This document shows, one piece after another, positions 1-64,000 of a stretch of 64,000 nt of DNA. The notes under the pieces were generated by a model. It saw only the letters and a list, made by a program, of their open reading frames with translations. It did not search any database and had not been told where the DNA came from. The stretch lies in the NCBI GenBank assembly GCA_903861005.1, contig CAIOSP010000011.1, positions 1 through 64,000 of the forward strand, written 5' to 3'. Position numbers and translations under genes: made by a program. Position 1 is the stretch's first letter, and each line of letters starts with the position of its first letter. The stretch is from an uncultured Pseudomonadota bacterium (lineage in GTDB: Bacteria > Myxococcota_A > UBA796 > GCA-2862545).

Positions 1-1748
1 CCGTCCAGGCCGCGGAGCGTCACGAGCGCGTCGTTCTCCGCCACCCGCAACATGCCTCCGACCGAGTAGAGCTTCTGCAGCCCCAGCAGGCTCGGCAGCG
101 TCGTGTTGTGGTCGACGATCAGGTCGGCGCCCACGCTGCGAAGCTCGTCCAGCCCGACCAGAGAGGACAGCGACGGGTTGCCGGAGATGTCGACCGTCGC
201 GCCCACCGCGCCGAGGCGCGCCACCGGGAACAGCGAGACAAGCGCGGGGTTGTCCCGCACCGTCAGCGTGTTGACCGAGGTCAGCGCCTCCAAGCCCTGA
301 AGTTTTGTGAGGGTGGCGTTCTCGGACACGTCCACGTCGAAGGCCAGAGCGATCCCCTCCAACCCGGTCAGGCTGGTCAGCGCGTCGTTCCGACGGAGAG
401 TCAGGCCGCCGGAGGCGCCCAGCGAGTGAAGGGCCTGCAAGCCAGACAGGCTCGTCAGCCCCAGCTCGTCCTCGATGATCAGGCTGCCGCCTACGGTGGC
501 CAGCGTCTTGAGCCCCTCCAGGTCACGGAGGGTCGGGTTGCCGACCGTCGTCTCGGCCGAACACGTCGACCTGTCGTCCACGCCTCCGAGCGACACGTCG
601 CCGCCGACCCCGGTCAGCGCGTCCAGACCCGGCTTGCGGACGGGCGAACCGGCGCCTCGCGCGTCGGTGCCCGAGAGGTTCTGCAGCGACCTGTTCCGCG
701 TGACCAGGACGTCGCCCCCCACCGCTTGCAAGCTCCCCAAGCCCTCCAGGTTGTAGAGCTGGTCATCGGCCACGATCTGAAGATCGCCGCCCACCGAGAG
801 CAGGTTCTCCAACCCGCGCAGCGTCTTCAGCGACGGGTTGCAGCGCAGCAGCAGATCGCCTGAGATGCGGTTGACGCACGCGAGGCCCGTGAGGTCGGCG
901 ACGCCGGTGAGGTCGACGTCGCCCTCCACCGCCAGGTTGAGGTGCGACAAGCAAAGGTCCGAGACGTCGCCCGCGAGCACGTCTCCCACATGCACGCCAC
1001 AGAAGGTCTCCGCGCCGCCCTCGACGCCATTGCCCGAGCGAGCCACCGAGCCCGCATACCGACCGAGCTGACCGACGAGGCGATCGATGTCCGCGTCGCA
1101 CAGGACCGGGTTGTCCTCGACGTAGATGTTCCCCGTCACGGACGTCAGGGCCTCAAGGCCGAACAGCGTCGTGAGCGACGTGTTGTGGTGGACGTCCAGG
1201 TAGCCCCCCACCGACGTCAGCCCGCCCAGCCCCTCCAGGCTCGTGAGCGCGGGGCAGTCCCCAATGTGCAGCCCGCCGCCCACTTGGACCGAGGCGACGT
1301 CCTCGAGCCCTCCCAGGCCCTGGAGGTTCGCGAGGACCGGGTTCCCGTCGATGTGGAGCGTCCCTCCGATCGACTCGACGTGCGCCAGCCCATCGAGGCT
1401 GGTCAACGCGAGGTTGTCTTGCACGAAGAGGTCGCCTCCGATCGAGGCCAGCAGCGTCAGATCGGCGATCGAGCGGATCTCGGCACCTTGAATGGTGAGC
1501 GACCCGGTGATCCGCGTCACACAGTTCAAGGCCGTGATCTCAGCGTCCGTCGTGACCCGCACGTTCCCGACGATCACCGGGCCGGTCGGGCAGGTCACCG
1601 GCCCGGTGTCCGTGTCCTCGACGAGCAGATCGGTGTCGTTGCTGCCCGTGTCGACGACGTCCGTGTCGCCGACGGCGGCGGGTCCCGAACAGGCGACGAG
1701 CCACAGCGGCCACACCGAAGCGAGCGCCAAACCACCCAGGTTGCGCAT
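1..1748 (-). CDS. Leucine-rich-repeat (receptor L-domain-like) lipoprotein, C-terminus outside window
   Basis: Translating the minus strand from the ATG at 1748 gives an open frame to the window edge (582 codons), so the C-terminus is missing. The N-terminus is a short hydrophobic signal ending in a lipobox (LWLVAC). An Asp/Thr-rich linker follows, typical of surface lipoproteins in this lineage. The rest is a run of roughly 23-residue leucine-rich units of the form 'nPaLtsLeGLegLtsVgG', broken by two Cys-containing islands (around CDADIDRL and FCGVHVGD). This pattern matches receptor L-domain repeats found in many bacterial surface lipoproteins. The start lies 2 bp after the stop of the MopE-like gene, so the two are probably co-transcribed. 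A role in surface binding or adhesion is inference; no catalytic motif is visible. Confidence 0.85.
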   Translation of the reverse strand, partial: MRNLGGLALASVWPLWLVACSGPAAVGDTDVVDTGSNDTDLLVEDTDTGPVTCPTGPVIVGNVRVTTDAEITALNCVTRITGSLTIQGAEIRSIADLTLLASIGGDLFVQDNLALTSLDGLAHVESIGGTLHIDGNPVLANLQGLGGLEDVASVQVGGGLHIGDCPALTSLEGLGGLTSVGGYLDVHHNTSLTTLFGLEALTSVTGNIYVEDNPVLCDADIDRLVGQLGRYAGSVARSGNGVEGGAETFCGVHVGDVLAGDVSDLCLSHLNLAVEGDVDLTGVADLTGLACVNRISGDLLLRCNPSLKTLRGLENLLSVGGDLQIVADDQLYNLEGLGSLQAVGGDVLVTRNRSLQNLSGTDARGAGSPVRKPGLDALTGVGGDVSLGGVDDRSTCSAETTVGNPTLRDLEGLKTLATVGGSLIIEDELGLTSLSGLQALHSLGASGGLTLRRNDALTSLTGLEGIALAFDVDVSENATLTKLQGLEALTSVNTLTVRDNPALVSLFPVARLGAVGATVDISGNPSLSSLVGLDELRSVGADLIVDHNTTLPSLLGLQKLYSVGGMLRVAENDALVTLRGLD

Positions 1749-1750
1749 GG

Positions 1751-4700
1751 CTACTCCCCCGCCACGACGGTCGCCCGTCGCGCACGACGGCGCGCGACGA
1801 GGCCGAGGAGCGGCAAGAGCCCGAGCACCGCGAGGTTCCGGCTGTCGGTCCCGGTGGTGCAGCCGCCGCCGGCGACGACATCGCCGCAAGCGTCCCGGCC
1901 GCCCGCGCAGCCCTGACCCTGGCCTACGAAGCACACCGCGCAGGTGGGGTCCGCGCAGTCGGCCAGGCCGTCGCAGTTGTTGTCCAGGCCGTCGACGCAG
2001 CGGCCGCAGTCGCCGTTGAGGCCGTTGTACGCGAGCACCAGGTCGTTCGGCCCCTCGGGCAGATCGCGGCTCGCGTCGGCGGTGCTGTCGTCACAATCTC
2101 CGCCGGTCTGCGTGCGGACGGCCTCGATTCGAGGATCGCCCCAGCAGGTCATCACGGCGCCAGCCGCCGTCTGCGGCGCGAAGCGGCCGAGCTCCAACCA
2201 CCAAGCGGAGCGCGTCGCGCCCGCCTCGTCGGTGTCGGTCGCGACCTGAACGCCCAGCTGCGCGTCCACGACCGGGGGTGCACCACGCGCCAAGCGCGGC
2301 GTGCCGACTCCGACCTCTGAACAGGCCTTCCCGAAGAGCCGGTTGCACTCCTCCTCGACGACGCCTTGGCGAGCTTCGACGATGCGGGCGCTGGGCCACA
2401 CGGTGCGCACCGACGCCTGCTCGGGCGCCTCCGCGCACGCCGGCTCGAGGCTCCCGCCCTCTCCGTCCGCGAGCATGTCCTCGTCGCGCAGCAGCGACAC
2501 CTTCACCGTCGAGCAGAGCCCGCCGGTCTGAGCGTCCGGCCCGCACAGCGCGCGCACCAGCGCCCTCGACTCCTTTCCTTCCAGCCAGTCCTGCGGATCC
2601 GCGATCCCCGCGCGGGCGGCCAAGCCCACCAAGGCCTCCGTCAGCGGCGCATCACACGCCGCAGCGCGCAGTCGCGGCGCGATCAGGGGGATCAGGCGCG
2701 GCCCCTGGGTCAGGGACGGCACGGCCGGCGTCGGCGCCGGGCTCGGGCACACGCCCTCCAGCGCCGTTCCCGCGACCGATCCGCCGCTGCAGTCGACCCA
2801 AACCGGGACGAACACGTCCTCGTCGACGAGGCCGTCCGCCGGGCCATACGCGCCGCAGCTGACGCGATCGTCCCCGTCGCGGTCGTCGCCCTCACGCTCG
2901 GACGGCGACGCGCCGCACACGTTGACGAACCCGTCGCAGACCTCGACCGCGTCCGAGTTCTCGTAGAAGCAGAGATCGTCGCAGTCCGACAGCTTCGTCT
3001 CCTCCGTGAACGCCGAGCAGGTCAACGGCGCCAGGTGGATCTCGGCGTCGCCATCCAAGAAGCTGTCCGTACAGGCCGCGTGACCATCGCCGTCGAAGTC
3101 GAGCTCCGCGGCGACGACCGTGCCCGTAAGGGGCATCCCGGACAGCGCCGAAGGCAGCGAGACGGCGAGCGGGATCGACATGTCCTGGACCAGCGAGCAG
3201 TTGTTGTCGACGCCGTCGCACGTCTCGGCGCGCCCCGGGCAGCGGTTGGCGCAGCGATCATCGCAGTCGCCGAGCGCGGCGCAAGCGCTGGTGCCGAGCG
3301 TCTCACGGTACCCTCCGCTGTACCTGCCGCCGAAGCCGTCGGCGCTCACGCCGTATCGGGTCACCCACAGGCCGGAGTAGCCGTCGCAGCTGAGCTCCAG
3401 CTTCTCATCCCAGCAGAGGAACGACGGCGGTCCCGCGTCCTCCGTACACGACGTCAGCCCGACGTCCGCAGCGTGCACGAACGTCTCGGGCGGCGGATTG
3501 ACGGCCAACAGCGGGAAAGACCCGTCATCGTCGCAGTCCAGCTCAATCGCAGGGATCTCGCCGTTGCAGTCGTTGTCGTGCCCGTCGACGCGCTCCACCA
3601 CGGCGCGCACCGCCGCCGGATTGCGGCGGAAGGTCGCCGCGCGGTTGGTCTCAGACGCCGAGCGAACGCCGAAGCCGTTCGCGTCGGTCCCGATCCCGAC
3701 CTTGCAGCCGTCGTCGGCCGCGTCGATCCAGCCGTCGCCGTCGTTGTCCAGGCCATCATGGCAGTCGTCCGGGCGCACATCGGCGTGCGCGTCGTCGCAG
3801 TCGGTGGACGGCGCGACGTAGTCCTCGCCCGCGTAGGCCCCGTGCAGAGGCGACACGTCGACGGACTGGTCAAACCAGTCGGTGTCCCCCGCGTCCGTGT
3901 CGCTGACGGCGACGTACGGCTCAGCGGGCTGACGGGGATCCGGGCACACGCAGTGCGACACGATCGGGTCGCCTGTGCCGTCGCGATCGCGATCGCGGTA
4001 CATCACCAAGCAGCCCGCGGTGGACTGGTTCGCGGGGTCAGGGTCGATCGCCTCGGCCTCATCCGCGACGCCGTTGCAGTTCTGATCGACCCCGTCGCAC
4101 TTCTCGAACACACCCGGGTGGATGAACCAGCCCGCGGCGTGCCCCTCCGCACCCACGATCGGCGCGGGGGCGTCGTCGCAGTCGAGGTTGTTCGACGACG
4201 TGCCCGGCATGATCTCGCACGCCGGCGTGTAGAGGCGCGCGTCGTTTGAACCGAACCCATCCCCGTCCGCGTCCAGGTACGCGGCGATCCAGCCGCCGCC
4301 CGTCGTGGTGACGGGCACGGTGTGCTCGGTGACCGTCGGCGTCGCCGGGATCGTCGCGGTGTTCACGCTGCCGTCGCAGTCGTCGTCGAGCTGCGGGCGT
4401 CCCGGCTCGCACACCTCGCAAGGCGTGGTCGTGCTGCCGCACAGGAGGCCCGAGCCCGGGAAGCGCTTCGCGTCGTTGTCGTAGCAGTCGTCGGCGGCGG
4501 GCGCGAAGTGGTCCGTCGCGGACTGGTCGCACGAGGCCGACGTCGTCGCGACCACGGCCTTCACCACCACGTTGCCCCCGACCAAGGCGGCGTGATCGTC
4601 GTCACCGTGGCCGTCGTTGTCCAGATCCGTGAAGCAATCCAGGTAGCCATCGCAATTCTGATCGATGGCGTCGCCCGGAACGTCCGGCGTGTCCTTGCCA

Positions 4701-7700
4701 GGGTTCCGCGCCGGATCCGCGTCATCACAATCCAGCTTGTTCGCGGAGATGTGCGCCACCGAGGGTTCGTCGCACGTCAGCGGCGTCTTGCCGTCTGGCC
4801 CGAGCGTGGCGATCGCGTCGGGCACCACGGCGTGGTTCGGGTCGCCGAAGCCGTCGTCGTCCCCGTCGAAGTAGCAGTCGAGCTTGAGGTTGCAGTCCTC
4901 GTCGATGACGTCGCCCACGGACTCGGGCGCGCCCGGGAAGATGTACGGGTTCACGTCGTCGCAGTCGTCGGAGGTCGCCGACGCGTACCGCTCTTCGGTG
5001 CAGGTGAACGGGATCGGGTTCGCCAACACGCCGTCGGTCAGCGCGATCTGTCGCGTGGTCCCGAAGCCGTCGTTGTCCGCGTCGTCCCAGCAGTCGTCGT
5101 TGTAGTCGCAATTCTGGTCGACGCGGTCCGCGACCACCTCCACCGAGGGTGTGTAGCCGGGCCCAACCTGGCTGTTGGGGTGGGACTTCGAGTCGCCGTC
5201 GTCGCAGTCGAGGTCTGCGCCGGTCGCGACCTTGGCCGCGTAGGGCGCCCCCACGCAGTGCAGCTTGTCCGCGAGCCCGAGCGTCGTGGCCAGCGTGAAC
5301 GTCGGGGCCGCGGCGCCATTTGCGTTCGCCGTGACGCCGTAGTTGTCGTCGTCCGCGTCCACATAGCAGGAGTCCGCAAAGTCGCAGTCCTGGTCCTTGT
5401 CGTCGCCGATCAGCTCCACCGAGGTCAGGTAGTAGGCGCCAACGTGCGTGTTGGGGTGGATGTACCAGCCCGGTCCGTGACCCGCGCCATCCAGCGGGAC
5501 CCCGGCGTCGACGCAGTCCTCCACGTTCGGCGCCGCGTTCGTCGCGCGCGCGCAGAAGTCGGGCAACAGCGCGCCGCGAGGGTCGGTCGTTCCGTTGGGC
5601 ACCACCGCGGGGGTGGTCGCCACGGACACGCCGTAGTTGTCGTTGTCCACGTCCGCGTAGCACAGGTCGCGGCCGTCACAGTCGTGGTCCTTGTCGTCGG
5701 CGATCGCCTCGACGGCCGGCGTGAAGCCCGCCGTGGCGCCGGGGCTGACGCCAGCCGAGGTGGTGTTCGGGTGGAAGTACCAGCCGGGGCCGCGCGAGTC
5801 GACGTCAAGCGGCGACGCGTCGTCGTTGCAGTCGCCGGGGTAAGGCGCCGCGCCATCGACCTTGACGCAGTCGAGCAGCAGCGGGTTGTTCGCGGAGATC
5901 GGCACGCCGTTGATCCGGTGGCCTGCCAGCGTGAAGACCGCCGGGTAGGCCGGGTTGGCCTGAAGCGGCATGTCGGCCGCCACCACCGAGATCGTCACGC
6001 CCCAGTTGTCGCCGTCGGCGTCCGCGTAGCAGCTGTCTCCGCCGTCGCAGTCCTGGTCCACCTTGTCGCCGACCGCCTCCACCGCGACCGTCGTGCGGTA
6101 GGTCGCGTCGGGGAAGGTGTTGGGGTGGATCGACGCGCTCGTGGGGTCGCCCTGGGTGTCATTGCAGTCGCCCGCGTAATTGGAGTAGCCAGGCTTCGTG
6201 TCGCAGCGATCGTTCGCGTAGACGGTCCCGTCCAGCGTCCACCCGGGCGTCACGCCGACCGGGCCGGTGAACCCCACCGTCGCCGACACGCCCAGGCCGT
6301 TGGTCCCGCCGTAGTGGTCTCCGTCCGCGTCGACGTAGCAGAGGTCGCCGCCGTTGCAGTTCTGGTCGATGTCGTCGCCCGGGGCCTCCTGCGCGCCAGG
6401 GTAGATTTGACCGATCAGGTCGTCGCAGTCGCCGGAGTTGGACGCCGCGGACGGCTGCGCGACGCAGTACAGCGTCAGGAAGATCCCATCGTTCCCGGTG
6501 ACGTCGACCGGACCGGAGATGGCGCCCACCGCGAGCGAGCCGAAGTTGTCGTTGTCCTGGTCCTCGAAGCACAGGTCTCGCCCGTCACAGTCCTGGTCGA
6601 GGTTGTCGCCAGCAACTTCGCTCACCCGCGCCGACGGGTAGCCCGGAACGGCGAGGTTCGTGTTGGGGTGAATGGTGCTGCCGCCGACCGCCAGATCATT
6701 GCAGTCCAGCGCGTTGTCCGACGCGTTCGCCGTGTCCTTGCAGTACGGGACCTGCAGCGACCCATCGGTGTTCCAGCCCGCCACGCTCGGCGCCGCAGAC
6801 GGCACCACGCTCGCGGTGACCGACGCGTTCACGCCGTAGTTGTCGTTGTCCTTGTCCGCGAAGCACAGATCCTTGCCTTCGCAGTCCTGGTCAAGGTTGT
6901 CGCCCGCGGTCTCCACCGCCGTCCCGTAGAGCACGGCGCCGTTGCGAACCGTGCCCGCGACCGGGATGCCACCGACCGCATTCGGGTGCATGTGGATGCC
7001 GTCGTTGGCGACGAGGTCATTGCAGTCGCCCCCATACTTGGCGACCTTCGCCGTCACGTCCTGGTTCGCGCAGGTGTTTGCGCCCGTCTGCAGGACGAAC
7101 GCGGCCGTCCCCGTGACGCCGAACCCGTCGCCGTCTGCGTCCAAGAAGCACGTGAGCGAGCCATCGCAGTCCTGGTCGATGGCGTCGCCCGCCAGGTCGA
7201 GCACGCGATCACGCGGGTCTTGACGGTAGGTTCCGTCGAAGCTCGTGTTCTGGTGAATCGCGGGATCCGAGTCGGCGCAGTCACCGACGACCGACGACCA
7301 CTTCCAGCCCTGGTCGGCCGAGTCGCATCGGATCAGCGTTGTCGCCGGCGTGCCGCCCGGGCGGGCCGGGGTGCCGCTCGCGACCGCCGGATCGCCCCAT
7401 CCGTCCTCGTCCAAGTCCTTGTAGCACGCGTCGGCGTAGTCGCAGCTCTGGTCCACGCCGTCGCCGACCAGCTCGGTGGCGCCCGGGTAGACGAGGGGCG
7501 CGGCGTCGTCGCAGTCGTCGCCCCGGGACGAGACGTGCCCCGCCGAGCCCTGGTTGGCGCAGGTCTTCCCGCCCGACGCGAGGACGGTGCCGGTCGTGCC
7601 GGTCTTCCCGAAGCCGTCGCCGTCCGCGTCGCCGAAGCAGATGAGCGAGCCATCGCAGTCCTGGTCGATGGCGTCCCCCGCCACATCGACGGCGGCATCA

Positions 7701-9370
7701 GCCGGGGTTTGACGGTAGGTCCCGTCGAAGTTCTCGTTCCTGTGAATCGCGGGATCCGAATCAGAGCAATCACCGCCGACCGACGACCACTTCCAGTCCG
7801 GGGAAGCTGAATCGCAGGTGATCAAAGCCGTCGGAGAGCCGCCCGCGCGCGGCGGCGTGCCCTGGTTCGCGGCCGTCGGGTCGCCCCAGCCGTCCTCGTC
7901 CGCGTCCGCGTAGCACTTGTCGGCGTAGTCGCAGTTCTGGTCCAGGCCGTCGCCCACGATCTCGGCCGCGCTCGGGTTGATCAAGGGCGCTGCGTCGTTG
8001 CAGTCCAAGGCATTGGCCGACGTCCCTGTCCCAGGGGCGCCGCACGCGGCAGGCACGGCGAGCGACTTGGTCTGCGTCGCGCTGCCGAAGCCGTCGCCGT
8101 CCGCGTCAAGCGCGCAGAGGATGAAGCGGTTGCAGTCCTCGTCGACCGTGTTGCCTGCGATCTCCACGCTCGGGTTGTTGCCGCTCGAGCCCGTCTGGGT
8201 GCGCGGCGGGTTGGGGTGGATGATCGCTTCGCCATCGTTGCAGTCGGAGGGGTTCGCGGTGCCTCCGCCATCTGCCGGCGCGTTCGGGGCAAGGTTCGGC
8301 AAGGCGAGGCAATTGCCGAGCATCGGGGCGCGAGGATCGCCGCCGCCGCCCGACACGGCCAGGGACGGGGGCGACGCCGGGTAGTTGTCGTCATCCGCGT
8401 CCGCAAGGCAGGCGTCCTTGCCGTCGCAGTTCTGGTCGATGCCGTCGTTGACGTACGCCAGCTGGTCCTCGGCCACCGCCGGGCTCACTTGAATGCTGGC
8501 ATCATCGCAGTCGTACTCGCTCACCGAAAGGAGAGTCGAGGGCACCACACGCGCCCCAACCGGGTGGGTGGCATCCGGGTCCATTTTGAGGTGGAGGGGG
8601 TGCGTGTCACCCCTATCCCGCACCAGCCCCGTCGCAGAGGTGGAGGGAGGGGTAAACAAAGTACCTATTTCAGCATAGTTGAAGGCGTTGGTCCCGAAGA
8701 AGACACAGCACATGCTCGACGCGTACCCGTCGTCGTCGCCATCGTAGTAGAGCGACGCAGTCTTGTCCGGGGACAGGGCCTGCAGGTCCGGGTAATTCAA
8801 CGAAGCGGGCAGCACGTTGTTCAGCTCGCGAACGCAGGTCGCGTCGGTGGTGTCGACGGCGTCTACCCACAACGCCAAACCGTAGGTTACGGCCAGTCTT
8901 TCAAGGTAAGGCTTGGGATAACATTCGTAGCCGGTCCCGCTTACTGCACAGGTTCCATTGCCCAAAGGGTCAGAGTTGGAGGTGAAATAATGGAGGAGGG
9001 AAGTCTCGCAGGTGTAATCAAATAGGCCAACACCCACCGAAGCCCTATGACAAAAATCTACTGCACCATCATTGTATCTTTGACGCAGAAAGGGCGCATT
9101 AATGATGTAATAGCCGCTCGGACTTCCAGTCAGCGATCCATTACCGGTCCACCCGCCATCGTAGAGATCGTCACACGCCGTCCTCGCCGCCGCGTTGTCC
9201 GCCGAGTGCGTCGCCGTGAGGGCGGCGAGCGATGGCGAGGCCTCTGGCGCCTGCGGCTGCCCCGGCCCGCACCCGACCGCCAGAAGAAGAGCCCCCACCG
9301 CGACCACATGTCCGAGTCGAAATAGCACGCACGACCTCACGATTGGCCGAGATGCGGCAGCGCCATTCAT
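1751..9370 (-). CDS. Giant MopE-like repeat protein with lipobox and MYXO-CTERM-like tail
   Basis: About 2540 residues, exported. The N-terminal signal ends in LLLAVGC, a lipobox. About 20 repeats follow, of the form 'DCDD...IHPN..E..GD.iDQnCDG.DLCY.DADGDnyG', the Asp/Cys-rich unit of the putative metal-binding (MopE, Pfam PF11617) family. Their DxDxDG loops resemble calcium-binding loops. The C-terminus has a Gly/Cys segment (GGGCTTG), a hydrophobic stretch (AVLGLLPLLGL) and an Arg cluster, which is the MYXO-CTERM type of sorting signal. I chose the ATG at 9370 (GAGG three bases upstream). GTG at 9379 or 9340 are alternatives, and 9340 would give a more typical signal peptide. The first 280 or so residues are not repeat-like, and much of their DNA is clearly poorer in GC. 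A role in metal or calcium binding at the surface is inferred from the family. Confidence 0.88.
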   Translation of the reverse strand: MNGAAASRPIVRSCVLFRLGHVVAVGALLLAVGCGPGQPQAPEASPSLAALTATHSADNAAARTACDDLYDGGWTGNGSLTGSPSGYYIINAPFLRQRYNDGAVDFCHRASVGVGLFDYTCETSLLHYFTSNSDPLGNGTCAVSGTGYECYPKPYLERLAVTYGLALWVDAVDTTDATCVRELNNVLPASLNYPDLQALSPDKTASLYYDGDDDGYASSMCCVFFGTNAFNYAEIGTLFTPPSTSATGLVRDRGDTHPLHLKMDPDATHPVGARVVPSTLLSVSEYDCDDASIQVSPAVAEDQLAYVNDGIDQNCDGKDACLADADDDNYPASPPSLAVSGGGGDPRAPMLGNCLALPNLAPNAPADGGGTANPSDCNDGEAIIHPNPPRTQTGSSGNNPSVEIAGNTVDEDCNRFILCALDADGDGFGSATQTKSLAVPAACGAPGTGTSANALDCNDAAPLINPSAAEIVGDGLDQNCDYADKCYADADEDGWGDPTAANQGTPPRAGGSPTALITCDSASPDWKWSSVGGDCSDSDPAIHRNENFDGTYRQTPADAAVDVAGDAIDQDCDGSLICFGDADGDGFGKTGTTGTVLASGGKTCANQGSAGHVSSRGDDCDDAAPLVYPGATELVGDGVDQSCDYADACYKDLDEDGWGDPAVASGTPARPGGTPATTLIRCDSADQGWKWSSVVGDCADSDPAIHQNTSFDGTYRQDPRDRVLDLAGDAIDQDCDGSLTCFLDADGDGFGVTGTAAFVLQTGANTCANQDVTAKVAKYGGDCNDLVANDGIHMHPNAVGGIPVAGTVRNGAVLYGTAVETAGDNLDQDCEGKDLCFADKDNDNYGVNASVTASVVPSAAPSVAGWNTDGSLQVPYCKDTANASDNALDCNDLAVGGSTIHPNTNLAVPGYPSARVSEVAGDNLDQDCDGRDLCFEDQDNDNFGSLAVGAISGPVDVTGNDGIFLTLYCVAQPSAASNSGDCDDLIGQIYPGAQEAPGDDIDQNCNGGDLCYVDADGDHYGGTNGLGVSATVGFTGPVGVTPGWTLDGTVYANDRCDTKPGYSNYAGDCNDTQGDPTSASIHPNTFPDATYRTTVAVEAVGDKVDQDCDGGDSCYADADGDNWGVTISVVAADMPLQANPAYPAVFTLAGHRINGVPISANNPLLLDCVKVDGAAPYPGDCNDDASPLDVDSRGPGWYFHPNTTSAGVSPGATAGFTPAVEAIADDKDHDCDGRDLCYADVDNDNYGVSVATTPAVVPNGTTDPRGALLPDFCARATNAAPNVEDCVDAGVPLDGAGHGPGWYIHPNTHVGAYYLTSVELIGDDKDQDCDFADSCYVDADDDNYGVTANANGAAAPTFTLATTLGLADKLHCVGAPYAAKVATGADLDCDDGDSKSHPNSQVGPGYTPSVEVVADRVDQNCDYNDDCWDDADNDGFGTTRQIALTDGVLANPIPFTCTEERYASATSDDCDDVNPYIFPGAPESVGDVIDEDCNLKLDCYFDGDDDGFGDPNHAVVPDAIATLGPDGKTPLTCDEPSVAHISANKLDCDDADPARNPGKDTPDVPGDAIDQNCDGYLDCFTDLDNDGHGDDDHAALVGGNVVVKAVVATTSASCDQSATDHFAPAADDCYDNDAKRFPGSGLLCGSTTTPCEVCEPGRPQLDDDCDGSVNTATIPATPTVTEHTVPVTTTGGGWIAAYLDADGDGFGSNDARLYTPACEIMPGTSSNNLDCDDAPAPIVGAEGHAAGWFIHPGVFEKCDGVDQNCNGVADEAEAIDPDPANQSTAGCLVMYRDRDRDGTGDPIVSHCVCPDPRQPAEPYVAVSDTDAGDTDWFDQSVDVSPLHGAYAGEDYVAPSTDCDDAHADVRPDDCHDGLDNDGDGWIDAADDGCKVGIGTDANGFGVRSASETNRAATFRRNPAAVRAVVERVDGHDNDCNGEIPAIELDCDDDGSFPLLAVNPPPETFVHAADVGLTSCTEDAGPPSFLCWDEKLELSCDGYSGLWVTRYGVSADGFGGRYSGGYRETLGTSACAALGDCDDRCANRCPGRAETCDGVDNNCSLVQDMSIPLAVSLPSALSGMPLTGTVVAAELDFDGDGHAACTDSFLDGDAEIHLAPLTCSAFTEETKLSDCDDLCFYENSDAVEVCDGFVNVCGASPSEREGDDRDGDDRVSCGAYGPADGLVDEDVFVPVWVDCSGGSVAGTALEGVCPSPAPTPAVPSLTQGPRLIPLIAPRLRAAACDAPLTEALVGLAARAGIADPQDWLEGKESRALVRALCGPDAQTGGLCSTVKVSLLRDEDMLADGEGGSLEPACAEAPEQASVRTVWPSARIVEARQGVVEEECNRLFGKACSEVGVGTPRLARGAPPVVDAQLGVQVATDTDEAGATRSAWWLELGRFAPQTAAGAVMTCWGDPRIEAVRTQTGGDCDDSTADASRDLPEGPNDLVLAYNGLNGDCGRCVDGLDNNCDGLADCADPTCAVCFVGQGQGCAGGRDACGDVVAGGGCTTGTDSRNLAVLGLLPLLGLVARRRARRATVVAGE
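7154..8120 (-). repeat. In-frame 489-bp tandem duplication inside the MopE-like gene
   Basis: Two adjacent copies of a two-module unit can be aligned at a constant offset of 489 bp (163 codons). For example, gagcgagccatcgcagtcc occurs at 7154 and 7643, and gtgaatcgcgggatccga at 7253 and 7742. ggcgcggcgtcg at 7496 corresponds to ggcgctgcgtcg at 7985. The encoded units share the WKWSSV, FDGTYRQ and DEDGWGDP segments. Other repeats in the gene are much more diverged, so this duplication is recent by comparison. Confidence 0.85.
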
Positions 9371-10033
9371 ACACCTCACCGGTCGCCGCGGTCAAGGTCG
9401 TGTGGACCCGTACTCGGCCTCCCCACGGCGGGTCCCCGCGGCCACGCCTTCGTGTTCGGAGATGTCCCATGACGGGCGTTCGCCGGGGGTCTCCGCTTGT
9501 TCGACAGACGCCAGGGGTTCGGTGGTCGAGGGCTTGTCGCACCCACCGCGGCTCCATGACGATCGCCCGGCTCGGACCGATCCAGGGCCGGGTGACGGGC
9601 GCGCGCCTTGCCCGCTCGTCCTCCTCGGAACGGGTCGCCCCGCGTCCGCCACGCGCGTCGGCGGGCCGCTCGATCCGCTCGTCACGAAGGCCACCGCGAG
9701 CGCCCGACGCCGCCGGGGCCGTTCGCCAAGCGCCGCGACCTGCGCGCCCGCGACCCCGGCGCGGCGCCGGTGCACGCCAAGCCGGTCGGGCGTCGATCGG
9801 CGTCGCAGGTGCTCCCGTTGGCGATGTCGAGCGCGCCCTGTCCCCCCCCGGGTGACTCGGCCCGAATCGACGCCGAACACCGCCGCAACCGAAGCTCCAC
9901 GCTCTCACACTTGCGGTTCATCGCGCATTTATCGCAACCCGATCACGGCGGCCACAGACGCCGGCGTCGTGGTAAGGGGCCGCCCTGATTGATCTCCGAC
10001 GCGACTTGATGTAAGCAAAGTGCTGGAGCTTTT
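9371..10033. other. Intergenic region without a recognisable gene
   Basis: About 660 bp separate the MopE-like gene (minus strand) from the first gene of the injection-system region (plus strand). Open frames exist on both strands, but all are Arg/Pro/Ala-rich translations typical of spurious frames in GC-rich DNA, with no recognisable motif and no good ribosome-binding site. The region should hold the divergent promoters of both flanking genes. I see no tRNA-like fold, clear terminator or mobile-element end. Confidence 0.6.
9989..10017 (+). promoter_or_regulatory. Weak promoter candidate upstream of the 241-residue gene
   Basis: TTGATC (9989-9994) and TAAGCA (10012-10017) are separated by 17 bases, ahead of the gene starting at 10034. 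The -10 match is poor. The call rests mainly on position and on the locally lower GC. Confidence 0.2.
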
Positions 10034-10759
10034 ATGAAAACCAGAAAAGAGTGGACCGAGGCGAAGGCGAGAGCGCAGCTGCTGATGCCGAAGAAGGGCA
10101 AGCCGGACATCGGGCCCAACCTGGACAAGTTCCACAAGTTGAAGGGGAAGCCACCCGCCACCATTCTGGCCGCCGTCGAGAAGGGCCTTGATCTCTACGA
10201 GAGCGTGCCGGAGAACAAGAAGAACCCGAAGGCGACGGAGCTGATCAAGTCGATGCGGCTGGACCTCAAGATCGCGCAGGAAGCCCACGACGTGGACAAC
10301 AGCCCGGAGGCCATGCTGAAGAAGACGGGAGAGTTGGGGGCACAACTGATCAAGAAGATCAAGCCGGCGATGATTGTGAAGGACCAGGCGCTCCGTGACC
10401 TCTTCCTGGAATATGTAGATAGTCCCAAGGAGGACGCCGGGGACGTGGTCCGCGCCGCCATCTTGGTTGCCGCAGGTAAAGTAAAGGATGCCGCCCTGCG
10501 GTATGGTCCTGATGACGCTTGGAACGCGGGGCCGTCTGGTCAAAAGATCTTGGCACACTTTCAGAATGTGTCTACGCGCCTGTCGAAGTCGGCCTACGAA
10601 TCGCAGCTCGGGTTCGTCCGGAGCGGCCAAATGCAGATGGTTTGGGGTACGACCTACCAATCTCTTCTCGGCCGATTCATGCTAAACAAGGAGTTCCAGC
10701 GGCGCTACGCCGAGCAGGTCCTCGGAAAGTCCAAGATCAAGAAGCTCTTGGGCCTGTGA
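10034..10759 (+). CDS. Lysine-rich hypothetical protein
   Basis: 241 residues. The start ATG has GGAG seven bases upstream. The protein is strongly basic, with Lys-rich ends (MKTRKEWTEAKARAQ at the N-terminus and LGKSKIKKLLGL at the C-terminus). It looks largely helical, with no signal peptide or membrane segment. I do not recognise the family. It lies just left of the spike gene and on the same strand, but is separated from it by an oppositely oriented gene, so it may have its own promoter. Its codon use is less GC3-biased than the neighbouring structural genes. A role linked to the injection system (assembly factor or cargo) is only a positional guess. About 230 bp of GC-rich DNA with no visible gene follows it. 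Confidence 0.65.
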   Translation: MKTRKEWTEAKARAQLLMPKKGKPDIGPNLDKFHKLKGKPPATILAAVEKGLDLYESVPENKKNPKATELIKSMRLDLKIAQEAHDVDNSPEAMLKKTGELGAQLIKKIKPAMIVKDQALRDLFLEYVDSPKEDAGDVVRAAILVAAGKVKDAALRYGPDDAWNAGPSGQKILAHFQNVSTRLSKSAYESQLGFVRSGQMQMVWGTTYQSLLGRFMLNKEFQRRYAEQVLGKSKIKKLLGL

Positions 10760-10988
10760 GGCTCGGCTCGCCGACGCGCGGACCGGCCATCGGTCGCCTG
10801 GGCGAGCGGCGTCGCGCGCGCACTGGCTCCACGTCGGCCGCCGGGCGCGCGGCGCGGCCCGAACGTCGATGACGAACCGACGCGACCCGCGCGGCGGACC
10901 CAGCCACCGACGCAGGCCACGCCAAGGCTGGCCACAAGGAGGGCGCCGCGGGCGGGTCGCGCCCGACGCGACCTTAAGACCGGGCGGC

Positions 10989-11324
10989 CTACACGTCCCA
11001 GTCTGCGTCGGCGGCCGCGGGCTCCGCGTCCGAATCCTCCGAGGCGTCGTCGTCGGAGTCGCTCGAGTCGTCGGAGCCGCTCGAGTCGTCGGTGTCGACG
11101 CCAAGGCCCTTGTTGAGTCGACGCGCGCACTCGGTCGTGAGCGCCTCGGCCTCGGCGCGGTCGACGAACGTTCCAAGCATCTGCTGGTTTTCGTCCGCGT
11201 CCGTCTTCATGACGACGGAGAACATCAGCTTGGCGTTCGGCTGCTGCGGCCGGTCCACGCGAATGGTCAGGTACTTCACGATCTCAGGATCCACGCAAAA
11301 CCCATGCGGCAAAACAACGAGCAT
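10989..11324 (-). CDS. Small protein with a highly acidic Asp/Ser tail
   Basis: 111 residues. It starts at the ATG at 11324 with a strong GAGGAG ribosome-binding site about seven bases upstream, which supports a real gene. Residues 1-75 form a compact region beginning MLVVLPHGFCVDPEIVKYL. The last 35 or so residues are almost only Asp, Ser, Glu and Ala, ending ADADWDV. There is no signal peptide or membrane segment, and I do not recognise the family. It is the only minus-strand gene inside the injection-system locus and is divergent from the spike gene, 66 bp away. Similar acidic tails occur in chaperones, DNA mimics and regulators, but none of these roles can be asserted. Confidence 0.65.
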   Translation of the reverse strand: MLVVLPHGFCVDPEIVKYLTIRVDRPQQPNAKLMFSVVMKTDADENQQMLGTFVDRAEAEALTTECARRLNKGLGVDTDDSSGSDDSSDSDDDASEDSDAEPAAADADWDV

Positions 11325-11390
11325 GTCTAAACTCCTCGGCAGTGTCCACGCGCGTTATCACGACGCGTCGGCGTCAGGGAGCTCAAGCGA

Positions 11391-12062
11391 ATGGACGGCT
11401 ACTTCATTGCGATCGTGGTGAACAACGCCCCGTCGAAGGAGGACCAGAAGGAACGCCCTGGCGTGTGGGTGCAGGTGCGCCCGGTGTGGGGGCCCAACCT
11501 CCAGAACCTGATCTGGGCGCGCGTCCTCCAGCCGATCGCGTCGCTCAACGCCGGCGTGGTCTGTTCGCCCGAGGTCGACGACGAGGTGGTCGTGCTCGGC
11601 GGCACATCGGACGGCATGGAGCCGATCGTGATCGGCGGCGTCTACACTGAGACGCGCAAGCCCCCGACGCTGCAGGGCAAGAAGGACGAGGTGCTCCCCT
11701 CCGTGCGCGGCTTCGTGACGCCCGGCGGCCTGGACATCACCGTCGACGACACCAAGGACAAGGAGGTCATCCTGGTGCGCGTGCGCGGCGACGCCGAGGG
11801 CACCACCACCAAGGATCTGGTCTCGCTGCAGTTCGCCAAGAAGGACGCGGAGCTCACCGTGGTCGCCGGCAAGGCCACCATGACCGTGATGAAGGGCGCG
11901 CTCGCGATCGAGGTCAAGGAGGGCGACGTCACCATCAAGACCGGCAAGGGCAACGTGACCCTGGACGTCAAGGGGGACGCGTCCGTGAAGGCCGGCGGCA
12001 ACGTCACCGTGAAGGGCAAGGAGATCAACATCAAGTGCCAGTCCGCGGTCAACATCGGATGA
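11391..12062 (+). CDS. CIS baseplate spike (gpV / VgrG gp5-like)
   Basis: 223 residues. The N-terminal half (about 1-85) has the OB-fold pattern of phage baseplate assembly protein V and VgrG-type spikes: GVWVQVRPVWGP, then VCSPEVDDEVVVLGG and a PIVIGGVY strand. From about residue 125 it becomes short alternating beta-strands (VTIKTGKGNVTLDVKG, ASVKAGGNVTVKGKEINIK), the signature of a triple-stranded beta-helix spike ending in Cys-Gln-Ser. In contractile systems this trimer tips the tube and punctures the target membrane. The stop codon overlaps the next start as ATGA. No separate PAAR tip protein is apparent nearby. Confidence 0.85.
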   Translation: MDGYFIAIVVNNAPSKEDQKERPGVWVQVRPVWGPNLQNLIWARVLQPIASLNAGVVCSPEVDDEVVVLGGTSDGMEPIVIGGVYTETRKPPTLQGKKDEVLPSVRGFVTPGGLDITVDDTKDKEVILVRVRGDAEGTTTKDLVSLQFAKKDAELTVVAGKATMTVMKGALAIEVKEGDVTIKTGKGNVTLDVKGDASVKAGGNVTVKGKEINIKCQSAVNIG

Positions 12063-12376
12063 GCGACGACGAGCTCGGCCACCTGGTGCGGGCGCTCCGC
12101 GCGGACGCAGACTGGTTCCCCCGAACGACGGATCTGCGCCAGCCCACCCAGCTTGCACACACCGACTCGGTCCTGTTCGGGCGCCGCGGCCTGTACCGTC
12201 CCAACGTGGCCATCCACACCTTCCAGCGGTTGGGACCGGCCCGCCACGCGATCGCGCAGCGCACCGTCGCCGGCGTGATCGAGATCCACGCGCCGTTCGC
12301 CCCCAAGACCGACAAGCCGTCGGCCGACGCCAAGTCCGGGGTTCGTCGGACGCCGGGGCTGCCGCCCAGACCGTGA
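12059..12376 (+). CDS. Small hypothetical protein coupled to the spike gene
   Basis: 105 residues from the ATG overlapping the spike stop (ATGA). It begins MSDDELGHLVRALRADADWF and ends in a Lys/Pro/Arg-rich tail. There is no signal peptide or membrane segment. It lacks the repeated PAAR-type strands, so it is not an obvious tip protein. I do not recognise the family. Translational coupling suggests that it works with the spike, for example as a baseplate or loading factor. Confidence 0.65.
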   Translation: MSDDELGHLVRALRADADWFPRTTDLRQPTQLAHTDSVLFGRRGLYRPNVAIHTFQRLGPARHAIAQRTVAGVIEIHAPFAPKTDKPSADAKSGVRRTPGLPPRP

Positions 12377-12501
12377 CCGAACGGTCACGACACCGGCGCT
12401 GCGCGGCGCACCCTGCGCCATTCGGCGCTGCTTCACGCCCTTCTGGCCCCATTCACGGATCCACGACAGGCGTGATCTGGGTCCGTTGAAGTCGGCGTCC
12501 G

Positions 12502-12531
12502 GTGACAAATAGAAGGCGAAAGCCAAATAAA
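12502..12531 (+). promoter_or_regulatory. Candidate sigma-70-like promoter ahead of the sheath gene
   Basis: GTGACA (12502-12507, five of six matches to TTGACA) and AATAAA (12526-12531) are separated by 18 bases in an unusually AT-rich patch. They lie between the spike-coupled gene and the sheath gene, which starts at 12641. The position fits the start of the main structural operon. The match is suggestive, not proof. Confidence 0.4.
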
Positions 12532-12545
12532 GGGGAAGCCCTTAC

Positions 12546-12562
12546 TTGCAAGCGCCTTGCAA
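12546..12562 (+). promoter_or_regulatory. Perfect inverted repeat (candidate operator)
   Basis: TTGCAAG-CGC-CTTGCAA is a perfect 7-bp inverted repeat with a 3-bp spacer. It begins 15 bases after the candidate -10 element, close to the expected transcription start, and about 80 bases ahead of the sheath start codon. A dimeric repressor site is the simplest reading. A short attenuator hairpin is less likely because no U-run follows. The symmetry is seen directly; the role is inferred. Confidence 0.45.
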
Positions 12563-12640
12563 CTGGGCAAGACAGCAACGGCCGAAGTCGCGCCGCTCGG
12601 GTTGGCGACGCGCTCATCATGAACTCAGCAGGGAGTCTGC

Positions 12641-14566
12641 ATGCCCTCGTACCGCACGCCAGGCGTATTCATTGAGGAGATCAGCTCCGGCCCCCGGCCG
12701 GTTGCTCCCTCCTCCACCACCGACACCGGCTTCGTGGCGATGATCACGCTGCCCAAGTCGGTGGTCCCCGGTCGGGGTCGCGCGGAGGGCATGTTCCTCC
12801 CGGGTCCCGACGCGTCCCCCATCCTCGCGTGGAACCGCGCGCTCGCCTTCCGCTCGCTCGCCGACGCGGCGGTGGACGCGGCTCCGACGATCGACGCCGC
12901 GGCGACCGACGCCGACGGCAAGGCCAAGAAGCCCGCCGCCCCCAAGGCCCCCACGGCCGGTGGCGACAACCGCTTCAACCAGATCGTGCACGAGTTCCTG
13001 AACGGCGCCTGGACCGTCTCCAGCCCCGTCAAGGACCCTGAGGCCATCACGCTCCGCTCGGACGCCGGCAACATCCTGCGCGTCCCCGCCAACCGCACCC
13101 TCCTGTCGGTCAAGACCGCGCCGGACGGCTCCAAGGCCTGGGACCTGGCCTGGGGCGCCGACGAGCAGAAGGTCGTCGAGCTGATCAGCGGCCGCGCGCT
13201 CGCGCAGGACATCCCCCACAAGGGTGACCTGCCGTCCGTCGACGCCGCCGGCAAGCCCGCGTCGATCGACCCGGAGGCCATCCACGATCGCATGCACAGC
13301 ACCGCGCCCGCGATCACGAACATGACCGGCTTTGAGCAGTGGCGTCGCCAGTTCGGCGGCACCCTGTTCCAGCAGATCCTGCTCGACGCGAACAAGAAGC
13401 TCTCCACCTCGCAGGCCGAGATGATCTGGGCCACGCTGCCCGGCACCGCCCGCGACGCGTGGGACCGCTGGCTCCGCAGCCACCCGGGCTTCCGCCGCCT
13501 TGAGATCGCGCTGATCGGCTTCTTCTCGAACGGTGGCTCCACCGCGTACCTCGCGTGCGGCGTGCAGACCGCCGGCGCGGGCGGCCCCGCCAAGCGCGCC
13601 TTCCTCGAGAAGGCCTTCGACGGCGCCAGCGCCGTCGCCATGGTCGTCGCCCCTGGCCTGGACTTCTCCTGGCAGCAGGCGATCCTCGAGTACGCGGGCC
13701 CCAAGGGCCGCGGCGACATCTTCGCCGTGCTCGAGACCCCTCGCTTCCTCGCCACCGAGGCGCCCCGCGACGTGGAAGTCGACGACTTCCGCTGGAGCAA
13801 GGGCCACGGCCCGTATGAGATGGCGAAGCTCGAGTTCCTCTCCGAGCCGTCCACCGGCGAGATGCGCTTCCTCGGCTACTCGGCCGACGAAGTCCTCGAC
13901 CGCTGCACCCCGCGCGATGACTCCGGCTTCGGCGGCACCTACGGCCCCTGGCTGATCGTGGAGAACCCGCTCTCCACCGGCGCGCATGATCGCTACGTCG
14001 TGGCGCCCCCCGGCGGCCACGTCGTCGGCCTGATCGCCGGCACCGACCTCCGCGCGGGCGGCGGCGTGCACAAGGCCCCGGCCAACGAGCAGATGCTCGG
14101 CGTCTCGGAGCTGGTCACGAACATCTCGGACCGCGAGCAGGGCCCGCTCAACATGAAGGGCATCAACATCATCCGCCACCGCCCGGGCGGCGGCATCCGC
14201 ATCTGGGGCGCCCGCACGGTCGCCGCGGATCCGCTGTGGACGTACATCAACGTCCGCCGCCTGTTCCTCTTCGTCGAGCGCTCGGTTCGGGACGCGGTCC
14301 AGTGGGGCGTGTTCCTCCCGAACAACGACAAGACCCGCATGACGCTCCGCGAGACCATCTCCAGCTTCCTCATCCGCCTCTACAACGAGGGGATGCTGGA
14401 CGGTGGCAGCTGGCAGGAGTCCTTCACGGTCAAGTGCGACGCTGAGAACAACCCCGATGTCGACGTTCGCTCGGGCCTGCTCACGTGCGACGTGTCCATC
14501 CGTCCGGTCTTCCCGGCGGAGTTCATTCGCATCCGGTTCCAGCAGTCCGCCATGCGCGTCGAGTGA
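12641..14566 (+). CDS. Contractile tail sheath protein
   Basis: 641 residues; the start ATG has GGGAG upstream. The N-terminus (PSYRTPGVFIEEISSG) is the classic sheath opening 'Y.tPGVyieE'. The C-terminal ~135 residues carry the conserved sheath domain: INIIRHRPGGGIRIWGAR, DPLWTYINVRRL, WGVFLPNNDKT, SSFLIRLYNEGML and IRPVFPAEFIRIRF. This corresponds to the Afp2-4/Pvc2-4 and phage-sheath C-terminal fold, which drives contraction. It is longer than most extracellular CIS sheaths. An Ala/Lys/Pro-rich insertion around residues 80-115 and an enlarged middle domain account for part of this. The tube gene follows 36 bp downstream, as in most CIS operons. Confidence 0.95.
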   Translation: MPSYRTPGVFIEEISSGPRPVAPSSTTDTGFVAMITLPKSVVPGRGRAEGMFLPGPDASPILAWNRALAFRSLADAAVDAAPTIDAAATDADGKAKKPAAPKAPTAGGDNRFNQIVHEFLNGAWTVSSPVKDPEAITLRSDAGNILRVPANRTLLSVKTAPDGSKAWDLAWGADEQKVVELISGRALAQDIPHKGDLPSVDAAGKPASIDPEAIHDRMHSTAPAITNMTGFEQWRRQFGGTLFQQILLDANKKLSTSQAEMIWATLPGTARDAWDRWLRSHPGFRRLEIALIGFFSNGGSTAYLACGVQTAGAGGPAKRAFLEKAFDGASAVAMVVAPGLDFSWQQAILEYAGPKGRGDIFAVLETPRFLATEAPRDVEVDDFRWSKGHGPYEMAKLEFLSEPSTGEMRFLGYSADEVLDRCTPRDDSGFGGTYGPWLIVENPLSTGAHDRYVVAPPGGHVVGLIAGTDLRAGGGVHKAPANEQMLGVSELVTNISDREQGPLNMKGINIIRHRPGGGIRIWGARTVAADPLWTYINVRRLFLFVERSVRDAVQWGVFLPNNDKTRMTLRETISSFLIRLYNEGMLDGGSWQESFTVKCDAENNPDVDVRSGLLTCDVSIRPVFPAEFIRIRFQQSAMRVE

Positions 14567-14602
14567 TCCCCACCCTTCAACTTTTGCTCCAGGAGGTAAT
14601 CC

Positions 14603-15055
14603 ATGGCCATCTCGTATGACCTCGCCACTGACAACTACATCGGCTCATACAACTTCCAGGTCGCCATCGACGGGATCACCGACATCAACTCCGAGTTCGT
14701 CACGGTCTCCGGCGTCAAGTCGAACACCGAAGAGCTCGAGTTCATGCACGGCAACGATCCGTACGTCCGCAAGTCCGCGGGCCGCCTCTCCTACGAGCCG
14801 GTCACCATGGAGCGCGTGTACAAGGGCGTCGATGACTTCTACCGCTGGCGCCTCCAGGTCGAGGCCGGCAACATCGAGCGCAAGGACGTCACCATCCGCA
14901 TGATGAACGCGGGCTTCCAGGTCATCCGACAGATGACGCTGGCCGGCGCGTGGCCCGTCAAGTGGGAGATGCCGGACATGGACGCCACCTCGTCGCGCCC
15001 GGCCATGGAGCGCATCACGCTCTCCGTCGACCGTGTTCGCGAGTCCGCGCCCTAG
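14603..15055 (+). CDS. CIS inner tube protein (T4 gp19 / Hcp-like fold)
   Basis: 150 residues, preceded by a very strong AGGAGGT ribosome-binding site as expected for an abundant structural protein. The N-terminal NYIGSYNFQVAIDGI, SEFVTVSGVKSNTEELEF and VTMERVYKGVDDFYRW segments match the phage T4 gp19 tail-tube family (Afp1/Pvc1-like). The size is normal for the family. Hexameric rings of this protein stack into the tube that the sheath pushes out. It follows the sheath gene directly. Confidence 0.93.
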   Translation: MAISYDLATDNYIGSYNFQVAIDGITDINSEFVTVSGVKSNTEELEFMHGNDPYVRKSAGRLSYEPVTMERVYKGVDDFYRWRLQVEAGNIERKDVTIRMMNAGFQVIRQMTLAGAWPVKWEMPDMDATSSRPAMERITLSVDRVRESAP

Positions 15056-15088
15056 TCTTGCGTTAGCTGACGCCACTGGAGGTACGGC

Positions 15089-15439
15089 ATGACCGGACCG
15101 AAGCCGACATCCTACCGCGAGAAGGTCGTCCTTCCCGTGGGATGGGAAGAACCCGATGGAACACTCTACCGGGAGGCTGAAGTTCGTGCCGTCACCGGCG
15201 GGGACGAGCTCTGGATCGGGATGTCGCAGCAGTACGCTCGGCATCCCAATGATCTCGTCTACAAGACGCTGCTGCTCTCGCGTACGGTGACCAAGCTCGG
15301 TCCTCGTACGTCCATCACGCCAGCGGAGATCAGCAGCCTCCATGCGCTCGACGTTCGGGCCCTGGAGTACGCCGTCTACAAGCTGACGTACGGCGAAGAG
15401 AATCTCCCTCCGGAGGACCCGGCTTCCCCGGGGGGGTGA
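15089..15439 (+). CDS. Tail assembly chaperone / T4 baseplate-like small protein
   Basis: 116 residues with a GGAGGT ribosome-binding site. The pattern VVLPVGWEEPDGTLYREAEVRAVTG followed by a helical region (KTLLLSRTVTKLG, ALEYAVYKLTYGEENL) matches small proteins found right after the tube gene in many CIS and phage-tail clusters, annotated as tail assembly chaperones or T4 baseplate-like proteins. It probably acts during tube or baseplate assembly. The stop overlaps the next start as GTGA. Confidence 0.65.
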   Translation: MTGPKPTSYREKVVLPVGWEEPDGTLYREAEVRAVTGGDELWIGMSQQYARHPNDLVYKTLLLSRTVTKLGPRTSITPAEISSLHALDVRALEYAVYKLTYGEENLPPEDPASPGG

Positions 15440-15600
15440 CACTGGCCTATCCCGTCGAGATGATCCGTTCGGAAGTCGCGTTTATCGCGTACCACTTCCA
15501 CTGGAGTCTCGCGGAGCTGCTCGAACTTCCGCACCGGGAACGAGTCGCGTGGGTAGGCCAGGTCAGTGACATCAACAAGCGGATCCTCAACGAGAAGTGA
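15436..15600 (+). CDS. DUF6760-like small CIS protein (54 residues)
   Basis: A short frame starting at a GTG that overlaps the previous stop (GTGA) and ending in TGA at 15600. Its sequence runs VTLAYPVEMIRSEVAFIAYH then FHWSLAELLELPHRERVAWV, ending in INKRILNEK. This is the typical look of the DUF6760 family, tiny helical proteins placed between the tube and distal genes of extracellular CIS clusters. The HW and P-H-x-E-R positions support the assignment. It is easily missed because of its length. Confidence 0.75.
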   Translation: MTLAYPVEMIRSEVAFIAYHFHWSLAELLELPHRERVAWVGQVSDINKRILNEK

Positions 15601-15609
15601 GTCGCCGCG

Positions 15610-16884
15610 GTGCTGCCAAGGACGTCGACGTTGAAGCGGACCACGAGGGCATGGACCGTTCGGGTGGGTGTCGACGCGACGACGCCGGACCCTGTCGTGT
15701 TTCCGACGGTGGTCGTCGTCGGAGTCGCGCCTGCACGCTCGCCCCGACTCGTCGACGCCTACCCGGCCTACCGGGTCGGATCGCTGAGCGGGCGGGAGCG
15801 CGAGGAGACGGTCGATCACGTCCGCCTCTCCCCGGGCGTCGACCCGTCCGCGCTGCCCGGCCTGGAGTCGCTCTACCCGTCGCTGGTGCGCGACACGGTG
15901 CGCATCCTGCTGGCGGCCGGCTGTCCGACGATCGACGTGGTGCTCGCGCGCGCCCCCAATTTGACGCCGTGGGACGTGAGCGCGCCGGAGGCGGTCGCGC
16001 TGCTCCGGCCGGTGGTCGAGGCGCTGACCGCGGTGCCGGTGCTGTTCCCGGACGCCGCCGGCCCCGCGCGCGTGGGCATGGTCGAGGCGCCGCTCGACGA
16101 GCGCCTCGGCAACCTGGTGGAGACCGTCCGCCTGTGGGCGCCCACGCTGCGCCGCGCCTACCAAGTGGGCGTGGTCGAGCTGCCCCAAGCGCCCGACGAG
16201 CTCAGCGCCGACGCCCTGGAGGCGATGTCGCGCACCGACGTGGTGGCCTGCGTGTGGGAGGGCGAAGGGACGACGCTGCGTTCGCATGGCTGGCGCAACC
16301 CGGCCGCGGTCGTCGGTGGCCTGATCGCCACGACCTCCTCGCCCGCGGCGAGCCTGATCGGCCGCACCGTCAAGCTACCCCCGGGCCGTGACCCAGGCGT
16401 CGGCGGTCGCGCGCTCGAGCTAGGCATGGAGCCGCTGCGCCGCACGGTGCCGACCTCGATCGAGCACGGCGTCGCCAAGGTGCGGCTGGCTCGCACGGGC
16501 GACTCCGCGGAGCTGCTGACCGAGCACGCGCTGCGCGGCCTGCCCGGCACATGGCCGGCGCCGCTGATGCACGCGGTCAAGCTGATCCACGATCGGCTGA
16601 TCTTCGCGTCCAACCTGTTCGTGTTCCGCGAAGCGAACGGCGCGCAGGCGTTCCTGCTCCAGAGCGCGCTCCGCATGGCGCTGCGCGAGTTCGAGGACGC
16701 GGGCATCCTCAGCGGCCCCACCGACGACGAGCCCGCGCAGATCCAAGTTGGCTTCCAGGGCGGCCCCAACATGCCGAGCCTGATCGCGAACGTGTCCGCA
16801 TACGTCCGCCCGTGGGTGCACAAGCTGGAGCTCCAGCTGGCCGTGCGCCCCGGTGACTCCGTCCGGTCGGAGATGTCCGCATGA
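15610..16884 (+). CDS. Divergent second sheath-like protein
   Basis: 424 residues from a GTG start nine bases after the previous stop. The N-terminal region lacks the usual 'PGVyieE' opening. The C-terminal ~115 residues parallel the sheath C-domain in order: a conserved helix (HAVKLIHDRLIFASNLFVFR), then QSALRMALREFEDAGIL, a variable loop, and a final strand pair (LIANVSAYVRPW, KLELQLAVRP) matching VSIRPVFPAEFIRIRF of the first sheath. Extracellular CIS often carry several sheath variants (Afp2, 3, 4), the odd ones sitting at the baseplate or distal end. I infer a specialised sheath ring. Coupled by ATGA to the second tube gene. Confidence 0.55.
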   Translation: MLPRTSTLKRTTRAWTVRVGVDATTPDPVVFPTVVVVGVAPARSPRLVDAYPAYRVGSLSGREREETVDHVRLSPGVDPSALPGLESLYPSLVRDTVRILLAAGCPTIDVVLARAPNLTPWDVSAPEAVALLRPVVEALTAVPVLFPDAAGPARVGMVEAPLDERLGNLVETVRLWAPTLRRAYQVGVVELPQAPDELSADALEAMSRTDVVACVWEGEGTTLRSHGWRNPAAVVGGLIATTSSPAASLIGRTVKLPPGRDPGVGGRALELGMEPLRRTVPTSIEHGVAKVRLARTGDSAELLTEHALRGLPGTWPAPLMHAVKLIHDRLIFASNLFVFREANGAQAFLLQSALRMALREFEDAGILSGPTDDEPAQIQVGFQGGPNMPSLIANVSAYVRPWVHKLELQLAVRPGDSVRSEMSA

Positions 16885-17882
16885 GTGACGTGTTCGCCAT
16901 GCCGATCAACTTCGCGCCTGGCGCGGAGACCCTCGAGACCCTCGTCCACTCCACCGACTCGTTCCACGTGATCATCGGCCTGGACCCGATCGGGGCGTTC
17001 ACCGAGGTGACCGGCCTGCAGGTCGACAACCCGGTGTTCACGTACGAGGAGATGGGCCGGAACCGCTCGCCCGTGCAGCTTCCCTGGGATGGCGCACGCA
17101 AGGGCGGCGAGGTCACGCTCAGCTGGGGCACCATCATCCGCAGCCGCTTCTGGAATTGGTTCCAGGCGCAGACGCCGTTCTTCATGGAGCGGCAGCCGGT
17201 CTTCATCCTGCACCTGTCGCGCCGCAACATCCCCCTGCGCGTGTTCGTGCTGTGGGACGCGTGGCCCAAGAGCTGGCATTACTCGGACCTGGGCACCAAC
17301 CAGGTCACGGTCGAGAAGGTCACGCTGGTCTACGACCGCATGTTCATGCTGGACACGGCGCTGCTCGCGCTGATGCCGGAGCTGACCAACTCGATCTCGA
17401 CGAACGACGTCCTTGACGAGGTCGACAACGAGTACCAGGTGCCGCCCAAGTCGCCCGAGTACACGGGCACCCCGATCGCCACGGCCGATTGGGTCTCGGT
17501 GAACCACCCCGGGCGCGTCAGCAAGCCCGCGCCGTGGCGGCCGCTGGATGTCAAGAAGGATACGGAGAAGGCCAAGAAGAAGGAGACCAAGGCGCCCCCC
17601 CCGTACGTCCCGCTGGACGAGGAGTACAGCGGCTTGGCCGGCACCTGGGAGACCGAGGCGGTGCCCGAGGAGTACATGTCCACCGCGGGGATCTGGCCTG
17701 GGCTGGACGGCAAGAAGGTCTACGGCGCGGCCAAGAGCGCGGTGGCGGCCGCCGCCGCCGGCGGTGCGGACGGTGGTGGCGACTCGGAGAGTGGCGCAGG
17801 CGCCAGTGGCGGCGGCGCCTCGGGCGGCAGCGGCGACGCCGCGTCCGGCGACGGCAAGGCCGTGGAAGAGGAGGACGGCTGA
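16881..17882 (+). CDS. Second tube-like protein with disordered C-terminal extension (Afp5-like)
   Basis: 333 residues. Residues 20-160 have the gp19 tube pattern: SFHVIIGLDPIGAFTEVTGL, YEEMGRNRSPVQLPWDG, then EVTLSWGTIIRSRFWNWF and QVTVEKVTLVYDRM. After residue 160 the protein becomes a linker and ends in a long Ala/Gly/Ser/Glu-rich tail. Extracellular CIS have a second, divergent tube protein (Afp5/Pvc5) that starts tube growth on the hub; order and sequence fit that role. The extension is unusual and might contact the baseplate or envelope. The stop and next start overlap as TGATG. Confidence 0.75.
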   Translation: MSDVFAMPINFAPGAETLETLVHSTDSFHVIIGLDPIGAFTEVTGLQVDNPVFTYEEMGRNRSPVQLPWDGARKGGEVTLSWGTIIRSRFWNWFQAQTPFFMERQPVFILHLSRRNIPLRVFVLWDAWPKSWHYSDLGTNQVTVEKVTLVYDRMFMLDTALLALMPELTNSISTNDVLDEVDNEYQVPPKSPEYTGTPIATADWVSVNHPGRVSKPAPWRPLDVKKDTEKAKKKETKAPPPYVPLDEEYSGLAGTWETEAVPEEYMSTAGIWPGLDGKKVYGAAKSAVAAAAAGGADGGGDSESGAGASGGGASGGSGDAASGDGKAVEEEDG

Positions 17883-18601
17883 TGGCGTTCGACCCCTCAT
17901 CGCTCAAGCGCCTGATCGGCATGACCGAGAAGGCCACGCTCAAGTCCCTCGACGCGAACGCGGACTCGTTCGAGCTGCAGTTCAACCCTGAGAAGGGCTC
18001 GCTACACCTGACGCGCAGCATCAACTGGTCCTTCACACAGGGCCTGGACGCCCAGAGCGCGGGAGGAGACGCGAAGTTCAAAGGCAGCGAGGCGGACGAG
18101 CTCTCGTTCGATACCCTGCTCGACGACACCACCGGCGGCGCGGCGGCGTACGCGGCGGCTGCGGGCAAGTCGGCCTTGGCCCTCACGCTCACCCTGGCGG
18201 TCGATCAGTCGACGACGCTCGTGACCAACAAGCGCCTGCTCGCGCTCAGCGGCATGGACCTCGGCGTCGGCGCCGCCGACGCCGTCGCCGAGGCGCTCCT
18301 CCGCACGCTGAGCCGCTCGTCGGTCCACAAGCAGATCAAGAAGCTGTACTTCCTGACGACGAACGACGCCGAAACGGGCGCGACAAAACGTCCGAGCGTC
18401 GTGCAGTTCAAGTGGGGGGACTTCGACTTCGTCGGCGTGATCAGCCGAATCAACGTGACGTACCTGGTGGTCACCGAGGGCGGGTACCCGAAGCGCGCGA
18501 AGGTCGGGATCACGCTGCGCGGACGCAGCTTCGTGGGCGGCATGGGCGCCGATGAATTCCTCCAACCCCCCGACTGGTCACGACCGTTGAGCTTGCCATG
18601 A
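17882..18601 (+). CDS. CIS tube/hub adaptor (Afp7 / CIS_tube, LysM-type)
   Basis: 239 residues; ATG start overlaps the previous stop. The segment SFELQFNPEKGSLHLTRSI early in the protein, the later ELSFDTLLDD, and the strand-rich end (VVQFKWGDFDFVGVI, TYLVVTEGGYPKRAKV, ITLRGRSF) match the CIS tube protein family (Afp7/Pvc7, often carrying a LysM domain), which adapts the tube to the hub. Position between the second tube and the gpD hub agrees. A separate LysM domain is not obvious at the C-terminus. Confidence 0.8.
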   Translation: MAFDPSSLKRLIGMTEKATLKSLDANADSFELQFNPEKGSLHLTRSINWSFTQGLDAQSAGGDAKFKGSEADELSFDTLLDDTTGGAAAYAAAAGKSALALTLTLAVDQSTTLVTNKRLLALSGMDLGVGAADAVAEALLRTLSRSSVHKQIKKLYFLTTNDAETGATKRPSVVQFKWGDFDFVGVISRINVTYLVVTEGGYPKRAKVGITLRGRSFVGGMGADEFLQPPDWSRPLSLP

Positions 18602-19638
18602 CCTTCGCCATCGCCGTGAAGCTGGGCAGCCTCAACCTGCGCGACGGCGACGACTCGATCACCCTCGAGCGCGTGGAGTACGTCGAGTCGATCGACGACC
18701 TCGACGCGCTCACCGCGGAGTTCTCGGTCTCGTCGGACGACCTCGGCGCGCTGTGGCCCAAGATCCAGCCGAGCGTGGTCTACACGGTCCAATTCTCGAA
18801 CCTCAAGACCGGCAGCCCCAAGGGCGCGGCGATCAAGGGGACCGTGGTCGACGTGCAGTTCGAGCGCCAGGGCGCCAACCGCTGCCTGGTCACCGTGATC
18901 GGGCTCGAAGACCTGTGCAAGCTGCGCGGGAGCGCGGCCGAGGTCGCCTGGGAGGACGCGCCGGACAAGATCGTGAAGGCGATCGCGCAGGCGGGCGGGC
19001 TTACGGCCGACGCGGACGCGTCCAACGTCGTGAAGTACCGGGTGGAGCGCGGCGGCATGGACGACGCGCGCTTCCTCAAGGTGCTCGCCAGCAAGTTCCA
19101 CTACCGGGTCGGCATGGTGAACGGGAAGCTCGCGTTCAAGCGGCGCAGCGTCGTCGACGCCACGGTCGACGTGCGCGCCGCGGACATGGACGACGGCGCG
19201 CGCATCGGCGCCTCAGTCGACGGCCTGGCCACCAAGGTCACGGTGTGGGGTCGCGACCCCAAGCAGAACGGCTGGTTCTCCGAGATGGTGACGAGCGTGC
19301 CCCGCGGGATCAGCGGCACGGACATGGGCACGGCGCTCGCCAAGAAGGTCTACAAGAGCGCCGAGGTCGAGCTCCGCGACGCGGGGTGCCCCACGCCCGG
19401 CGCCGCCCAAGAGCGTGCCACCGCCGAGTTCCGGCAGCGCGCCGAGCGCTTCGTGCGCGGCCAGATCGACGTGAAGGGCAACCCCGACATCCGCACGGGG
19501 ACCGACATCAACCTGCTCGACAGCGTCTGGCCGTTCAAGGGCAAGTACCGCGTGCGGCAGGTGCGCCACATCGAAGACATGAGCGGGTACCGAACCTCGG
19601 TCGACATCTACTCCGACAGCCTCCCCAGGAGGACCTGA
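18598..19638 (+). CDS. Baseplate hub protein (phage late control gpD / gp27-like)
   Basis: 346 residues, ATGA overlap with the preceding gene. The order of segments (a 'VEYVESIDDLDALTAEFSVS' opening, GTVVDVQFERQG, EDAPDKIVKAIAQAGGL, DARFLKVLASKFHYRVGMVN, KVTVWGRDPKQNGW) matches the gpD family (phage late control D; N-terminal VgrG-like hub). The trimeric hub carries the spike protein encoded at 11391-12062; in Afp these two functions lie close together as Afp8. Here they are separate genes 7 kb apart, a split arrangement as in phage P2. Confidence 0.88.
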   Translation: MTFAIAVKLGSLNLRDGDDSITLERVEYVESIDDLDALTAEFSVSSDDLGALWPKIQPSVVYTVQFSNLKTGSPKGAAIKGTVVDVQFERQGANRCLVTVIGLEDLCKLRGSAAEVAWEDAPDKIVKAIAQAGGLTADADASNVVKYRVERGGMDDARFLKVLASKFHYRVGMVNGKLAFKRRSVVDATVDVRAADMDDGARIGASVDGLATKVTVWGRDPKQNGWFSEMVTSVPRGISGTDMGTALAKKVYKSAEVELRDAGCPTPGAAQERATAEFRQRAERFVRGQIDVKGNPDIRTGTDINLLDSVWPFKGKYRVRQVRHIEDMSGYRTSVDIYSDSLPRRT

Positions 19639-19641
19639 CCC

Positions 19642-20058
19642 ATGGCGCACACCCGCGTCGACCTCGCCCTCTCCCTCGTGCGCTCTGAGCCGTCCAAGCT
19701 CGAGGCGCTCGTGGACCGCGTGCGCATCCTGCTCGAGACCAAGCCCGGCGCGTTGCCGTACGACAAGCGCCTGGGCTGCGATCTCGACGCGCTCTCCCAC
19801 GGCGCCGTCACGGCGTCGCGGCTGGCGGAGACGCAGGGACGCATCGACGGCGTGCTCGCGCGCGGCCTGCCCGACGGCGTGCACGGCGGCACCGAGGTGC
19901 GCGTGATCGACGTCGTCGCCGGCACCGCCGCCGGCGGCCCCGTCCCCTTCGCCGAGCGTGCCCTCGCCTCAAACGGCGCACGCGCCACCCTCGCGGTGCG
20001 CGTTCAGCTCAACACCGAGTCCGGTCCTGTCACCCTCGACGCCAACCTGGCTCGGTAG
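19642..20058 (+). CDS. Baseplate wedge protein, gp25-like
   Basis: 138 residues, with an AGGAGG ribosome-binding site inside the end of the hub gene. It has the compact size of gp25/GPW family wedge proteins and the typical 'R.LLET.pGalP.d..lGcdL' pattern (VRILLETKPGALPYDKRLGC). It ends in a strand, ARATLAVRVQL. Immediate position before the gpJ gene is the canonical gp25-gpJ order in phages and CIS. It should link the sheath to the wedge. Confidence 0.8.
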   Translation: MAHTRVDLALSLVRSEPSKLEALVDRVRILLETKPGALPYDKRLGCDLDALSHGAVTASRLAETQGRIDGVLARGLPDGVHGGTEVRVIDVVAGTAAGGPVPFAERALASNGARATLAVRVQLNTESGPVTLDANLAR

Positions 20059-20064
20059 GTCTCC

Positions 20065-22461
20065 ATGCGTGTCACCCCACCCGATGCCCTCAAGATCGAT
20101 CGAGACGAGCTGCTGCGCGATGTGCGCGAGCGGCTTGAGGTGCGCGCGCCTGCGCTCGCCGCCTCCCTCGACGCGGCGCACCCCGCGTGGATCCTGCTCC
20201 AGGAGTCCGCGTGGATGGTGGAGCGGCTCACTGAGAAGCTCGACGCGTGGCCTTGGGCCGTGCTCCAGCAGTTCGCCCACCTGCTCGGCGCGAGTGTGCG
20301 CCCCGCGGTGCCGTCGCTCGGCATCATCACCATGGAGCCCGCGGAGGATGGCATCCTCGACGTGAGCGCCAACCCGGCGCGTTGGCGCTTCTTCGCCAGC
20401 CAGAACGAAGACCGCGGCCTCGTCGAATTCGCGCTCGCCGAGAACGGCGCGCCGCTCTGCGTGGCGCGCGTCGCAGGCCTGGCGCGCCTGCGCGACAGCG
20501 AGCTGTGGACGGCCGACGACGGCGCGACCCGCTCAGAGGCGACGCCCGACGCCACCGCGTGGTTCGGGTCCGAGCAGCGCGCGTCCGTGTTCGCGGGCGA
20601 GGTGTTCCGCTTCCAGATCCGCGCCGCCGACGCCGTGCGCGTGGAGACCGAGATCAACGAGGCGATCGCGCGCATGCTCGAGACGCGCGATCCGGGCTGG
20701 TTGCGCTTTGAGGTCACGTGCCCCGACGAGCACACCGTGCGCGTGGAGGCCACGATCGACGTGACGCTCCCCAACTCCACCGCCGACGCCGCCGATCAGG
20801 CCGACGTCATCGCCGCCTGGCGCCCGCTGGACGACAGCAACTGGACGCCCAGCGTCCGCATCAGCGACCACCCGGTCCTGCCGTGGAAGCTCCGGGGCGC
20901 GCGCCCCATGCGCACGGACGACGGCATGATGCTGGTGCCCGGCGTACCTCGCAACATGCTGCGCAACGAGATCCTCGTGCGAGACGCGCGCCCCGCGCCG
21001 CCCGAGATCCCCGACGCGCTGTGGAACACGCTCGCGCACATGGACAAGCGCCTCGCCGCGCTCAAGCCCACCGTGTCGCGTGGTGTCCGCGCCGCGAACG
21101 CAGATCCGGCCTGGGTCGACGACGCCTTGCGCGGCCGCGCCTGGGCGGCGGTGGAGCGCTCCCCAGACCGCAGCTACGCCTACGTCACGCTCGACGCCAC
21201 CGAGGCGGATCGACGTCTTCGGTTCGCGTGGGTGGTGGAGCCAGGCGCGCTCCCGCGCGCGGAGGCGTTCGGCCGCTACGAGGCCGCCGGGATCCTCCCT
21301 GGCGGGCTGGACGTGACCCCCGCGTGGGACCTCACGTTGCCCAACCCGTCGGCGGGCGGCCTGTCCGCCGTCGTGGCGTTCGACGTGGTGGTGCCCGGCG
21401 GCGCGAGCGGCGTGCTGCTCGCGATCGACGGCCCGGCCAAGGCCGTGCTGCTGAACACAGCCCTCGTGATCAACGCGCCGGTCGTGCGCGACGGCCGCGG
21501 TGCCGTGGTGTCGCGCGCGGTGCCCGAGCCTGTCAGCATGCTGTTCGAGGACATCGTCACGCCCGCCACGCTCGAGCAGCTGGCGACGAGCGGCCTCCCC
21601 GCCTCCGCGGCGCGCGCGCTGCGCATGCTCCCGTGCTCCGTGCTGATGGTCGACGGCACCACGCCGCTCGTCAACTTCGACGGCGTCGACGTGGACGCGG
21701 TGCAGGGCATCGTGACGCTCAACGCGCCGGACGCGGTCGGTCGAACCCATACGCTGCGCCGCGGCCAGCAGGTCGAGCTGCGCTGGTACCGTCGCACACA
21801 GGCCGCGCTTGGCAACGTCGGCGCGGACCAGATCAACTTCGCCGAGCAGGCGATGACCACCCGTCCGCGCGTCGCGCGCGTGACCAACCCCCTGCCTACT
21901 TTCTGGGGCCAGGATCGCGAGCGTGAGGAGGACGCGGTGCTGCGCGTGTTCGGCCCGCAGACCGGCGTCCCCGTCACACCCGCCGACTGGGAGCGGCTCG
22001 TCCGCGTCGAGCTTGGCGCGCGCGGTGAGGACTGGACCGTGCGGGTGTGGGGCTACGCCGAGCGCACCCTGCTCTCACACGATCTCTGGCCGCCGCACGA
22101 CATGGGCGTCGAAGACCCCGAGCGCGCGCGCCTCTCCAAGGCGCTGCAGACCGCGGGCGCCGACACGCTGCTCGTCGTCGTGGGCCCGGAGTCCGGCGTG
22201 CTCTCGGACGTGGATCTCGCTCACGCCAAGCGGCTCATCCGCGCGCTCGTCGCGCGTTGGGGCGCGCGCACCGGCGCCGTCCGCGACGCCGAGGTCACGC
22301 GCTACTGGCCGCTCACGCTCGAAGGCGAGCATGACGGTGTCACGCCGTCGTTCTCGCCGCGCGAGTCGCACGGCACGCTGGTCGATCCGCTGGGCCGCCG
22401 CGGGCCGGTGCCGCGCGTGGCGCTGCTGCTGAACGCCGCGATCACCAAGGTCCACGCATGA
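20065..22461 (+). CDS. Baseplate wedge protein, gpJ/gp6-like
   Basis: 798 residues. The opening (LKIDRDELLRDVRERL, ILLQESAWMVERLTEKLDAWPWAV, FAHLLGASVRPAVPSLGIIT) is typical of baseplate J family proteins of CIS (Afp11/12 type). A repeated beta-rich middle and a C-terminal TPADWERLVRVELGARGEDW segment, which resembles the conserved gpJ end, follow. It should form the triangular wedge ring around the hub. Overlaps the next gene by ATGA. Confidence 0.85.
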   Translation: MRVTPPDALKIDRDELLRDVRERLEVRAPALAASLDAAHPAWILLQESAWMVERLTEKLDAWPWAVLQQFAHLLGASVRPAVPSLGIITMEPAEDGILDVSANPARWRFFASQNEDRGLVEFALAENGAPLCVARVAGLARLRDSELWTADDGATRSEATPDATAWFGSEQRASVFAGEVFRFQIRAADAVRVETEINEAIARMLETRDPGWLRFEVTCPDEHTVRVEATIDVTLPNSTADAADQADVIAAWRPLDDSNWTPSVRISDHPVLPWKLRGARPMRTDDGMMLVPGVPRNMLRNEILVRDARPAPPEIPDALWNTLAHMDKRLAALKPTVSRGVRAANADPAWVDDALRGRAWAAVERSPDRSYAYVTLDATEADRRLRFAWVVEPGALPRAEAFGRYEAAGILPGGLDVTPAWDLTLPNPSAGGLSAVVAFDVVVPGGASGVLLAIDGPAKAVLLNTALVINAPVVRDGRGAVVSRAVPEPVSMLFEDIVTPATLEQLATSGLPASAARALRMLPCSVLMVDGTTPLVNFDGVDVDAVQGIVTLNAPDAVGRTHTLRRGQQVELRWYRRTQAALGNVGADQINFAEQAMTTRPRVARVTNPLPTFWGQDREREEDAVLRVFGPQTGVPVTPADWERLVRVELGARGEDWTVRVWGYAERTLLSHDLWPPHDMGVEDPERARLSKALQTAGADTLLVVVGPESGVLSDVDLAHAKRLIRALVARWGARTGAVRDAEVTRYWPLTLEGEHDGVTPSFSPRESHGTLVDPLGRRGPVPRVALLLNAAITKVHA

Positions 22462-23204
22462 CCGGACCGCACCTCCGCACCGCGCCCATCGAGTGGGCAT
22501 GGCGCGCCGCGTCAGGCAGCCTGCACGGTCTGCGCTGGGTCGATCTGATGGTGGAGCCCGAGCGTCCTGAGTTCTCGCGCTCCGAGGACGGTGACGCCTT
22601 CCGCGGTCCGGCGCTCGACGCGTTCCTGCCGCCGCCCATGGTCGAGGCCGCCGCGGACGCGTCCGATCGCGGCGAGCCGACGGCGCTCGACGGCCTGGCG
22701 CTGCTGCTGGCCCGCGCGTCGTGGATGGTCGAGACCCGCTCGCTGCTTTGGACCAGCGGCACGCCGATGCCTGAGATCCTCACGCGGCTGGTGGAGTCTT
22801 ACGGCATCGACGTCGAAGCCCATCGGAATGACCCTTCGCTCCTGGTGAACCTGCGCGCGCAGCTGCCGACCTGGTACCCGTACCGAGGCGACGCGCACCG
22901 CGCGATGAAGCTCCTCGAGAGCGCGCTGGACGAGGACCTGGGCGTCACCATCGAGCCCGACAGCTCGGACGGCGAGGCGTTCGCCTGCCATGACGCGTCG
23001 TGGTGGGCCACGCGCGGCGCGGCCGCGGGCACCCTGGTGATCGAGGGCGGCTTGACCCGCTTCGCGCCCGGCACCGAGCCCGCCTGCCCCGTCGAAGACG
23101 TTCGCCTGGCGCCCCACGCCGACCTGTCCGGCCCGTCGCGCGTGATGTTCCGCCTGCTGCCGGCCTGGACCACTCCCCGCCTCCTTCCCCAGCGTGATGC
23201 ATGA
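22458..23204 (+). CDS. gpI-like baseplate component
   Basis: 248 residues. It follows the gpJ-like gene as gpI does in P2-type tails. A recognisable segment is [26 protein letters not shown], comparable to the 'LP..yrrRGT..gl..lL' motif of gpI/TIGR02242-43 tail proteins, with a following beta-rich end ([10 protein letters not shown]). Otherwise diverged. I considered a TssG-like protein, but no TssF or TssK partner is convincing. Overlaps at both ends by ATGA. Confidence 0.55.
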
Positions 23205-24067
23205 CCGAGATCTCCCGTTCGATCTTCCGCCCGCAAGAGGGAGCCGTGCTCGACCTCGCGAGCCTCGCGATCGTCGCTGAGCAAGCCTCCGAGGCACACT
23301 CGGCGTGGCTCAGCGCACGCTGGCCCGGCGCCACTGGCCTCATCCTGGACGGCTTCGAGGTGGACGGCGACGTGGCCCCCGTCGGGCCGCCCGGCACCGT
23401 CCGCCCGGACGGTATGGTCGGGCACGCCACCGTGCGCCCTGGCCGCGCTCTGATCGCCACGCGCGGCGGCGCCTTCCACGTCGTCACGCTCGACGCGCCG
23501 ATCGCCGTGCCCTGGCCCGACGTCACCGGCCCGCAGGTTCGGGGCACGCTGGTGCTCTACGCCACGCAGACGGCGGAGTCCGGCCCTGGCGGGATCAGCG
23601 TCGCGCGCGAGCGGCTCACGGTCCAGCTCGGCTTCCTCAAGCCGGACGCGCCCGAGTCCTCGCACCTGCTCCCGCTCGCTCGCGCGATCGGCAACAGCCA
23701 GGACTGGACGACGGATCTGGCGCGCATCCTACAGCCCGAGCACCCGGCGATCCGCCAGCTGCTCAAGCGCTTCGAGCGCCTGGAAGAGACGGTGTGGAAC
23801 GCGGAGCCGGAAGGCGCCGTGTGGGACCGTCAGGTGTTTGGCCGCAGCTGGGTCCGCTACCAGACGGTGGCCTCCGCGGCGATCCAGGCGGCGGTTGTCC
23901 AGCTCTCCACGCACTCGCTGACGACGCTGGAGCGCGCGCGCCTTGTCGCCACGCTGCGGCAACAGCTGGAGCGCTCCGTCGAGCGCGCCGCCACCGAGCT
24001 GCTCCAGATGATCGCCCCCTCTGAGGCCACCGGTCCGTACCGCATGGTCGCGGGCATGTCGGCTTGA
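23201..24067 (+). CDS. Putative baseplate-associated protein
   Basis: 288 residues. The N-terminal half reads FRPQEGAVLDLASLAIVAEQ, GLILDGFEVDGDV and ATVRPGRALIATRGGAFHVV. This resembles baseplate-associated CIS proteins with the form 'F...DF..e..y......GLeV....v.V.pGrAid..G'. The C-terminal half is helical (IRQLLKRFERLEETVWNAE, ARLVATLRQQLERSVERAA). No membrane segment. A TssK relation was considered, because TssK also joins baseplate and membrane complex, but the typical 'eGmfl.PQHFQ' motif is only partly visible (IFRPQEG). The next four genes encode membrane proteins, so this protein is well placed to be an adaptor between them and the baseplate. Confidence 0.5.
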   Translation: MTEISRSIFRPQEGAVLDLASLAIVAEQASEAHSAWLSARWPGATGLILDGFEVDGDVAPVGPPGTVRPDGMVGHATVRPGRALIATRGGAFHVVTLDAPIAVPWPDVTGPQVRGTLVLYATQTAESGPGGISVARERLTVQLGFLKPDAPESSHLLPLARAIGNSQDWTTDLARILQPEHPAIRQLLKRFERLEETVWNAEPEGAVWDRQVFGRSWVRYQTVASAAIQAAVVQLSTHSLTTLERARLVATLRQQLERSVERAATELLQMIAPSEATGPYRMVAGMSA

Positions 24068-25692
24068 CCGATCTGCGCAACGTACTCGGCTTGCGCCGGC
24101 TCCGCGAGACCATCGCGGAGCAGGCCCTGCCCGTCGTGGCTTCGGCCGCGGCGTGGTGGTACGCGCGCCAACTGTTGATGCCCCCCTCGGTGACGCGCCC
24201 GCTCGCGCCGCTCGAGCTGCTGCTGGTCTTGGGCTGTGTGGCGGCGACCATGGCGTGGCTGACCGCGCGTCAGCTCACCGTGCTCAACATCCGGCGACCG
24301 CGCGTGCACGTGCTTTGGGGCTTGGGTTCCGCGACGGTGGCGATCGGCATCCTCTCTTGGTCCGTGACCCGCGGCTTTGCGTCGTCGTGCACCCAGCTCG
24401 GCGGCAAGGTCGAGACGGTCCAGGCCGTGATCGTGCAAGGCGCCAGCTTTGACGGCGGCCTGATCTGCAGGGTCAACCCGGTGCCGGACAACGTGTACCT
24501 GCCTGGCACGCTGCTGCGCGCGGCGTGGGACGGCACGGTGCCGCCGCTCTACGTGCTGGTGCTCGCGGCCATCGCGGCGCTGTCGGCGCTTGGCCTCCGC
24601 GAAGCGCGGGTCGCGCCCTCCCGCCTGGGCATCGCCATGGCGGAGGAGCTCTGGATGGCCCCCGCCGCGGGCTCCAAAGCCGTGTTCGGTGGCAAGTCGG
24701 ACGGCGTCGTGCAGGCCTGCGGCAACCCCACCCTGTGGGGCGAACCCTGCGGCCAGCTCTACTCGGCCGAGCACACGTTCGAGCCGGGCGACTGGTGCAT
24801 CCGCTGCGCGCAGGTCTTCCGTCGCTCCGAGCGCACGATCACGTTCTCCGTCGTCAGCCTGTTCAGCGCGGACATCGACGTGCTCAACGGCCTGGAGCGC
24901 ATGGACGCCACCGCGTGGTCCGCCGATGAGGCGCAGCCGCCCGACGCGCGCCTGTCGGGCCAGGAGCGGTGGGTCCGGCTGGGGCAGATTGAGGTGCCGG
25001 AGGTGGTCACGGTCTCGACGCTGCTGCAGCTGGTGATCGAGAGGCTCGACGCGTGGGGCAAGGGGGCGCCGCCTGATCAGGCTCCGGCGTTCGCGCTCGC
25101 CAAGAAGCGCGCCAGCCGCCTGTCGTCGTGGATCTGGATCGGCCACGAAGAGAACGCGCTCACCTACGCGCGGCCGACGTCGCGCGCGCTGCTCGCGGTG
25201 GGCCCGACGCGCCTGAAGGACCTGCCGATCGAGGGCGGCGAGCGCCTGGCGCTGCAGCTCGACATCGGCCTGCTGCCGCTGGAGCTGCGCACGGCGTTCC
25301 GCCAGACCTTCTTGGACCCGACGCGCCCGCCGCTGGTGCAGAACCAGAAGCAGGACGTGTGGGTGCCTGTCGCGCCGCCGCAGGGCGTGCCGGAGGGCCT
25401 GTGGGTGCCGCGCGTCGAAGGCGATGCGCTCCGCGCCTGGCTGGCGCTCGATCGCCTGCGCGCGGAGGACGCCCGTGGGGTGGTCAGCCCGCGCCCTTAC
25501 ATGTTCCCCGAGCTGCCGTTCGCCGACGCCCCGGTGGAGGAGGGTCGCCTGGACCTTGTCCGCATGCCGCTGCGTGACGGCAAGCCCGTGTTCGAGCGCG
25601 CACCCGGCAGGTCCATCGCCGAGTGGGAGTGGATGGAGGAGCCGCACCTCGAGCTGCTCCGGCAGCAGGCGCTCGTCCTGGTGGTCACATGA
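24064..25692 (+). CDS. Membrane protein with four-cysteine motif, unknown CIS-associated family
   Basis: 542 residues from a TTG start overlapping the previous stop (TTGA). Hydrophobic segments lie at about 21-38, 48-68, 82-100 and 160-178. A large soluble part follows. It contains Cys219, Cys229, Cys245 and Cys248 (ACGNPTLWGEPCG ... WCIRCAQVF), arranged like a zinc-binding site. The C-terminal 250 residues have helical and Pro/Trp-rich stretches (LSSWIWIGHEENALTYARP). I do not recognise the family. It is locked into the structural operon by overlaps at both ends, so I infer a component that fixes the injection system to the cytoplasmic membrane. Confidence 0.7.
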   Translation: MTDLRNVLGLRRLRETIAEQALPVVASAAAWWYARQLLMPPSVTRPLAPLELLLVLGCVAATMAWLTARQLTVLNIRRPRVHVLWGLGSATVAIGILSWSVTRGFASSCTQLGGKVETVQAVIVQGASFDGGLICRVNPVPDNVYLPGTLLRAAWDGTVPPLYVLVLAAIAALSALGLREARVAPSRLGIAMAEELWMAPAAGSKAVFGGKSDGVVQACGNPTLWGEPCGQLYSAEHTFEPGDWCIRCAQVFRRSERTITFSVVSLFSADIDVLNGLERMDATAWSADEAQPPDARLSGQERWVRLGQIEVPEVVTVSTLLQLVIERLDAWGKGAPPDQAPAFALAKKRASRLSSWIWIGHEENALTYARPTSRALLAVGPTRLKDLPIEGGERLALQLDIGLLPLELRTAFRQTFLDPTRPPLVQNQKQDVWVPVAPPQGVPEGLWVPRVEGDALRAWLALDRLRAEDARGVVSPRPYMFPELPFADAPVEEGRLDLVRMPLRDGKPVFERAPGRSIAEWEWMEEPHLELLRQQALVLVVT

Positions 25693-28412
25693 TCCGCCTC
25701 CTCGGACCGGTCCCGTTCGACACCGCCGCCGCAGGCCGCGCGGCGCGTTCGCTGCTCAGCCGCCTGGCCACCGCGCCCGCGGAGATCCCCGTCGGCCAGG
25801 GCTCCCTGCCCGGCCTGTACCTGGTGATGGACGACTCGGGCGCGCTGCGCGGCTTCTGGGTCACGCTCGGCGCGTCCTGGCTGGACGAGGGCACGGTCGG
25901 CGGCGTCACCCCGCCGTTCGCCAAGGCCCTGCTCGACGCGGCCACCGAGGAGCTGTGGTGGGCGCGCTTCCAGGTGGCGCCCATGGTCTTGGGCGCATGG
26001 CGCCCGCTGATCATCGTCGAGTGGCCGGCGAGCTTGGCCGACCGATCCTCCCTGGCGCCCCCGGGCGTGCCCGCCGAGGTCGACCCTGCGGCCGACCCGA
26101 CGCGCCGCGGCCCGTCGCGCTGGCTGGTCCCAGACGGCCTTGAAGAGTCGGTCGCGTCCGAGATCCAGCAGGCGACGAGCGCGCGCTGGGCTCATCTGCC
26201 GCCCGCTCGGTCCCTGCTGTGCATCGTGCGTGGATCGCTGCGCTGGACGCGCGCGGTGCACGAGGGGCGCTTCGAGCTGGTGTACCTCGCCGAGCCGGAG
26301 GCCGAGGGCCTAGGGATCGGCTCGATGCCCGCGTCCTGGACGCGCGACGGCCTCCCCCCCGACGAGTGGATCGAGATCGCGTCCGGACAGGCGACGCGCC
26401 CCGAGGGCGAGCACCAGCTCGGCCACCCGCTCCAGCTGCCGGGCGGTCGCATCGGCTTCCCGATGTCCGGCTGGCTCAGCCGTGAGCTCGACATCCACCC
26501 GTCGCGCCCGATCGACGCCGCGGTCGGACAGCTCGTGTCGCGCGACACGCGCAGCCAAGTCCTCGCCCAGGCCACGCTGGCGGCCGCGGTGACGGCGTGG
26601 GTGCTGATGGGCACGCTCGCGTTCTCCGGCGGCCTGCGCTGGCTGTCGCAGCCCACCGTGCAGGGCGCCGCCCCCGCGCTGGAGCCCGCCGCGCAGCCCG
26701 CGTTCTCAGTCTGCTCCGCCGACCACGGACGCTTTGTCGACCAGCTCTCTTGCCAGGTCGAGTACATCGCCGCCGGGGGCGAGCCCGGGAAGGCCAGCTG
26801 CGCCGACGCCCGCCACGAGACCGACCTGCAGGCGTCCTGGTGTGGCCTGCGCGATCGCACGCTCGACGGCACCAACGCGCCGTCCGGCTACCCGTGGGCG
26901 GACGCCGCGGCGGCGCAGGCCTGCTTCGAGGTGCTCGACAAGCCTTGGGAGTACGCGCTCGGCGGCATCGGCGACACCGTCGCCAACCCCGGCAAGCTGC
27001 TGGAGGACCCCAAGCTGCGCGTGAACTCGCTGGTCGAGCTGGTCGCGAGCCTGGACGCCGGCTGCAACGCCTACCGCGAGCGCATGGAGAAGCTGGTCGA
27101 CGGCGCGATCCTGGCGGCCCACGTGGGCGGCGAGGACGGCGAGGCCAAGGCGCTGCAGGACCAGGCCTTCGCGGTGGCGACGCAGGGCCAGTCGCCCACG
27201 TCCAGGCTGTGCATGGAGGCCGGCCGCAGCCAGCCGATCGAGGCCTCGACCGAGCTGTTCGGCCTGTGCGGCGCCGACTCCGCCGAGGACAGCTGGCGCG
27301 AGGTCGTGCCCTGGCGCGCGCTCGGCGGCGAGCCCCCCCACGACGTGCCGTCGGTCATCGACCGCTACGTCGCGGCGCGCTTCGCCGCGTCGCCGCCGCG
27401 TGAGGGTCGCTGGGCCTGTCACTCTCTGCTCGCCGCCAGCCTGGGCGGCGGCGTGAGCCCGGGCGTGTGGGATCAGGTCGTGCCCGCGCCGGAGAGCTAC
27501 CGCAGCGGCGGCTCGCGCAACCAGCTCGGGCTGGACTCGTGGGTCTTGGCGTCGCGCACAGACAACCCGCCCAGCGACGTCTGCTGGAACGAGGTGGCCC
27601 GCATGTTGGCCGCCTACACCCCCGCCCACCCGCTGCTGTCCGAGCCCAAGCCGGACGGCTGGCCTTCGGCCGAGCAGCAGGTCTGCGGTCAGGTCTGCAC
27701 CGACTACTTCCACCTCGCCAAGCCCTCGTCCGCTTCGGGCGGCGCGCTCGCGTCCACGGCCACCGCGTGGGCCACGCCGGGCTCCGACCTCGCCGCGTGT
27801 GTGGACCGCTCTGCCCCGGGCCTTGGCCGCGCGGGCGGGATCGACGACCGCTTCGACAAGCTCGCCATCCCTTGGAACCGCGCCCGCGACGGGTCTTGGG
27901 TGGTGCCCGAGTACGCCGACGTCTGCGCGTTCAACCTGCTCGCGCAGGGCCTGGTGCCCGACGTGCTCCCCGCCGATCTGCCCGCCACCAGCTGGGCCGG
28001 ACAGTCCGTCCCCGGCAGCAAGATCGCGGGTGGCGTCACCGGCGCCGCCGCCCAGTCCGCCGCCGCGCTCGTCGAATACGGCCGCAACCGCAGCTCCGCG
28101 ACCTGCGGGCGCGTCGCCGTGCAGTGCTTCGTCCGTAAGATGCTCGACGTGACCGGCGATCCCTCCCTCGGCCCGCAGCTCTGGCCCGAAACCTGGAAGC
28201 GCCGCGTGGACGACCTGAGCCGCGCGTCCTCCGACGATCTGGCCGACGAGCCATGGTGCCGCGTGATCCGTCCGTTCCTGCCGGTCGACGGCCGACTGCC
28301 CGAGGGTGAGCTCGACTACCCTTGCGTGGTCGGCGTCACCGAGGCCCGCGAGCGCGTCGCCCGCGCGGTCAACCGCTTCGCCGCCGGCGTCACCGAGGGC
28401 GCCAAGCCATGA
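25689..28412 (+). CDS. Large single-span protein with Cys-rich periplasmic domain, unknown family
   Basis: 907 residues from the ATG overlapping the previous stop. Residues 1-290 are soluble and start MIRLLGPVPFDTAAAGRAAR. A single hydrophobic segment lies at about 296-318 (AAAVTAWVLMGTLAFSGG). The following ~580 residues contain many cysteines (for example FSVCSADHGRF, LSCQVEYIAAGG, ACFEVLDKPWE, GLCGADSAEDSW), which suggests disulfides in the periplasm. The topology of cytoplasmic N-domain, one span and large outer domain recalls membrane-complex proteins such as TssM, but I see no TssM sequence motif. Unknown family; a role in spanning the envelope is inferred. Confidence 0.7.
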   Translation: MIRLLGPVPFDTAAAGRAARSLLSRLATAPAEIPVGQGSLPGLYLVMDDSGALRGFWVTLGASWLDEGTVGGVTPPFAKALLDAATEELWWARFQVAPMVLGAWRPLIIVEWPASLADRSSLAPPGVPAEVDPAADPTRRGPSRWLVPDGLEESVASEIQQATSARWAHLPPARSLLCIVRGSLRWTRAVHEGRFELVYLAEPEAEGLGIGSMPASWTRDGLPPDEWIEIASGQATRPEGEHQLGHPLQLPGGRIGFPMSGWLSRELDIHPSRPIDAAVGQLVSRDTRSQVLAQATLAAAVTAWVLMGTLAFSGGLRWLSQPTVQGAAPALEPAAQPAFSVCSADHGRFVDQLSCQVEYIAAGGEPGKASCADARHETDLQASWCGLRDRTLDGTNAPSGYPWADAAAAQACFEVLDKPWEYALGGIGDTVANPGKLLEDPKLRVNSLVELVASLDAGCNAYRERMEKLVDGAILAAHVGGEDGEAKALQDQAFAVATQGQSPTSRLCMEAGRSQPIEASTELFGLCGADSAEDSWREVVPWRALGGEPPHDVPSVIDRYVAARFAASPPREGRWACHSLLAASLGGGVSPGVWDQVVPAPESYRSGGSRNQLGLDSWVLASRTDNPPSDVCWNEVARMLAAYTPAHPLLSEPKPDGWPSAEQQVCGQVCTDYFHLAKPSSASGGALASTATAWATPGSDLAACVDRSAPGLGRAGGIDDRFDKLAIPWNRARDGSWVVPEYADVCAFNLLAQGLVPDVLPADLPATSWAGQSVPGSKIAGGVTGAAAQSAAALVEYGRNRSSATCGRVAVQCFVRKMLDVTGDPSLGPQLWPETWKRRVDDLSRASSDDLADEPWCRVIRPFLPVDGRLPEGELDYPCVVGVTEARERVARAVNRFAAGVTEGAKP

Positions 28413-29866
28413 TCGCCATGCTCCGCCGCCTCGCCATCTCGCCGAAGAGCAACCTCGATCTGCTGGCCGCATGGGTCGTCACGGTCGCCGTCCACACGGT
28501 GGTGCCGGACGAGGTCATCCTCGCGCGGCTCGACTTGGTGCCTTGGTTCACGCTGTGCATGACGCTCGTCGCCGTCCTGCGCGCCCAGCCGCTCGGCGAC
28601 CCGCACCACCCCTCGCTGTCGGTGCGTCGCGCGTCGTGGTCGGGCCTGTTCGGTCGGGTCGGCTACGCGCTCGCCCCCATCGCCACGCTGCTCGTGTACG
28701 ACGCGGCCGCCGGTCGCGCGGATCCCTGGGGCACCGACCTGCTGACGCCCATCGCGGCGGCGGCGTGCTTGGTGGTGGCGGTGCTGCTGACCATCGGCAA
28801 CGCGCAGGGGTTGACCTCGTGGAACCCGCCGGGGCCCAACACCTTCGTCGTGTGGACGCTGCGAGGCCTGCTCTTCCTCGGGGTGGTCGTGGTCCTCGGG
28901 CACTACAACACCGCGCCGGTCACGCGCGGGCCTGGCGCGACGGCCGCCGCGCTGCTCGGCGCGCAGTTCCTGGCGCTCGGCCTGCTGCCCGACCGCATTC
29001 AGTCCTACCGGCAGCGCCGCGCCGCCGGTCGCCGCGACGGCAAGATGCACAACCCGCCCGCCTTCCGCTTTCTGCTCGCGGCGTTTGGCCCTAGCCTTGG
29101 GCTGGGGCTGCTGATCGTCGTGCACGACGCGCTGGGCATGACGATCAGCTTCACGCAGTCGACGGTGGTGTCGCTGCACGTGTTCGCGTGGGCCGCGGTC
29201 ATCTGGCCGCCGCGCGTGCCGGTGGCCGTCAGCTGCATCCTGCACGAGGTCGTCCCGTCCGGCGGCGGCGACCCCGCGGTGAGCGGCACCAAGGCGTCGT
29301 TCGACCTGCCGGCGAAGGGCGCGCTGCGCCTGGACCCGCTCGCGATCAAGCGCGTCAGCATCCTGCACCACTGGGTCGTCCCCGTGCAGGACCCGCGCAT
29401 CGAGGACTTCGACGATCCGGTGCGCCTGCTGTGGTCGCGCCCGTCGCTGCCGCTGCCCTACCACGTGCTCGGCGAGGCCACGTTCGAGCCGGACGACGCC
29501 ACGCAGCTGCCGCAGTGGGACACCATCACCATCCGCCTCGACGAGCAGCGTGACGTGGGCCGCCTGTCGGACGGCAACGTGCAGACCCGTCGCCTGGCCG
29601 TGCTGCGCCCCTTCCCCACCCGCGGCCGCGGCGGCGCGCGCACCGTGCGCACCTACCGCTGGGACAAGCGCGTGGCGCCCGGCGCGCTTCAGGTGGTCGA
29701 CGCCACCACCCAGAGCATCGAGCTGCGCAACGGCGACCTGCTCGTCCTGTCGACCGAGGGCGTCGCCCGCGCGTACGAGCTGGAGATCGCCGCGCCGATC
29801 TTCGCGTCCGATGAGCTCGCCCATCGCCGCGGCCCCCACCTCGAAGACTACGTGGGGGTCTCGTGA
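28409..29866 (+). CDS. Polytopic membrane protein with C-terminal soluble domain
   Basis: 485 residues, ATGA overlap with the preceding gene. The first ~290 residues hold seven or eight hydrophobic helices (for example VPWFTLCMTLVAVL, PIAAAACLVVAVLLTIG, TLRGLLFLGVVVVLGHY, FGPSLGLGLLIVVHDAL). The last ~195 residues are soluble and strand-rich (DTITIRLDEQRDVGRL, GALQVVDATTQSIELRNGDLL). I do not recognise a transporter or enzyme family. Operon position between two single-span proteins makes a membrane platform for the CIS the simplest hypothesis. Confidence 0.7.
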   Translation: MIAMLRRLAISPKSNLDLLAAWVVTVAVHTVVPDEVILARLDLVPWFTLCMTLVAVLRAQPLGDPHHPSLSVRRASWSGLFGRVGYALAPIATLLVYDAAAGRADPWGTDLLTPIAAAACLVVAVLLTIGNAQGLTSWNPPGPNTFVVWTLRGLLFLGVVVVLGHYNTAPVTRGPGATAAALLGAQFLALGLLPDRIQSYRQRRAAGRRDGKMHNPPAFRFLLAAFGPSLGLGLLIVVHDALGMTISFTQSTVVSLHVFAWAAVIWPPRVPVAVSCILHEVVPSGGGDPAVSGTKASFDLPAKGALRLDPLAIKRVSILHHWVVPVQDPRIEDFDDPVRLLWSRPSLPLPYHVLGEATFEPDDATQLPQWDTITIRLDEQRDVGRLSDGNVQTRRLAVLRPFPTRGRGGARTVRTYRWDKRVAPGALQVVDATTQSIELRNGDLLVLSTEGVARAYELEIAAPIFASDELAHRRGPHLEDYVGVS

Positions 29867-31431
29867 TCTCGCTGCTGTTCTGGATCACCGCCGCCACCGC
29901 AGGCGACTGGCGTCTCGTCGCCGCCTACGACGCGTCCGCCGTGGCCACCGTCGCGCCGGAGGAGCCGCGCTTCGTGTGGCGCCCGGTCGACGAGATGTCG
30001 ACGTCGTGCGGGCCGGCCAAGAGCCCAGACGGCCTGGGCATGTTCGAGGCCGAGACGGTCGCGAACGGGCTGGCGCCGACGCTCGCGCTGGTGCTGGAGC
30101 GCACGGTCCACCAGGGCGAGTCTGCGTCGCTCTCTAGCGACGACGTGCGCGTGTCGATCGGCGGCATGTCGACCGACGGTCAGGAGCGGCGCGTGCTGCT
30201 CCACCCGATGGTCGAGCCGCGTCACCTGGCGATCGAGATCAAGGCGCCGTCCGGCACCGAGCGCTTCGGCCAGCTCGTGCGCACGCAGCTCGAGGTCGAG
30301 ACCTGCCTGGAGCACAAGGTCGGCCGGGGCTGGACCGGCCAGGACGCCGTGCGCCTTCGCCAGGCCTTCATGCTGACGCCGCCGCGCACGATGCTCGCCA
30401 GCCGCAAGTACTTCGGCGGCGAGCGCGACCCGGTCCCCGCGCTGCTCGGCCCGCCCGACGCGTGTGTCATCGGCGCCGCGGACACCACCCGCGCCACCAT
30501 CGGCCGCGGCGAGGGCAGCCTGACCCTCGTCCCGACGGACGTGTGGGGCGCTGCCCTTCGCGCGTGCGACGTCACGGCGCTGACCGGCGCCGTCATCCCC
30601 TCGACCGAACGCCTCCTCCCGCTCGCGCTGACTGGCGCCGGCGCCGCTGAGACGCGCACGGCGCGCTGGGAGCACCTGGAGGTGTTGATGGGCAGCGACG
30701 TCGCGGAGCCCACCGAAGCCCAGGTCCACGTGACCCTGCGCTACGCCGACAGCTGCCTGTTCGACGGCCCCCTGTTCCGCCCCGGCCAGAAAGCGGCGCT
30801 GGAAGATCTGCTCGCCAAGGTCCCGCATCGCTACCCGGTGCTGCACTCCGACCTCGCCGATCTCGTCGTCCTGATGGTCCCCAACTGGCAGCTCGTGGAG
30901 GCGCTTCGTCAGATCCAGGCGCCGGACCCGGACGCCGAGTCCGACCTGCCGCCCGCGGGCGTCGCCGACGCGGTCGGCTTCCTGCTCGCCAACCCCGAGC
31001 ACCTCTTCGTGCAGGTTCGCCCCACGTCGCACCCGTCGGACGGGTCGTGCCCCGCGCCCGACGCCGCCGCGGAGGACGCGCACGTCGAGCAGGCCGAGGT
31101 CTGGTCCAACCTGGCGGGCGTGATGCGTTCGCGCACGCTGGGCCAGCCGTGGGGCTACACGGTCGGGCTGCTCGCCGGTCGCTCGTCGATCGTGCTCCCT
31201 CGCGCGCAAGCACCGACCTGGACGCAGACGCTCGCCGCCCAACGCGGCACCGAGCAAGCCGCGCTGTTGATCTGCCTGTGCGTCGTGTTCGGCGTCCTGG
31301 GGATCGGCCTGCGCCGCGTCCCGGACCTGTGGGCCCGTATCCCCGTCGAGCGGGCGTTCTACTGGCCAGGCGTCGCCAAGTTCGTGCCGCCCGAGGCCGA
31401 AGTCGGCGCCCCGCCAGAGGCGGAGGGATGA
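29863..31431 (+). CDS. Exported protein with C-terminal membrane anchor, unknown family
   Basis: 522 residues from a GTG start overlapping the previous stop. The N-terminus MISLLFWITAATAGDW is a short signal peptide, probably cleaved near residue 13. The ~450-residue outer domain has no family that I recognise. A hydrophobic helix at about 465-485 (AALLICLCVVFGVLGIGL) is followed by a basic cytoplasmic tail ending EAEVGAPPEAEG. The expected topology is periplasmic domain, single anchor and short cytoplasmic end. This is the third or fourth envelope protein in a row within the CIS operon. Confidence 0.68.
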   Translation: MISLLFWITAATAGDWRLVAAYDASAVATVAPEEPRFVWRPVDEMSTSCGPAKSPDGLGMFEAETVANGLAPTLALVLERTVHQGESASLSSDDVRVSIGGMSTDGQERRVLLHPMVEPRHLAIEIKAPSGTERFGQLVRTQLEVETCLEHKVGRGWTGQDAVRLRQAFMLTPPRTMLASRKYFGGERDPVPALLGPPDACVIGAADTTRATIGRGEGSLTLVPTDVWGAALRACDVTALTGAVIPSTERLLPLALTGAGAAETRTARWEHLEVLMGSDVAEPTEAQVHVTLRYADSCLFDGPLFRPGQKAALEDLLAKVPHRYPVLHSDLADLVVLMVPNWQLVEALRQIQAPDPDAESDLPPAGVADAVGFLLANPEHLFVQVRPTSHPSDGSCPAPDAAAEDAHVEQAEVWSNLAGVMRSRTLGQPWGYTVGLLAGRSSIVLPRAQAPTWTQTLAAQRGTEQAALLICLCVVFGVLGIGLRRVPDLWARIPVERAFYWPGVAKFVPPEAEVGAPPEAEG

Positions 31432-31559
31432 GCCCAACTCCGCCGTCCGGCAAGATCGACCCCCGCACGATCGAGCGCCTCGCCAAGGCGCTCGCCGACG
31501 CGCTGGAGGCCCGCATCGCCGCCCTCCGCAAGCACGAAAAACTCCGCAAGGACGCCTAG
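31428..31559 (+). CDS. Small helical protein (43 residues)
   Basis: A 43-codon frame whose ATG overlaps the previous stop (ATGA) and whose TAG is directly followed by the next start (TTG). It encodes a Pro-rich start and one long amphipathic helix (RTIERLAKALADALEARIAA) ending in a Lys/Arg-rich tail. The overlap at both ends and the clean codon pattern support a real gene. Function unknown; a small assembly or docking helix is possible. Confidence 0.5.
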   Translation: MSPTPPSGKIDPRTIERLAKALADALEARIAALRKHEKLRKDA

Positions 31560-34500
31560 TTGCCTGTTCGCAAGCCACTGCTGACCAAGCCGCGGGTGAT
31601 GCTCGCGACGCTGCAGAACCGCCAGGGCGGCTTGCGTGTGTCGTGGACAGGCTCGCTGACGGGTGCGCGGTGGAGCTCGTTGCTGGCCATGGCAGCCAAG
31701 CGGTCACCGCTCGCATCGATGGCGCCCCGACAGACCGACCAGGAGCCGGGTCAGCTGACGCACCGCGGCGGCATCACCACGATGCGGGACGAGTCGGCGT
31801 CCGTCCAGTCGCAGACGCTGATCCCGGCCGAGCCCACGGCCGCCGGCGTGGCGATGACCGGCTTTGTGAGCATGCCCAAGGGGGCGTCGGCGCCAAGCGC
31901 CCCGACCCAGCCCAAGCTCCCTGAGTCCATCCCCATCGTCGTCGTTGTCCCCCGGCCGCCGCCCCAGGAGACGCCGGACCCGCCGCCCCTGCCGCCGCGT
32001 CCGCGTCTCCACGCGAAGTCCCCGCCCCCGCCGCTGACGCGTCCGCGCCGGCAGGCCGACCCCCACGTGTCCCCGCCGCCGCACGGCGCGAGGGAGACGA
32101 CCACGCCGCCTGGCCCGTCCGCCACCACGCTGCGCCCCGGGCCGACGACCACGCAGTCCGACGCTCCGCCCGTGGGACCACGCCCGGTGCCGCCGCCCAA
32201 GCGCTTCGGGCCGTTCCGACGCCCGGTGCGCGCGCTGCTGTCCACCGCGCCGCTCCCGCTCACCGGCCTGGGCTCGTCGCCGCAGCAGCCCTCCACGCTC
32301 GCGCCGCCGATGCCGCCTGCGCCGTTGGGCGTCGGCCCCAAGCCGCCGCGCCCCCCTCGCCCCCGGCGCCCCCGCGACGTGCGCGGCCCGGTCGACGCGC
32401 CCCCGCTCCCGCAGACGCCGGAAGGCTCCTCTTCGTCGCCGCTGCCGGTGACCCGCGAGCGCGCGAGCGCGCCGCCGACGCCGCCGAGGCTCCCGCCGCG
32501 CATCACCGAGCCGCCGCTACCCAAGGCGCCGCGGCGCCTGGGTCCCACCGCGCTCGGGCTGGCGTCCACCCAGGTCGGCGCAGATCGGGCGCTTGGCCTC
32601 GTCCGCCGGCACAGCGCCTCGCTGCTGGTGCGCTCGCGTCGCGATCCGAACCGCGGTCCGTCGCCCCTCCCGCCCACGCCGCTGACGTCGCCGCAGGGTC
32701 TGGTCACGCCTCAGCCTCGCGATCGCACGGAGTCGACGCCGCCGCAGGGGCTCGTGTTGTCGCCGACCGATCTGGTTCGGTCGCCCACCCCGACGCCCTC
32801 GGCTGAAGGCTTCGGGTCTCGGCTGCGCGCGGCGACGCTGCCGCTCAGTCTAGCGCCCATCCTCAGCCGTGGTGCGAGCCCCACCCAGTTCCGCTTCTCG
32901 CCCGAGCTGACCACGGTCGTGCCGACGATCGACCCCGTGACGCATTCGCCGTCCCCGCAGCCGCTGCCCACGCGCGCGCCTACGCTGATGGAGCGCGTGC
33001 GCGCCATGGTGGGCGGCATCGTGAGCGGCCAGCCGCCCCCTCCCACGATCAAGACCGCGTCCGAGCAGCTGAAGGAGGCGCACGCGCTCTCCGACCGGCT
33101 CGACGAGGTGGTGAAGCGTCTGCCCAAGACGGTGGTCGGGCAGGACCCGACGACCGCGCCCACCGAGGATCGGACGCCCGGCCGCACCACCGGCGCCGAG
33201 GCCCTTGCGCAGGCGCACGAGCTCTCGGACCGGCTCGACAAGGTCACCGACTCCGTCCACGGCTCCAAGCCGGCGCGGATCGGGCTCAAGCGCATGGCGC
33301 GCGGCAGCCTCCTGACACCGTCCGCGCTGGTGCTGGGATCGGTCAGCCCGCCCAAGACCATGCGGAGCATGGACCGTCAGGTGATCGTGCCGGAGCAGGT
33401 CGGCGACTCGCCGTCGAGCACGCCGCAGGCGCCGCCCGAGACCAGCGCCGTCCGGCCCGCCCCCCGCCCGACAGCGCCGTGGCGATCAGACTCGCCGACC
33501 GACTACACCTCGAGATTCTCACCGCTGGAGCCGTACGCCAAGCAGGCCTTCAAGCTCGCCAAGCGGGCCACCGCCGCGTGGTGGCCCACGTGGAGCCGCG
33601 TCCCCAAGCGTCCTCAAGCGATCGACGTGCTCACCGGGCGCTTCGCCCGCGCGCTCTACATCGCCGACCTCCGCGCGGAGTTCTCACTGAGCAGCCGGCA
33701 GAGGAGCCAGCTCTATGAGTTTGAGGAAGACGAGGCCGCCGATCTGCACGAATTCGGTAGCAACCTCCTGCTCGACAGGGCCCTGGACCGTCCCTTCAAG
33801 GGCGAGATGCCCGAGGAGCCGAAGCCCAAGCAGGGAGGATTGCGCGGCGCCGTGGGGAGCCGTTCGACCGCACTGCGCACGTCCGGCATGGGCACGCCGC
33901 GCCTCATGCGCGACACCGAAACGCGGCACACGGTCATCCCGGACGTCCCCGCGTCCAAGCTCGACTCGGGCGGAAAGCCCGACGGCAAAGTCGGTGAGTC
34001 CGACAGCGAGAGGCCGAGCGCGGTTCGTTACGGGAGTTCGGCCCACGCGCGGTACGATGGACGTGCCACGGTGCTGGCCGATTGGCGCAACAACCGAATC
34101 GACAACAAGGACTTCAAGAACGACCACGAGCTGGCGCGGAAGGCGCTGGAAGACCTGAACTACGAGGAAAAGGTCAAGGGCAACCGACCGGAGACGCCCG
34201 AACGCAAGCTGCGAAAGAAGCTCGAAGGAATCCTCGAGTCGGAGGACAACGCCAAGACCCTCGACGCAGAGATCGACGCACAGACCGACCTGCGCCCCGC
34301 GGAGCGCGTCCGGTGGCACCGCGCGTCCAAGCTCGGCGAGCGGTCTCACAAGGCCTGGTGGCCCACCTGGATCACGCGCGACGTCGTGGTCACGTGGAAG
34401 AAGCGTGTCGTCGACGGGGAAGAGCGTGAGGTCAGGGAAAGCCGCCTGCAGGCCGCCCCCAAGCGGCCCAGCGTGCGATCGATGTCCGCACGCTACGTGC

Positions 34501-35093
34501 GCGCGCTGGAGATCGTCGAGATCCGCGCCAAGCCGAAGCGCACGGCGGACGATCAGCGACGGCTCATGGACCTCACCGACGAGGAGGACGCGGAGCGCGC
34601 CAAGATGGGCAGCTGGCTGCACCTCGACCTGCTGCTCAAGCGCCACAGCGCGCGAGACGGGGCGTCTATCCGAACGTCGGTCGTGCAGGAGTCCGACGAT
34701 CCCGACGCGCCGTCCGTCATCTATGACGACGTCGAGCAGATCGTGCTCTCCTCGCGCAAGCGCTCGTCCGACGGGACCGCGCCGCCGCGCCCGACCGCCC
34801 AGCAGATCCCGCCGGTGCCCACACCCCCGCCGGTCCCCGTCGAACAAGGCGGGCTCGAGCCGGACGCGCAGTCCAAGCTCGAGCTCAGCCCCAAGACGTC
34901 CACCGCGCCGCCGCAGCCCGCGTCGTCGCCGCCGACGGTGGACCAGCTCCTCTCCGCCATGGATGAAAACACGCTCGCCCGCCTTGTCCAGCGCGTGCTG
35001 GACGACAAGCAGGAAGGGAGCGCGGTGCTCGCCAGGGCGATTGACCTGCTCGAGCGTCGTGCGCGCTTCGGCGCGCTACGGGAAGTCCGATGA
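31560..35093 (+). CDS. Proline-rich 1177-residue protein with duplicated AWWPTW domain
   Basis: The TTG start abuts the previous stop, with AAGGA upstream. Residues 1 to about 480 are an extremely Pro/Arg/Thr-rich, probably unfolded region. Around 500 and 545 lie two similar helical segments (LKEAHALSDRLDEVVKRLP and LAQAHELSDRLDKVTDSV). Two copies of a domain of about 100 residues follow, near 655-755 and 918-1030. Each contains AWWPTW, a P-K-RP segment, R-ARAL-I--RA or R-VRAL-IVEIRA, and an acidic DEE-EA stretch leading into a LL-LDRAL or LDLLLKRH end. The last 110 residues are again Pro-rich. I recognise no family. Candidates are a tape measure, an envelope-spanning scaffold or a cargo protein; only its place in the operon is certain. 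Confidence 0.7.
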   Translation: MPVRKPLLTKPRVMLATLQNRQGGLRVSWTGSLTGARWSSLLAMAAKRSPLASMAPRQTDQEPGQLTHRGGITTMRDESASVQSQTLIPAEPTAAGVAMTGFVSMPKGASAPSAPTQPKLPESIPIVVVVPRPPPQETPDPPPLPPRPRLHAKSPPPPLTRPRRQADPHVSPPPHGARETTTPPGPSATTLRPGPTTTQSDAPPVGPRPVPPPKRFGPFRRPVRALLSTAPLPLTGLGSSPQQPSTLAPPMPPAPLGVGPKPPRPPRPRRPRDVRGPVDAPPLPQTPEGSSSSPLPVTRERASAPPTPPRLPPRITEPPLPKAPRRLGPTALGLASTQVGADRALGLVRRHSASLLVRSRRDPNRGPSPLPPTPLTSPQGLVTPQPRDRTESTPPQGLVLSPTDLVRSPTPTPSAEGFGSRLRAATLPLSLAPILSRGASPTQFRFSPELTTVVPTIDPVTHSPSPQPLPTRAPTLMERVRAMVGGIVSGQPPPPTIKTASEQLKEAHALSDRLDEVVKRLPKTVVGQDPTTAPTEDRTPGRTTGAEALAQAHELSDRLDKVTDSVHGSKPARIGLKRMARGSLLTPSALVLGSVSPPKTMRSMDRQVIVPEQVGDSPSSTPQAPPETSAVRPAPRPTAPWRSDSPTDYTSRFSPLEPYAKQAFKLAKRATAAWWPTWSRVPKRPQAIDVLTGRFARALYIADLRAEFSLSSRQRSQLYEFEEDEAADLHEFGSNLLLDRALDRPFKGEMPEEPKPKQGGLRGAVGSRSTALRTSGMGTPRLMRDTETRHTVIPDVPASKLDSGGKPDGKVGESDSERPSAVRYGSSAHARYDGRATVLADWRNNRIDNKDFKNDHELARKALEDLNYEEKVKGNRPETPERKLRKKLEGILESEDNAKTLDAEIDAQTDLRPAERVRWHRASKLGERSHKAWWPTWITRDVVVTWKKRVVDGEEREVRESRLQAAPKRPSVRSMSARYVRALEIVEIRAKPKRTADDQRRLMDLTDEEDAERAKMGSWLHLDLLLKRHSARDGASIRTSVVQESDDPDAPSVIYDDVEQIVLSSRKRSSDGTAPPRPTAQQIPPVPTPPPVPVEQGGLEPDAQSKLELSPKTSTAPPQPASSPPTVDQLLSAMDENTLARLVQRVLDDKQEGSAVLARAIDLLERRARFGALREVR

Positions 35094-43662: not shown

Positions 43663-43799
43663 GCCGCGAGTCTACACCGTTGCCGCCCTTTGCTCCACAA
43701 GTTGTGCGCAACCCTCGCACTTTCCCGCGGACACGCTGCGCTGGTGCCCTCAGCCGAGGTAGGCTCTCAGAACCCGCCCAGACGCCCTCCGGAGACCGG

Positions 43800-44996
43800 A
43801 TGCCGCTCCCCATCCCCCGCCACATCATCCCCATGGACCTGCCCGAGGTGTCGCTCGCGGCCCGCCTCGCCGCAGGCTCCTCGCCCGGGGAGGACGCGCT
43901 CGTTCGCTTCACGGACGCCGTGGGCAGGCGCCTGGGCGTCCCCCACGTGGTGCCGATCGCGTCCGGCCGACGGGCGCTGGCGCTGGCGCTCCACGCGCTG
44001 CAGCTCAAGCCGGGCGCCCGCGTCGGCGTCCCCACCTACTGCTTCCCGGCGCTGGTTCGGGTGTTCGAGGCCTACGGCTACCAGCCCGTGTTCGTCCCGA
44101 TCGCCGCCGACACGCTGGCGATCGATCCCGACGGCCTCCGACGGGTGGTGGCCTCCCTCGACGCGGTCATGGGCATCGAGCCGTTCGGCCAGATCTGTGG
44201 CGTGCCCGACTGCGAGCCGATCTGCGACGAGGCTGGCGTGCCGCTGATCGAGGACGCGTCCCAATCCACCGGCGCCATTCGGGACGGCCGCCCGGCGGGG
44301 TCGTGGGGCCGCGTCGGCGTGTTCAGCATGGTCGACGGCAAGAACCTCCAGGCGTTCGGCGGCGGTCTGCTCACCACCCACGACGCCGACCTCGCCGACC
44401 GCGCGCGCGCGCGGCTCGGCCCCACCGAGGGCAGCGTCGCCGCCGACTTCCGCGGCGGCCTGGCACGCGCCGCGATGTCCTCGCGCGTACCGTTCGCCGC
44501 CGGCCCGTGGCCCGCGCTGCGCGCCCGCGCCTCGCTGGACCCGGACGGCTTCGACACCATGTTCGACGAGCCCGACGCGCCGTTTGACGCCGCCGACCCG
44601 CTGCGCGCCATGTCGCCCGCGCGCGCGGCGTTTGCGCTGCTGAATCTGCAGCGGCTGGACGAGCGCAACCTGCGTCGCCGCGAGGTCGCGCGCGTGCTGT
44701 TCGCCGGACTCGATGGCGTGGACGGTCTGTCGCTCCAGCGCCCGGGCGCCGGCACGCACACCTACAACGCCTTCCCTGTGCGCGTGCGCGACGGCGCGAC
44801 CTTCGCCCGCCGCCTCATGCGCTTCGGCGTGGACGTGCGCCGCGACTACATGGCGTGGTTCACGCCCGACCGCGCCTTCGACGAGGACGTCGTCTACCTG
44901 CCCAGCCACCCCGGCATGGACGAGGCCGACGCGCGTCGCGTGGTGGCGGCGGTGCGCAGCGTGCTCGGCGCCCACGCGTGGGTGGACGCCACGTGA
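43800..44996 (+). CDS. DegT/DnrJ/EryC1/StrS-type aminotransferase
   Basis: 398 residues from the ATG at 43800 with GGAG six bases upstream; the frame is open further upstream but without a good start. Family features: GRRALALALHALQL near residue 60, VGVPTYCFPALVRVFEAYGY, IEDASQSTGA (cofactor Asp) and the Schiff-base lysine Lys181 in MVDGKNLQAFGGGLL. Such PLP enzymes aminate keto-sugars or related substrates. The substrate is unknown; no sugar-nucleotide genes lie nearby. Its stop overlaps the start of the radical SAM gene (GTGA), so the two probably act in one pathway. Confidence 0.85.
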   Translation: MPLPIPRHIIPMDLPEVSLAARLAAGSSPGEDALVRFTDAVGRRLGVPHVVPIASGRRALALALHALQLKPGARVGVPTYCFPALVRVFEAYGYQPVFVPIAADTLAIDPDGLRRVVASLDAVMGIEPFGQICGVPDCEPICDEAGVPLIEDASQSTGAIRDGRPAGSWGRVGVFSMVDGKNLQAFGGGLLTTHDADLADRARARLGPTEGSVAADFRGGLARAAMSSRVPFAAGPWPALRARASLDPDGFDTMFDEPDAPFDAADPLRAMSPARAAFALLNLQRLDERNLRRREVARVLFAGLDGVDGLSLQRPGAGTHTYNAFPVRVRDGATFARRLMRFGVDVRRDYMAWFTPDRAFDEDVVYLPSHPGMDEADARRVVAAVRSVLGAHAWVDAT

Positions 44997-46279
44997 GGGT
45001 CCTGCTGATCGAGGCGCGCCACGGCGCGGAGCCGGCGCTGCCGCTGGCGCTCGCGCAGATCGGCGCGGTGCTGCGCGCGCAGGGTCATGACCTCGTGGGC
45101 GTGGATCTCGCGTTCGACTCGCTGGGTGACGTGCTCGCCGCGGACGCGGAGCGCGCGGTGATCTTCGCGCTCCCGCCTGAGCTCGCCGGCCTGCGTGACG
45201 TGGTCGAGGCGCTGCGCGCGCGCGGCGCGAGCACCGCGCTCGTGGGCCTGGCCGCGTCATTCGACCCGGTGCGCGCGCGGACGCTGTCGGGCGTCGACGT
45301 GGCCGTCGCGGGAGATCCGGAGCTGGCGATCACCGCATGGATCCGCGGCGACGATCCGGCGACCATCCCGGGCGTGTACGGCGAGACCACGCCGCGCACC
45401 GCCCGCGCGCCGCGTGTGCCGCTCGCCACGCTGCCGCTCCTCGACCGCGCGGTGTTCCCGCTCGCCCGCTACGCCCACGCGATGCGCTCCACCGCATCGC
45501 CGGTCACCGCGACCTTCACCAGCCGCGGCTGCGTGCGGACCTGCGGACACTGCCCCATGCCCGCGCGCCACCTTGAAGGGTTCGACGCGCGGCCCGCGGC
45601 GCAAGTCGCGGACGAGGTCGGTCGGCTGGTGCGCGACCACGGGGTGCGCTGCCTGCACGTCGAGGACGACGCGTTCGTCACCGGGCGTACGCACGCGCTG
45701 GAGGTGTCCCGCGCGCTGCGGCCCTTCGCCGGTCAGCTCGGCTGGGAGCTGGTCAACGGCGTGCGCCCCGGCGACGTCGACCTCGACCTGATCGACGCGA
45801 TGGCGGAGGGCGGCTGCGTACGCATCGTGTTCGGCTTCGAGCACCTGAGCCCCACGCGCGGCGCCTCGTTCGAGGGCGTGATCCACGATCCCGAGCACGC
45901 GCGCAAGCTGGTGTCGCACGCCAAGAAGCGCGGGCTGCGGGTCGGCGGCTACTTCATCGTCGGCCTGCCTGGCGTGGCGACGCCCTCCGACCTCCGCGCG
46001 ACGTGGCGTGCGCTCCGCCTGGGCTTGGACGACGCCAACTTCACGCCCTACGTCGCGCTGCCGGAGTCGCCGTTCACGCGCGGCGGCGCGGTGGACGCCG
46101 GTCGCTTCGCGCACCTGCACTCGGTGGTCGCCACGGCGTCCTTCCTGGCGCGGCCGACGGTCGCCGCCACCTTCGCCCGCGACATCGCGCGCGATCGACA
46201 CGTGCTCGGCGCGCTCGTCGCCAAGGCGTTCGAGCTCGGCGCGGTCGGCGGGCCCTACCCCTTGCGTCCCCAGCCGTAG
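44993..46279 (+). CDS. B12-binding radical SAM protein
   Basis: 428 residues from a GTG overlapping the previous stop. Residues 1-150 form a B12-binding-like Rossmann domain (VLLIEARHGAEPALPLALAQ, then LVGVDLAF, IFALPPELAGL). The radical SAM core follows, with Cys180, Cys184 and Cys187 (SRGCVRTCGHCP) for the 4Fe-4S cluster and a GGYFIVGLPG strand. This architecture is typical of cobalamin-dependent methylases and of related rearranging enzymes. Coupled to the DegT-type aminotransferase, it suggests synthesis of a modified amino-sugar or natural product, but the product cannot be deduced. Its 3' end overlaps the convergent gene by 25 bp. Confidence 0.85.
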   Translation: MRVLLIEARHGAEPALPLALAQIGAVLRAQGHDLVGVDLAFDSLGDVLAADAERAVIFALPPELAGLRDVVEALRARGASTALVGLAASFDPVRARTLSGVDVAVAGDPELAITAWIRGDDPATIPGVYGETTPRTARAPRVPLATLPLLDRAVFPLARYAHAMRSTASPVTATFTSRGCVRTCGHCPMPARHLEGFDARPAAQVADEVGRLVRDHGVRCLHVEDDAFVTGRTHALEVSRALRPFAGQLGWELVNGVRPGDVDLDLIDAMAEGGCVRIVFGFEHLSPTRGASFEGVIHDPEHARKLVSHAKKRGLRVGGYFIVGLPGVATPSDLRATWRALRLGLDDANFTPYVALPESPFTRGGAVDAGRFAHLHSVVATASFLARPTVAATFARDIARDRHVLGALVAKAFELGAVGGPYPLRPQP

Positions 46280-47157
46280 ACGGGCCAGAGCCAGCCGCCG
46301 ATCAGCGCCAGCACGCCCACGCCCAGCGTGATGACGTGGTGCAGCGCCGCGCCCCAGGCGTTGGGCGGCGATGACCCCGGCGACCAGGTCATGCCGACGT
46401 GGTGCAGCCCGACGTTCGCCAGCGGCACCGGCAGATAGGACAGCAGGTCGATCGATCCCGCCGCGCGCGCGACCACCGCCGCCTCGGGCTGTCCGCCCAC
46501 CGCCACGATCGCCAGCGCCACCGAGCCCGTCACCAAGACCAGCTGCGCGACCGTCACCAGCACGAGCGTGACCGCGCGCCCCACGCCGATCGGCACGATG
46601 TGCGGGAGCTCACGACCGGCGACGGTCAGCGTCGGCGTGCCGAATGCGCCCAGCAGCGTCACCGTGGCCAGGCCCAAGGCCGCGAGCGCGATCCCCACCG
46701 GCCCCGCGCCCACGAGCACCGCCGCCAGCGCCACCGAGGCGGTCGTCGACGCGCGGTACAGCAGCTGCACCAGGATGTCCGGGACCGACCGGCCCGTCAG
46801 CCGCGACAACAGCACGACCTCCAGCAGATCCCCCGCCGTGGAGAACAGGGCGTTCGTGCCGTGGCCCACGATGACGGGACGCGCGAGCGCGCGCCACGGC
46901 ACATCCTGGATCAGCACCGCCGTGCGCATCACCTGGATCCCCAGCGCCACCATCAGCAAGATCCCGGCGAGCGTCGCGAGGCCGACCGACACCTCAGGCC
47001 GCGGCTCCGCCACGGGCCCCATCGTGCGCCACCAGACGAACGCGACCGCAGCGCCCGCGCCCAGGCCCACGACCATGCGCCAGACGCTTCCACGCACCTG
47101 GGCGCGGGCCGCGTCCGAGGCGTCCGCCCACGCGGCGTCGGCGCCGGGCTTGGTCAC
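46255..47157 (-). CDS. Flippase-like membrane protein (LPG synthase TM-region family)
   Basis: 300 residues, with about seven or eight hydrophobic helices. Motif-like parts: VIVGHGTNALFSTAGDLLEV and VLLSRLTGRS match the 'G...N.llP...Ge..ra.ll.r..g' region, and DLLSYLPVPLANVGLHHVGM matches the 'lPi..gglG..e' region of the lysylphosphatidylglycerol synthase TM-domain/UPF0104 family. These proteins flip or modify lipid-linked substrates. Here the domain stands alone without the aminoacyltransferase part. Convergent with the radical SAM gene; their ends overlap by 25 bp. Confidence 0.65.
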   Translation of the reverse strand: MTKPGADAAWADASDAARAQVRGSVWRMVVGLGAGAAVAFVWWRTMGPVAEPRPEVSVGLATLAGILLMVALGIQVMRTAVLIQDVPWRALARPVIVGHGTNALFSTAGDLLEVVLLSRLTGRSVPDILVQLLYRASTTASVALAAVLVGAGPVGIALAALGLATVTLLGAFGTPTLTVAGRELPHIVPIGVGRAVTLVLVTVAQLVLVTGSVALAIVAVGGQPEAAVVARAAGSIDLLSYLPVPLANVGLHHVGMTWSPGSSPPNAWGAALHHVITLGVGVLALIGGWLWPVYGWGRKG

Positions 47158-47188
47158 GCGGACCGCATGTGCGCAGCGACCACCACGA

Positions 47189-48592
47189 TCACTCCATCGC
47201 GACGCGGATCGCGCCCGAGTAGATCCAGGGGTAGCTCTTGATCAGGTTGGTGGGCACGCTGCCGAGGAACTCGGTCAGGTGGTTGGGTACCATGTCGACG
47301 CGCACGCGGTACACGCCGCGCTCGACCGGCCACTCGCCGCAGCCCTGCTGAAACTCCTGACCGTCCTTGTAGACGATCACCGAGATGTCCGGTTTGCCCT
47401 CGCCGCGCGGCGAGCCAGAGGCCAGCGTCGGGCAGGTCACGACGAGCTTGCCGGTGGCCACGGAGTCGCCGCCCATCTCCACCACGCCCGCGTCCGTCTC
47501 CAAGTGGAAGTCGAACCCACGCGGCGTGCCCAGGATCTCGAACGCGATGAACGCGCGCCGCGACGCGACCGCCTCGTCGACGTCCGCGAGCGAGTCGCTC
47601 TTGGCGAGCAGCACGGTGGTGAACCAGCGCAGCCCGCGGCGGTACGAGTCCACGCGCTCGCCGTCCGACAAGATCGCCGGGAGCACGTTCTGGTGGGTGT
47701 CGGCGCCCGCGGTCGCCATCATCGGCCCGCGCTGCAGCAAGGCGTCCCACTTGGCGACGCTCACGTCCTGCTGGACGTGCACCGCCAGGAACAGCAGGTC
47801 CGGCTGGGCGTCGCTGCTCGACGAAGTGAACGGCCCCAGGTCCGCCAGGAAGCCGAGCGGGTCCAGCCCGAGGAAGTCCCCACGGATGTTCGGCGCGAAC
47901 ATGGCGTGCACGTTGAACGCCTCGACGGCGTGCAGGCCGGCGTCCTGCAGCTCCGCCAGGTGCTGGGGGTCCTTGCTCTCCGTGTGGGCGATCATCACCG
48001 TGCCGCCCGCTTCGATCATCGCAGCGACCGCCGAGGCGTCCGACGCGTTCATGATCGTGTGGCGCTCCTCCTGCGTGGGCGCGACGATCTGGTGGCGCAT
48101 GCCCACCGGCATCAGCTCGTCCTCAAAGCCCTGCCGCCACAAGACCACGTGGCCATCGTCGCAGGTGATCTTGTTGGCCAGGATGTCGTCGCCCTCGCCC
48201 CGGATGAGCTCGTCGCCGGGGTGCACGTGGAACAGCGCCTCCCAGGGCTGCTGGTCGCCGTAGTCCGGGTGGTCCGTCACAAACGCCACGTCGTACCGGT
48301 CGGTGCAGAGCGCCCGGCGCAGGTCCGCCTCACAGGTGGTGTCCATCACGCCGTTGACCCAGCCGGCGCCGTCGCAGGCGTCGTGGCTGTAGGGCGAGTG
48401 CAGGTGGAACACCGCGCGCCGGGCCACAAACCCACGAGGGGCGTCAAAGGCCTGGGCGGCCTCCGGCATCCGGGGGTTCCACACCCCCACCACGTCGGTG
48501 TCCACCACGCCGACGTCCGTGTCATCGGGGCCGGGGGCCGTGTGGCAGGCGAGCAGCATCCAAGGCAGGTACAAACAGGCGCGTGGCTTCAT
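47189..48592 (-). CDS. PHP-domain metallohydrolase-like lipoprotein
   Basis: 467 residues from the ATG at 48592 with GGGAGG upstream. The signal ends in a lipobox (PWMLLACHT), followed by an Asp/Thr/Val-rich linker. VFHLHSPYSHDACDG (His63, His65, His70) and VAFVTDHPDYGD are PHP-superfamily metal-binding motifs. GGTVMIAHTES and TAGADTHQNVLP further on supply more His/Asp ligands. Many PHP proteins hydrolyse phosphoesters, and CehA/McbA-like members hydrolyse other esters; the substrate here is unknown. Expected location is the outer face of a membrane. The upstream region is shared with the divergent small lipoprotein gene. Confidence 0.75.
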   Translation of the reverse strand: MKPRACLYLPWMLLACHTAPGPDDTDVGVVDTDVVGVWNPRMPEAAQAFDAPRGFVARRAVFHLHSPYSHDACDGAGWVNGVMDTTCEADLRRALCTDRYDVAFVTDHPDYGDQQPWEALFHVHPGDELIRGEGDDILANKITCDDGHVVLWRQGFEDELMPVGMRHQIVAPTQEERHTIMNASDASAVAAMIEAGGTVMIAHTESKDPQHLAELQDAGLHAVEAFNVHAMFAPNIRGDFLGLDPLGFLADLGPFTSSSSDAQPDLLFLAVHVQQDVSVAKWDALLQRGPMMATAGADTHQNVLPAILSDGERVDSYRRGLRWFTTVLLAKSDSLADVDEAVASRRAFIAFEILGTPRGFDFHLETDAGVVEMGGDSVATGKLVVTCPTLASGSPRGEGKPDISVIVYKDGQEFQQGCGEWPVERGVYRVRVDMVPNHLTEFLGSVPTNLIKSYPWIYSGAIRVAME

Positions 48593-48685
48593 GGTCCCTC
48601 CCAACCGGCGGATCCTACTCCACTCGGCCGGGATGTGCCTTGCGGTCTGCGGACGCGCGGCTAAAGTGGCGGTCTTGGAGGAACC

Positions 48686-49033
48686 TTGGTTCGATTCATC
48701 CTCGTGGGTCTGGTCGCCACCGCGTGCGCGACGCCGTTTGGTCAGAAGGTCACCGTCCTGCTGACGGACGAGACGGTCGACTGTGTCACCGCCAACGGCG
48801 ACACCAAGGCCTACGCCACGCTGGAGCTGGACCAACCTGAGGACTTCTACCAATCCGAGGTGGTGAGCCAGGTCGACGGCACCGCCTACCTGCTCCCCGC
48901 CACCCGTGACGGCACCACCGTCACCTACGAGTGCCCCGCCGACTTCAGCTCGCTGATCGTCCGCCACGCCACGGTGCTCCAGGCCAAGCGCCCCACCACG
49001 GGCGGCTCCCCCTCCAGCGCCGCCGCGCCCTGA
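48686..49033 (+). CDS. Small lipoprotein, unknown family
   Basis: 115 residues from a TTG start preceded by a strong GGAGG. The signal VRFILVGLVATACATPF ends in a lipobox-like TAC, so Cys14 is probably lipidated. The rest is strand-rich (KVTVLLTDETVDCVTANG, TTVTYECPADFSSLIVRH) with a Ser/Ala/Pro tail. I do not recognise the family. The next lipoprotein gene follows after 14 bp. Confidence 0.7.
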   Translation: MVRFILVGLVATACATPFGQKVTVLLTDETVDCVTANGDTKAYATLELDQPEDFYQSEVVSQVDGTAYLLPATRDGTTVTYECPADFSSLIVRHATVLQAKRPTTGGSPSSAAAP

Positions 49034-49047
49034 CCTGCGGAGGCTGC

Positions 49048-49815
49048 ATGCGGCGTCTGGCTCTCGCGCTCGTGGCTTGCTCGGCCTGCGTCGGCCGCCC
49101 GCCCGCCAGCGCGGACCTGGGCCCGGACACCGACCACACGGACCCGGCCCCCGACACGGACATCGCGGTCGACGTCGGCAGCACGTACAACTACGCGATC
49201 GTCCACCTCCGCATCCTGCCTAGCGACCAAGGCCTGGACCTCGACGGCGACGGCGTGGGCGACAACGTCCTCGGCTCCTCCGCGCAGCCGCTGAACGCGA
49301 TCATGGCCGACGCGCTGCTGCACGGCGGTCGCGCGATCACGCTCCAGCTCGCGGGCGCCTCCAACCTCCTCGACGACGAGGTCTCGGTTGGCCTTTTCAC
49401 CGGGACGCCGGTGTCCGCGGACGGCGGCCCGAACGGCGAGCCGGTGGTCGACCCAGGCATCGCGGTCGACGCCGAAGGGCGCGCCCTGCTGTCCTCGCGC
49501 GCCACGCTCTCCGCAGGCACCTACCGGACGGCGCTCGCCAATCAGGCGCTCTCGATCGGCTCGATCACCTTCCAGATCGGGGGCGGGCTGCAAGTCGTGT
49601 CGCAGGTGACCGAAGACGCACAGGCTGGCACGCTCGGCCTCGCCGCCAATGCCACAGCACTCGCCGAGCTGCTGCGCGCGGCCGACCAGGGCTCGATCGC
49701 CGACGCGCTCGAGGCGCACGCCGACGTCGACACGAACGCAGATGGCTCGCGCGACGCCGTCTCGGTCGCGCTCGAGTTCTCCGCGGTGCGCGTGGCGCTG
49801 GGCGACGCCCCGTAG
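49048..49815 (+). CDS. Lipoprotein with Asp-rich linker, unknown family
   Basis: 255 residues from the ATG at 49048, with GGAGG four bases upstream; an upstream extension of the frame is antisense-like and less likely. The signal MRRLALALVACSACVG ends in a lipobox and is followed by DTDHTDPAPDTDIAVDVG. One DLDGDGVGD loop resembles a calcium site. The remainder is a beta-rich domain (AITLQLAGASNLLDDEVSV, SITFQIGGGLQVV) ending in a helical segment with DTNADGSRD. Function unknown; probably surface or periplasmic. Convergent with the next gene. Confidence 0.75.
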   Translation: MRRLALALVACSACVGRPPASADLGPDTDHTDPAPDTDIAVDVGSTYNYAIVHLRILPSDQGLDLDGDGVGDNVLGSSAQPLNAIMADALLHGGRAITLQLAGASNLLDDEVSVGLFTGTPVSADGGPNGEPVVDPGIAVDAEGRALLSSRATLSAGTYRTALANQALSIGSITFQIGGGLQVVSQVTEDAQAGTLGLAANATALAELLRAADQGSIADALEAHADVDTNADGSRDAVSVALEFSAVRVALGDAP

Positions 49816-49827
49816 CGTCGCCTGCGT

Positions 49828-50493
49828 CTACCGGAAGCGCAGGCCGATGCCCGTGCGGAACAGACCACCCGACAGGTTGATCGGGCCGCCCGCGTCGCCG
49901 AGCCGCATGTTGGCCGCCGCCTGGTACCCACCCTCGAAGAAGATGGCGCCGGTGACCTTCCAGCCCTTGGCCAGGTCCGGCAGCATGATCTCAGCACCCA
50001 GACCGAACAGGCCCACGGGCGCCGCACCCACCGACGTCAACTGGTTGAGGTTGTCGGGGCGCGTGTTGTCGTCGTCGACGGAGAGCGAGCCGATCGCGAC
50101 ACCCAGCTGCGCGTGCACGTACGGGTAGAAGATGTTTCGGACCTCGTAGTCGCCCTTGAGGCCGACTGAGAGCGTCTCGATGTCGAGCGCGGACGTGTAG
50201 CCGGGGAGCTCCGTGTTGCCGCCCGACGCTGGGTCGTAGAGGTAGCCGTTCGTGTGCGCAGCCTGGAACGACCGCGTCCAGCCGCCGTCGAGCACCAGCC
50301 CGAAGTGACGGCGATCCTGAAAGATCGTGCCGCCTCCGCGCAGGCCGACCGCGTTGGCCACCCACGTGCCGGTCGCCATGTCGACGCCTTCGTCTCCGTG
50401 GAAGTCGGCGACGTACTCAAAGGAGACCTCGTTGCGGGCAGCGAACGCGTCGAGGGGTACCGCGAGCGCGAGCGCGAACAGGAAGGTGCGCAT
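49828..50493 (-). CDS. Outer-membrane beta-barrel-like protein
   Basis: 221 residues. Signal peptide MRTFLFALALAVPLDAFA is cleaved before ARNEVS. The mature part consists of alternating strands with aromatic ends (EVSFEYVADFHG, HFGLVLDGGWTRSF, DIETLSVGLKGDYEV, VTGAIFFEGGYQAA) and ends in GIGLRFR, which suits an OmpW/OmpA-type eight-stranded barrel. The substrate is unknown. It is the last gene of a three-gene operon behind two propeller lipoproteins; its start is two bases from the previous stop. Confidence 0.75.
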   Translation of the reverse strand: MRTFLFALALAVPLDAFAARNEVSFEYVADFHGDEGVDMATGTWVANAVGLRGGGTIFQDRRHFGLVLDGGWTRSFQAAHTNGYLYDPASGGNTELPGYTSALDIETLSVGLKGDYEVRNIFYPYVHAQLGVAIGSLSVDDDNTRPDNLNQLTSVGAAPVGLFGLGAEIMLPDLAKGWKVTGAIFFEGGYQAAANMRLGDAGGPINLSGGLFRTGIGLRFR

Positions 50494-50495
50494 GA

Positions 50496-52019
50496 TCAGT
50501 TCTCCTCTTGCGTGAGCAGCGGACGGTCGAGCATCCCGAGCTGTCCAAAGCCGTTCACCTCGACCAGGTTGTCGGCGTCATCGAGGAAGGTCACCAGCCC
50601 CAGCGCGTCCTGGTGCGTGATGTAGAAGGTGCCGTCCGGCATCGTGCCGATCGCCGCCGGGGGAGAGGGCAGATCGACCGCCTTGACCTGCAGCGACGGC
50701 CAGCTGAGCGAGTAGAGCGTGTCGACGCCGTCCTGTAGGATCAGCGCGCGCGACCCGTCCGCGTCCGCCGCGAAGGTCAGGCCGACGCCCACCCCGTCCA
50801 GGCCGAACGGCTTGACGTCCGTGTCCACCTTCCCGTCCACCTGCCGCAGGTCGGCGACCTCAAGCCGTCCCACCCCCGCGGTCGCGGTGAGCGCGATGGC
50901 GGCGGTGCCGTCGGGTGCCAGCTCCACCTTGGTCGGCGGCTGGGTGAACCGGTAGCGGTCCACCGCGAAGGTGGTGGTGTCGATCCGGTAGCCGTCGAGC
51001 GCGCCCGACCGCGAGTACGCGAACACGAACCCGGGCCCCTGGATCAGGTGGTCGGTCGCCGAGTCGACGTCGAGCGTCTCCACGTCGAAGCGCACGTGGT
51101 CGAGCACGTCGATGCGGGAGGACGCCTTGTAGCTGATGTAGGTGCGGTCGGAGACCGGGTCGACGAGCAGCGCGGAGGGGTGCCCCGCTAGCGCCACGAT
51201 GTTGATGCTCGGGCTCTCCAGGTCGAGCACGTACAGGTCGCCGCTGCCCTCGATGGTGATCAGCGCGTAGTGGTTGTCCGGCGTGAGCGCGACGTCGATC
51301 GGCGTGACCGTCTGGCCTGCGTCCAGCGTCAGCGGGTAGGTCGCGCGTGGCACCGCCACCTGGCTGGTGAGGTCCACGTTGGCGACCTCGCTGCGCGACA
51401 GCACGAGCATGCCGATCGCCTTGCCTTCCGCGTCGTTGCGGAAGATCACGCGGTCGGCCGCGAAGCCGACGCTCACCTCGTACGAGGTCTTCGTCTCCTC
51501 GTCGATCACCAGCACCGAGGTCAGGTTGACCAGGCCGCCGCCCGCGGTGGGGCGGTTCGCGTCGATCGGCGCGACCGCGAAGTGGCCGTCGGCGCTGAAC
51601 GTGAACGCGCCGTACCAGGCGCCCACATCAAAGCGCGCCACCGACCCGCTCGCGTCGATCAGATCCGCGCGGCCAACCTGGGTGAGCCGGTCCGAGGGGC
51701 AGTCGTCCACGTACTTGGACGGCGTCGCGCCCGCGTCACAGACGAACTCGGTGGAGCGCGTCAGCACCGCGCTGCCCGCGCCCGCCTCGATCGAGTCGAT
51801 CTCGGCGTCGTCCAGGTGCACGCGGACGGTGTCCTGTCCGGGGGTCAGCAGCGCGACGTCCCCAGCCCGGGTCAGCCGGACGAAGAGCCCGCCGTCCGTC
51901 GGCAGCGCCGACTGCGGATCCCACAGCCCCTCCTCCTCGGTGTACTGACTCGGGTCGATGTCGTAGCGACCACAGCCGGTGGTCAGGAGCGCGAGCATCA
52001 GCAGCGTGCGGTGGTTCAT
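50496..52019 (-). CDS. Beta-propeller-like lipoprotein (second of pair)
   Basis: 507 residues from the ATG at 52019 with GAGGAG upstream; a GTG six bases earlier is possible. The signal MNHRTLLMLALLTTGCG has a lipobox. The mature part has repeated strand blocks of the propeller kind (DVALTPDNHYALITIEGSGD, LYVLDLESPSINIVALAGHP, KVELAPDGTAAIALTATAG), like YVTN/NHL-type six- or seven-bladed propellers. It belongs with the preceding propeller lipoprotein (two-base gap) and the following barrel protein. A shared surface complex is inferred. Confidence 0.75.
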   Translation of the reverse strand: MNHRTLLMLALLTTGCGRYDIDPSQYTEEEGLWDPQSALPTDGGLFVRLTRAGDVALLTPGQDTVRVHLDDAEIDSIEAGAGSAVLTRSTEFVCDAGATPSKYVDDCPSDRLTQVGRADLIDASGSVARFDVGAWYGAFTFSADGHFAVAPIDANRPTAGGGLVNLTSVLVIDEETKTSYEVSVGFAADRVIFRNDAEGKAIGMLVLSRSEVANVDLTSQVAVPRATYPLTLDAGQTVTPIDVALTPDNHYALITIEGSGDLYVLDLESPSINIVALAGHPSALLVDPVSDRTYISYKASSRIDVLDHVRFDVETLDVDSATDHLIQGPGFVFAYSRSGALDGYRIDTTTFAVDRYRFTQPPTKVELAPDGTAAIALTATAGVGRLEVADLRQVDGKVDTDVKPFGLDGVGVGLTFAADADGSRALILQDGVDTLYSLSWPSLQVKAVDLPSPPAAIGTMPDGTFYITHQDALGLVTFLDDADNLVEVNGFGQLGMLDRPLLTQEEN

Positions 52020-52021
52020 GG

Positions 52022-53593
52022 TCACTCCTCGATCGCGCCGTTGAGTTCGAAGCCGGTGATGGTCTCCAGCGACGCGTCATCCGGGTCGTAGAAGCTCATG
52101 CGCCCGAGCGGATGCACCTGGCTCACCCAGGCGGGCGGCTGGTCTCCGTCGTTCACGTCCAGGTCAGGCAGCACGCCGACGAACACGGCGTTGGAGCGCA
52201 GCGCGACCTCGTCGTAGATCAGCGTGTCGTAGTGCAGCACCTCCATGAACGGCTTGTCGACCATGGTGACGTAGCCGCGCTTGCCGTCCGAGCTGTTGGC
52301 GAACCCCAGGATGGGCGCCGACAGCGAGATGGTGTTGGTGCGGAAGTCCGACAGGTCGATCAAGCTGACCGCCGCCTTCTTCTGGTACGGCAGCGGCGTG
52401 GAGCCGTCCGGGTTGTCGGTGCTGGTGTGGACGACCATCAGCGACCCACCGTCCGGCGTGCGGGCGATCGACGCCGCCGGCTTGATCAGCGGGTGCAGCG
52501 CGATCTGGTCGCCCGACAGCGTCCACAGCGCGTAGCGGTCGGCGGGGGTGGCGTTGGTGAACAGCACCGCCAGGTCATCGGTGCCGACGATCACCGAGCC
52601 AAACGGCGTGTCGTCGGGGAAGGGCACCACGCGCGGGTCCGCGAACGGATCGGCGACCGAGAAGACGGACACCTCCAGCGCCGCGCGCGACACCACGACC
52701 GCGCCCAGTCCATCGGGCGTCAGGTCCAGGTCGGTCGGGTTCTGCCCCACCGGGACAGCCTCCACCTCGCGGGTGCGCAGGTCGACCACGGTGAGCGCGT
52801 CAGTCGCGGCCTGGCGGACAAACGCGTAGTGGCCTGCCGGGTCGATCTCGACCTCCTCGGCGCTCGGCGCGTTGAGCGGGTCGGCGATCGGGATGAAGGT
52901 GGTGTCCGGCGACGCGCCCGTCAGGTCGACGCTGGCGATCGACGCGTCGGAGAACACGATCGCGCGGCTGCCGTCGCGGGTGAAGCGCACGCCCTTGGGG
53001 TTGAAGCCCACGACGATCGCCGTGTGGCTCAGGCCCACGATGCTCACCACGCTCACCTCGTTGTACGAGGCGGCCCCGCCGGTGCCCGCGTCCACGTCCA
53101 CGCCCTTGGCGTCGTGCCAGAGCAGCGCGTACTTGCCGTCGGGCGACAGCGACATGGTGTTGAGGTTGTCGCGCACGTCCACCGTGTCGACGCTCATCTC
53201 CTTGGTGACCGGGTCGGTGTGGATGACGCTCACTGAGTCGCCGCCGGCGTTGTAGACGACCGCGCTCAGGTTGTCGGGGGTGGTGACCACCGCGTTCGGC
53301 ACGTGGCCCACGCGCACCGTCTTCACCTCTTGGGTGAGCACGTTGATCCGGGTGACCGTGTCGCGGTCGGGGTTGGCGACGAACACGTACACGTCCGTCT
53401 GCGCGGGGCGCAGCGACAGCCGGTCGGTCTCGTCCTCAGACGGCAGGCCGGTGTCTGCGGCGCCACCGCCGCCACCGCCGCCGTTGCCGTCGGTCGACGT
53501 GCCCGTGTCGCGCGGTTGGCTGCCGTCCCCCATCGCATAGTCCTGACTGCACCCCGCCAACGTCAGCAAGAACACGAGAGATGGACACCGCAT
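52022..53593 (-). CDS. YVTN-type beta-propeller lipoprotein (first of pair)
   Basis: 523 residues from the ATG at 53593 with GGAGG upstream. The signal MRCPSLVFLLTLAGCS ends in a clear lipobox, followed by a Gly/Asp/Thr-rich linker. Repeats of the YVTN type are clear: DVYVFVANPDRDTVTRINV, TVRVGHVPNAVVTTPDNLSA, DALTVVDLRTREVEAVPVG, NPTDLDLTPDGLGAVVVS. Such proteins bind ligands or partner proteins outside the cell. First gene of a compact three-gene operon with a second propeller lipoprotein and a beta-barrel protein. Confidence 0.8.
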   Translation of the reverse strand: MRCPSLVFLLTLAGCSQDYAMGDGSQPRDTGTSTDGNGGGGGGGAADTGLPSEDETDRLSLRPAQTDVYVFVANPDRDTVTRINVLTQEVKTVRVGHVPNAVVTTPDNLSAVVYNAGGDSVSVIHTDPVTKEMSVDTVDVRDNLNTMSLSPDGKYALLWHDAKGVDVDAGTGGAASYNEVSVVSIVGLSHTAIVVGFNPKGVRFTRDGSRAIVFSDASIASVDLTGASPDTTFIPIADPLNAPSAEEVEIDPAGHYAFVRQAATDALTVVDLRTREVEAVPVGQNPTDLDLTPDGLGAVVVSRAALEVSVFSVADPFADPRVVPFPDDTPFGSVIVGTDDLAVLFTNATPADRYALWTLSGDQIALHPLIKPAASIARTPDGGSLMVVHTSTDNPDGSTPLPYQKKAAVSLIDLSDFRTNTISLSAPILGFANSSDGKRGYVTMVDKPFMEVLHYDTLIYDEVALRSNAVFVGVLPDLDVNDGDQPPAWVSQVHPLGRMSFYDPDDASLETITGFELNGAIEE

Positions 53594-53749
53594 GGGACCT
53601 CCGCGACGAGGAGGCGATTCGCACAGACCGTGCCAGCGTGGCCCGGACTGACTCTTCTCCCCCAACGGGCCCCAGCCTACACCGCGGCCGTCACAAACCG
53701 CGACATTCTTGTCACGGCCGGGGGGCGCTCATGGCCCCCTCAGCCGCGA

Positions 53750-54775
53750 TCAGGTCGCTGCGGACGCGCTCGTCTTGTGTCCGCCCTCTTCCGGCGTCAG
53801 CGGCGCCGTGGGGCCGACGGGTCGGTCGGTCGTCTGGGCTCGCTTCCACAGCCCGTAGCCGCTGACCACCAGGAACACGACCGACCACATCTGGCCGGGC
53901 GTAAGCCCATAGTAGCGAGGGTCCATGCCCGCGGGGTGGATCAGGTCGGTCAGGTAGCGGACGTCGGTGGTCGTGGGCCGCAGGTAGTCCATGAAGAAGC
54001 GGACCGGCGCGTACAGCACGCCCAGCAGCGTCACGTAGAAGCCCGGGCGGCGCGGCCAGCGGTCCAGCACCACGAACAGGAAGAACACCGACAGCGACCA
54101 GAGGGCCTCGTAGAAGCCCATGTCGTGGGCCGACACCACGCCGGAGTAGCCGGTGAGGTTGAGCTGGTTGTGGAGGTCGGTGATGGGCGCGCCGATCTGG
54201 GCGCACGGGCCCCAGCGGAAGTCCTGGTGGCCTGACTCCATCATCCAGTTCGGGAAGACCAGCGTGTGGCCCTCGACGGGGCGGCAGTACTTGGCGAGCC
54301 AAAAGTCGCTCGGCGTCCCAGGGTGGTCGTGGGCGACGGTGCAGCCCATGCGGCCCAAGAACCAGCCCAGGCCCAGGCCGATCGCCAGGCTGTCCATGTA
54401 CGGCCAGATCGGCAGCTTCTCCTTTCGGAAGAACCAGAACGAGAGCGGCACGCAGACCACGAACCCGCCAAAGCTCGACAGGCCCTGCCAGACCTTGAGG
54501 AACTCGATGGGGTTCGCGAAGTACTCGGCCGGCTTGTACATCAGGCCGTAGCCGACGTGCCCGCCGATGAAGGTGCCGACCACCAGCCACGACAGCAGGC
54601 GGTTGATCACTTCAGGATCAAGCCCGGTCTTGCGCGCGCGCTCCATGGCGACGTTGCCGCCGAAGATGAAGCCCAGCGCCACCAGCAGGCCGAACCCGTG
54701 GATGGGCAGCGTGCCGAAGCCGGGGATGGGGATCTCGAAGACCGGCACGGGATAAAAGGGAATCAGCGGATGCAC
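53750..54775 (-). CDS. lgt: Prolipoprotein diacylglyceryl transferase
   Basis: 341 residues from a GTG start with AGGAGG upstream. Lgt attaches diacylglycerol to the lipobox cysteine in the inner membrane. Family features: IPGFGTLPIHGFGLLVALG at the N-terminus, GGHVGYGLMYKPAEYF, LSSFGGFVV, the GRMGCTVAHDHPG signature region with its catalytic Arg, FYEALWSL and RFFMDYLRP. Seven hydrophobic helices are visible. It is longer than E. coli Lgt (291) because of a loop of about 40 residues after the signature and a polar tail (PTAPLTPEEGGHKTS). The lipoprotein-rich surroundings fit, although lgt acts genome-wide. Confidence 0.95.
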   Translation of the reverse strand: MHPLIPFYPVPVFEIPIPGFGTLPIHGFGLLVALGFIFGGNVAMERARKTGLDPEVINRLLSWLVVGTFIGGHVGYGLMYKPAEYFANPIEFLKVWQGLSSFGGFVVCVPLSFWFFRKEKLPIWPYMDSLAIGLGLGWFLGRMGCTVAHDHPGTPSDFWLAKYCRPVEGHTLVFPNWMMESGHQDFRWGPCAQIGAPITDLHNQLNLTGYSGVVSAHDMGFYEALWSLSVFFLFVVLDRWPRRPGFYVTLLGVLYAPVRFFMDYLRPTTTDVRYLTDLIHPAGMDPRYYGLTPGQMWSVVFLVVSGYGLWKRAQTTDRPVGPTAPLTPEEGGHKTSASAAT

Positions 54776-54891
54776 AGCCGCCTCCTGAACCGCAGGCCCG
54801 CTATCCGACGCGGGGCGCGTGTGCCGCGTGACATGGCCCCGAAGCCCGATCGGAGCTAGGAACGCGCGTAACCCGGGCCTGGGGCACCGCG

Positions 54892-55956
54892 GTGGCGACG
54901 GTCGACTTCACAGAGCGCACTATCGAACTGAATGTCGCCTACTTCGGCCCCTCGCAGGCCGGCAGCGGGACGAACGTTCGTCACCTGCACCGCATCCAGC
55001 CGGGGCGGGAGAAGGCCGAGCTGCGCAGCTCAGGCGGCAAGGACGGCAAGGAGCGCGTGTGGTGGTTCGCCTACACGCTGCCTGACGCCCCCCGCGTGCC
55101 CGGCTTCGAGATCAAGGTGCGCGTGTGTTCGGTGCCGGGCGGGCCCGACGTCGCCGCCGGGCGCGAGGACATGTTCACCGGGATGGACGGCGTGGTGTTT
55201 GTCGCCGACGCCCGCGCCAGCCGCACTGAGGACAACCTCGCCGCCCTGCTGGATCTGGAGCAGTCGCTCGTCCGCCACGGCATCGACCTCGCCGCGCTGC
55301 CGGTCGTGTTCCAGGTCAACCAGACGGACGCGCAGAACGCCCGCACGCCCGAGCGCGTGGTCGAGGACCTCAACCCGTGGGGCTTCCCTGTGTTCGAGGC
55401 CATGGCGCGCCAAGGCAAGGGCGTGGTCGACACCCACGAGGCCATCCTGGCGGCCGTGATCACCCGCGTGCGGGACAACCTCTCCGCGCACCGCATGGTC
55501 ATGCCCATCGCCGAGCTGTCCCGCGCCAACCGCGAGGACGCCGAGAGCGCGGTCATGCGCCACATCGCGCAGCTCCCGCCCTCGTCGCGCTCCAACTCCA
55601 CCGGCATGGCGCTCCCGGCGTCGGTCGAGATCCTGATGCGCCCGCCTGAGCTCCGCGGCGCCGTCCCGGTCCAGCACGTCCGCACCGAGGTCCGCGGCGA
55701 GCGCCTGCGCGTCGACACGGTCTTCCGGCGCAACGACGGCACGTACCGCAAGCTGGCCCTGCTGATCGAGCCGGGCAGCGAGGAGCCGCCAACCGCGCGC
55801 GTCGTCCCGGTCGAGGCGCCGCCGCCGCCGCCACAGCAGCGCCGCGCGTTCGCGCCTGACTCTCCCGGTGAGATGCCTCGTATGGCGTATGGCCTCTCGG
55901 GCCTCGTCGCCGGCCTGCTGACCGGCGTCATGGTCGGCTACATCCTCTACGGCTGA
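54892..55956 (+). CDS. MglA-like GTPase-fold protein with degenerate nucleotide site and C-terminal anchor
   Basis: 354 residues from a GTG start with no clear ribosome-binding site. Residues 10-200 follow MglA: ELNVAYFGPSQAGSGTN at the P-loop position, CSVPGGPD at the 'tVPGq' position, MDGVVFVADARASRTEDN and VVFQVNQTD. The P-loop lysine is replaced (Ser25) and the NKxD motif reads NQTD (143-146), so GTP binding is doubtful. Residues 225-310 form an extra domain (VEILMRPPEL, RVDTVFRRNDGTYRKLALL). A Pro-rich linker then leads to a C-terminal hydrophobic anchor (LSGLVAGLLTGVMVGYILYG). MglA controls polarity and motility in myxobacteria. This relative may be a membrane-bound partner. recJ starts three bases downstream. 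Confidence 0.7.
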   Translation: MATVDFTERTIELNVAYFGPSQAGSGTNVRHLHRIQPGREKAELRSSGGKDGKERVWWFAYTLPDAPRVPGFEIKVRVCSVPGGPDVAAGREDMFTGMDGVVFVADARASRTEDNLAALLDLEQSLVRHGIDLAALPVVFQVNQTDAQNARTPERVVEDLNPWGFPVFEAMARQGKGVVDTHEAILAAVITRVRDNLSAHRMVMPIAELSRANREDAESAVMRHIAQLPPSSRSNSTGMALPASVEILMRPPELRGAVPVQHVRTEVRGERLRVDTVFRRNDGTYRKLALLIEPGSEEPPTARVVPVEAPPPPPQQRRAFAPDSPGEMPRMAYGLSGLVAGLLTGVMVGYILYG

Positions 55957-55959
55957 CCC

Positions 55960-57690
55960 ATGACCGAACGCACGTCGCTGACTGGAGCCCGCTGGACCGT
56001 CGCTCCGGTCGACGAGGCGCACGTGGCCGCGATGCGCGCGCTGGGTCCGCTGCGCGAGGTGACGCTGCGCTGCATGGCGCTGCGTGGCTTTGACCCCAAC
56101 GGCGGCTGGCTCACGCCGGACGTCTCGCAGCTGCTCGACCCGCACACCATGCTCGGCATGGACCAGGCGATCGCGCGGCTGCGGCAGGCCATCCGCGATC
56201 AGCAGCGCATCCGTGTGGTCACCGACTACGACGTCGACGGCACCACGTCGTCGCTCATCCTGCAGGCCGCGCTCGCGCGCCTCGCGCCGGACCTGAAGGT
56301 CGACTACCACATCCCCGACCGCTTCACCGAGGGCTACGGCTTCTCGGTGGCGGCGGCGCAGAAGGCGGCGGACGACGGCGTGGGACTCATCGTCACCGCC
56401 GACATCGGCGTGCGCGATCACGCGTCGGTCTCCGCGGCCCGCGCGCGCGGCGTCGACGTGCTCGTGTGCGATCACCACCTGCCCGCGGGTGAGTCCGTCC
56501 CGGCCGAGGCGATCGTCCTTTGCCCTCCGCAGCAGGGCGACCCGTACGGCAACCGCAGCCTGGCGGCGTGCGGCGTCAGCCTCAAGCTCGCGGAGGCGCT
56601 GCTGCGCGATGACCCTCGCCGCGACGTGTTCCGCGAGGGGCTGCTCAAGCTCGCGGCGATCGGCACCGTGGCCGATCTGGTGTCGATCGGCACCCTGGAG
56701 AACCGCGCGATCGTCGCGCTGGGCCTGGCTGCGCTCAACCACGGTCGACACGGCCCGGGGCTCAGCGCGCTCCTCAAGGTGGCCGACTGCAAGCCCGGAG
56801 AGATCGACGAGGTCAAGCTCGGCTGGCAGATCGGGCCGCGCATCAACGCCGCCGGTCGCATCGCGCGCGCCACCCACGTCGTCGAGCTGCTGAACTGCCG
56901 CGACCCCGATCGCGCGACGGTGCTCGCGGCCGAGCTCGACGCGCTCAACCGCGAGCGCCGCGACATTCAGGGCTCTCTGATCGACACGGTGATGTCCACG
57001 CTGCGCGAGCCCTACGACTCGTTCGTCGTCGTCGCCGGCCCCGAGGCTGAGGGCTGGCACCGCGGCATCGTCGGCATCGTCGCCGCGCGCGTCAAGGAGA
57101 CCGTCAACCGCCCCACGGCGGTGGTGTCCATCCAGGGCGAATTTGCGGTGGGCAGCGTGCGCAGCGTGCCGAGCGTCCACGCGGTCCGCGCGCTCGACAG
57201 CGTCGCCGACCTGCTGCTGAAGTACGGCGGCCACCCGATGGCGGCCGGCTTCACCGTGCGCGCCGCGGATCTGGACTCGCTGCGCGAGCGCCTGTCTCGC
57301 TATGTGGACGAGCACGCGGGTGAGTCCGCCATGACCGCCGAGCATGTCGCGGACGCGGTGGTGCGCGTCGACGAATTGGACGCGGGCCTGCTCGCCGAGC
57401 TGCGACGCCTGGCACCCTTCGGCAGCGGCAACACCGAGCCCAAGCTGCTGGTGCGCAACGTCATGCTCTCGGATCTGCGCACGCTCGGTAAGGAGCAGCA
57501 GCACCTCAAGTGCACGCTGCGCCGCGGCCCCGCCCCGCTGGAGCTGGTGTGGTGGAACGCCGCGCCGCACGCCGCCGCGCTGCGCGAGGGCCCGGTCGAT
57601 CTGCTCGCCAACCTGCGCGAGAACGTGTGGAACGGCAACCGCTCGCTCCAGCTCCAGGTGATCGACGCGCGTCGCGCGACCCACCCCTGA
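55960..57690 (+). CDS. recJ: Single-stranded-DNA exonuclease RecJ
   Basis: 576 residues, matching the usual RecJ length. DHH-domain motifs: VVTDYDVDGTTSSLI (Asp89, Asp91, Asp93), TADIGVRDH, VCDHHLPAGE, AAIGTVADLV. The DHHA1 part has GPRINAAGRI and KYGGHPMAAGFTV, and a C-terminal OB-like region starts at LAPFGSGNTEPKLLV. RecJ degrades single-stranded DNA 5' to 3' in recombination and mismatch repair. Coupled to the MglA-like gene (3-bp gap), convergent with the lipoprotein gene to its right. Confidence 0.95.
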   Translation: MTERTSLTGARWTVAPVDEAHVAAMRALGPLREVTLRCMALRGFDPNGGWLTPDVSQLLDPHTMLGMDQAIARLRQAIRDQQRIRVVTDYDVDGTTSSLILQAALARLAPDLKVDYHIPDRFTEGYGFSVAAAQKAADDGVGLIVTADIGVRDHASVSAARARGVDVLVCDHHLPAGESVPAEAIVLCPPQQGDPYGNRSLAACGVSLKLAEALLRDDPRRDVFREGLLKLAAIGTVADLVSIGTLENRAIVALGLAALNHGRHGPGLSALLKVADCKPGEIDEVKLGWQIGPRINAAGRIARATHVVELLNCRDPDRATVLAAELDALNRERRDIQGSLIDTVMSTLREPYDSFVVVAGPEAEGWHRGIVGIVAARVKETVNRPTAVVSIQGEFAVGSVRSVPSVHAVRALDSVADLLLKYGGHPMAAGFTVRAADLDSLRERLSRYVDEHAGESAMTAEHVADAVVRVDELDAGLLAELRRLAPFGSGNTEPKLLVRNVMLSDLRTLGKEQQHLKCTLRRGPAPLELVWWNAAPHAAALREGPVDLLANLRENVWNGNRSLQLQVIDARRATHP

Positions 57691-57696
57691 GCGGCG

Positions 57697-58557
57697 CTAC
57701 TGGGCGGGCGGCGGCTCGACCGGCGGAGGCTCGGTCGCGCTGTCCTTGAGCTTGTCCGCCATGCGCTTGCCGTAGTCGGCCATGCTCATGACCTCGTAGC
57801 CGGCAGGGGCCGCGGGCGAGAACACGTCCGGCACCTCGGTGAGCAGCGTCCAGGACTTGAAGCGCAGATCGAGCGAGAGCTCCACGCTGGGCACCTCAAT
57901 GTCGATGCGCGACGGCAGCAGGTAGGTGTCGACCGGCATGAACGGATCGTAGGACGCCTCCACCGTGCGCTTGCCGTGCGCGTCGTCGACCGACACGTGG
58001 ATCGGCGTGCCGGTGGCCGGGTCGATCAGCGCGGTGAGCACGGTGCCCGCGGGCCCGTCGAACACGAACTGCACGCCCTCCGGGAGGATGTCCTTGCTGC
58101 GCACGTGCGCGGCTTCCACCGGGAGCAGGCCGAGCAGCAGCGACACGACGTCGTCGAGCGACACGGCGTCACCGGTGGCGCCGCCGAGCAGGGTCGCGGC
58201 GTTGTCGGCGGTGATGTACTGGCGATCGTGCGTGTTGAGGAACACCACGCGCGTGCCGTCGCTCGAGAGCGTGACCACCGGCGAGCCGGTGGGGCCCAGG
58301 ATGGCGATGTGCGCGCGGCCGGGGCGATCGACCACGAGGCCCCCGCCGAGCGGGGGTGCTGCGATGCCGAGCGGCTTGCTGCGCATCTTGATGCTGAAGC
58401 GCGCCTGCGTCGGATCCGGCACGGGGCGCGAGCGGACCATCTGCACCAGCGCGTCCTGCTCGAGCGGGGGCGCGGTGACGACCGGCTTCTTGACGCACGC
58501 ACCTGCGACGAGCGCAACCGTCATCGCGAGCGCGCGGAACCGGGACGTCAGGAGCAT
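57697..58557 (-). CDS. LolB/DUF4292-like outer-membrane lipoprotein
   Basis: 286 residues from the ATG at 58557 with GGAGG five bases upstream. Signal MLLTSRFRALAMTVALVAGACVKK ends in a lipobox. The mature part has the curved-sheet pattern of LolB/LppX-like lipoproteins: FSIKMRSKPLGIAAPPLGGG, RAHIAILGPTGSPVVTLSSD, VVFLNTHDRQYITADNA, SLDDVVSLLLGLLP, then DLRFKSWTLLTEV. These bind lipids or lipoproteins during transport. Third gene of the cpaB-TPR operon, one base after the previous stop. Confidence 0.7.
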   Translation of the reverse strand: MLLTSRFRALAMTVALVAGACVKKPVVTAPPLEQDALVQMVRSRPVPDPTQARFSIKMRSKPLGIAAPPLGGGLVVDRPGRAHIAILGPTGSPVVTLSSDGTRVVFLNTHDRQYITADNAATLLGGATGDAVSLDDVVSLLLGLLPVEAAHVRSKDILPEGVQFVFDGPAGTVLTALIDPATGTPIHVSVDDAHGKRTVEASYDPFMPVDTYLLPSRIDIEVPSVELSLDLRFKSWTLLTEVPDVFSPAAPAGYEVMSMADYGKRMADKLKDSATEPPPVEPPPAQ

Positions 58558-58558
58558 T

Positions 58559-59431
58559 CTACCTCCGCTGCAATTCGAGCTGATCCCTCGCCTCGACGAG
58601 GCGCGACCGTTGCAATCCTGGCGGTGTAACCTCCAACGCCTGATCGAGGCATTGTCGTGCCTCGTCAAAGGGTTCGCAGGGTCCAAGCGCCACACAAGCG
58701 TCACCCCAAGCCGCGGTCCAGGAGCCTCCGAGGGTCGCTGGATCCTGCGTCGCCATCCACGCCGACGGCGTGTCACCCTGGCATCCGCCCCGCGTGTAGC
58801 TGGTCGCCCACGCGCGCAGGGTGTCGGGCGTCGCCGTCCAGGACATCGCCGCCGACCAGTCCGCCGTGGCCTCCGACCACCGACCGACCGCCGCCTCCGC
58901 GGACGCCCGCGAGGCCCGCAGCCTGCCGGAGATCGGGGCCACGCTCCACGCCGTCACGATCGCGCCCACGCCCGCGCCCTCCGCACTCTTCAGCGCACGC
59001 ACCCATGCGTCCTCGTCGCCAGCGCGCGCCGCCCCGATCCACGCCGCGCGTGCGTCGTCCGACCGACCTTGCGCCGCGCGCAGCTCGGCCACCGCGCTCA
59101 GCACGAGCGCGTCGCCTGGACGCCGCGACGCCGCGCGCTCCAGGCTCTGCGTCGCGCCTGGCACGTCGTCGAGCTCCAGCCGCAGCCGCCCCACCGCCAG
59201 GTCCGCCCACACGCTGTCGTCCAGGCGCGACAGCCACGCCAGCTCCCGCGAGGCCTCGTCTGCGTCGCCGCGCTGAGCGGCCAGCAACGCCCGCGCGTAG
59301 GCGCTGCGCGCCGCGTCGTCCGTCACCGCCGCATCGGGCAGCGAGGACGGCGCGATCACGTGCGGTGCGCACCCGAGGAGGCCGAGCATCAGGACCGCAC
59401 GCACACACACAGAGCGCGCGCGGATCGCCAT
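58559..59431 (-). CDS. TPR-containing lipoprotein
   Basis: 290 residues from the ATG at 59431. Signal MAIRARSVCVRAVLMLGLLGCAP ends in a lipobox. Helical TPR-type repeats follow (RSAYARALLAAQRGDADEAS, VWADLAVGRLRLELDDVPGA, ALVLSAVAELRAAQGRSDDA). A second, less regular half contains two Cys-pair segments (GGCQGDTPSAWM and ACVALGPCEPFDEARQCL). TPR lipoproteins such as TadD take part in Tad pilus secretin assembly, and the gene directly follows cpaB, so a TadD-like role is plausible but not shown. Confidence 0.7.
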   Translation of the reverse strand: MAIRARSVCVRAVLMLGLLGCAPHVIAPSSLPDAAVTDDAARSAYARALLAAQRGDADEASRELAWLSRLDDSVWADLAVGRLRLELDDVPGATQSLERAASRRPGDALVLSAVAELRAAQGRSDDARAAWIGAARAGDEDAWVRALKSAEGAGVGAIVTAWSVAPISGRLRASRASAEAAVGRWSEATADWSAAMSWTATPDTLRAWATSYTRGGCQGDTPSAWMATQDPATLGGSWTAAWGDACVALGPCEPFDEARQCLDQALEVTPPGLQRSRLVEARDQLELQRR

Positions 59432-59450
59432 GCCCTGGCCCCAGACGGGC

Positions 59451-60398
59451 CTACTCCTCCGGGACGGTCCGGTTGGAGATGTCCGCGCCACGGATGATGC
59501 GGATGGTCGTCGTGTTGCTCGCAGGCGCGTTGACCTCGGTGGTCTGCTCGCTGCGGCCCGACGTCACGCGAATGAACTTGGGCTCTTCCGGTACTTCCAG
59601 CGCGTGCGGGCGGATCCGGTCGATCAGCGTGCCGAGCGTGGCGCCGGACAGCGGCGTGTAGACGACGTCCTGCACGTTGCGGAGCGTGAGGCTGATGTCG
59701 CCCATCTCGTCCGCGAAGGCGATGTCCTCCGCCTGCTTGGGCGTGACGAGGAAGGTGACCGACGGCGCCTGGCGGCCGCGGGTGGCGGAGTCCTCGGCGC
59801 TCTCGTTCTGGGCGCGCGAGTTGACGCCGAGCACGAACACGGCCTGCAGGATGGTCTCCGTGCGGGGCTCGCCGAAGTCGTCTTCCATGGTGACGAGCAC
59901 GTCGACGTAGTTGCCGGGCTCCAGGAAGCCGGACACGGCGTTCGAGTCCTTGAGGTTGACCGACAGCGCGCGCATGCCGCGCGGGATGACCGCGTTCAGG
60001 CCGATGCCGGCGTTGCCGTCGGCGAGGCGCTCGGGGCGGATGAACTCGTTCGCGAGGATGCGCTCGCGCGGCACCTGACCGACGACGCGCTCGCGGCTGG
60101 CGAACACCTCGGCCTTGTGGGCGTCGCCGGACTTCGCGTCCTTGATCATCGGCAGGTACTCAGGCGGCACGTTCACGACGAACAGGTCGTCGCTGGTGAT
60201 GCCGACGCCCTGGTACAGCGTGCGCGACGCCGCCACGACCGTGACCGTCTCGACGGGCTTGTTCTCAGACCGCGCGATCTTGCCGTACCCGCTCATCAGC
60301 GAGAAGATGCCGTAGATGGCGATGATCGCCACGACGACGGCGCCGGCGAAGAAGCCGATCGCGATCTTGCTGTTGTTGCCGCTGTTCGCAGTAGCCAC
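59451..60398 (-). CDS. cpaB: Flp/Tad pilus assembly protein CpaB (RcpC), SAF domain
   Basis: 315 residues from a GTG at 60398 with GGAGG six bases upstream; the longer upstream frame lacks a good start. A single N-terminal membrane helix (IGFFAGAVVVAIIAIYGIF) is followed by the SAF domain (VTVVAASRTLYQGVGITSDD, then RERVVGQVPRERILANEFIR), and by the CpaB core: GMRALSVNLKDSNAVSGFLEPGNYVDVLV and APSVTFLVTPKQAEDIAFAD. CpaB sits in the periplasm with the CpaC/RcpA secretin. The rest of a tad locus is not in the window, so this operon is separated from it or the pilus genes lie elsewhere. Confidence 0.88.
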   Translation of the reverse strand: MATANSGNNSKIAIGFFAGAVVVAIIAIYGIFSLMSGYGKIARSENKPVETVTVVAASRTLYQGVGITSDDLFVVNVPPEYLPMIKDAKSGDAHKAEVFASRERVVGQVPRERILANEFIRPERLADGNAGIGLNAVIPRGMRALSVNLKDSNAVSGFLEPGNYVDVLVTMEDDFGEPRTETILQAVFVLGVNSRAQNESAEDSATRGRQAPSVTFLVTPKQAEDIAFADEMGDISLTLRNVQDVVYTPLSGATLGTLIDRIRPHALEVPEEPKFIRVTSGRSEQTTEVNAPASNTTTIRIIRGADISNRTVPEE

Positions 60399-60608
60399 GT
60401 CCGACCTCCGACGCGCCAGTCCGGACAAGCCAGACGGGTCGCCCCGGCATGGTATCCCAATTCCTCGCATGGAGGAAAGGGAAACCCCTGCGCTGAGGGT
60501 CCGGTCGCCCGGTCCACCGCCCGCTTCCAGGCCTTCCGGCCCCCTGTTGCTGGCCCCTGAAGCACCGTGCGAGCGGCGCAGGACCGGCGCTTCGTGTAGG
60601 AGGGCGGC

Positions 60609-61784
60609 GTGTCGAACCCCACCCAAGCGCCCCACAGACCGCACTGCTACCGCTGCGACAAGCCCGCGGCGATGTGCCTGTGCGCCCGGATCCCGACGCT
60701 GCGCAACCGCACCGGCTTGCAGATCCTCCAGCACTCCGGCGAGCGTCGACACCCCCTGGGCACAGCGCGCCTGCTCAAGCTCGGCCTGCAGAATGTCAGC
60801 CTTCACGTGCTGTTCTCGAACCACGCGGACGGCACGTGCCCCCCGGTCGACCTGCCGACGGGCAGCGGCCTGCTCTACCCGTCGCCCGACGCGCGCGATC
60901 TGGCCGAGCTCTCGCCCGACGAGGCCCCCGCGCACCTGGTGGTGATCGATGGCACCTGGGACCAGGCGCACCGGGTGTACCGGGACAACGCCTGGATCCG
61001 CGCGCTCCCCCACTACCGGCTGCACCCCGACGCCCCCAGCAACTACCGGATCCGGCGCGAGCCTCGCTTCGAGTGCCTCTCGACCCTAGAGGCGGTCGCG
61101 ATCGCCATCCGCATCCTGGAGCCCGAGCTGGACGGCGTGGACGCCCTCGTCGGGGCGTTTGAAGGCATGATCGACGACCAGATCCGGGCGGCCGCCGTCT
61201 CCGCGCGCCAAGGGCGCGGGATCGTGGTGACGCCGCCTCCCAGGCCCGCACCCCGCCCGGCGTTTCGTCCAGACGAGCGGGTGATCGTCGCCTACGTAGA
61301 GCCGGTCGCCGAGGCGCCCAACAGCCACGCCCTGCGCGACCTGCTGCATCTGACCGCAGTCTCGCTCGACACCGGAGAGGTGTTCGACGCCCTGATCCGC
61401 CACGACACGCCGCCCGACGCCTACCACCAGGGCCGCCTCCGCCTGGATCCGGCCGCCTTGGACACCGCGGTGTCGCTCGAAGACGCGCTGGAGGCGTTCG
61501 CGCGCTTCTGCGGCCCCGCGCCCGCGCTCGCGTCTTGGCACCTGTGCACCCACCGACTGCTGGAGACGCTGGACCCGGTGGGCGCGCGCCATGTGCTGCT
61601 CAAGGGCGAGTGGGCCAACCGCACCCGCACCCGGGTGCCCGCCCTCTTCGACGTGGTCCGCGGCCTTGGTCTGACCCCCGACCGGCTCCCGGTCCGAGGC
61701 CGCGCCGGCGTCATGCTCGCCATGGCGCTGGCCATCACGCGGCACCTGCGCGGCGACACCCCCGCGTCGGCCGACGCCCCGTGA
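60609..61784 (+). CDS. DTW-domain tRNA uridine aminocarboxypropyltransferase with extra C-terminal domain
   Basis: 391 residues from a GTG start with AGGAGG upstream. Residues 1-200 are a DTW-domain enzyme (YfiP/TapT-like), which adds an aminocarboxypropyl group from SAM to tRNA uridine: Cys13, Cys16, Cys23 and Cys25 (CYRCDKPAAMCLC), QHSGERRHPLGTARL, LLYPSPDA, VVIDGTWDQAHR and NYRIRREPRFECLSTLEA. Residues 215-391 are not part of the usual family (E. coli YfiP is about 230 residues). They show an order of segments like DEDD exonuclease domains, with the first catalytic Asp replaced (VIVAYVEPVAE). The GNAT gene overlaps the stop (GTGA). Confidence 0.85.
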   Translation: MSNPTQAPHRPHCYRCDKPAAMCLCARIPTLRNRTGLQILQHSGERRHPLGTARLLKLGLQNVSLHVLFSNHADGTCPPVDLPTGSGLLYPSPDARDLAELSPDEAPAHLVVIDGTWDQAHRVYRDNAWIRALPHYRLHPDAPSNYRIRREPRFECLSTLEAVAIAIRILEPELDGVDALVGAFEGMIDDQIRAAAVSARQGRGIVVTPPPRPAPRPAFRPDERVIVAYVEPVAEAPNSHALRDLLHLTAVSLDTGEVFDALIRHDTPPDAYHQGRLRLDPAALDTAVSLEDALEAFARFCGPAPALASWHLCTHRLLETLDPVGARHVLLKGEWANRTRTRVPALFDVVRGLGLTPDRLPVRGRAGVMLAMALAITRHLRGDTPASADAP

Positions 61785-62188
61785 TCGCGCGCGCGTCCGC
61801 CGACGAGGTGCTCGACCTGCGATGGCGGGTGCTGCACCCCGGCCGCGCCCGACGCGACGCGCACATGGCGAGCGATCACGCGCCCAGCACCCGCCACTGG
61901 GCGCTCCGGCGCGACGGCGTCGTGGTCGCGGTGGTCAGCGTGCTCGATCTCCGCGGGCTCGCGCTGCGCGGGATGGCGGTCGACCCGACGCTGCAGCGCC
62001 AGGGATTGGGCGCCCACCTGCTCGACCACGTGCAGCGCGACGTCGACGCGGCGATGTGGTGCAACGCGCGCGGCTCAGCCGTCGCGTTCTACACAGCCTG
62101 CGGGTGGACCGCCGTCGGCCCAGTCTTCGAGATCGACGGCGAGGGACCGCACCAGCGCATGGTGTGGTCGCCGAGCGCCGCGTCCTAG
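61781..62188 (+). CDS. GNAT-family acetyltransferase
   Basis: 135 residues from a GTG overlapping the DTW gene stop. The acetyl-CoA-binding motif A is clear: LRGMAVDPTLQRQGLGAHLL, followed by NARGSAVAFYTACGW and an end strand, HQRMVWSP. The substrate is unknown. Translational coupling to the tRNA-modifying gene could point to a shared role in RNA or translation, but GNAT enzymes are too diverse to be sure. It ends in a CTAG shared with the stop codon of the convergent HupE-like gene. Confidence 0.85.
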   Translation: MIARASADEVLDLRWRVLHPGRARRDAHMASDHAPSTRHWALRRDGVVVAVVSVLDLRGLALRGMAVDPTLQRQGLGAHLLDHVQRDVDAAMWCNARGSAVAFYTACGWTAVGPVFEIDGEGPHQRMVWSPSAAS

Positions 62189-63321
62189 AACGGCATCCAG
62201 CGCAGATCGAGCGCGCGGTCGAGGAACCACATCGCGCCGAACACCGCGATCGTGGCGCTGACGCCGCGCACCACAGTGCGAAGCAGCTCGGTCCGGCTCC
62301 GCAGCAGCGCGAGCGCCGCGACACACGGCGCGATCACCACGAGCTGCCCCAACTCCACGCCGACGTTGAAGCCCACCAGCGCCGGCAGCACGCCGCCCGT
62401 CGGCATGCCCAGGTCACGCAGCGCCGAGCCAAAACCCAAGCCGTGGATCAGCCCGAACCCGAGCGCCAGCCAGGCGCGGTGGGGTGGATCCTCTCGGCGC
62501 ACGTTCTCGACCGCGACCCACACGATGGTCAGGGCGATCGCCGGCTCCGCCAAGCGCGGCGACACGCGCAGCACGTCGAGCGCGGCGAGCGCCAGCGACA
62601 CGCTGTGTCCCGCCGTGAACGCGGTGATGGTCCGCAGTAGATCCCGCGCCCGCCGGGACGCCAGCGTGAGCGACAGCACGAACAGGAGGTGATCCACACC
62701 ACCCAAGATGTGCGCGAGACCTTCGCCCACGAAGACGCCGAGCCAAGCCAGCGCTCCCTGGGTGGAGTCTGCGCTCGGTGCGTCCACAGGCGGAGTCGAC
62801 GCGGCCTCAGTCGGCGCCGACGAGACCGCCACCGGCGTCGCGGCCGTCGTCAGATCGAGCACCCGATGCGGCGCGGAGAACGCGTGCTGCACGTAGCCTG
62901 CGGGCGAGCGGAAGCGACCGAGGACCGTGTGCCCGCCGACGTCCTCCATGAACAGGTCGACCGTCCAGGTGAGCGCCTTGGGCGGGGTGGGGCAGCGATA
63001 CCGCACCTTCATGAACAAGCGCGTGTCCGCCGCCAGCCGGTAGTCGCGCGGCGTCGCAGGCACGCATGGCCCGTCTGCGGCGACCACGCGCACGTGCGCA
63101 GACAGGTAGGCCTCGACCGCGGGCAAGGCCGCCGTCGCCTCCTTAGGGTCCAAGTGGCGGTCGTGATCCGTGTCCACCACGGGGACCACGTCCACCAGCG
63201 TCGGCGGGTGCAGGTCGTAGGACACGTCGATCGTGTCGCCGTCGATCTCCGCGTAGAGCGCGCTGTAGCCGATGGGGTGCGCGAGCGCGTCCCCACCCCA
63301 GAGCGCCCACAGCAGCACCAT
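62185..63321 (-). CDS. HupE/UreJ-type membrane protein
   Basis: 378 residues from the ATG at 63321 that overlaps the upstream stop (ATGA). Residues 1-14 are a signal peptide (MVLLWALWGGDALA). The exported N-domain carries an EF-hand-like loop at residues 50-61 (DTDHDRHLDPKE) and a strand-rich part. The C-terminal ~190 residues have six or so helices and the HupE_UreJ_2 signatures HILGGVDHLLFVLSL, TAFTAGHSVSLALAAL, GFGLIHGLGFGSAL and GFNVGVELGQ. HupE relatives are nickel or other metal permeases. Coupling to a nucleotidase-like gene is unusual. Confidence 0.88.
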   Translation of the reverse strand: MVLLWALWGGDALAHPIGYSALYAEIDGDTIDVSYDLHPPTLVDVVPVVDTDHDRHLDPKEATAALPAVEAYLSAHVRVVAADGPCVPATPRDYRLAADTRLFMKVRYRCPTPPKALTWTVDLFMEDVGGHTVLGRFRSPAGYVQHAFSAPHRVLDLTTAATPVAVSSAPTEAASTPPVDAPSADSTQGALAWLGVFVGEGLAHILGGVDHLLFVLSLTLASRRARDLLRTITAFTAGHSVSLALAALDVLRVSPRLAEPAIALTIVWVAVENVRREDPPHRAWLALGFGLIHGLGFGSALRDLGMPTGGVLPALVGFNVGVELGQLVVIAPCVAALALLRSRTELLRTVVRGVSATIAVFGAMWFLDRALDLRWMPF

Positions 63322-64000
63322 CAGGGGCAAGTCGGCAGCCGCGTGTCGCTGTCGAGGAACTTGCAGGCCGCGGTACGCGAGCGGGCGTAGGCCTCCAGGA
63401 CCTCCCAGGTCTCCTTGGCGAACTCCGGCGCGGTGATCGTGACGCCCGCGGGCAGGTAGTTGGCGGGCACGCTCGCCGCATACTTCTGCAGCGCGATGCG
63501 GTAGGTGGCGGACGGGTCGATGGTCGACGGCAGGACCACCGCCCACTCGTTCGAGTCGAGCTCGGTCAAACGCGCGAGGTCCGCGCCGGAGATGCTCGCC
63601 GTGTAGGTCGCCGTCCAGCCAGGCGTGCCCGGGGGCTGGCGCTCGATGAGGAACGCTTCGAACAGCTTCTGCTGGGTCAGCGCGCCGGCCTTGATGCCCG
63701 CGAACGCGGCGGACTGCTTCATGATCGCGGCGTCGACGCCCAGGTCTTCGATCGCGCCCAGCGCGGCGAGGTTGGACGCGCCCAGCTTGGTGACGCCCTG
63801 CTCGATCTGACCGATCTCGGTGAACGCATCGGGCCCGTAGTGGTTGAGGATCGCCTCGACCTCGGCCTCGGTGCTCACGTCGGCGGGCAGGTCGGTGGTG
63901 GTGAGGCGGAGCTGGTAGGTGTGGTCGGCGATCTTGCGCGACGTGAGGTCCACGTCCAGATCGAGGCGCGCGACGTACTGCGCGTAGGATCCCGCCTGCG
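63321..64000 (-). CDS. 5'-nucleotidase-like metallophosphoesterase, C-terminal part (N-terminus outside window)
   Basis: The frame is open to the right window edge, so only about the last 225 residues are seen. The visible start (GSYAQYVARLDLDVDLTSRK) matches the end of the metallophosphoesterase domain in 5'-nucleotidases and UDP-sugar hydrolases ('GeygryvgrldL.vd'). The rest follows the 5'-nucleotidase C-terminal domain order (GASNLAALGAIEDLGVDAAI, GALTQQKLFEAFL, SGADLARLTEL, TYRIALQKYAAS). It ends in a short Cys pair (ACKFLDSDTRLPTCP). An exported location is expected from the family. The stop overlaps the start of the HupE-like gene. Confidence 0.75.
   Translation of the reverse strand, partial: QAGSYAQYVARLDLDVDLTSRKIADHTYQLRLTTTDLPADVSTEAEVEAILNHYGPDAFTEIGQIEQGVTKLGASNLAALGAIEDLGVDAAIMKQSAAFAGIKAGALTQQKLFEAFLIERQPPGTPGWTATYTASISGADLARLTELDSNEWAVVLPSTIDPSATYRIALQKYAASVPANYLPAGVTITAPEFAKETWEVLEAYARSRTAACKFLDSDTRLPTCP

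What the first reader, a model, noticed from the sequence alone, without database searches (positions are those of the whole stretch)
24064..31431. Four consecutive envelope proteins with T6SS-like topology but no recognisable T6SS motif
The proteins have, in order, about four helices plus a Cys4 site, one helix with a Cys-rich ~580-residue outer domain, seven to eight helices with a soluble tail, and a signal peptide plus C-terminal anchor. All overlap by ATGA, TTGA or GTGA. This resembles a TssL/TssM/TssJ-like membrane complex by layout only.
Basis: partly seen in the sequence, partly recalled or inferred. Interest (0 to 1): 0.75.

Follow-up and report, generated by a model that had tools for sequence, protein, structure and literature searches.

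The report
Non-T6SS membrane anchor for phage-tail injector
Four neighbouring genes in an uncultured bacterium appear to build a cell-envelope mount for a phage-tail-like injection machine; it is laid out like the mount of the type VI secretion system but is made of unrelated proteins, which would make it a further independent solution to the same problem.

Summary
Four translationally coupled genes (24064-31431) directly follow the baseplate genes of a phage/eCIS-type contractile injection system (CIS). Hydropathy and invariant cysteines support the topology: A, four helices with a cytosolic Cys4 site; B, one helix with 18 invariant Cys, all in the outer domain; C, about 7-8 helices with a soluble tail; D, signal peptide plus C-terminal anchor. 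The module is conserved beside the baseplate genes in every informative related locus. It co-occurs with one sheath subtype and is not found with the other CISs that nearly the whole class carries. Pfam, NCBIfam, PHROGs, PDB-sequence and profile-profile searches found no T6SS relative. The host genome has no detectable TssK, TssL or TssM.

Best explanation: an inner-membrane/periplasmic anchor that docks the baseplate (protein 23201, then A), convergent with TssJLM (Pseudomonadota) and TssNQOPR (Bacteroidota). Two further conserved proteins (35090, 39249) probably extend it. A giant MopE-repeat surface protein carries a C-terminal motif whose codon pattern occurs once in the genome; related giants lie between A and B in six genomes. 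Not shown: physical contacts, localisation, folds (single-sequence AF2 failed) or function. Verdict: real; new variant of a known kind.

The parts
24064..25692 (+). Protein A (542 aa): about 4 TM helices, predicted N-in/C-in; invariant Cys pair C109/C135 in the periplasmic loop; cytosolic domain with invariant Cys4 site (C219, C229, C245, C248), probably zinc-binding; proposed baseplate-docking hub
25689..28412 (+). Protein B (907 aa): ~290-residue cytosolic N-domain, one TM helix (295-313), ~590-residue periplasmic domain with 18 invariant Cys
28409..29866 (+). Protein C (485 aa): about 7-8 TM helices and a ~220-residue soluble C-terminal tail
29863..31431 (+). Protein D (522 aa): signal peptide, periplasmic domain with 4 invariant Cys, C-terminal TM helix and short cytosolic tail
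23201..24067 (+). Protein 23201 (288 aa): soluble, no Cys; coupled to gpI-position gene and to A; fused to the gpI-position gene in one relative; proposed TssK-like adaptor by position only
22458..23204 (+). gpI/TssG-position baseplate gene (no Pfam match)
20065..22461 (+). Baseplate J-like wedge protein (profile match to a Pfam Baseplate_J protein)
19642..20058 (+). gp25-like protein (weak PHROG match to baseplate wedge)
18598..19638 (+). gpD/VgrG-like hub protein
17882..18601 (+). CIS tube-initiator family protein (PF19266)
16881..17882 (+). second gp19-like tube protein
15610..16884 (+). conserved cluster protein, no family assigned
15089..15439 (+). small conserved cluster protein, 55-65% identical across relatives
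14603..15055 (+). gp19 tube protein
12641..14566 (+). single-protein contractile sheath (Phage_sheath_1 and 1C)
11391..12062 (+). gpV-like spike (OB domain)
31560..35093 (+). Pro-rich, Cys-free 1177-aa protein; same-position counterparts of 1380-1717 aa in three relatives; possible ruler/tape measure or cargo
35090..38347 (+). 1085-aa protein, signal peptide, 6 conserved Cys, C-terminal region with alternating strand-like segments; candidate outer-membrane component
38344..39252 (+). conserved CIS-cluster protein (302 aa), no family assigned
39249..40871 (+). 540-aa protein, one TM helix (185-203), outer domain with conserved Cys; further envelope candidate
1751..9379 (-). giant MopE-repeat surface protein (2542 aa) with CFVGQG C-terminal motif, linked to this CIS type

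Best explanation
A-D are the core of a cell-envelope anchor (membrane complex) for a phage/eCIS-type contractile injection system that fires from inside its producer, as a T6SS does. Proposed working: the baseplate (gpD, gp25, J, gpI-position protein) carries protein 23201 as adaptor on its wedges; 23201 docks on the cytosolic zinc-ribbon domain of A, and possibly on the N-domain of B and the tail of C. The helices of A, B, C and D form the inner-membrane ring; the disulphide-rich periplasmic domains of B and D, with 39249, build a rigid periplasmic channel; 35090 may reach the outer membrane. Sheath contraction then drives tube and spike through this channel into a neighbouring cell, and the giant MopE-repeat surface protein may help hold or recognise that cell. 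Shown here: gene set, topology from sequence, conserved synteny and coupling, co-occurrence with one sheath subtype, lack of detectable T6SS homology. Inferred: all physical contacts, outer-membrane placement, direction of firing, and the role of the giant protein.
For: (1) The four genes follow the baseplate genes with coupled starts, and the order J-I-23201-A-(giant)-B-C-D holds in every related locus long enough to test; I>23201 and 23201>A are 4-bp overlaps in several genera. (2) In the 71 held genomes of the class, the 13 with this sheath subtype (over 400 bits) all carry A; A is in 15. About 68 of 71 genomes have some CIS sheath, mostly another subtype, and A is absent from all without this CIS; hypergeometric P about 2e-12, uncorrected for phylogeny. 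(3) In an other-type CIS of the class (G003) the genes that follow J and gpI directly have no TM segment. (4) Domains predicted outside carry invariant cysteines (B 18, D 4, A 2), a disulphide pattern; the B N-domain has no conserved Cys. (5) In G208 the gpI-position protein and 23201 are one 677-aa ORF, which places 23201 at the baseplate. [quoted passage not shown] In Streptomyces CIS the membrane protein CisA is encoded just downstream of the baseplate genes (PMC12237407).
Against: No physical contact is shown. No fold could be obtained (pLDDT 40.6 and 38.6). 23201 has no significant similarity to TssK (probability 0.1%). Outer-membrane placement of 35090 rests on sequence appearance only. 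The window locus lacks the AAA+ ATPase present in or beside the G043, G024 and G077 clusters. Family members are known from one class only, so the alignments are shallow (7-12 sequences).
Confidence: 0.68

Rival explanations
1. A-D are a membrane trigger/sensor rather than a firing channel: the CIS is cytoplasmic and, under stress, is recruited by A to the inner membrane and fires there to lyse the producer, as proposed for Streptomyces CisA or Anabaena tCIS.
For: CisA is a bitopic membrane protein encoded just downstream of the baseplate genes and needed for firing (PMC12237407); tCIS use membrane-anchored baseplate/fibre extensions (PMC8894136). The gene position here is the same.
Against: CisA is one protein; here at least four envelope proteins plus 39249 and 35090 are conserved, with large disulphide-rich periplasmic domains and a probable outer-membrane partner, more than a trigger needs.
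Confidence: 0.17
2. The CIS is a released eCIS and A-D are an assembly or export device (or immunity/housekeeping membrane proteins) that is not part of the firing machine.
For: Sheath, tube, CIS_tube initiator and gpD-like hub are of the phage/eCIS kind; eCIS clusters are described in Myxococcota MAGs (PMC11937823).
Against: No tail-fibre gene was recognised. Coupling of A to 23201 and to the wedge genes is conserved. Genomes of the class that carry only the other CIS type lack A.
Confidence: 0.1
3. A-D are very diverged homologs of TssL/TssM/TssJ or of TssNQOPR, hidden below sequence detection, so the system is a derived T6SSi or T6SSiii.
For: Layout resembles both; the order gpI-23201-A parallels tssG-K-N. 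The N-terminus of 23201 and of TssK both align in register to an 'RPFEG-L' motif of a 320-aa CIS protein of the class, without significance.
Against: Profile-profile probabilities under 2% with controls at 97-100%. Single-protein phage-type sheath, gp19 tube and PF19266 initiator instead of TssB/TssC/Hcp. No Pfam match.
Confidence: 0.05

Closest known systems
T6SSi/ii membrane complex TssJLM with TssK
   Same: Inner-membrane proteins with cytosolic docking domains and large periplasmic domains, encoded beside the baseplate genes
   Different: No detectable homology of A-D or 23201 to TssK, TssL or TssM; host genome lacks these families; sheath is a single phage-type protein
Bacteroidota T6SSiii membrane complex TssNQOPR
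   Same: Closest in logic: non-homologous replacement complex; multi-helix protein with cytosolic hub, several periplasm-facing proteins, order tssG-K-N-(QOPR) like gpI-23201-A-B-C-D
   Different: No Pfam match of A-D; A has a Cys4 site and 4 helices (TssN: five helices); B has 18 invariant Cys; contractile core is phage/eCIS-type
Streptomyces CISSc with CisA
   Same: CIS with a membrane protein encoded directly after the baseplate genes
   Different: One bitopic protein in a monoderm against four to six proteins in a diderm-type envelope
Anabaena thylakoid-anchored CIS (tCIS)
   Same: CIS held at a membrane of the producer
   Different: Anchoring by extensions of Cis12/Cis13, not by separate envelope proteins
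eCIS (Afp, PVC, MAC, AlgoCIS) and T6SSiv
   Same: gp19 tube, PF19266 initiator, phage-type sheath, gpV spike, gpD-like hub; AAA+ ATPase in or beside some relatives' clusters
   Different: Dedicated multi-protein envelope module, no recognised tail fibre; no AAA+ gene at the window locus

Membership tests
T6SSi/ii (TssJLM-type) | TssK homolog | tested here: not met
   No PF05936 hit in G000 or in the A-bearing genomes sampled, 15/140 of phylum positive; hhalign 23201 vs TssK 0.1%, control 99.8%
T6SSi/ii (TssJLM-type) | TssL (DotU) homolog | tested here: not met
   No PF09850 hit in G000; hhalign A-D vs TssL at most 0.5%, control 97.5%
T6SSi/ii (TssJLM-type) | TssM (IcmF) homolog | tested here: not met
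   No PF06761 hit in G000; hhalign A-D vs TssM at most 0.8%, control 100%
T6SSi/ii (TssJLM-type) | TssJ outer-membrane lipoprotein | tested here: inconclusive
   Only the Pfam scan of A-D and 35090 was run, no match; no genome search or profile for TssJ
T6SSi/ii (TssJLM-type) | Two-protein TssB/TssC sheath | tested here: not met
   Single sheath protein with Phage_sheath_1 and 1C domains
T6SSiii (TssNQOPR) | TssN/Q/O/P/R homologs | tested here: inconclusive
   No Pfam match of any A-D member supports it, but no TssNQOPR profile was compared directly
T6SSiii (TssNQOPR) | Membrane-complex genes directly after the tssG-tssK position | tested here: met
   gpI-position gene, 23201, A, B, C, D, coupled in several genera; analogy in gene order only
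eCIS / phage-like CIS | gp19 tube, phage-type sheath, spike, gpD hub, PF19266 initiator | tested here: met
eCIS / phage-like CIS | Cis15-type AAA+ ATPase in cluster | tested here: not met
   Absent at the window locus, present in or beside G024, G043 and G077 clusters
eCIS / phage-like CIS | Tail fibre (Cis13) for binding target cells from outside | tested here: inconclusive
   No protein of the window cluster was identified as a fibre by the scans run
eCIS / phage-like CIS | Release by producer lysis | not testable with these tools
   needs experiment
CISSc (CisA-type anchor) | Single bitopic CisA protein | tested here: not met
   Four to six envelope proteins instead; no sequence comparison with CisA was made

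The most novel reading that the evidence does not exclude
A third, independently evolved trans-envelope complex for a contractile injection system: a phage/eCIS-type tail turned into a cell-anchored, T6SS-like weapon with its own inner-membrane ring, disulphide-rich periplasmic channel, outer-membrane protein and a giant MopE-repeat surface protein, found so far in one class of uncultured bacteria.
Probability: 0.5. Interest if true: 0.85.

Novelty: new variant of a known kind. Interest (0 to 1): 0.72.

Why it matters
How contractile tails became cell-anchored is an open evolutionary question with two characterised trans-envelope complexes (TssJLM and TssNQOPR). A further unrelated complex on an eCIS-like tail would show which features recur (adaptor beside the gpI-like wedge, cytosolic hub, periplasmic cage) and give named genes to test. 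It also warns that CIS surveys which sort loci by T6SS marker genes may file cell-anchored systems as released eCIS.

Tried and rejected
Homology of A-D to TssK/L/M: rejected at the sensitivity of Pfam and hhalign. A first hhalign run used some wrongly oriented T6SS ORFs and was redone. Homology of 23201 to TssK through the 320-aa CIS protein of the class: N-terminal motif in register but not significant, kept as a lead only. Relatives in viral contigs, plasmids and phages: none for A; 23201 was searched in viral contigs and plasmids only, none. PDB sequence search with profiles of A-D and 23201: nothing significant. Weak hits (SpoIIE and Bax1-I for C, Lambda_tail_I for one B member, each in a single member) were dismissed as chance. 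Chance neighbourhood was rejected by synteny and co-occurrence.

Full report
What was checked. The window lies in a 5.8-Mb MAG (G000, contig C11); a near-identical record is the MAG 'Proteobacteria bacterium RH-23may17-505'. The phylum was not named by any tool; Myxococcota is my inference from MopE proteins and from the eCIS-rich Myxococcota MAGs described in PMC11937823. Coupled starts TTGA, ATGA, ATGA and GTGA are confirmed.

Context. The genes sit inside a CIS cluster that runs from about 11.4 kb to 41 kb: gpV spike, single phage-type sheath, two gp19-like tubes, PF19266 initiator, gpD/VgrG-like hub, gp25-like, J-like (profile probability 94% to a Pfam Baseplate_J protein of the class), a gpI-position protein, 23201, A-D, a Pro-rich protein, 35090, 38344, 39249 and an FHA protein.

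Topology. Hydropathy on the window protein and each homolog gives A about four helices, B one, C about seven to eight, D a signal peptide plus one C-terminal helix. Cysteines are an independent check: 18 invariant Cys in B all lie after the helix, four in D lie between signal peptide and anchor, and A has a pair in the predicted periplasmic loop plus an invariant C-x9-C-x15-C-x2-C site on the cytosolic side, most likely zinc-binding. 39249 (one helix, conserved Cys after it) and 35090 (signal peptide, conserved Cys, strand-like C-terminal region) look like two more envelope parts.

Conservation. A is found in 13 of 282 sampled phylum genomes and 15 of 71 genomes of its own class, nowhere else in the sample. 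In each informative locus it follows J-I-23201; B, C and D follow, with conserved short overlaps. All 13 genomes with this sheath subtype carry A; about 68 of 71 genomes have some CIS sheath, mostly of another subtype, and in one such locus (G003) no membrane protein follows the J and gpI genes directly. In G208 the gpI-position protein is fused to 23201.

T6SS test. TssK, TssL and TssM family searches hit 15, 15 and 12 of 140 phylum genomes but not G000 or the A-bearing genomes sampled. Profile-profile comparison of A-D, 23201 and neighbours with TssK/L/M from the same phylum gives under 2% probability, best matches being short TM stretches, while positive controls give 97-100%. TssJ and TssNQOPR were covered only by Pfam scans. 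Member-by-member Pfam scans found nothing consistent.

Giant protein. A 2542-aa MopE-repeat protein (window 1751-9379, minus strand) ends in CFVGQG..C..C, a hydrophobic stretch and an Arg-rich tail. The CFVGQG codon pattern occurs once in the whole genome, at this gene. Homologs of it lie between A and B in G019, G203, G260 and G293 with the same motif, and giants without the motif in the stretch read follow A in G251 (MopE-like repeats) and G256; G077 has a motif-bearing giant just after the cluster. None with the motif was seen in the fetched flanks of G043, G024 or G208.

Interpretation. The order gpI-23201-A-B-C-D mirrors tssG-K-N-(QOPR) of Bacteroidota, where TssK docks on the cytosolic domain of TssN (PMC10781749). 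I propose the same logic here, with unrelated proteins: 23201 as baseplate adaptor, A as hub, B and D (with 39249) as periplasmic structure, 35090 as outer-membrane candidate. Contacts, folds, localisation and direction of firing are not shown. Novelty is judged against the open literature library only; a description in a paper not held there cannot be excluded.

Noticed in passing
window 1751-9379 (-): Giant MopE-repeat surface protein whose CFVGQG C-terminal motif pattern is unique in the genome; homologs sit inside the A-B interval or beside the CIS cluster in relatives.
   Followed up: partly
window 31560-35093 (+): Cys-free Pro-rich 1177-aa protein; same-position proteins of 1380-1717 aa in three relatives share a helical C-terminal motif; may be a length ruler/tape measure or cargo.
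   Followed up: partly
L121 and L122 (G000:C36, G003:C440): A different CIS type with two sheath genes about 2 kb apart is found in most genomes of the class; G003 locus has a ThiF-domain gene after the baseplate block.
   Followed up: partly
window 38344-40871 vs L022/L023: AAA+ ATPase gene present between the 38344 and 39249 homologs in G043 and G024 is missing at the window locus; nearest AAA+ in the genome is 38% identical, on the contig of the other CIS (C36).
   Followed up: partly
L027:8881-10911 (-): gpI-position protein and 23201 homolog fused in one 677-aa ORF in G208.
   Followed up: partly
window 41704-43276 (-): DUF2063 protein and MbnB/TglH/ChrH-type RiPP modification enzyme next to the CIS cluster end.
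   Followed up: no
window 40882-41694 (+): FHA-domain protein closing the cluster; no homolog was found in the related loci fetched.
   Followed up: no
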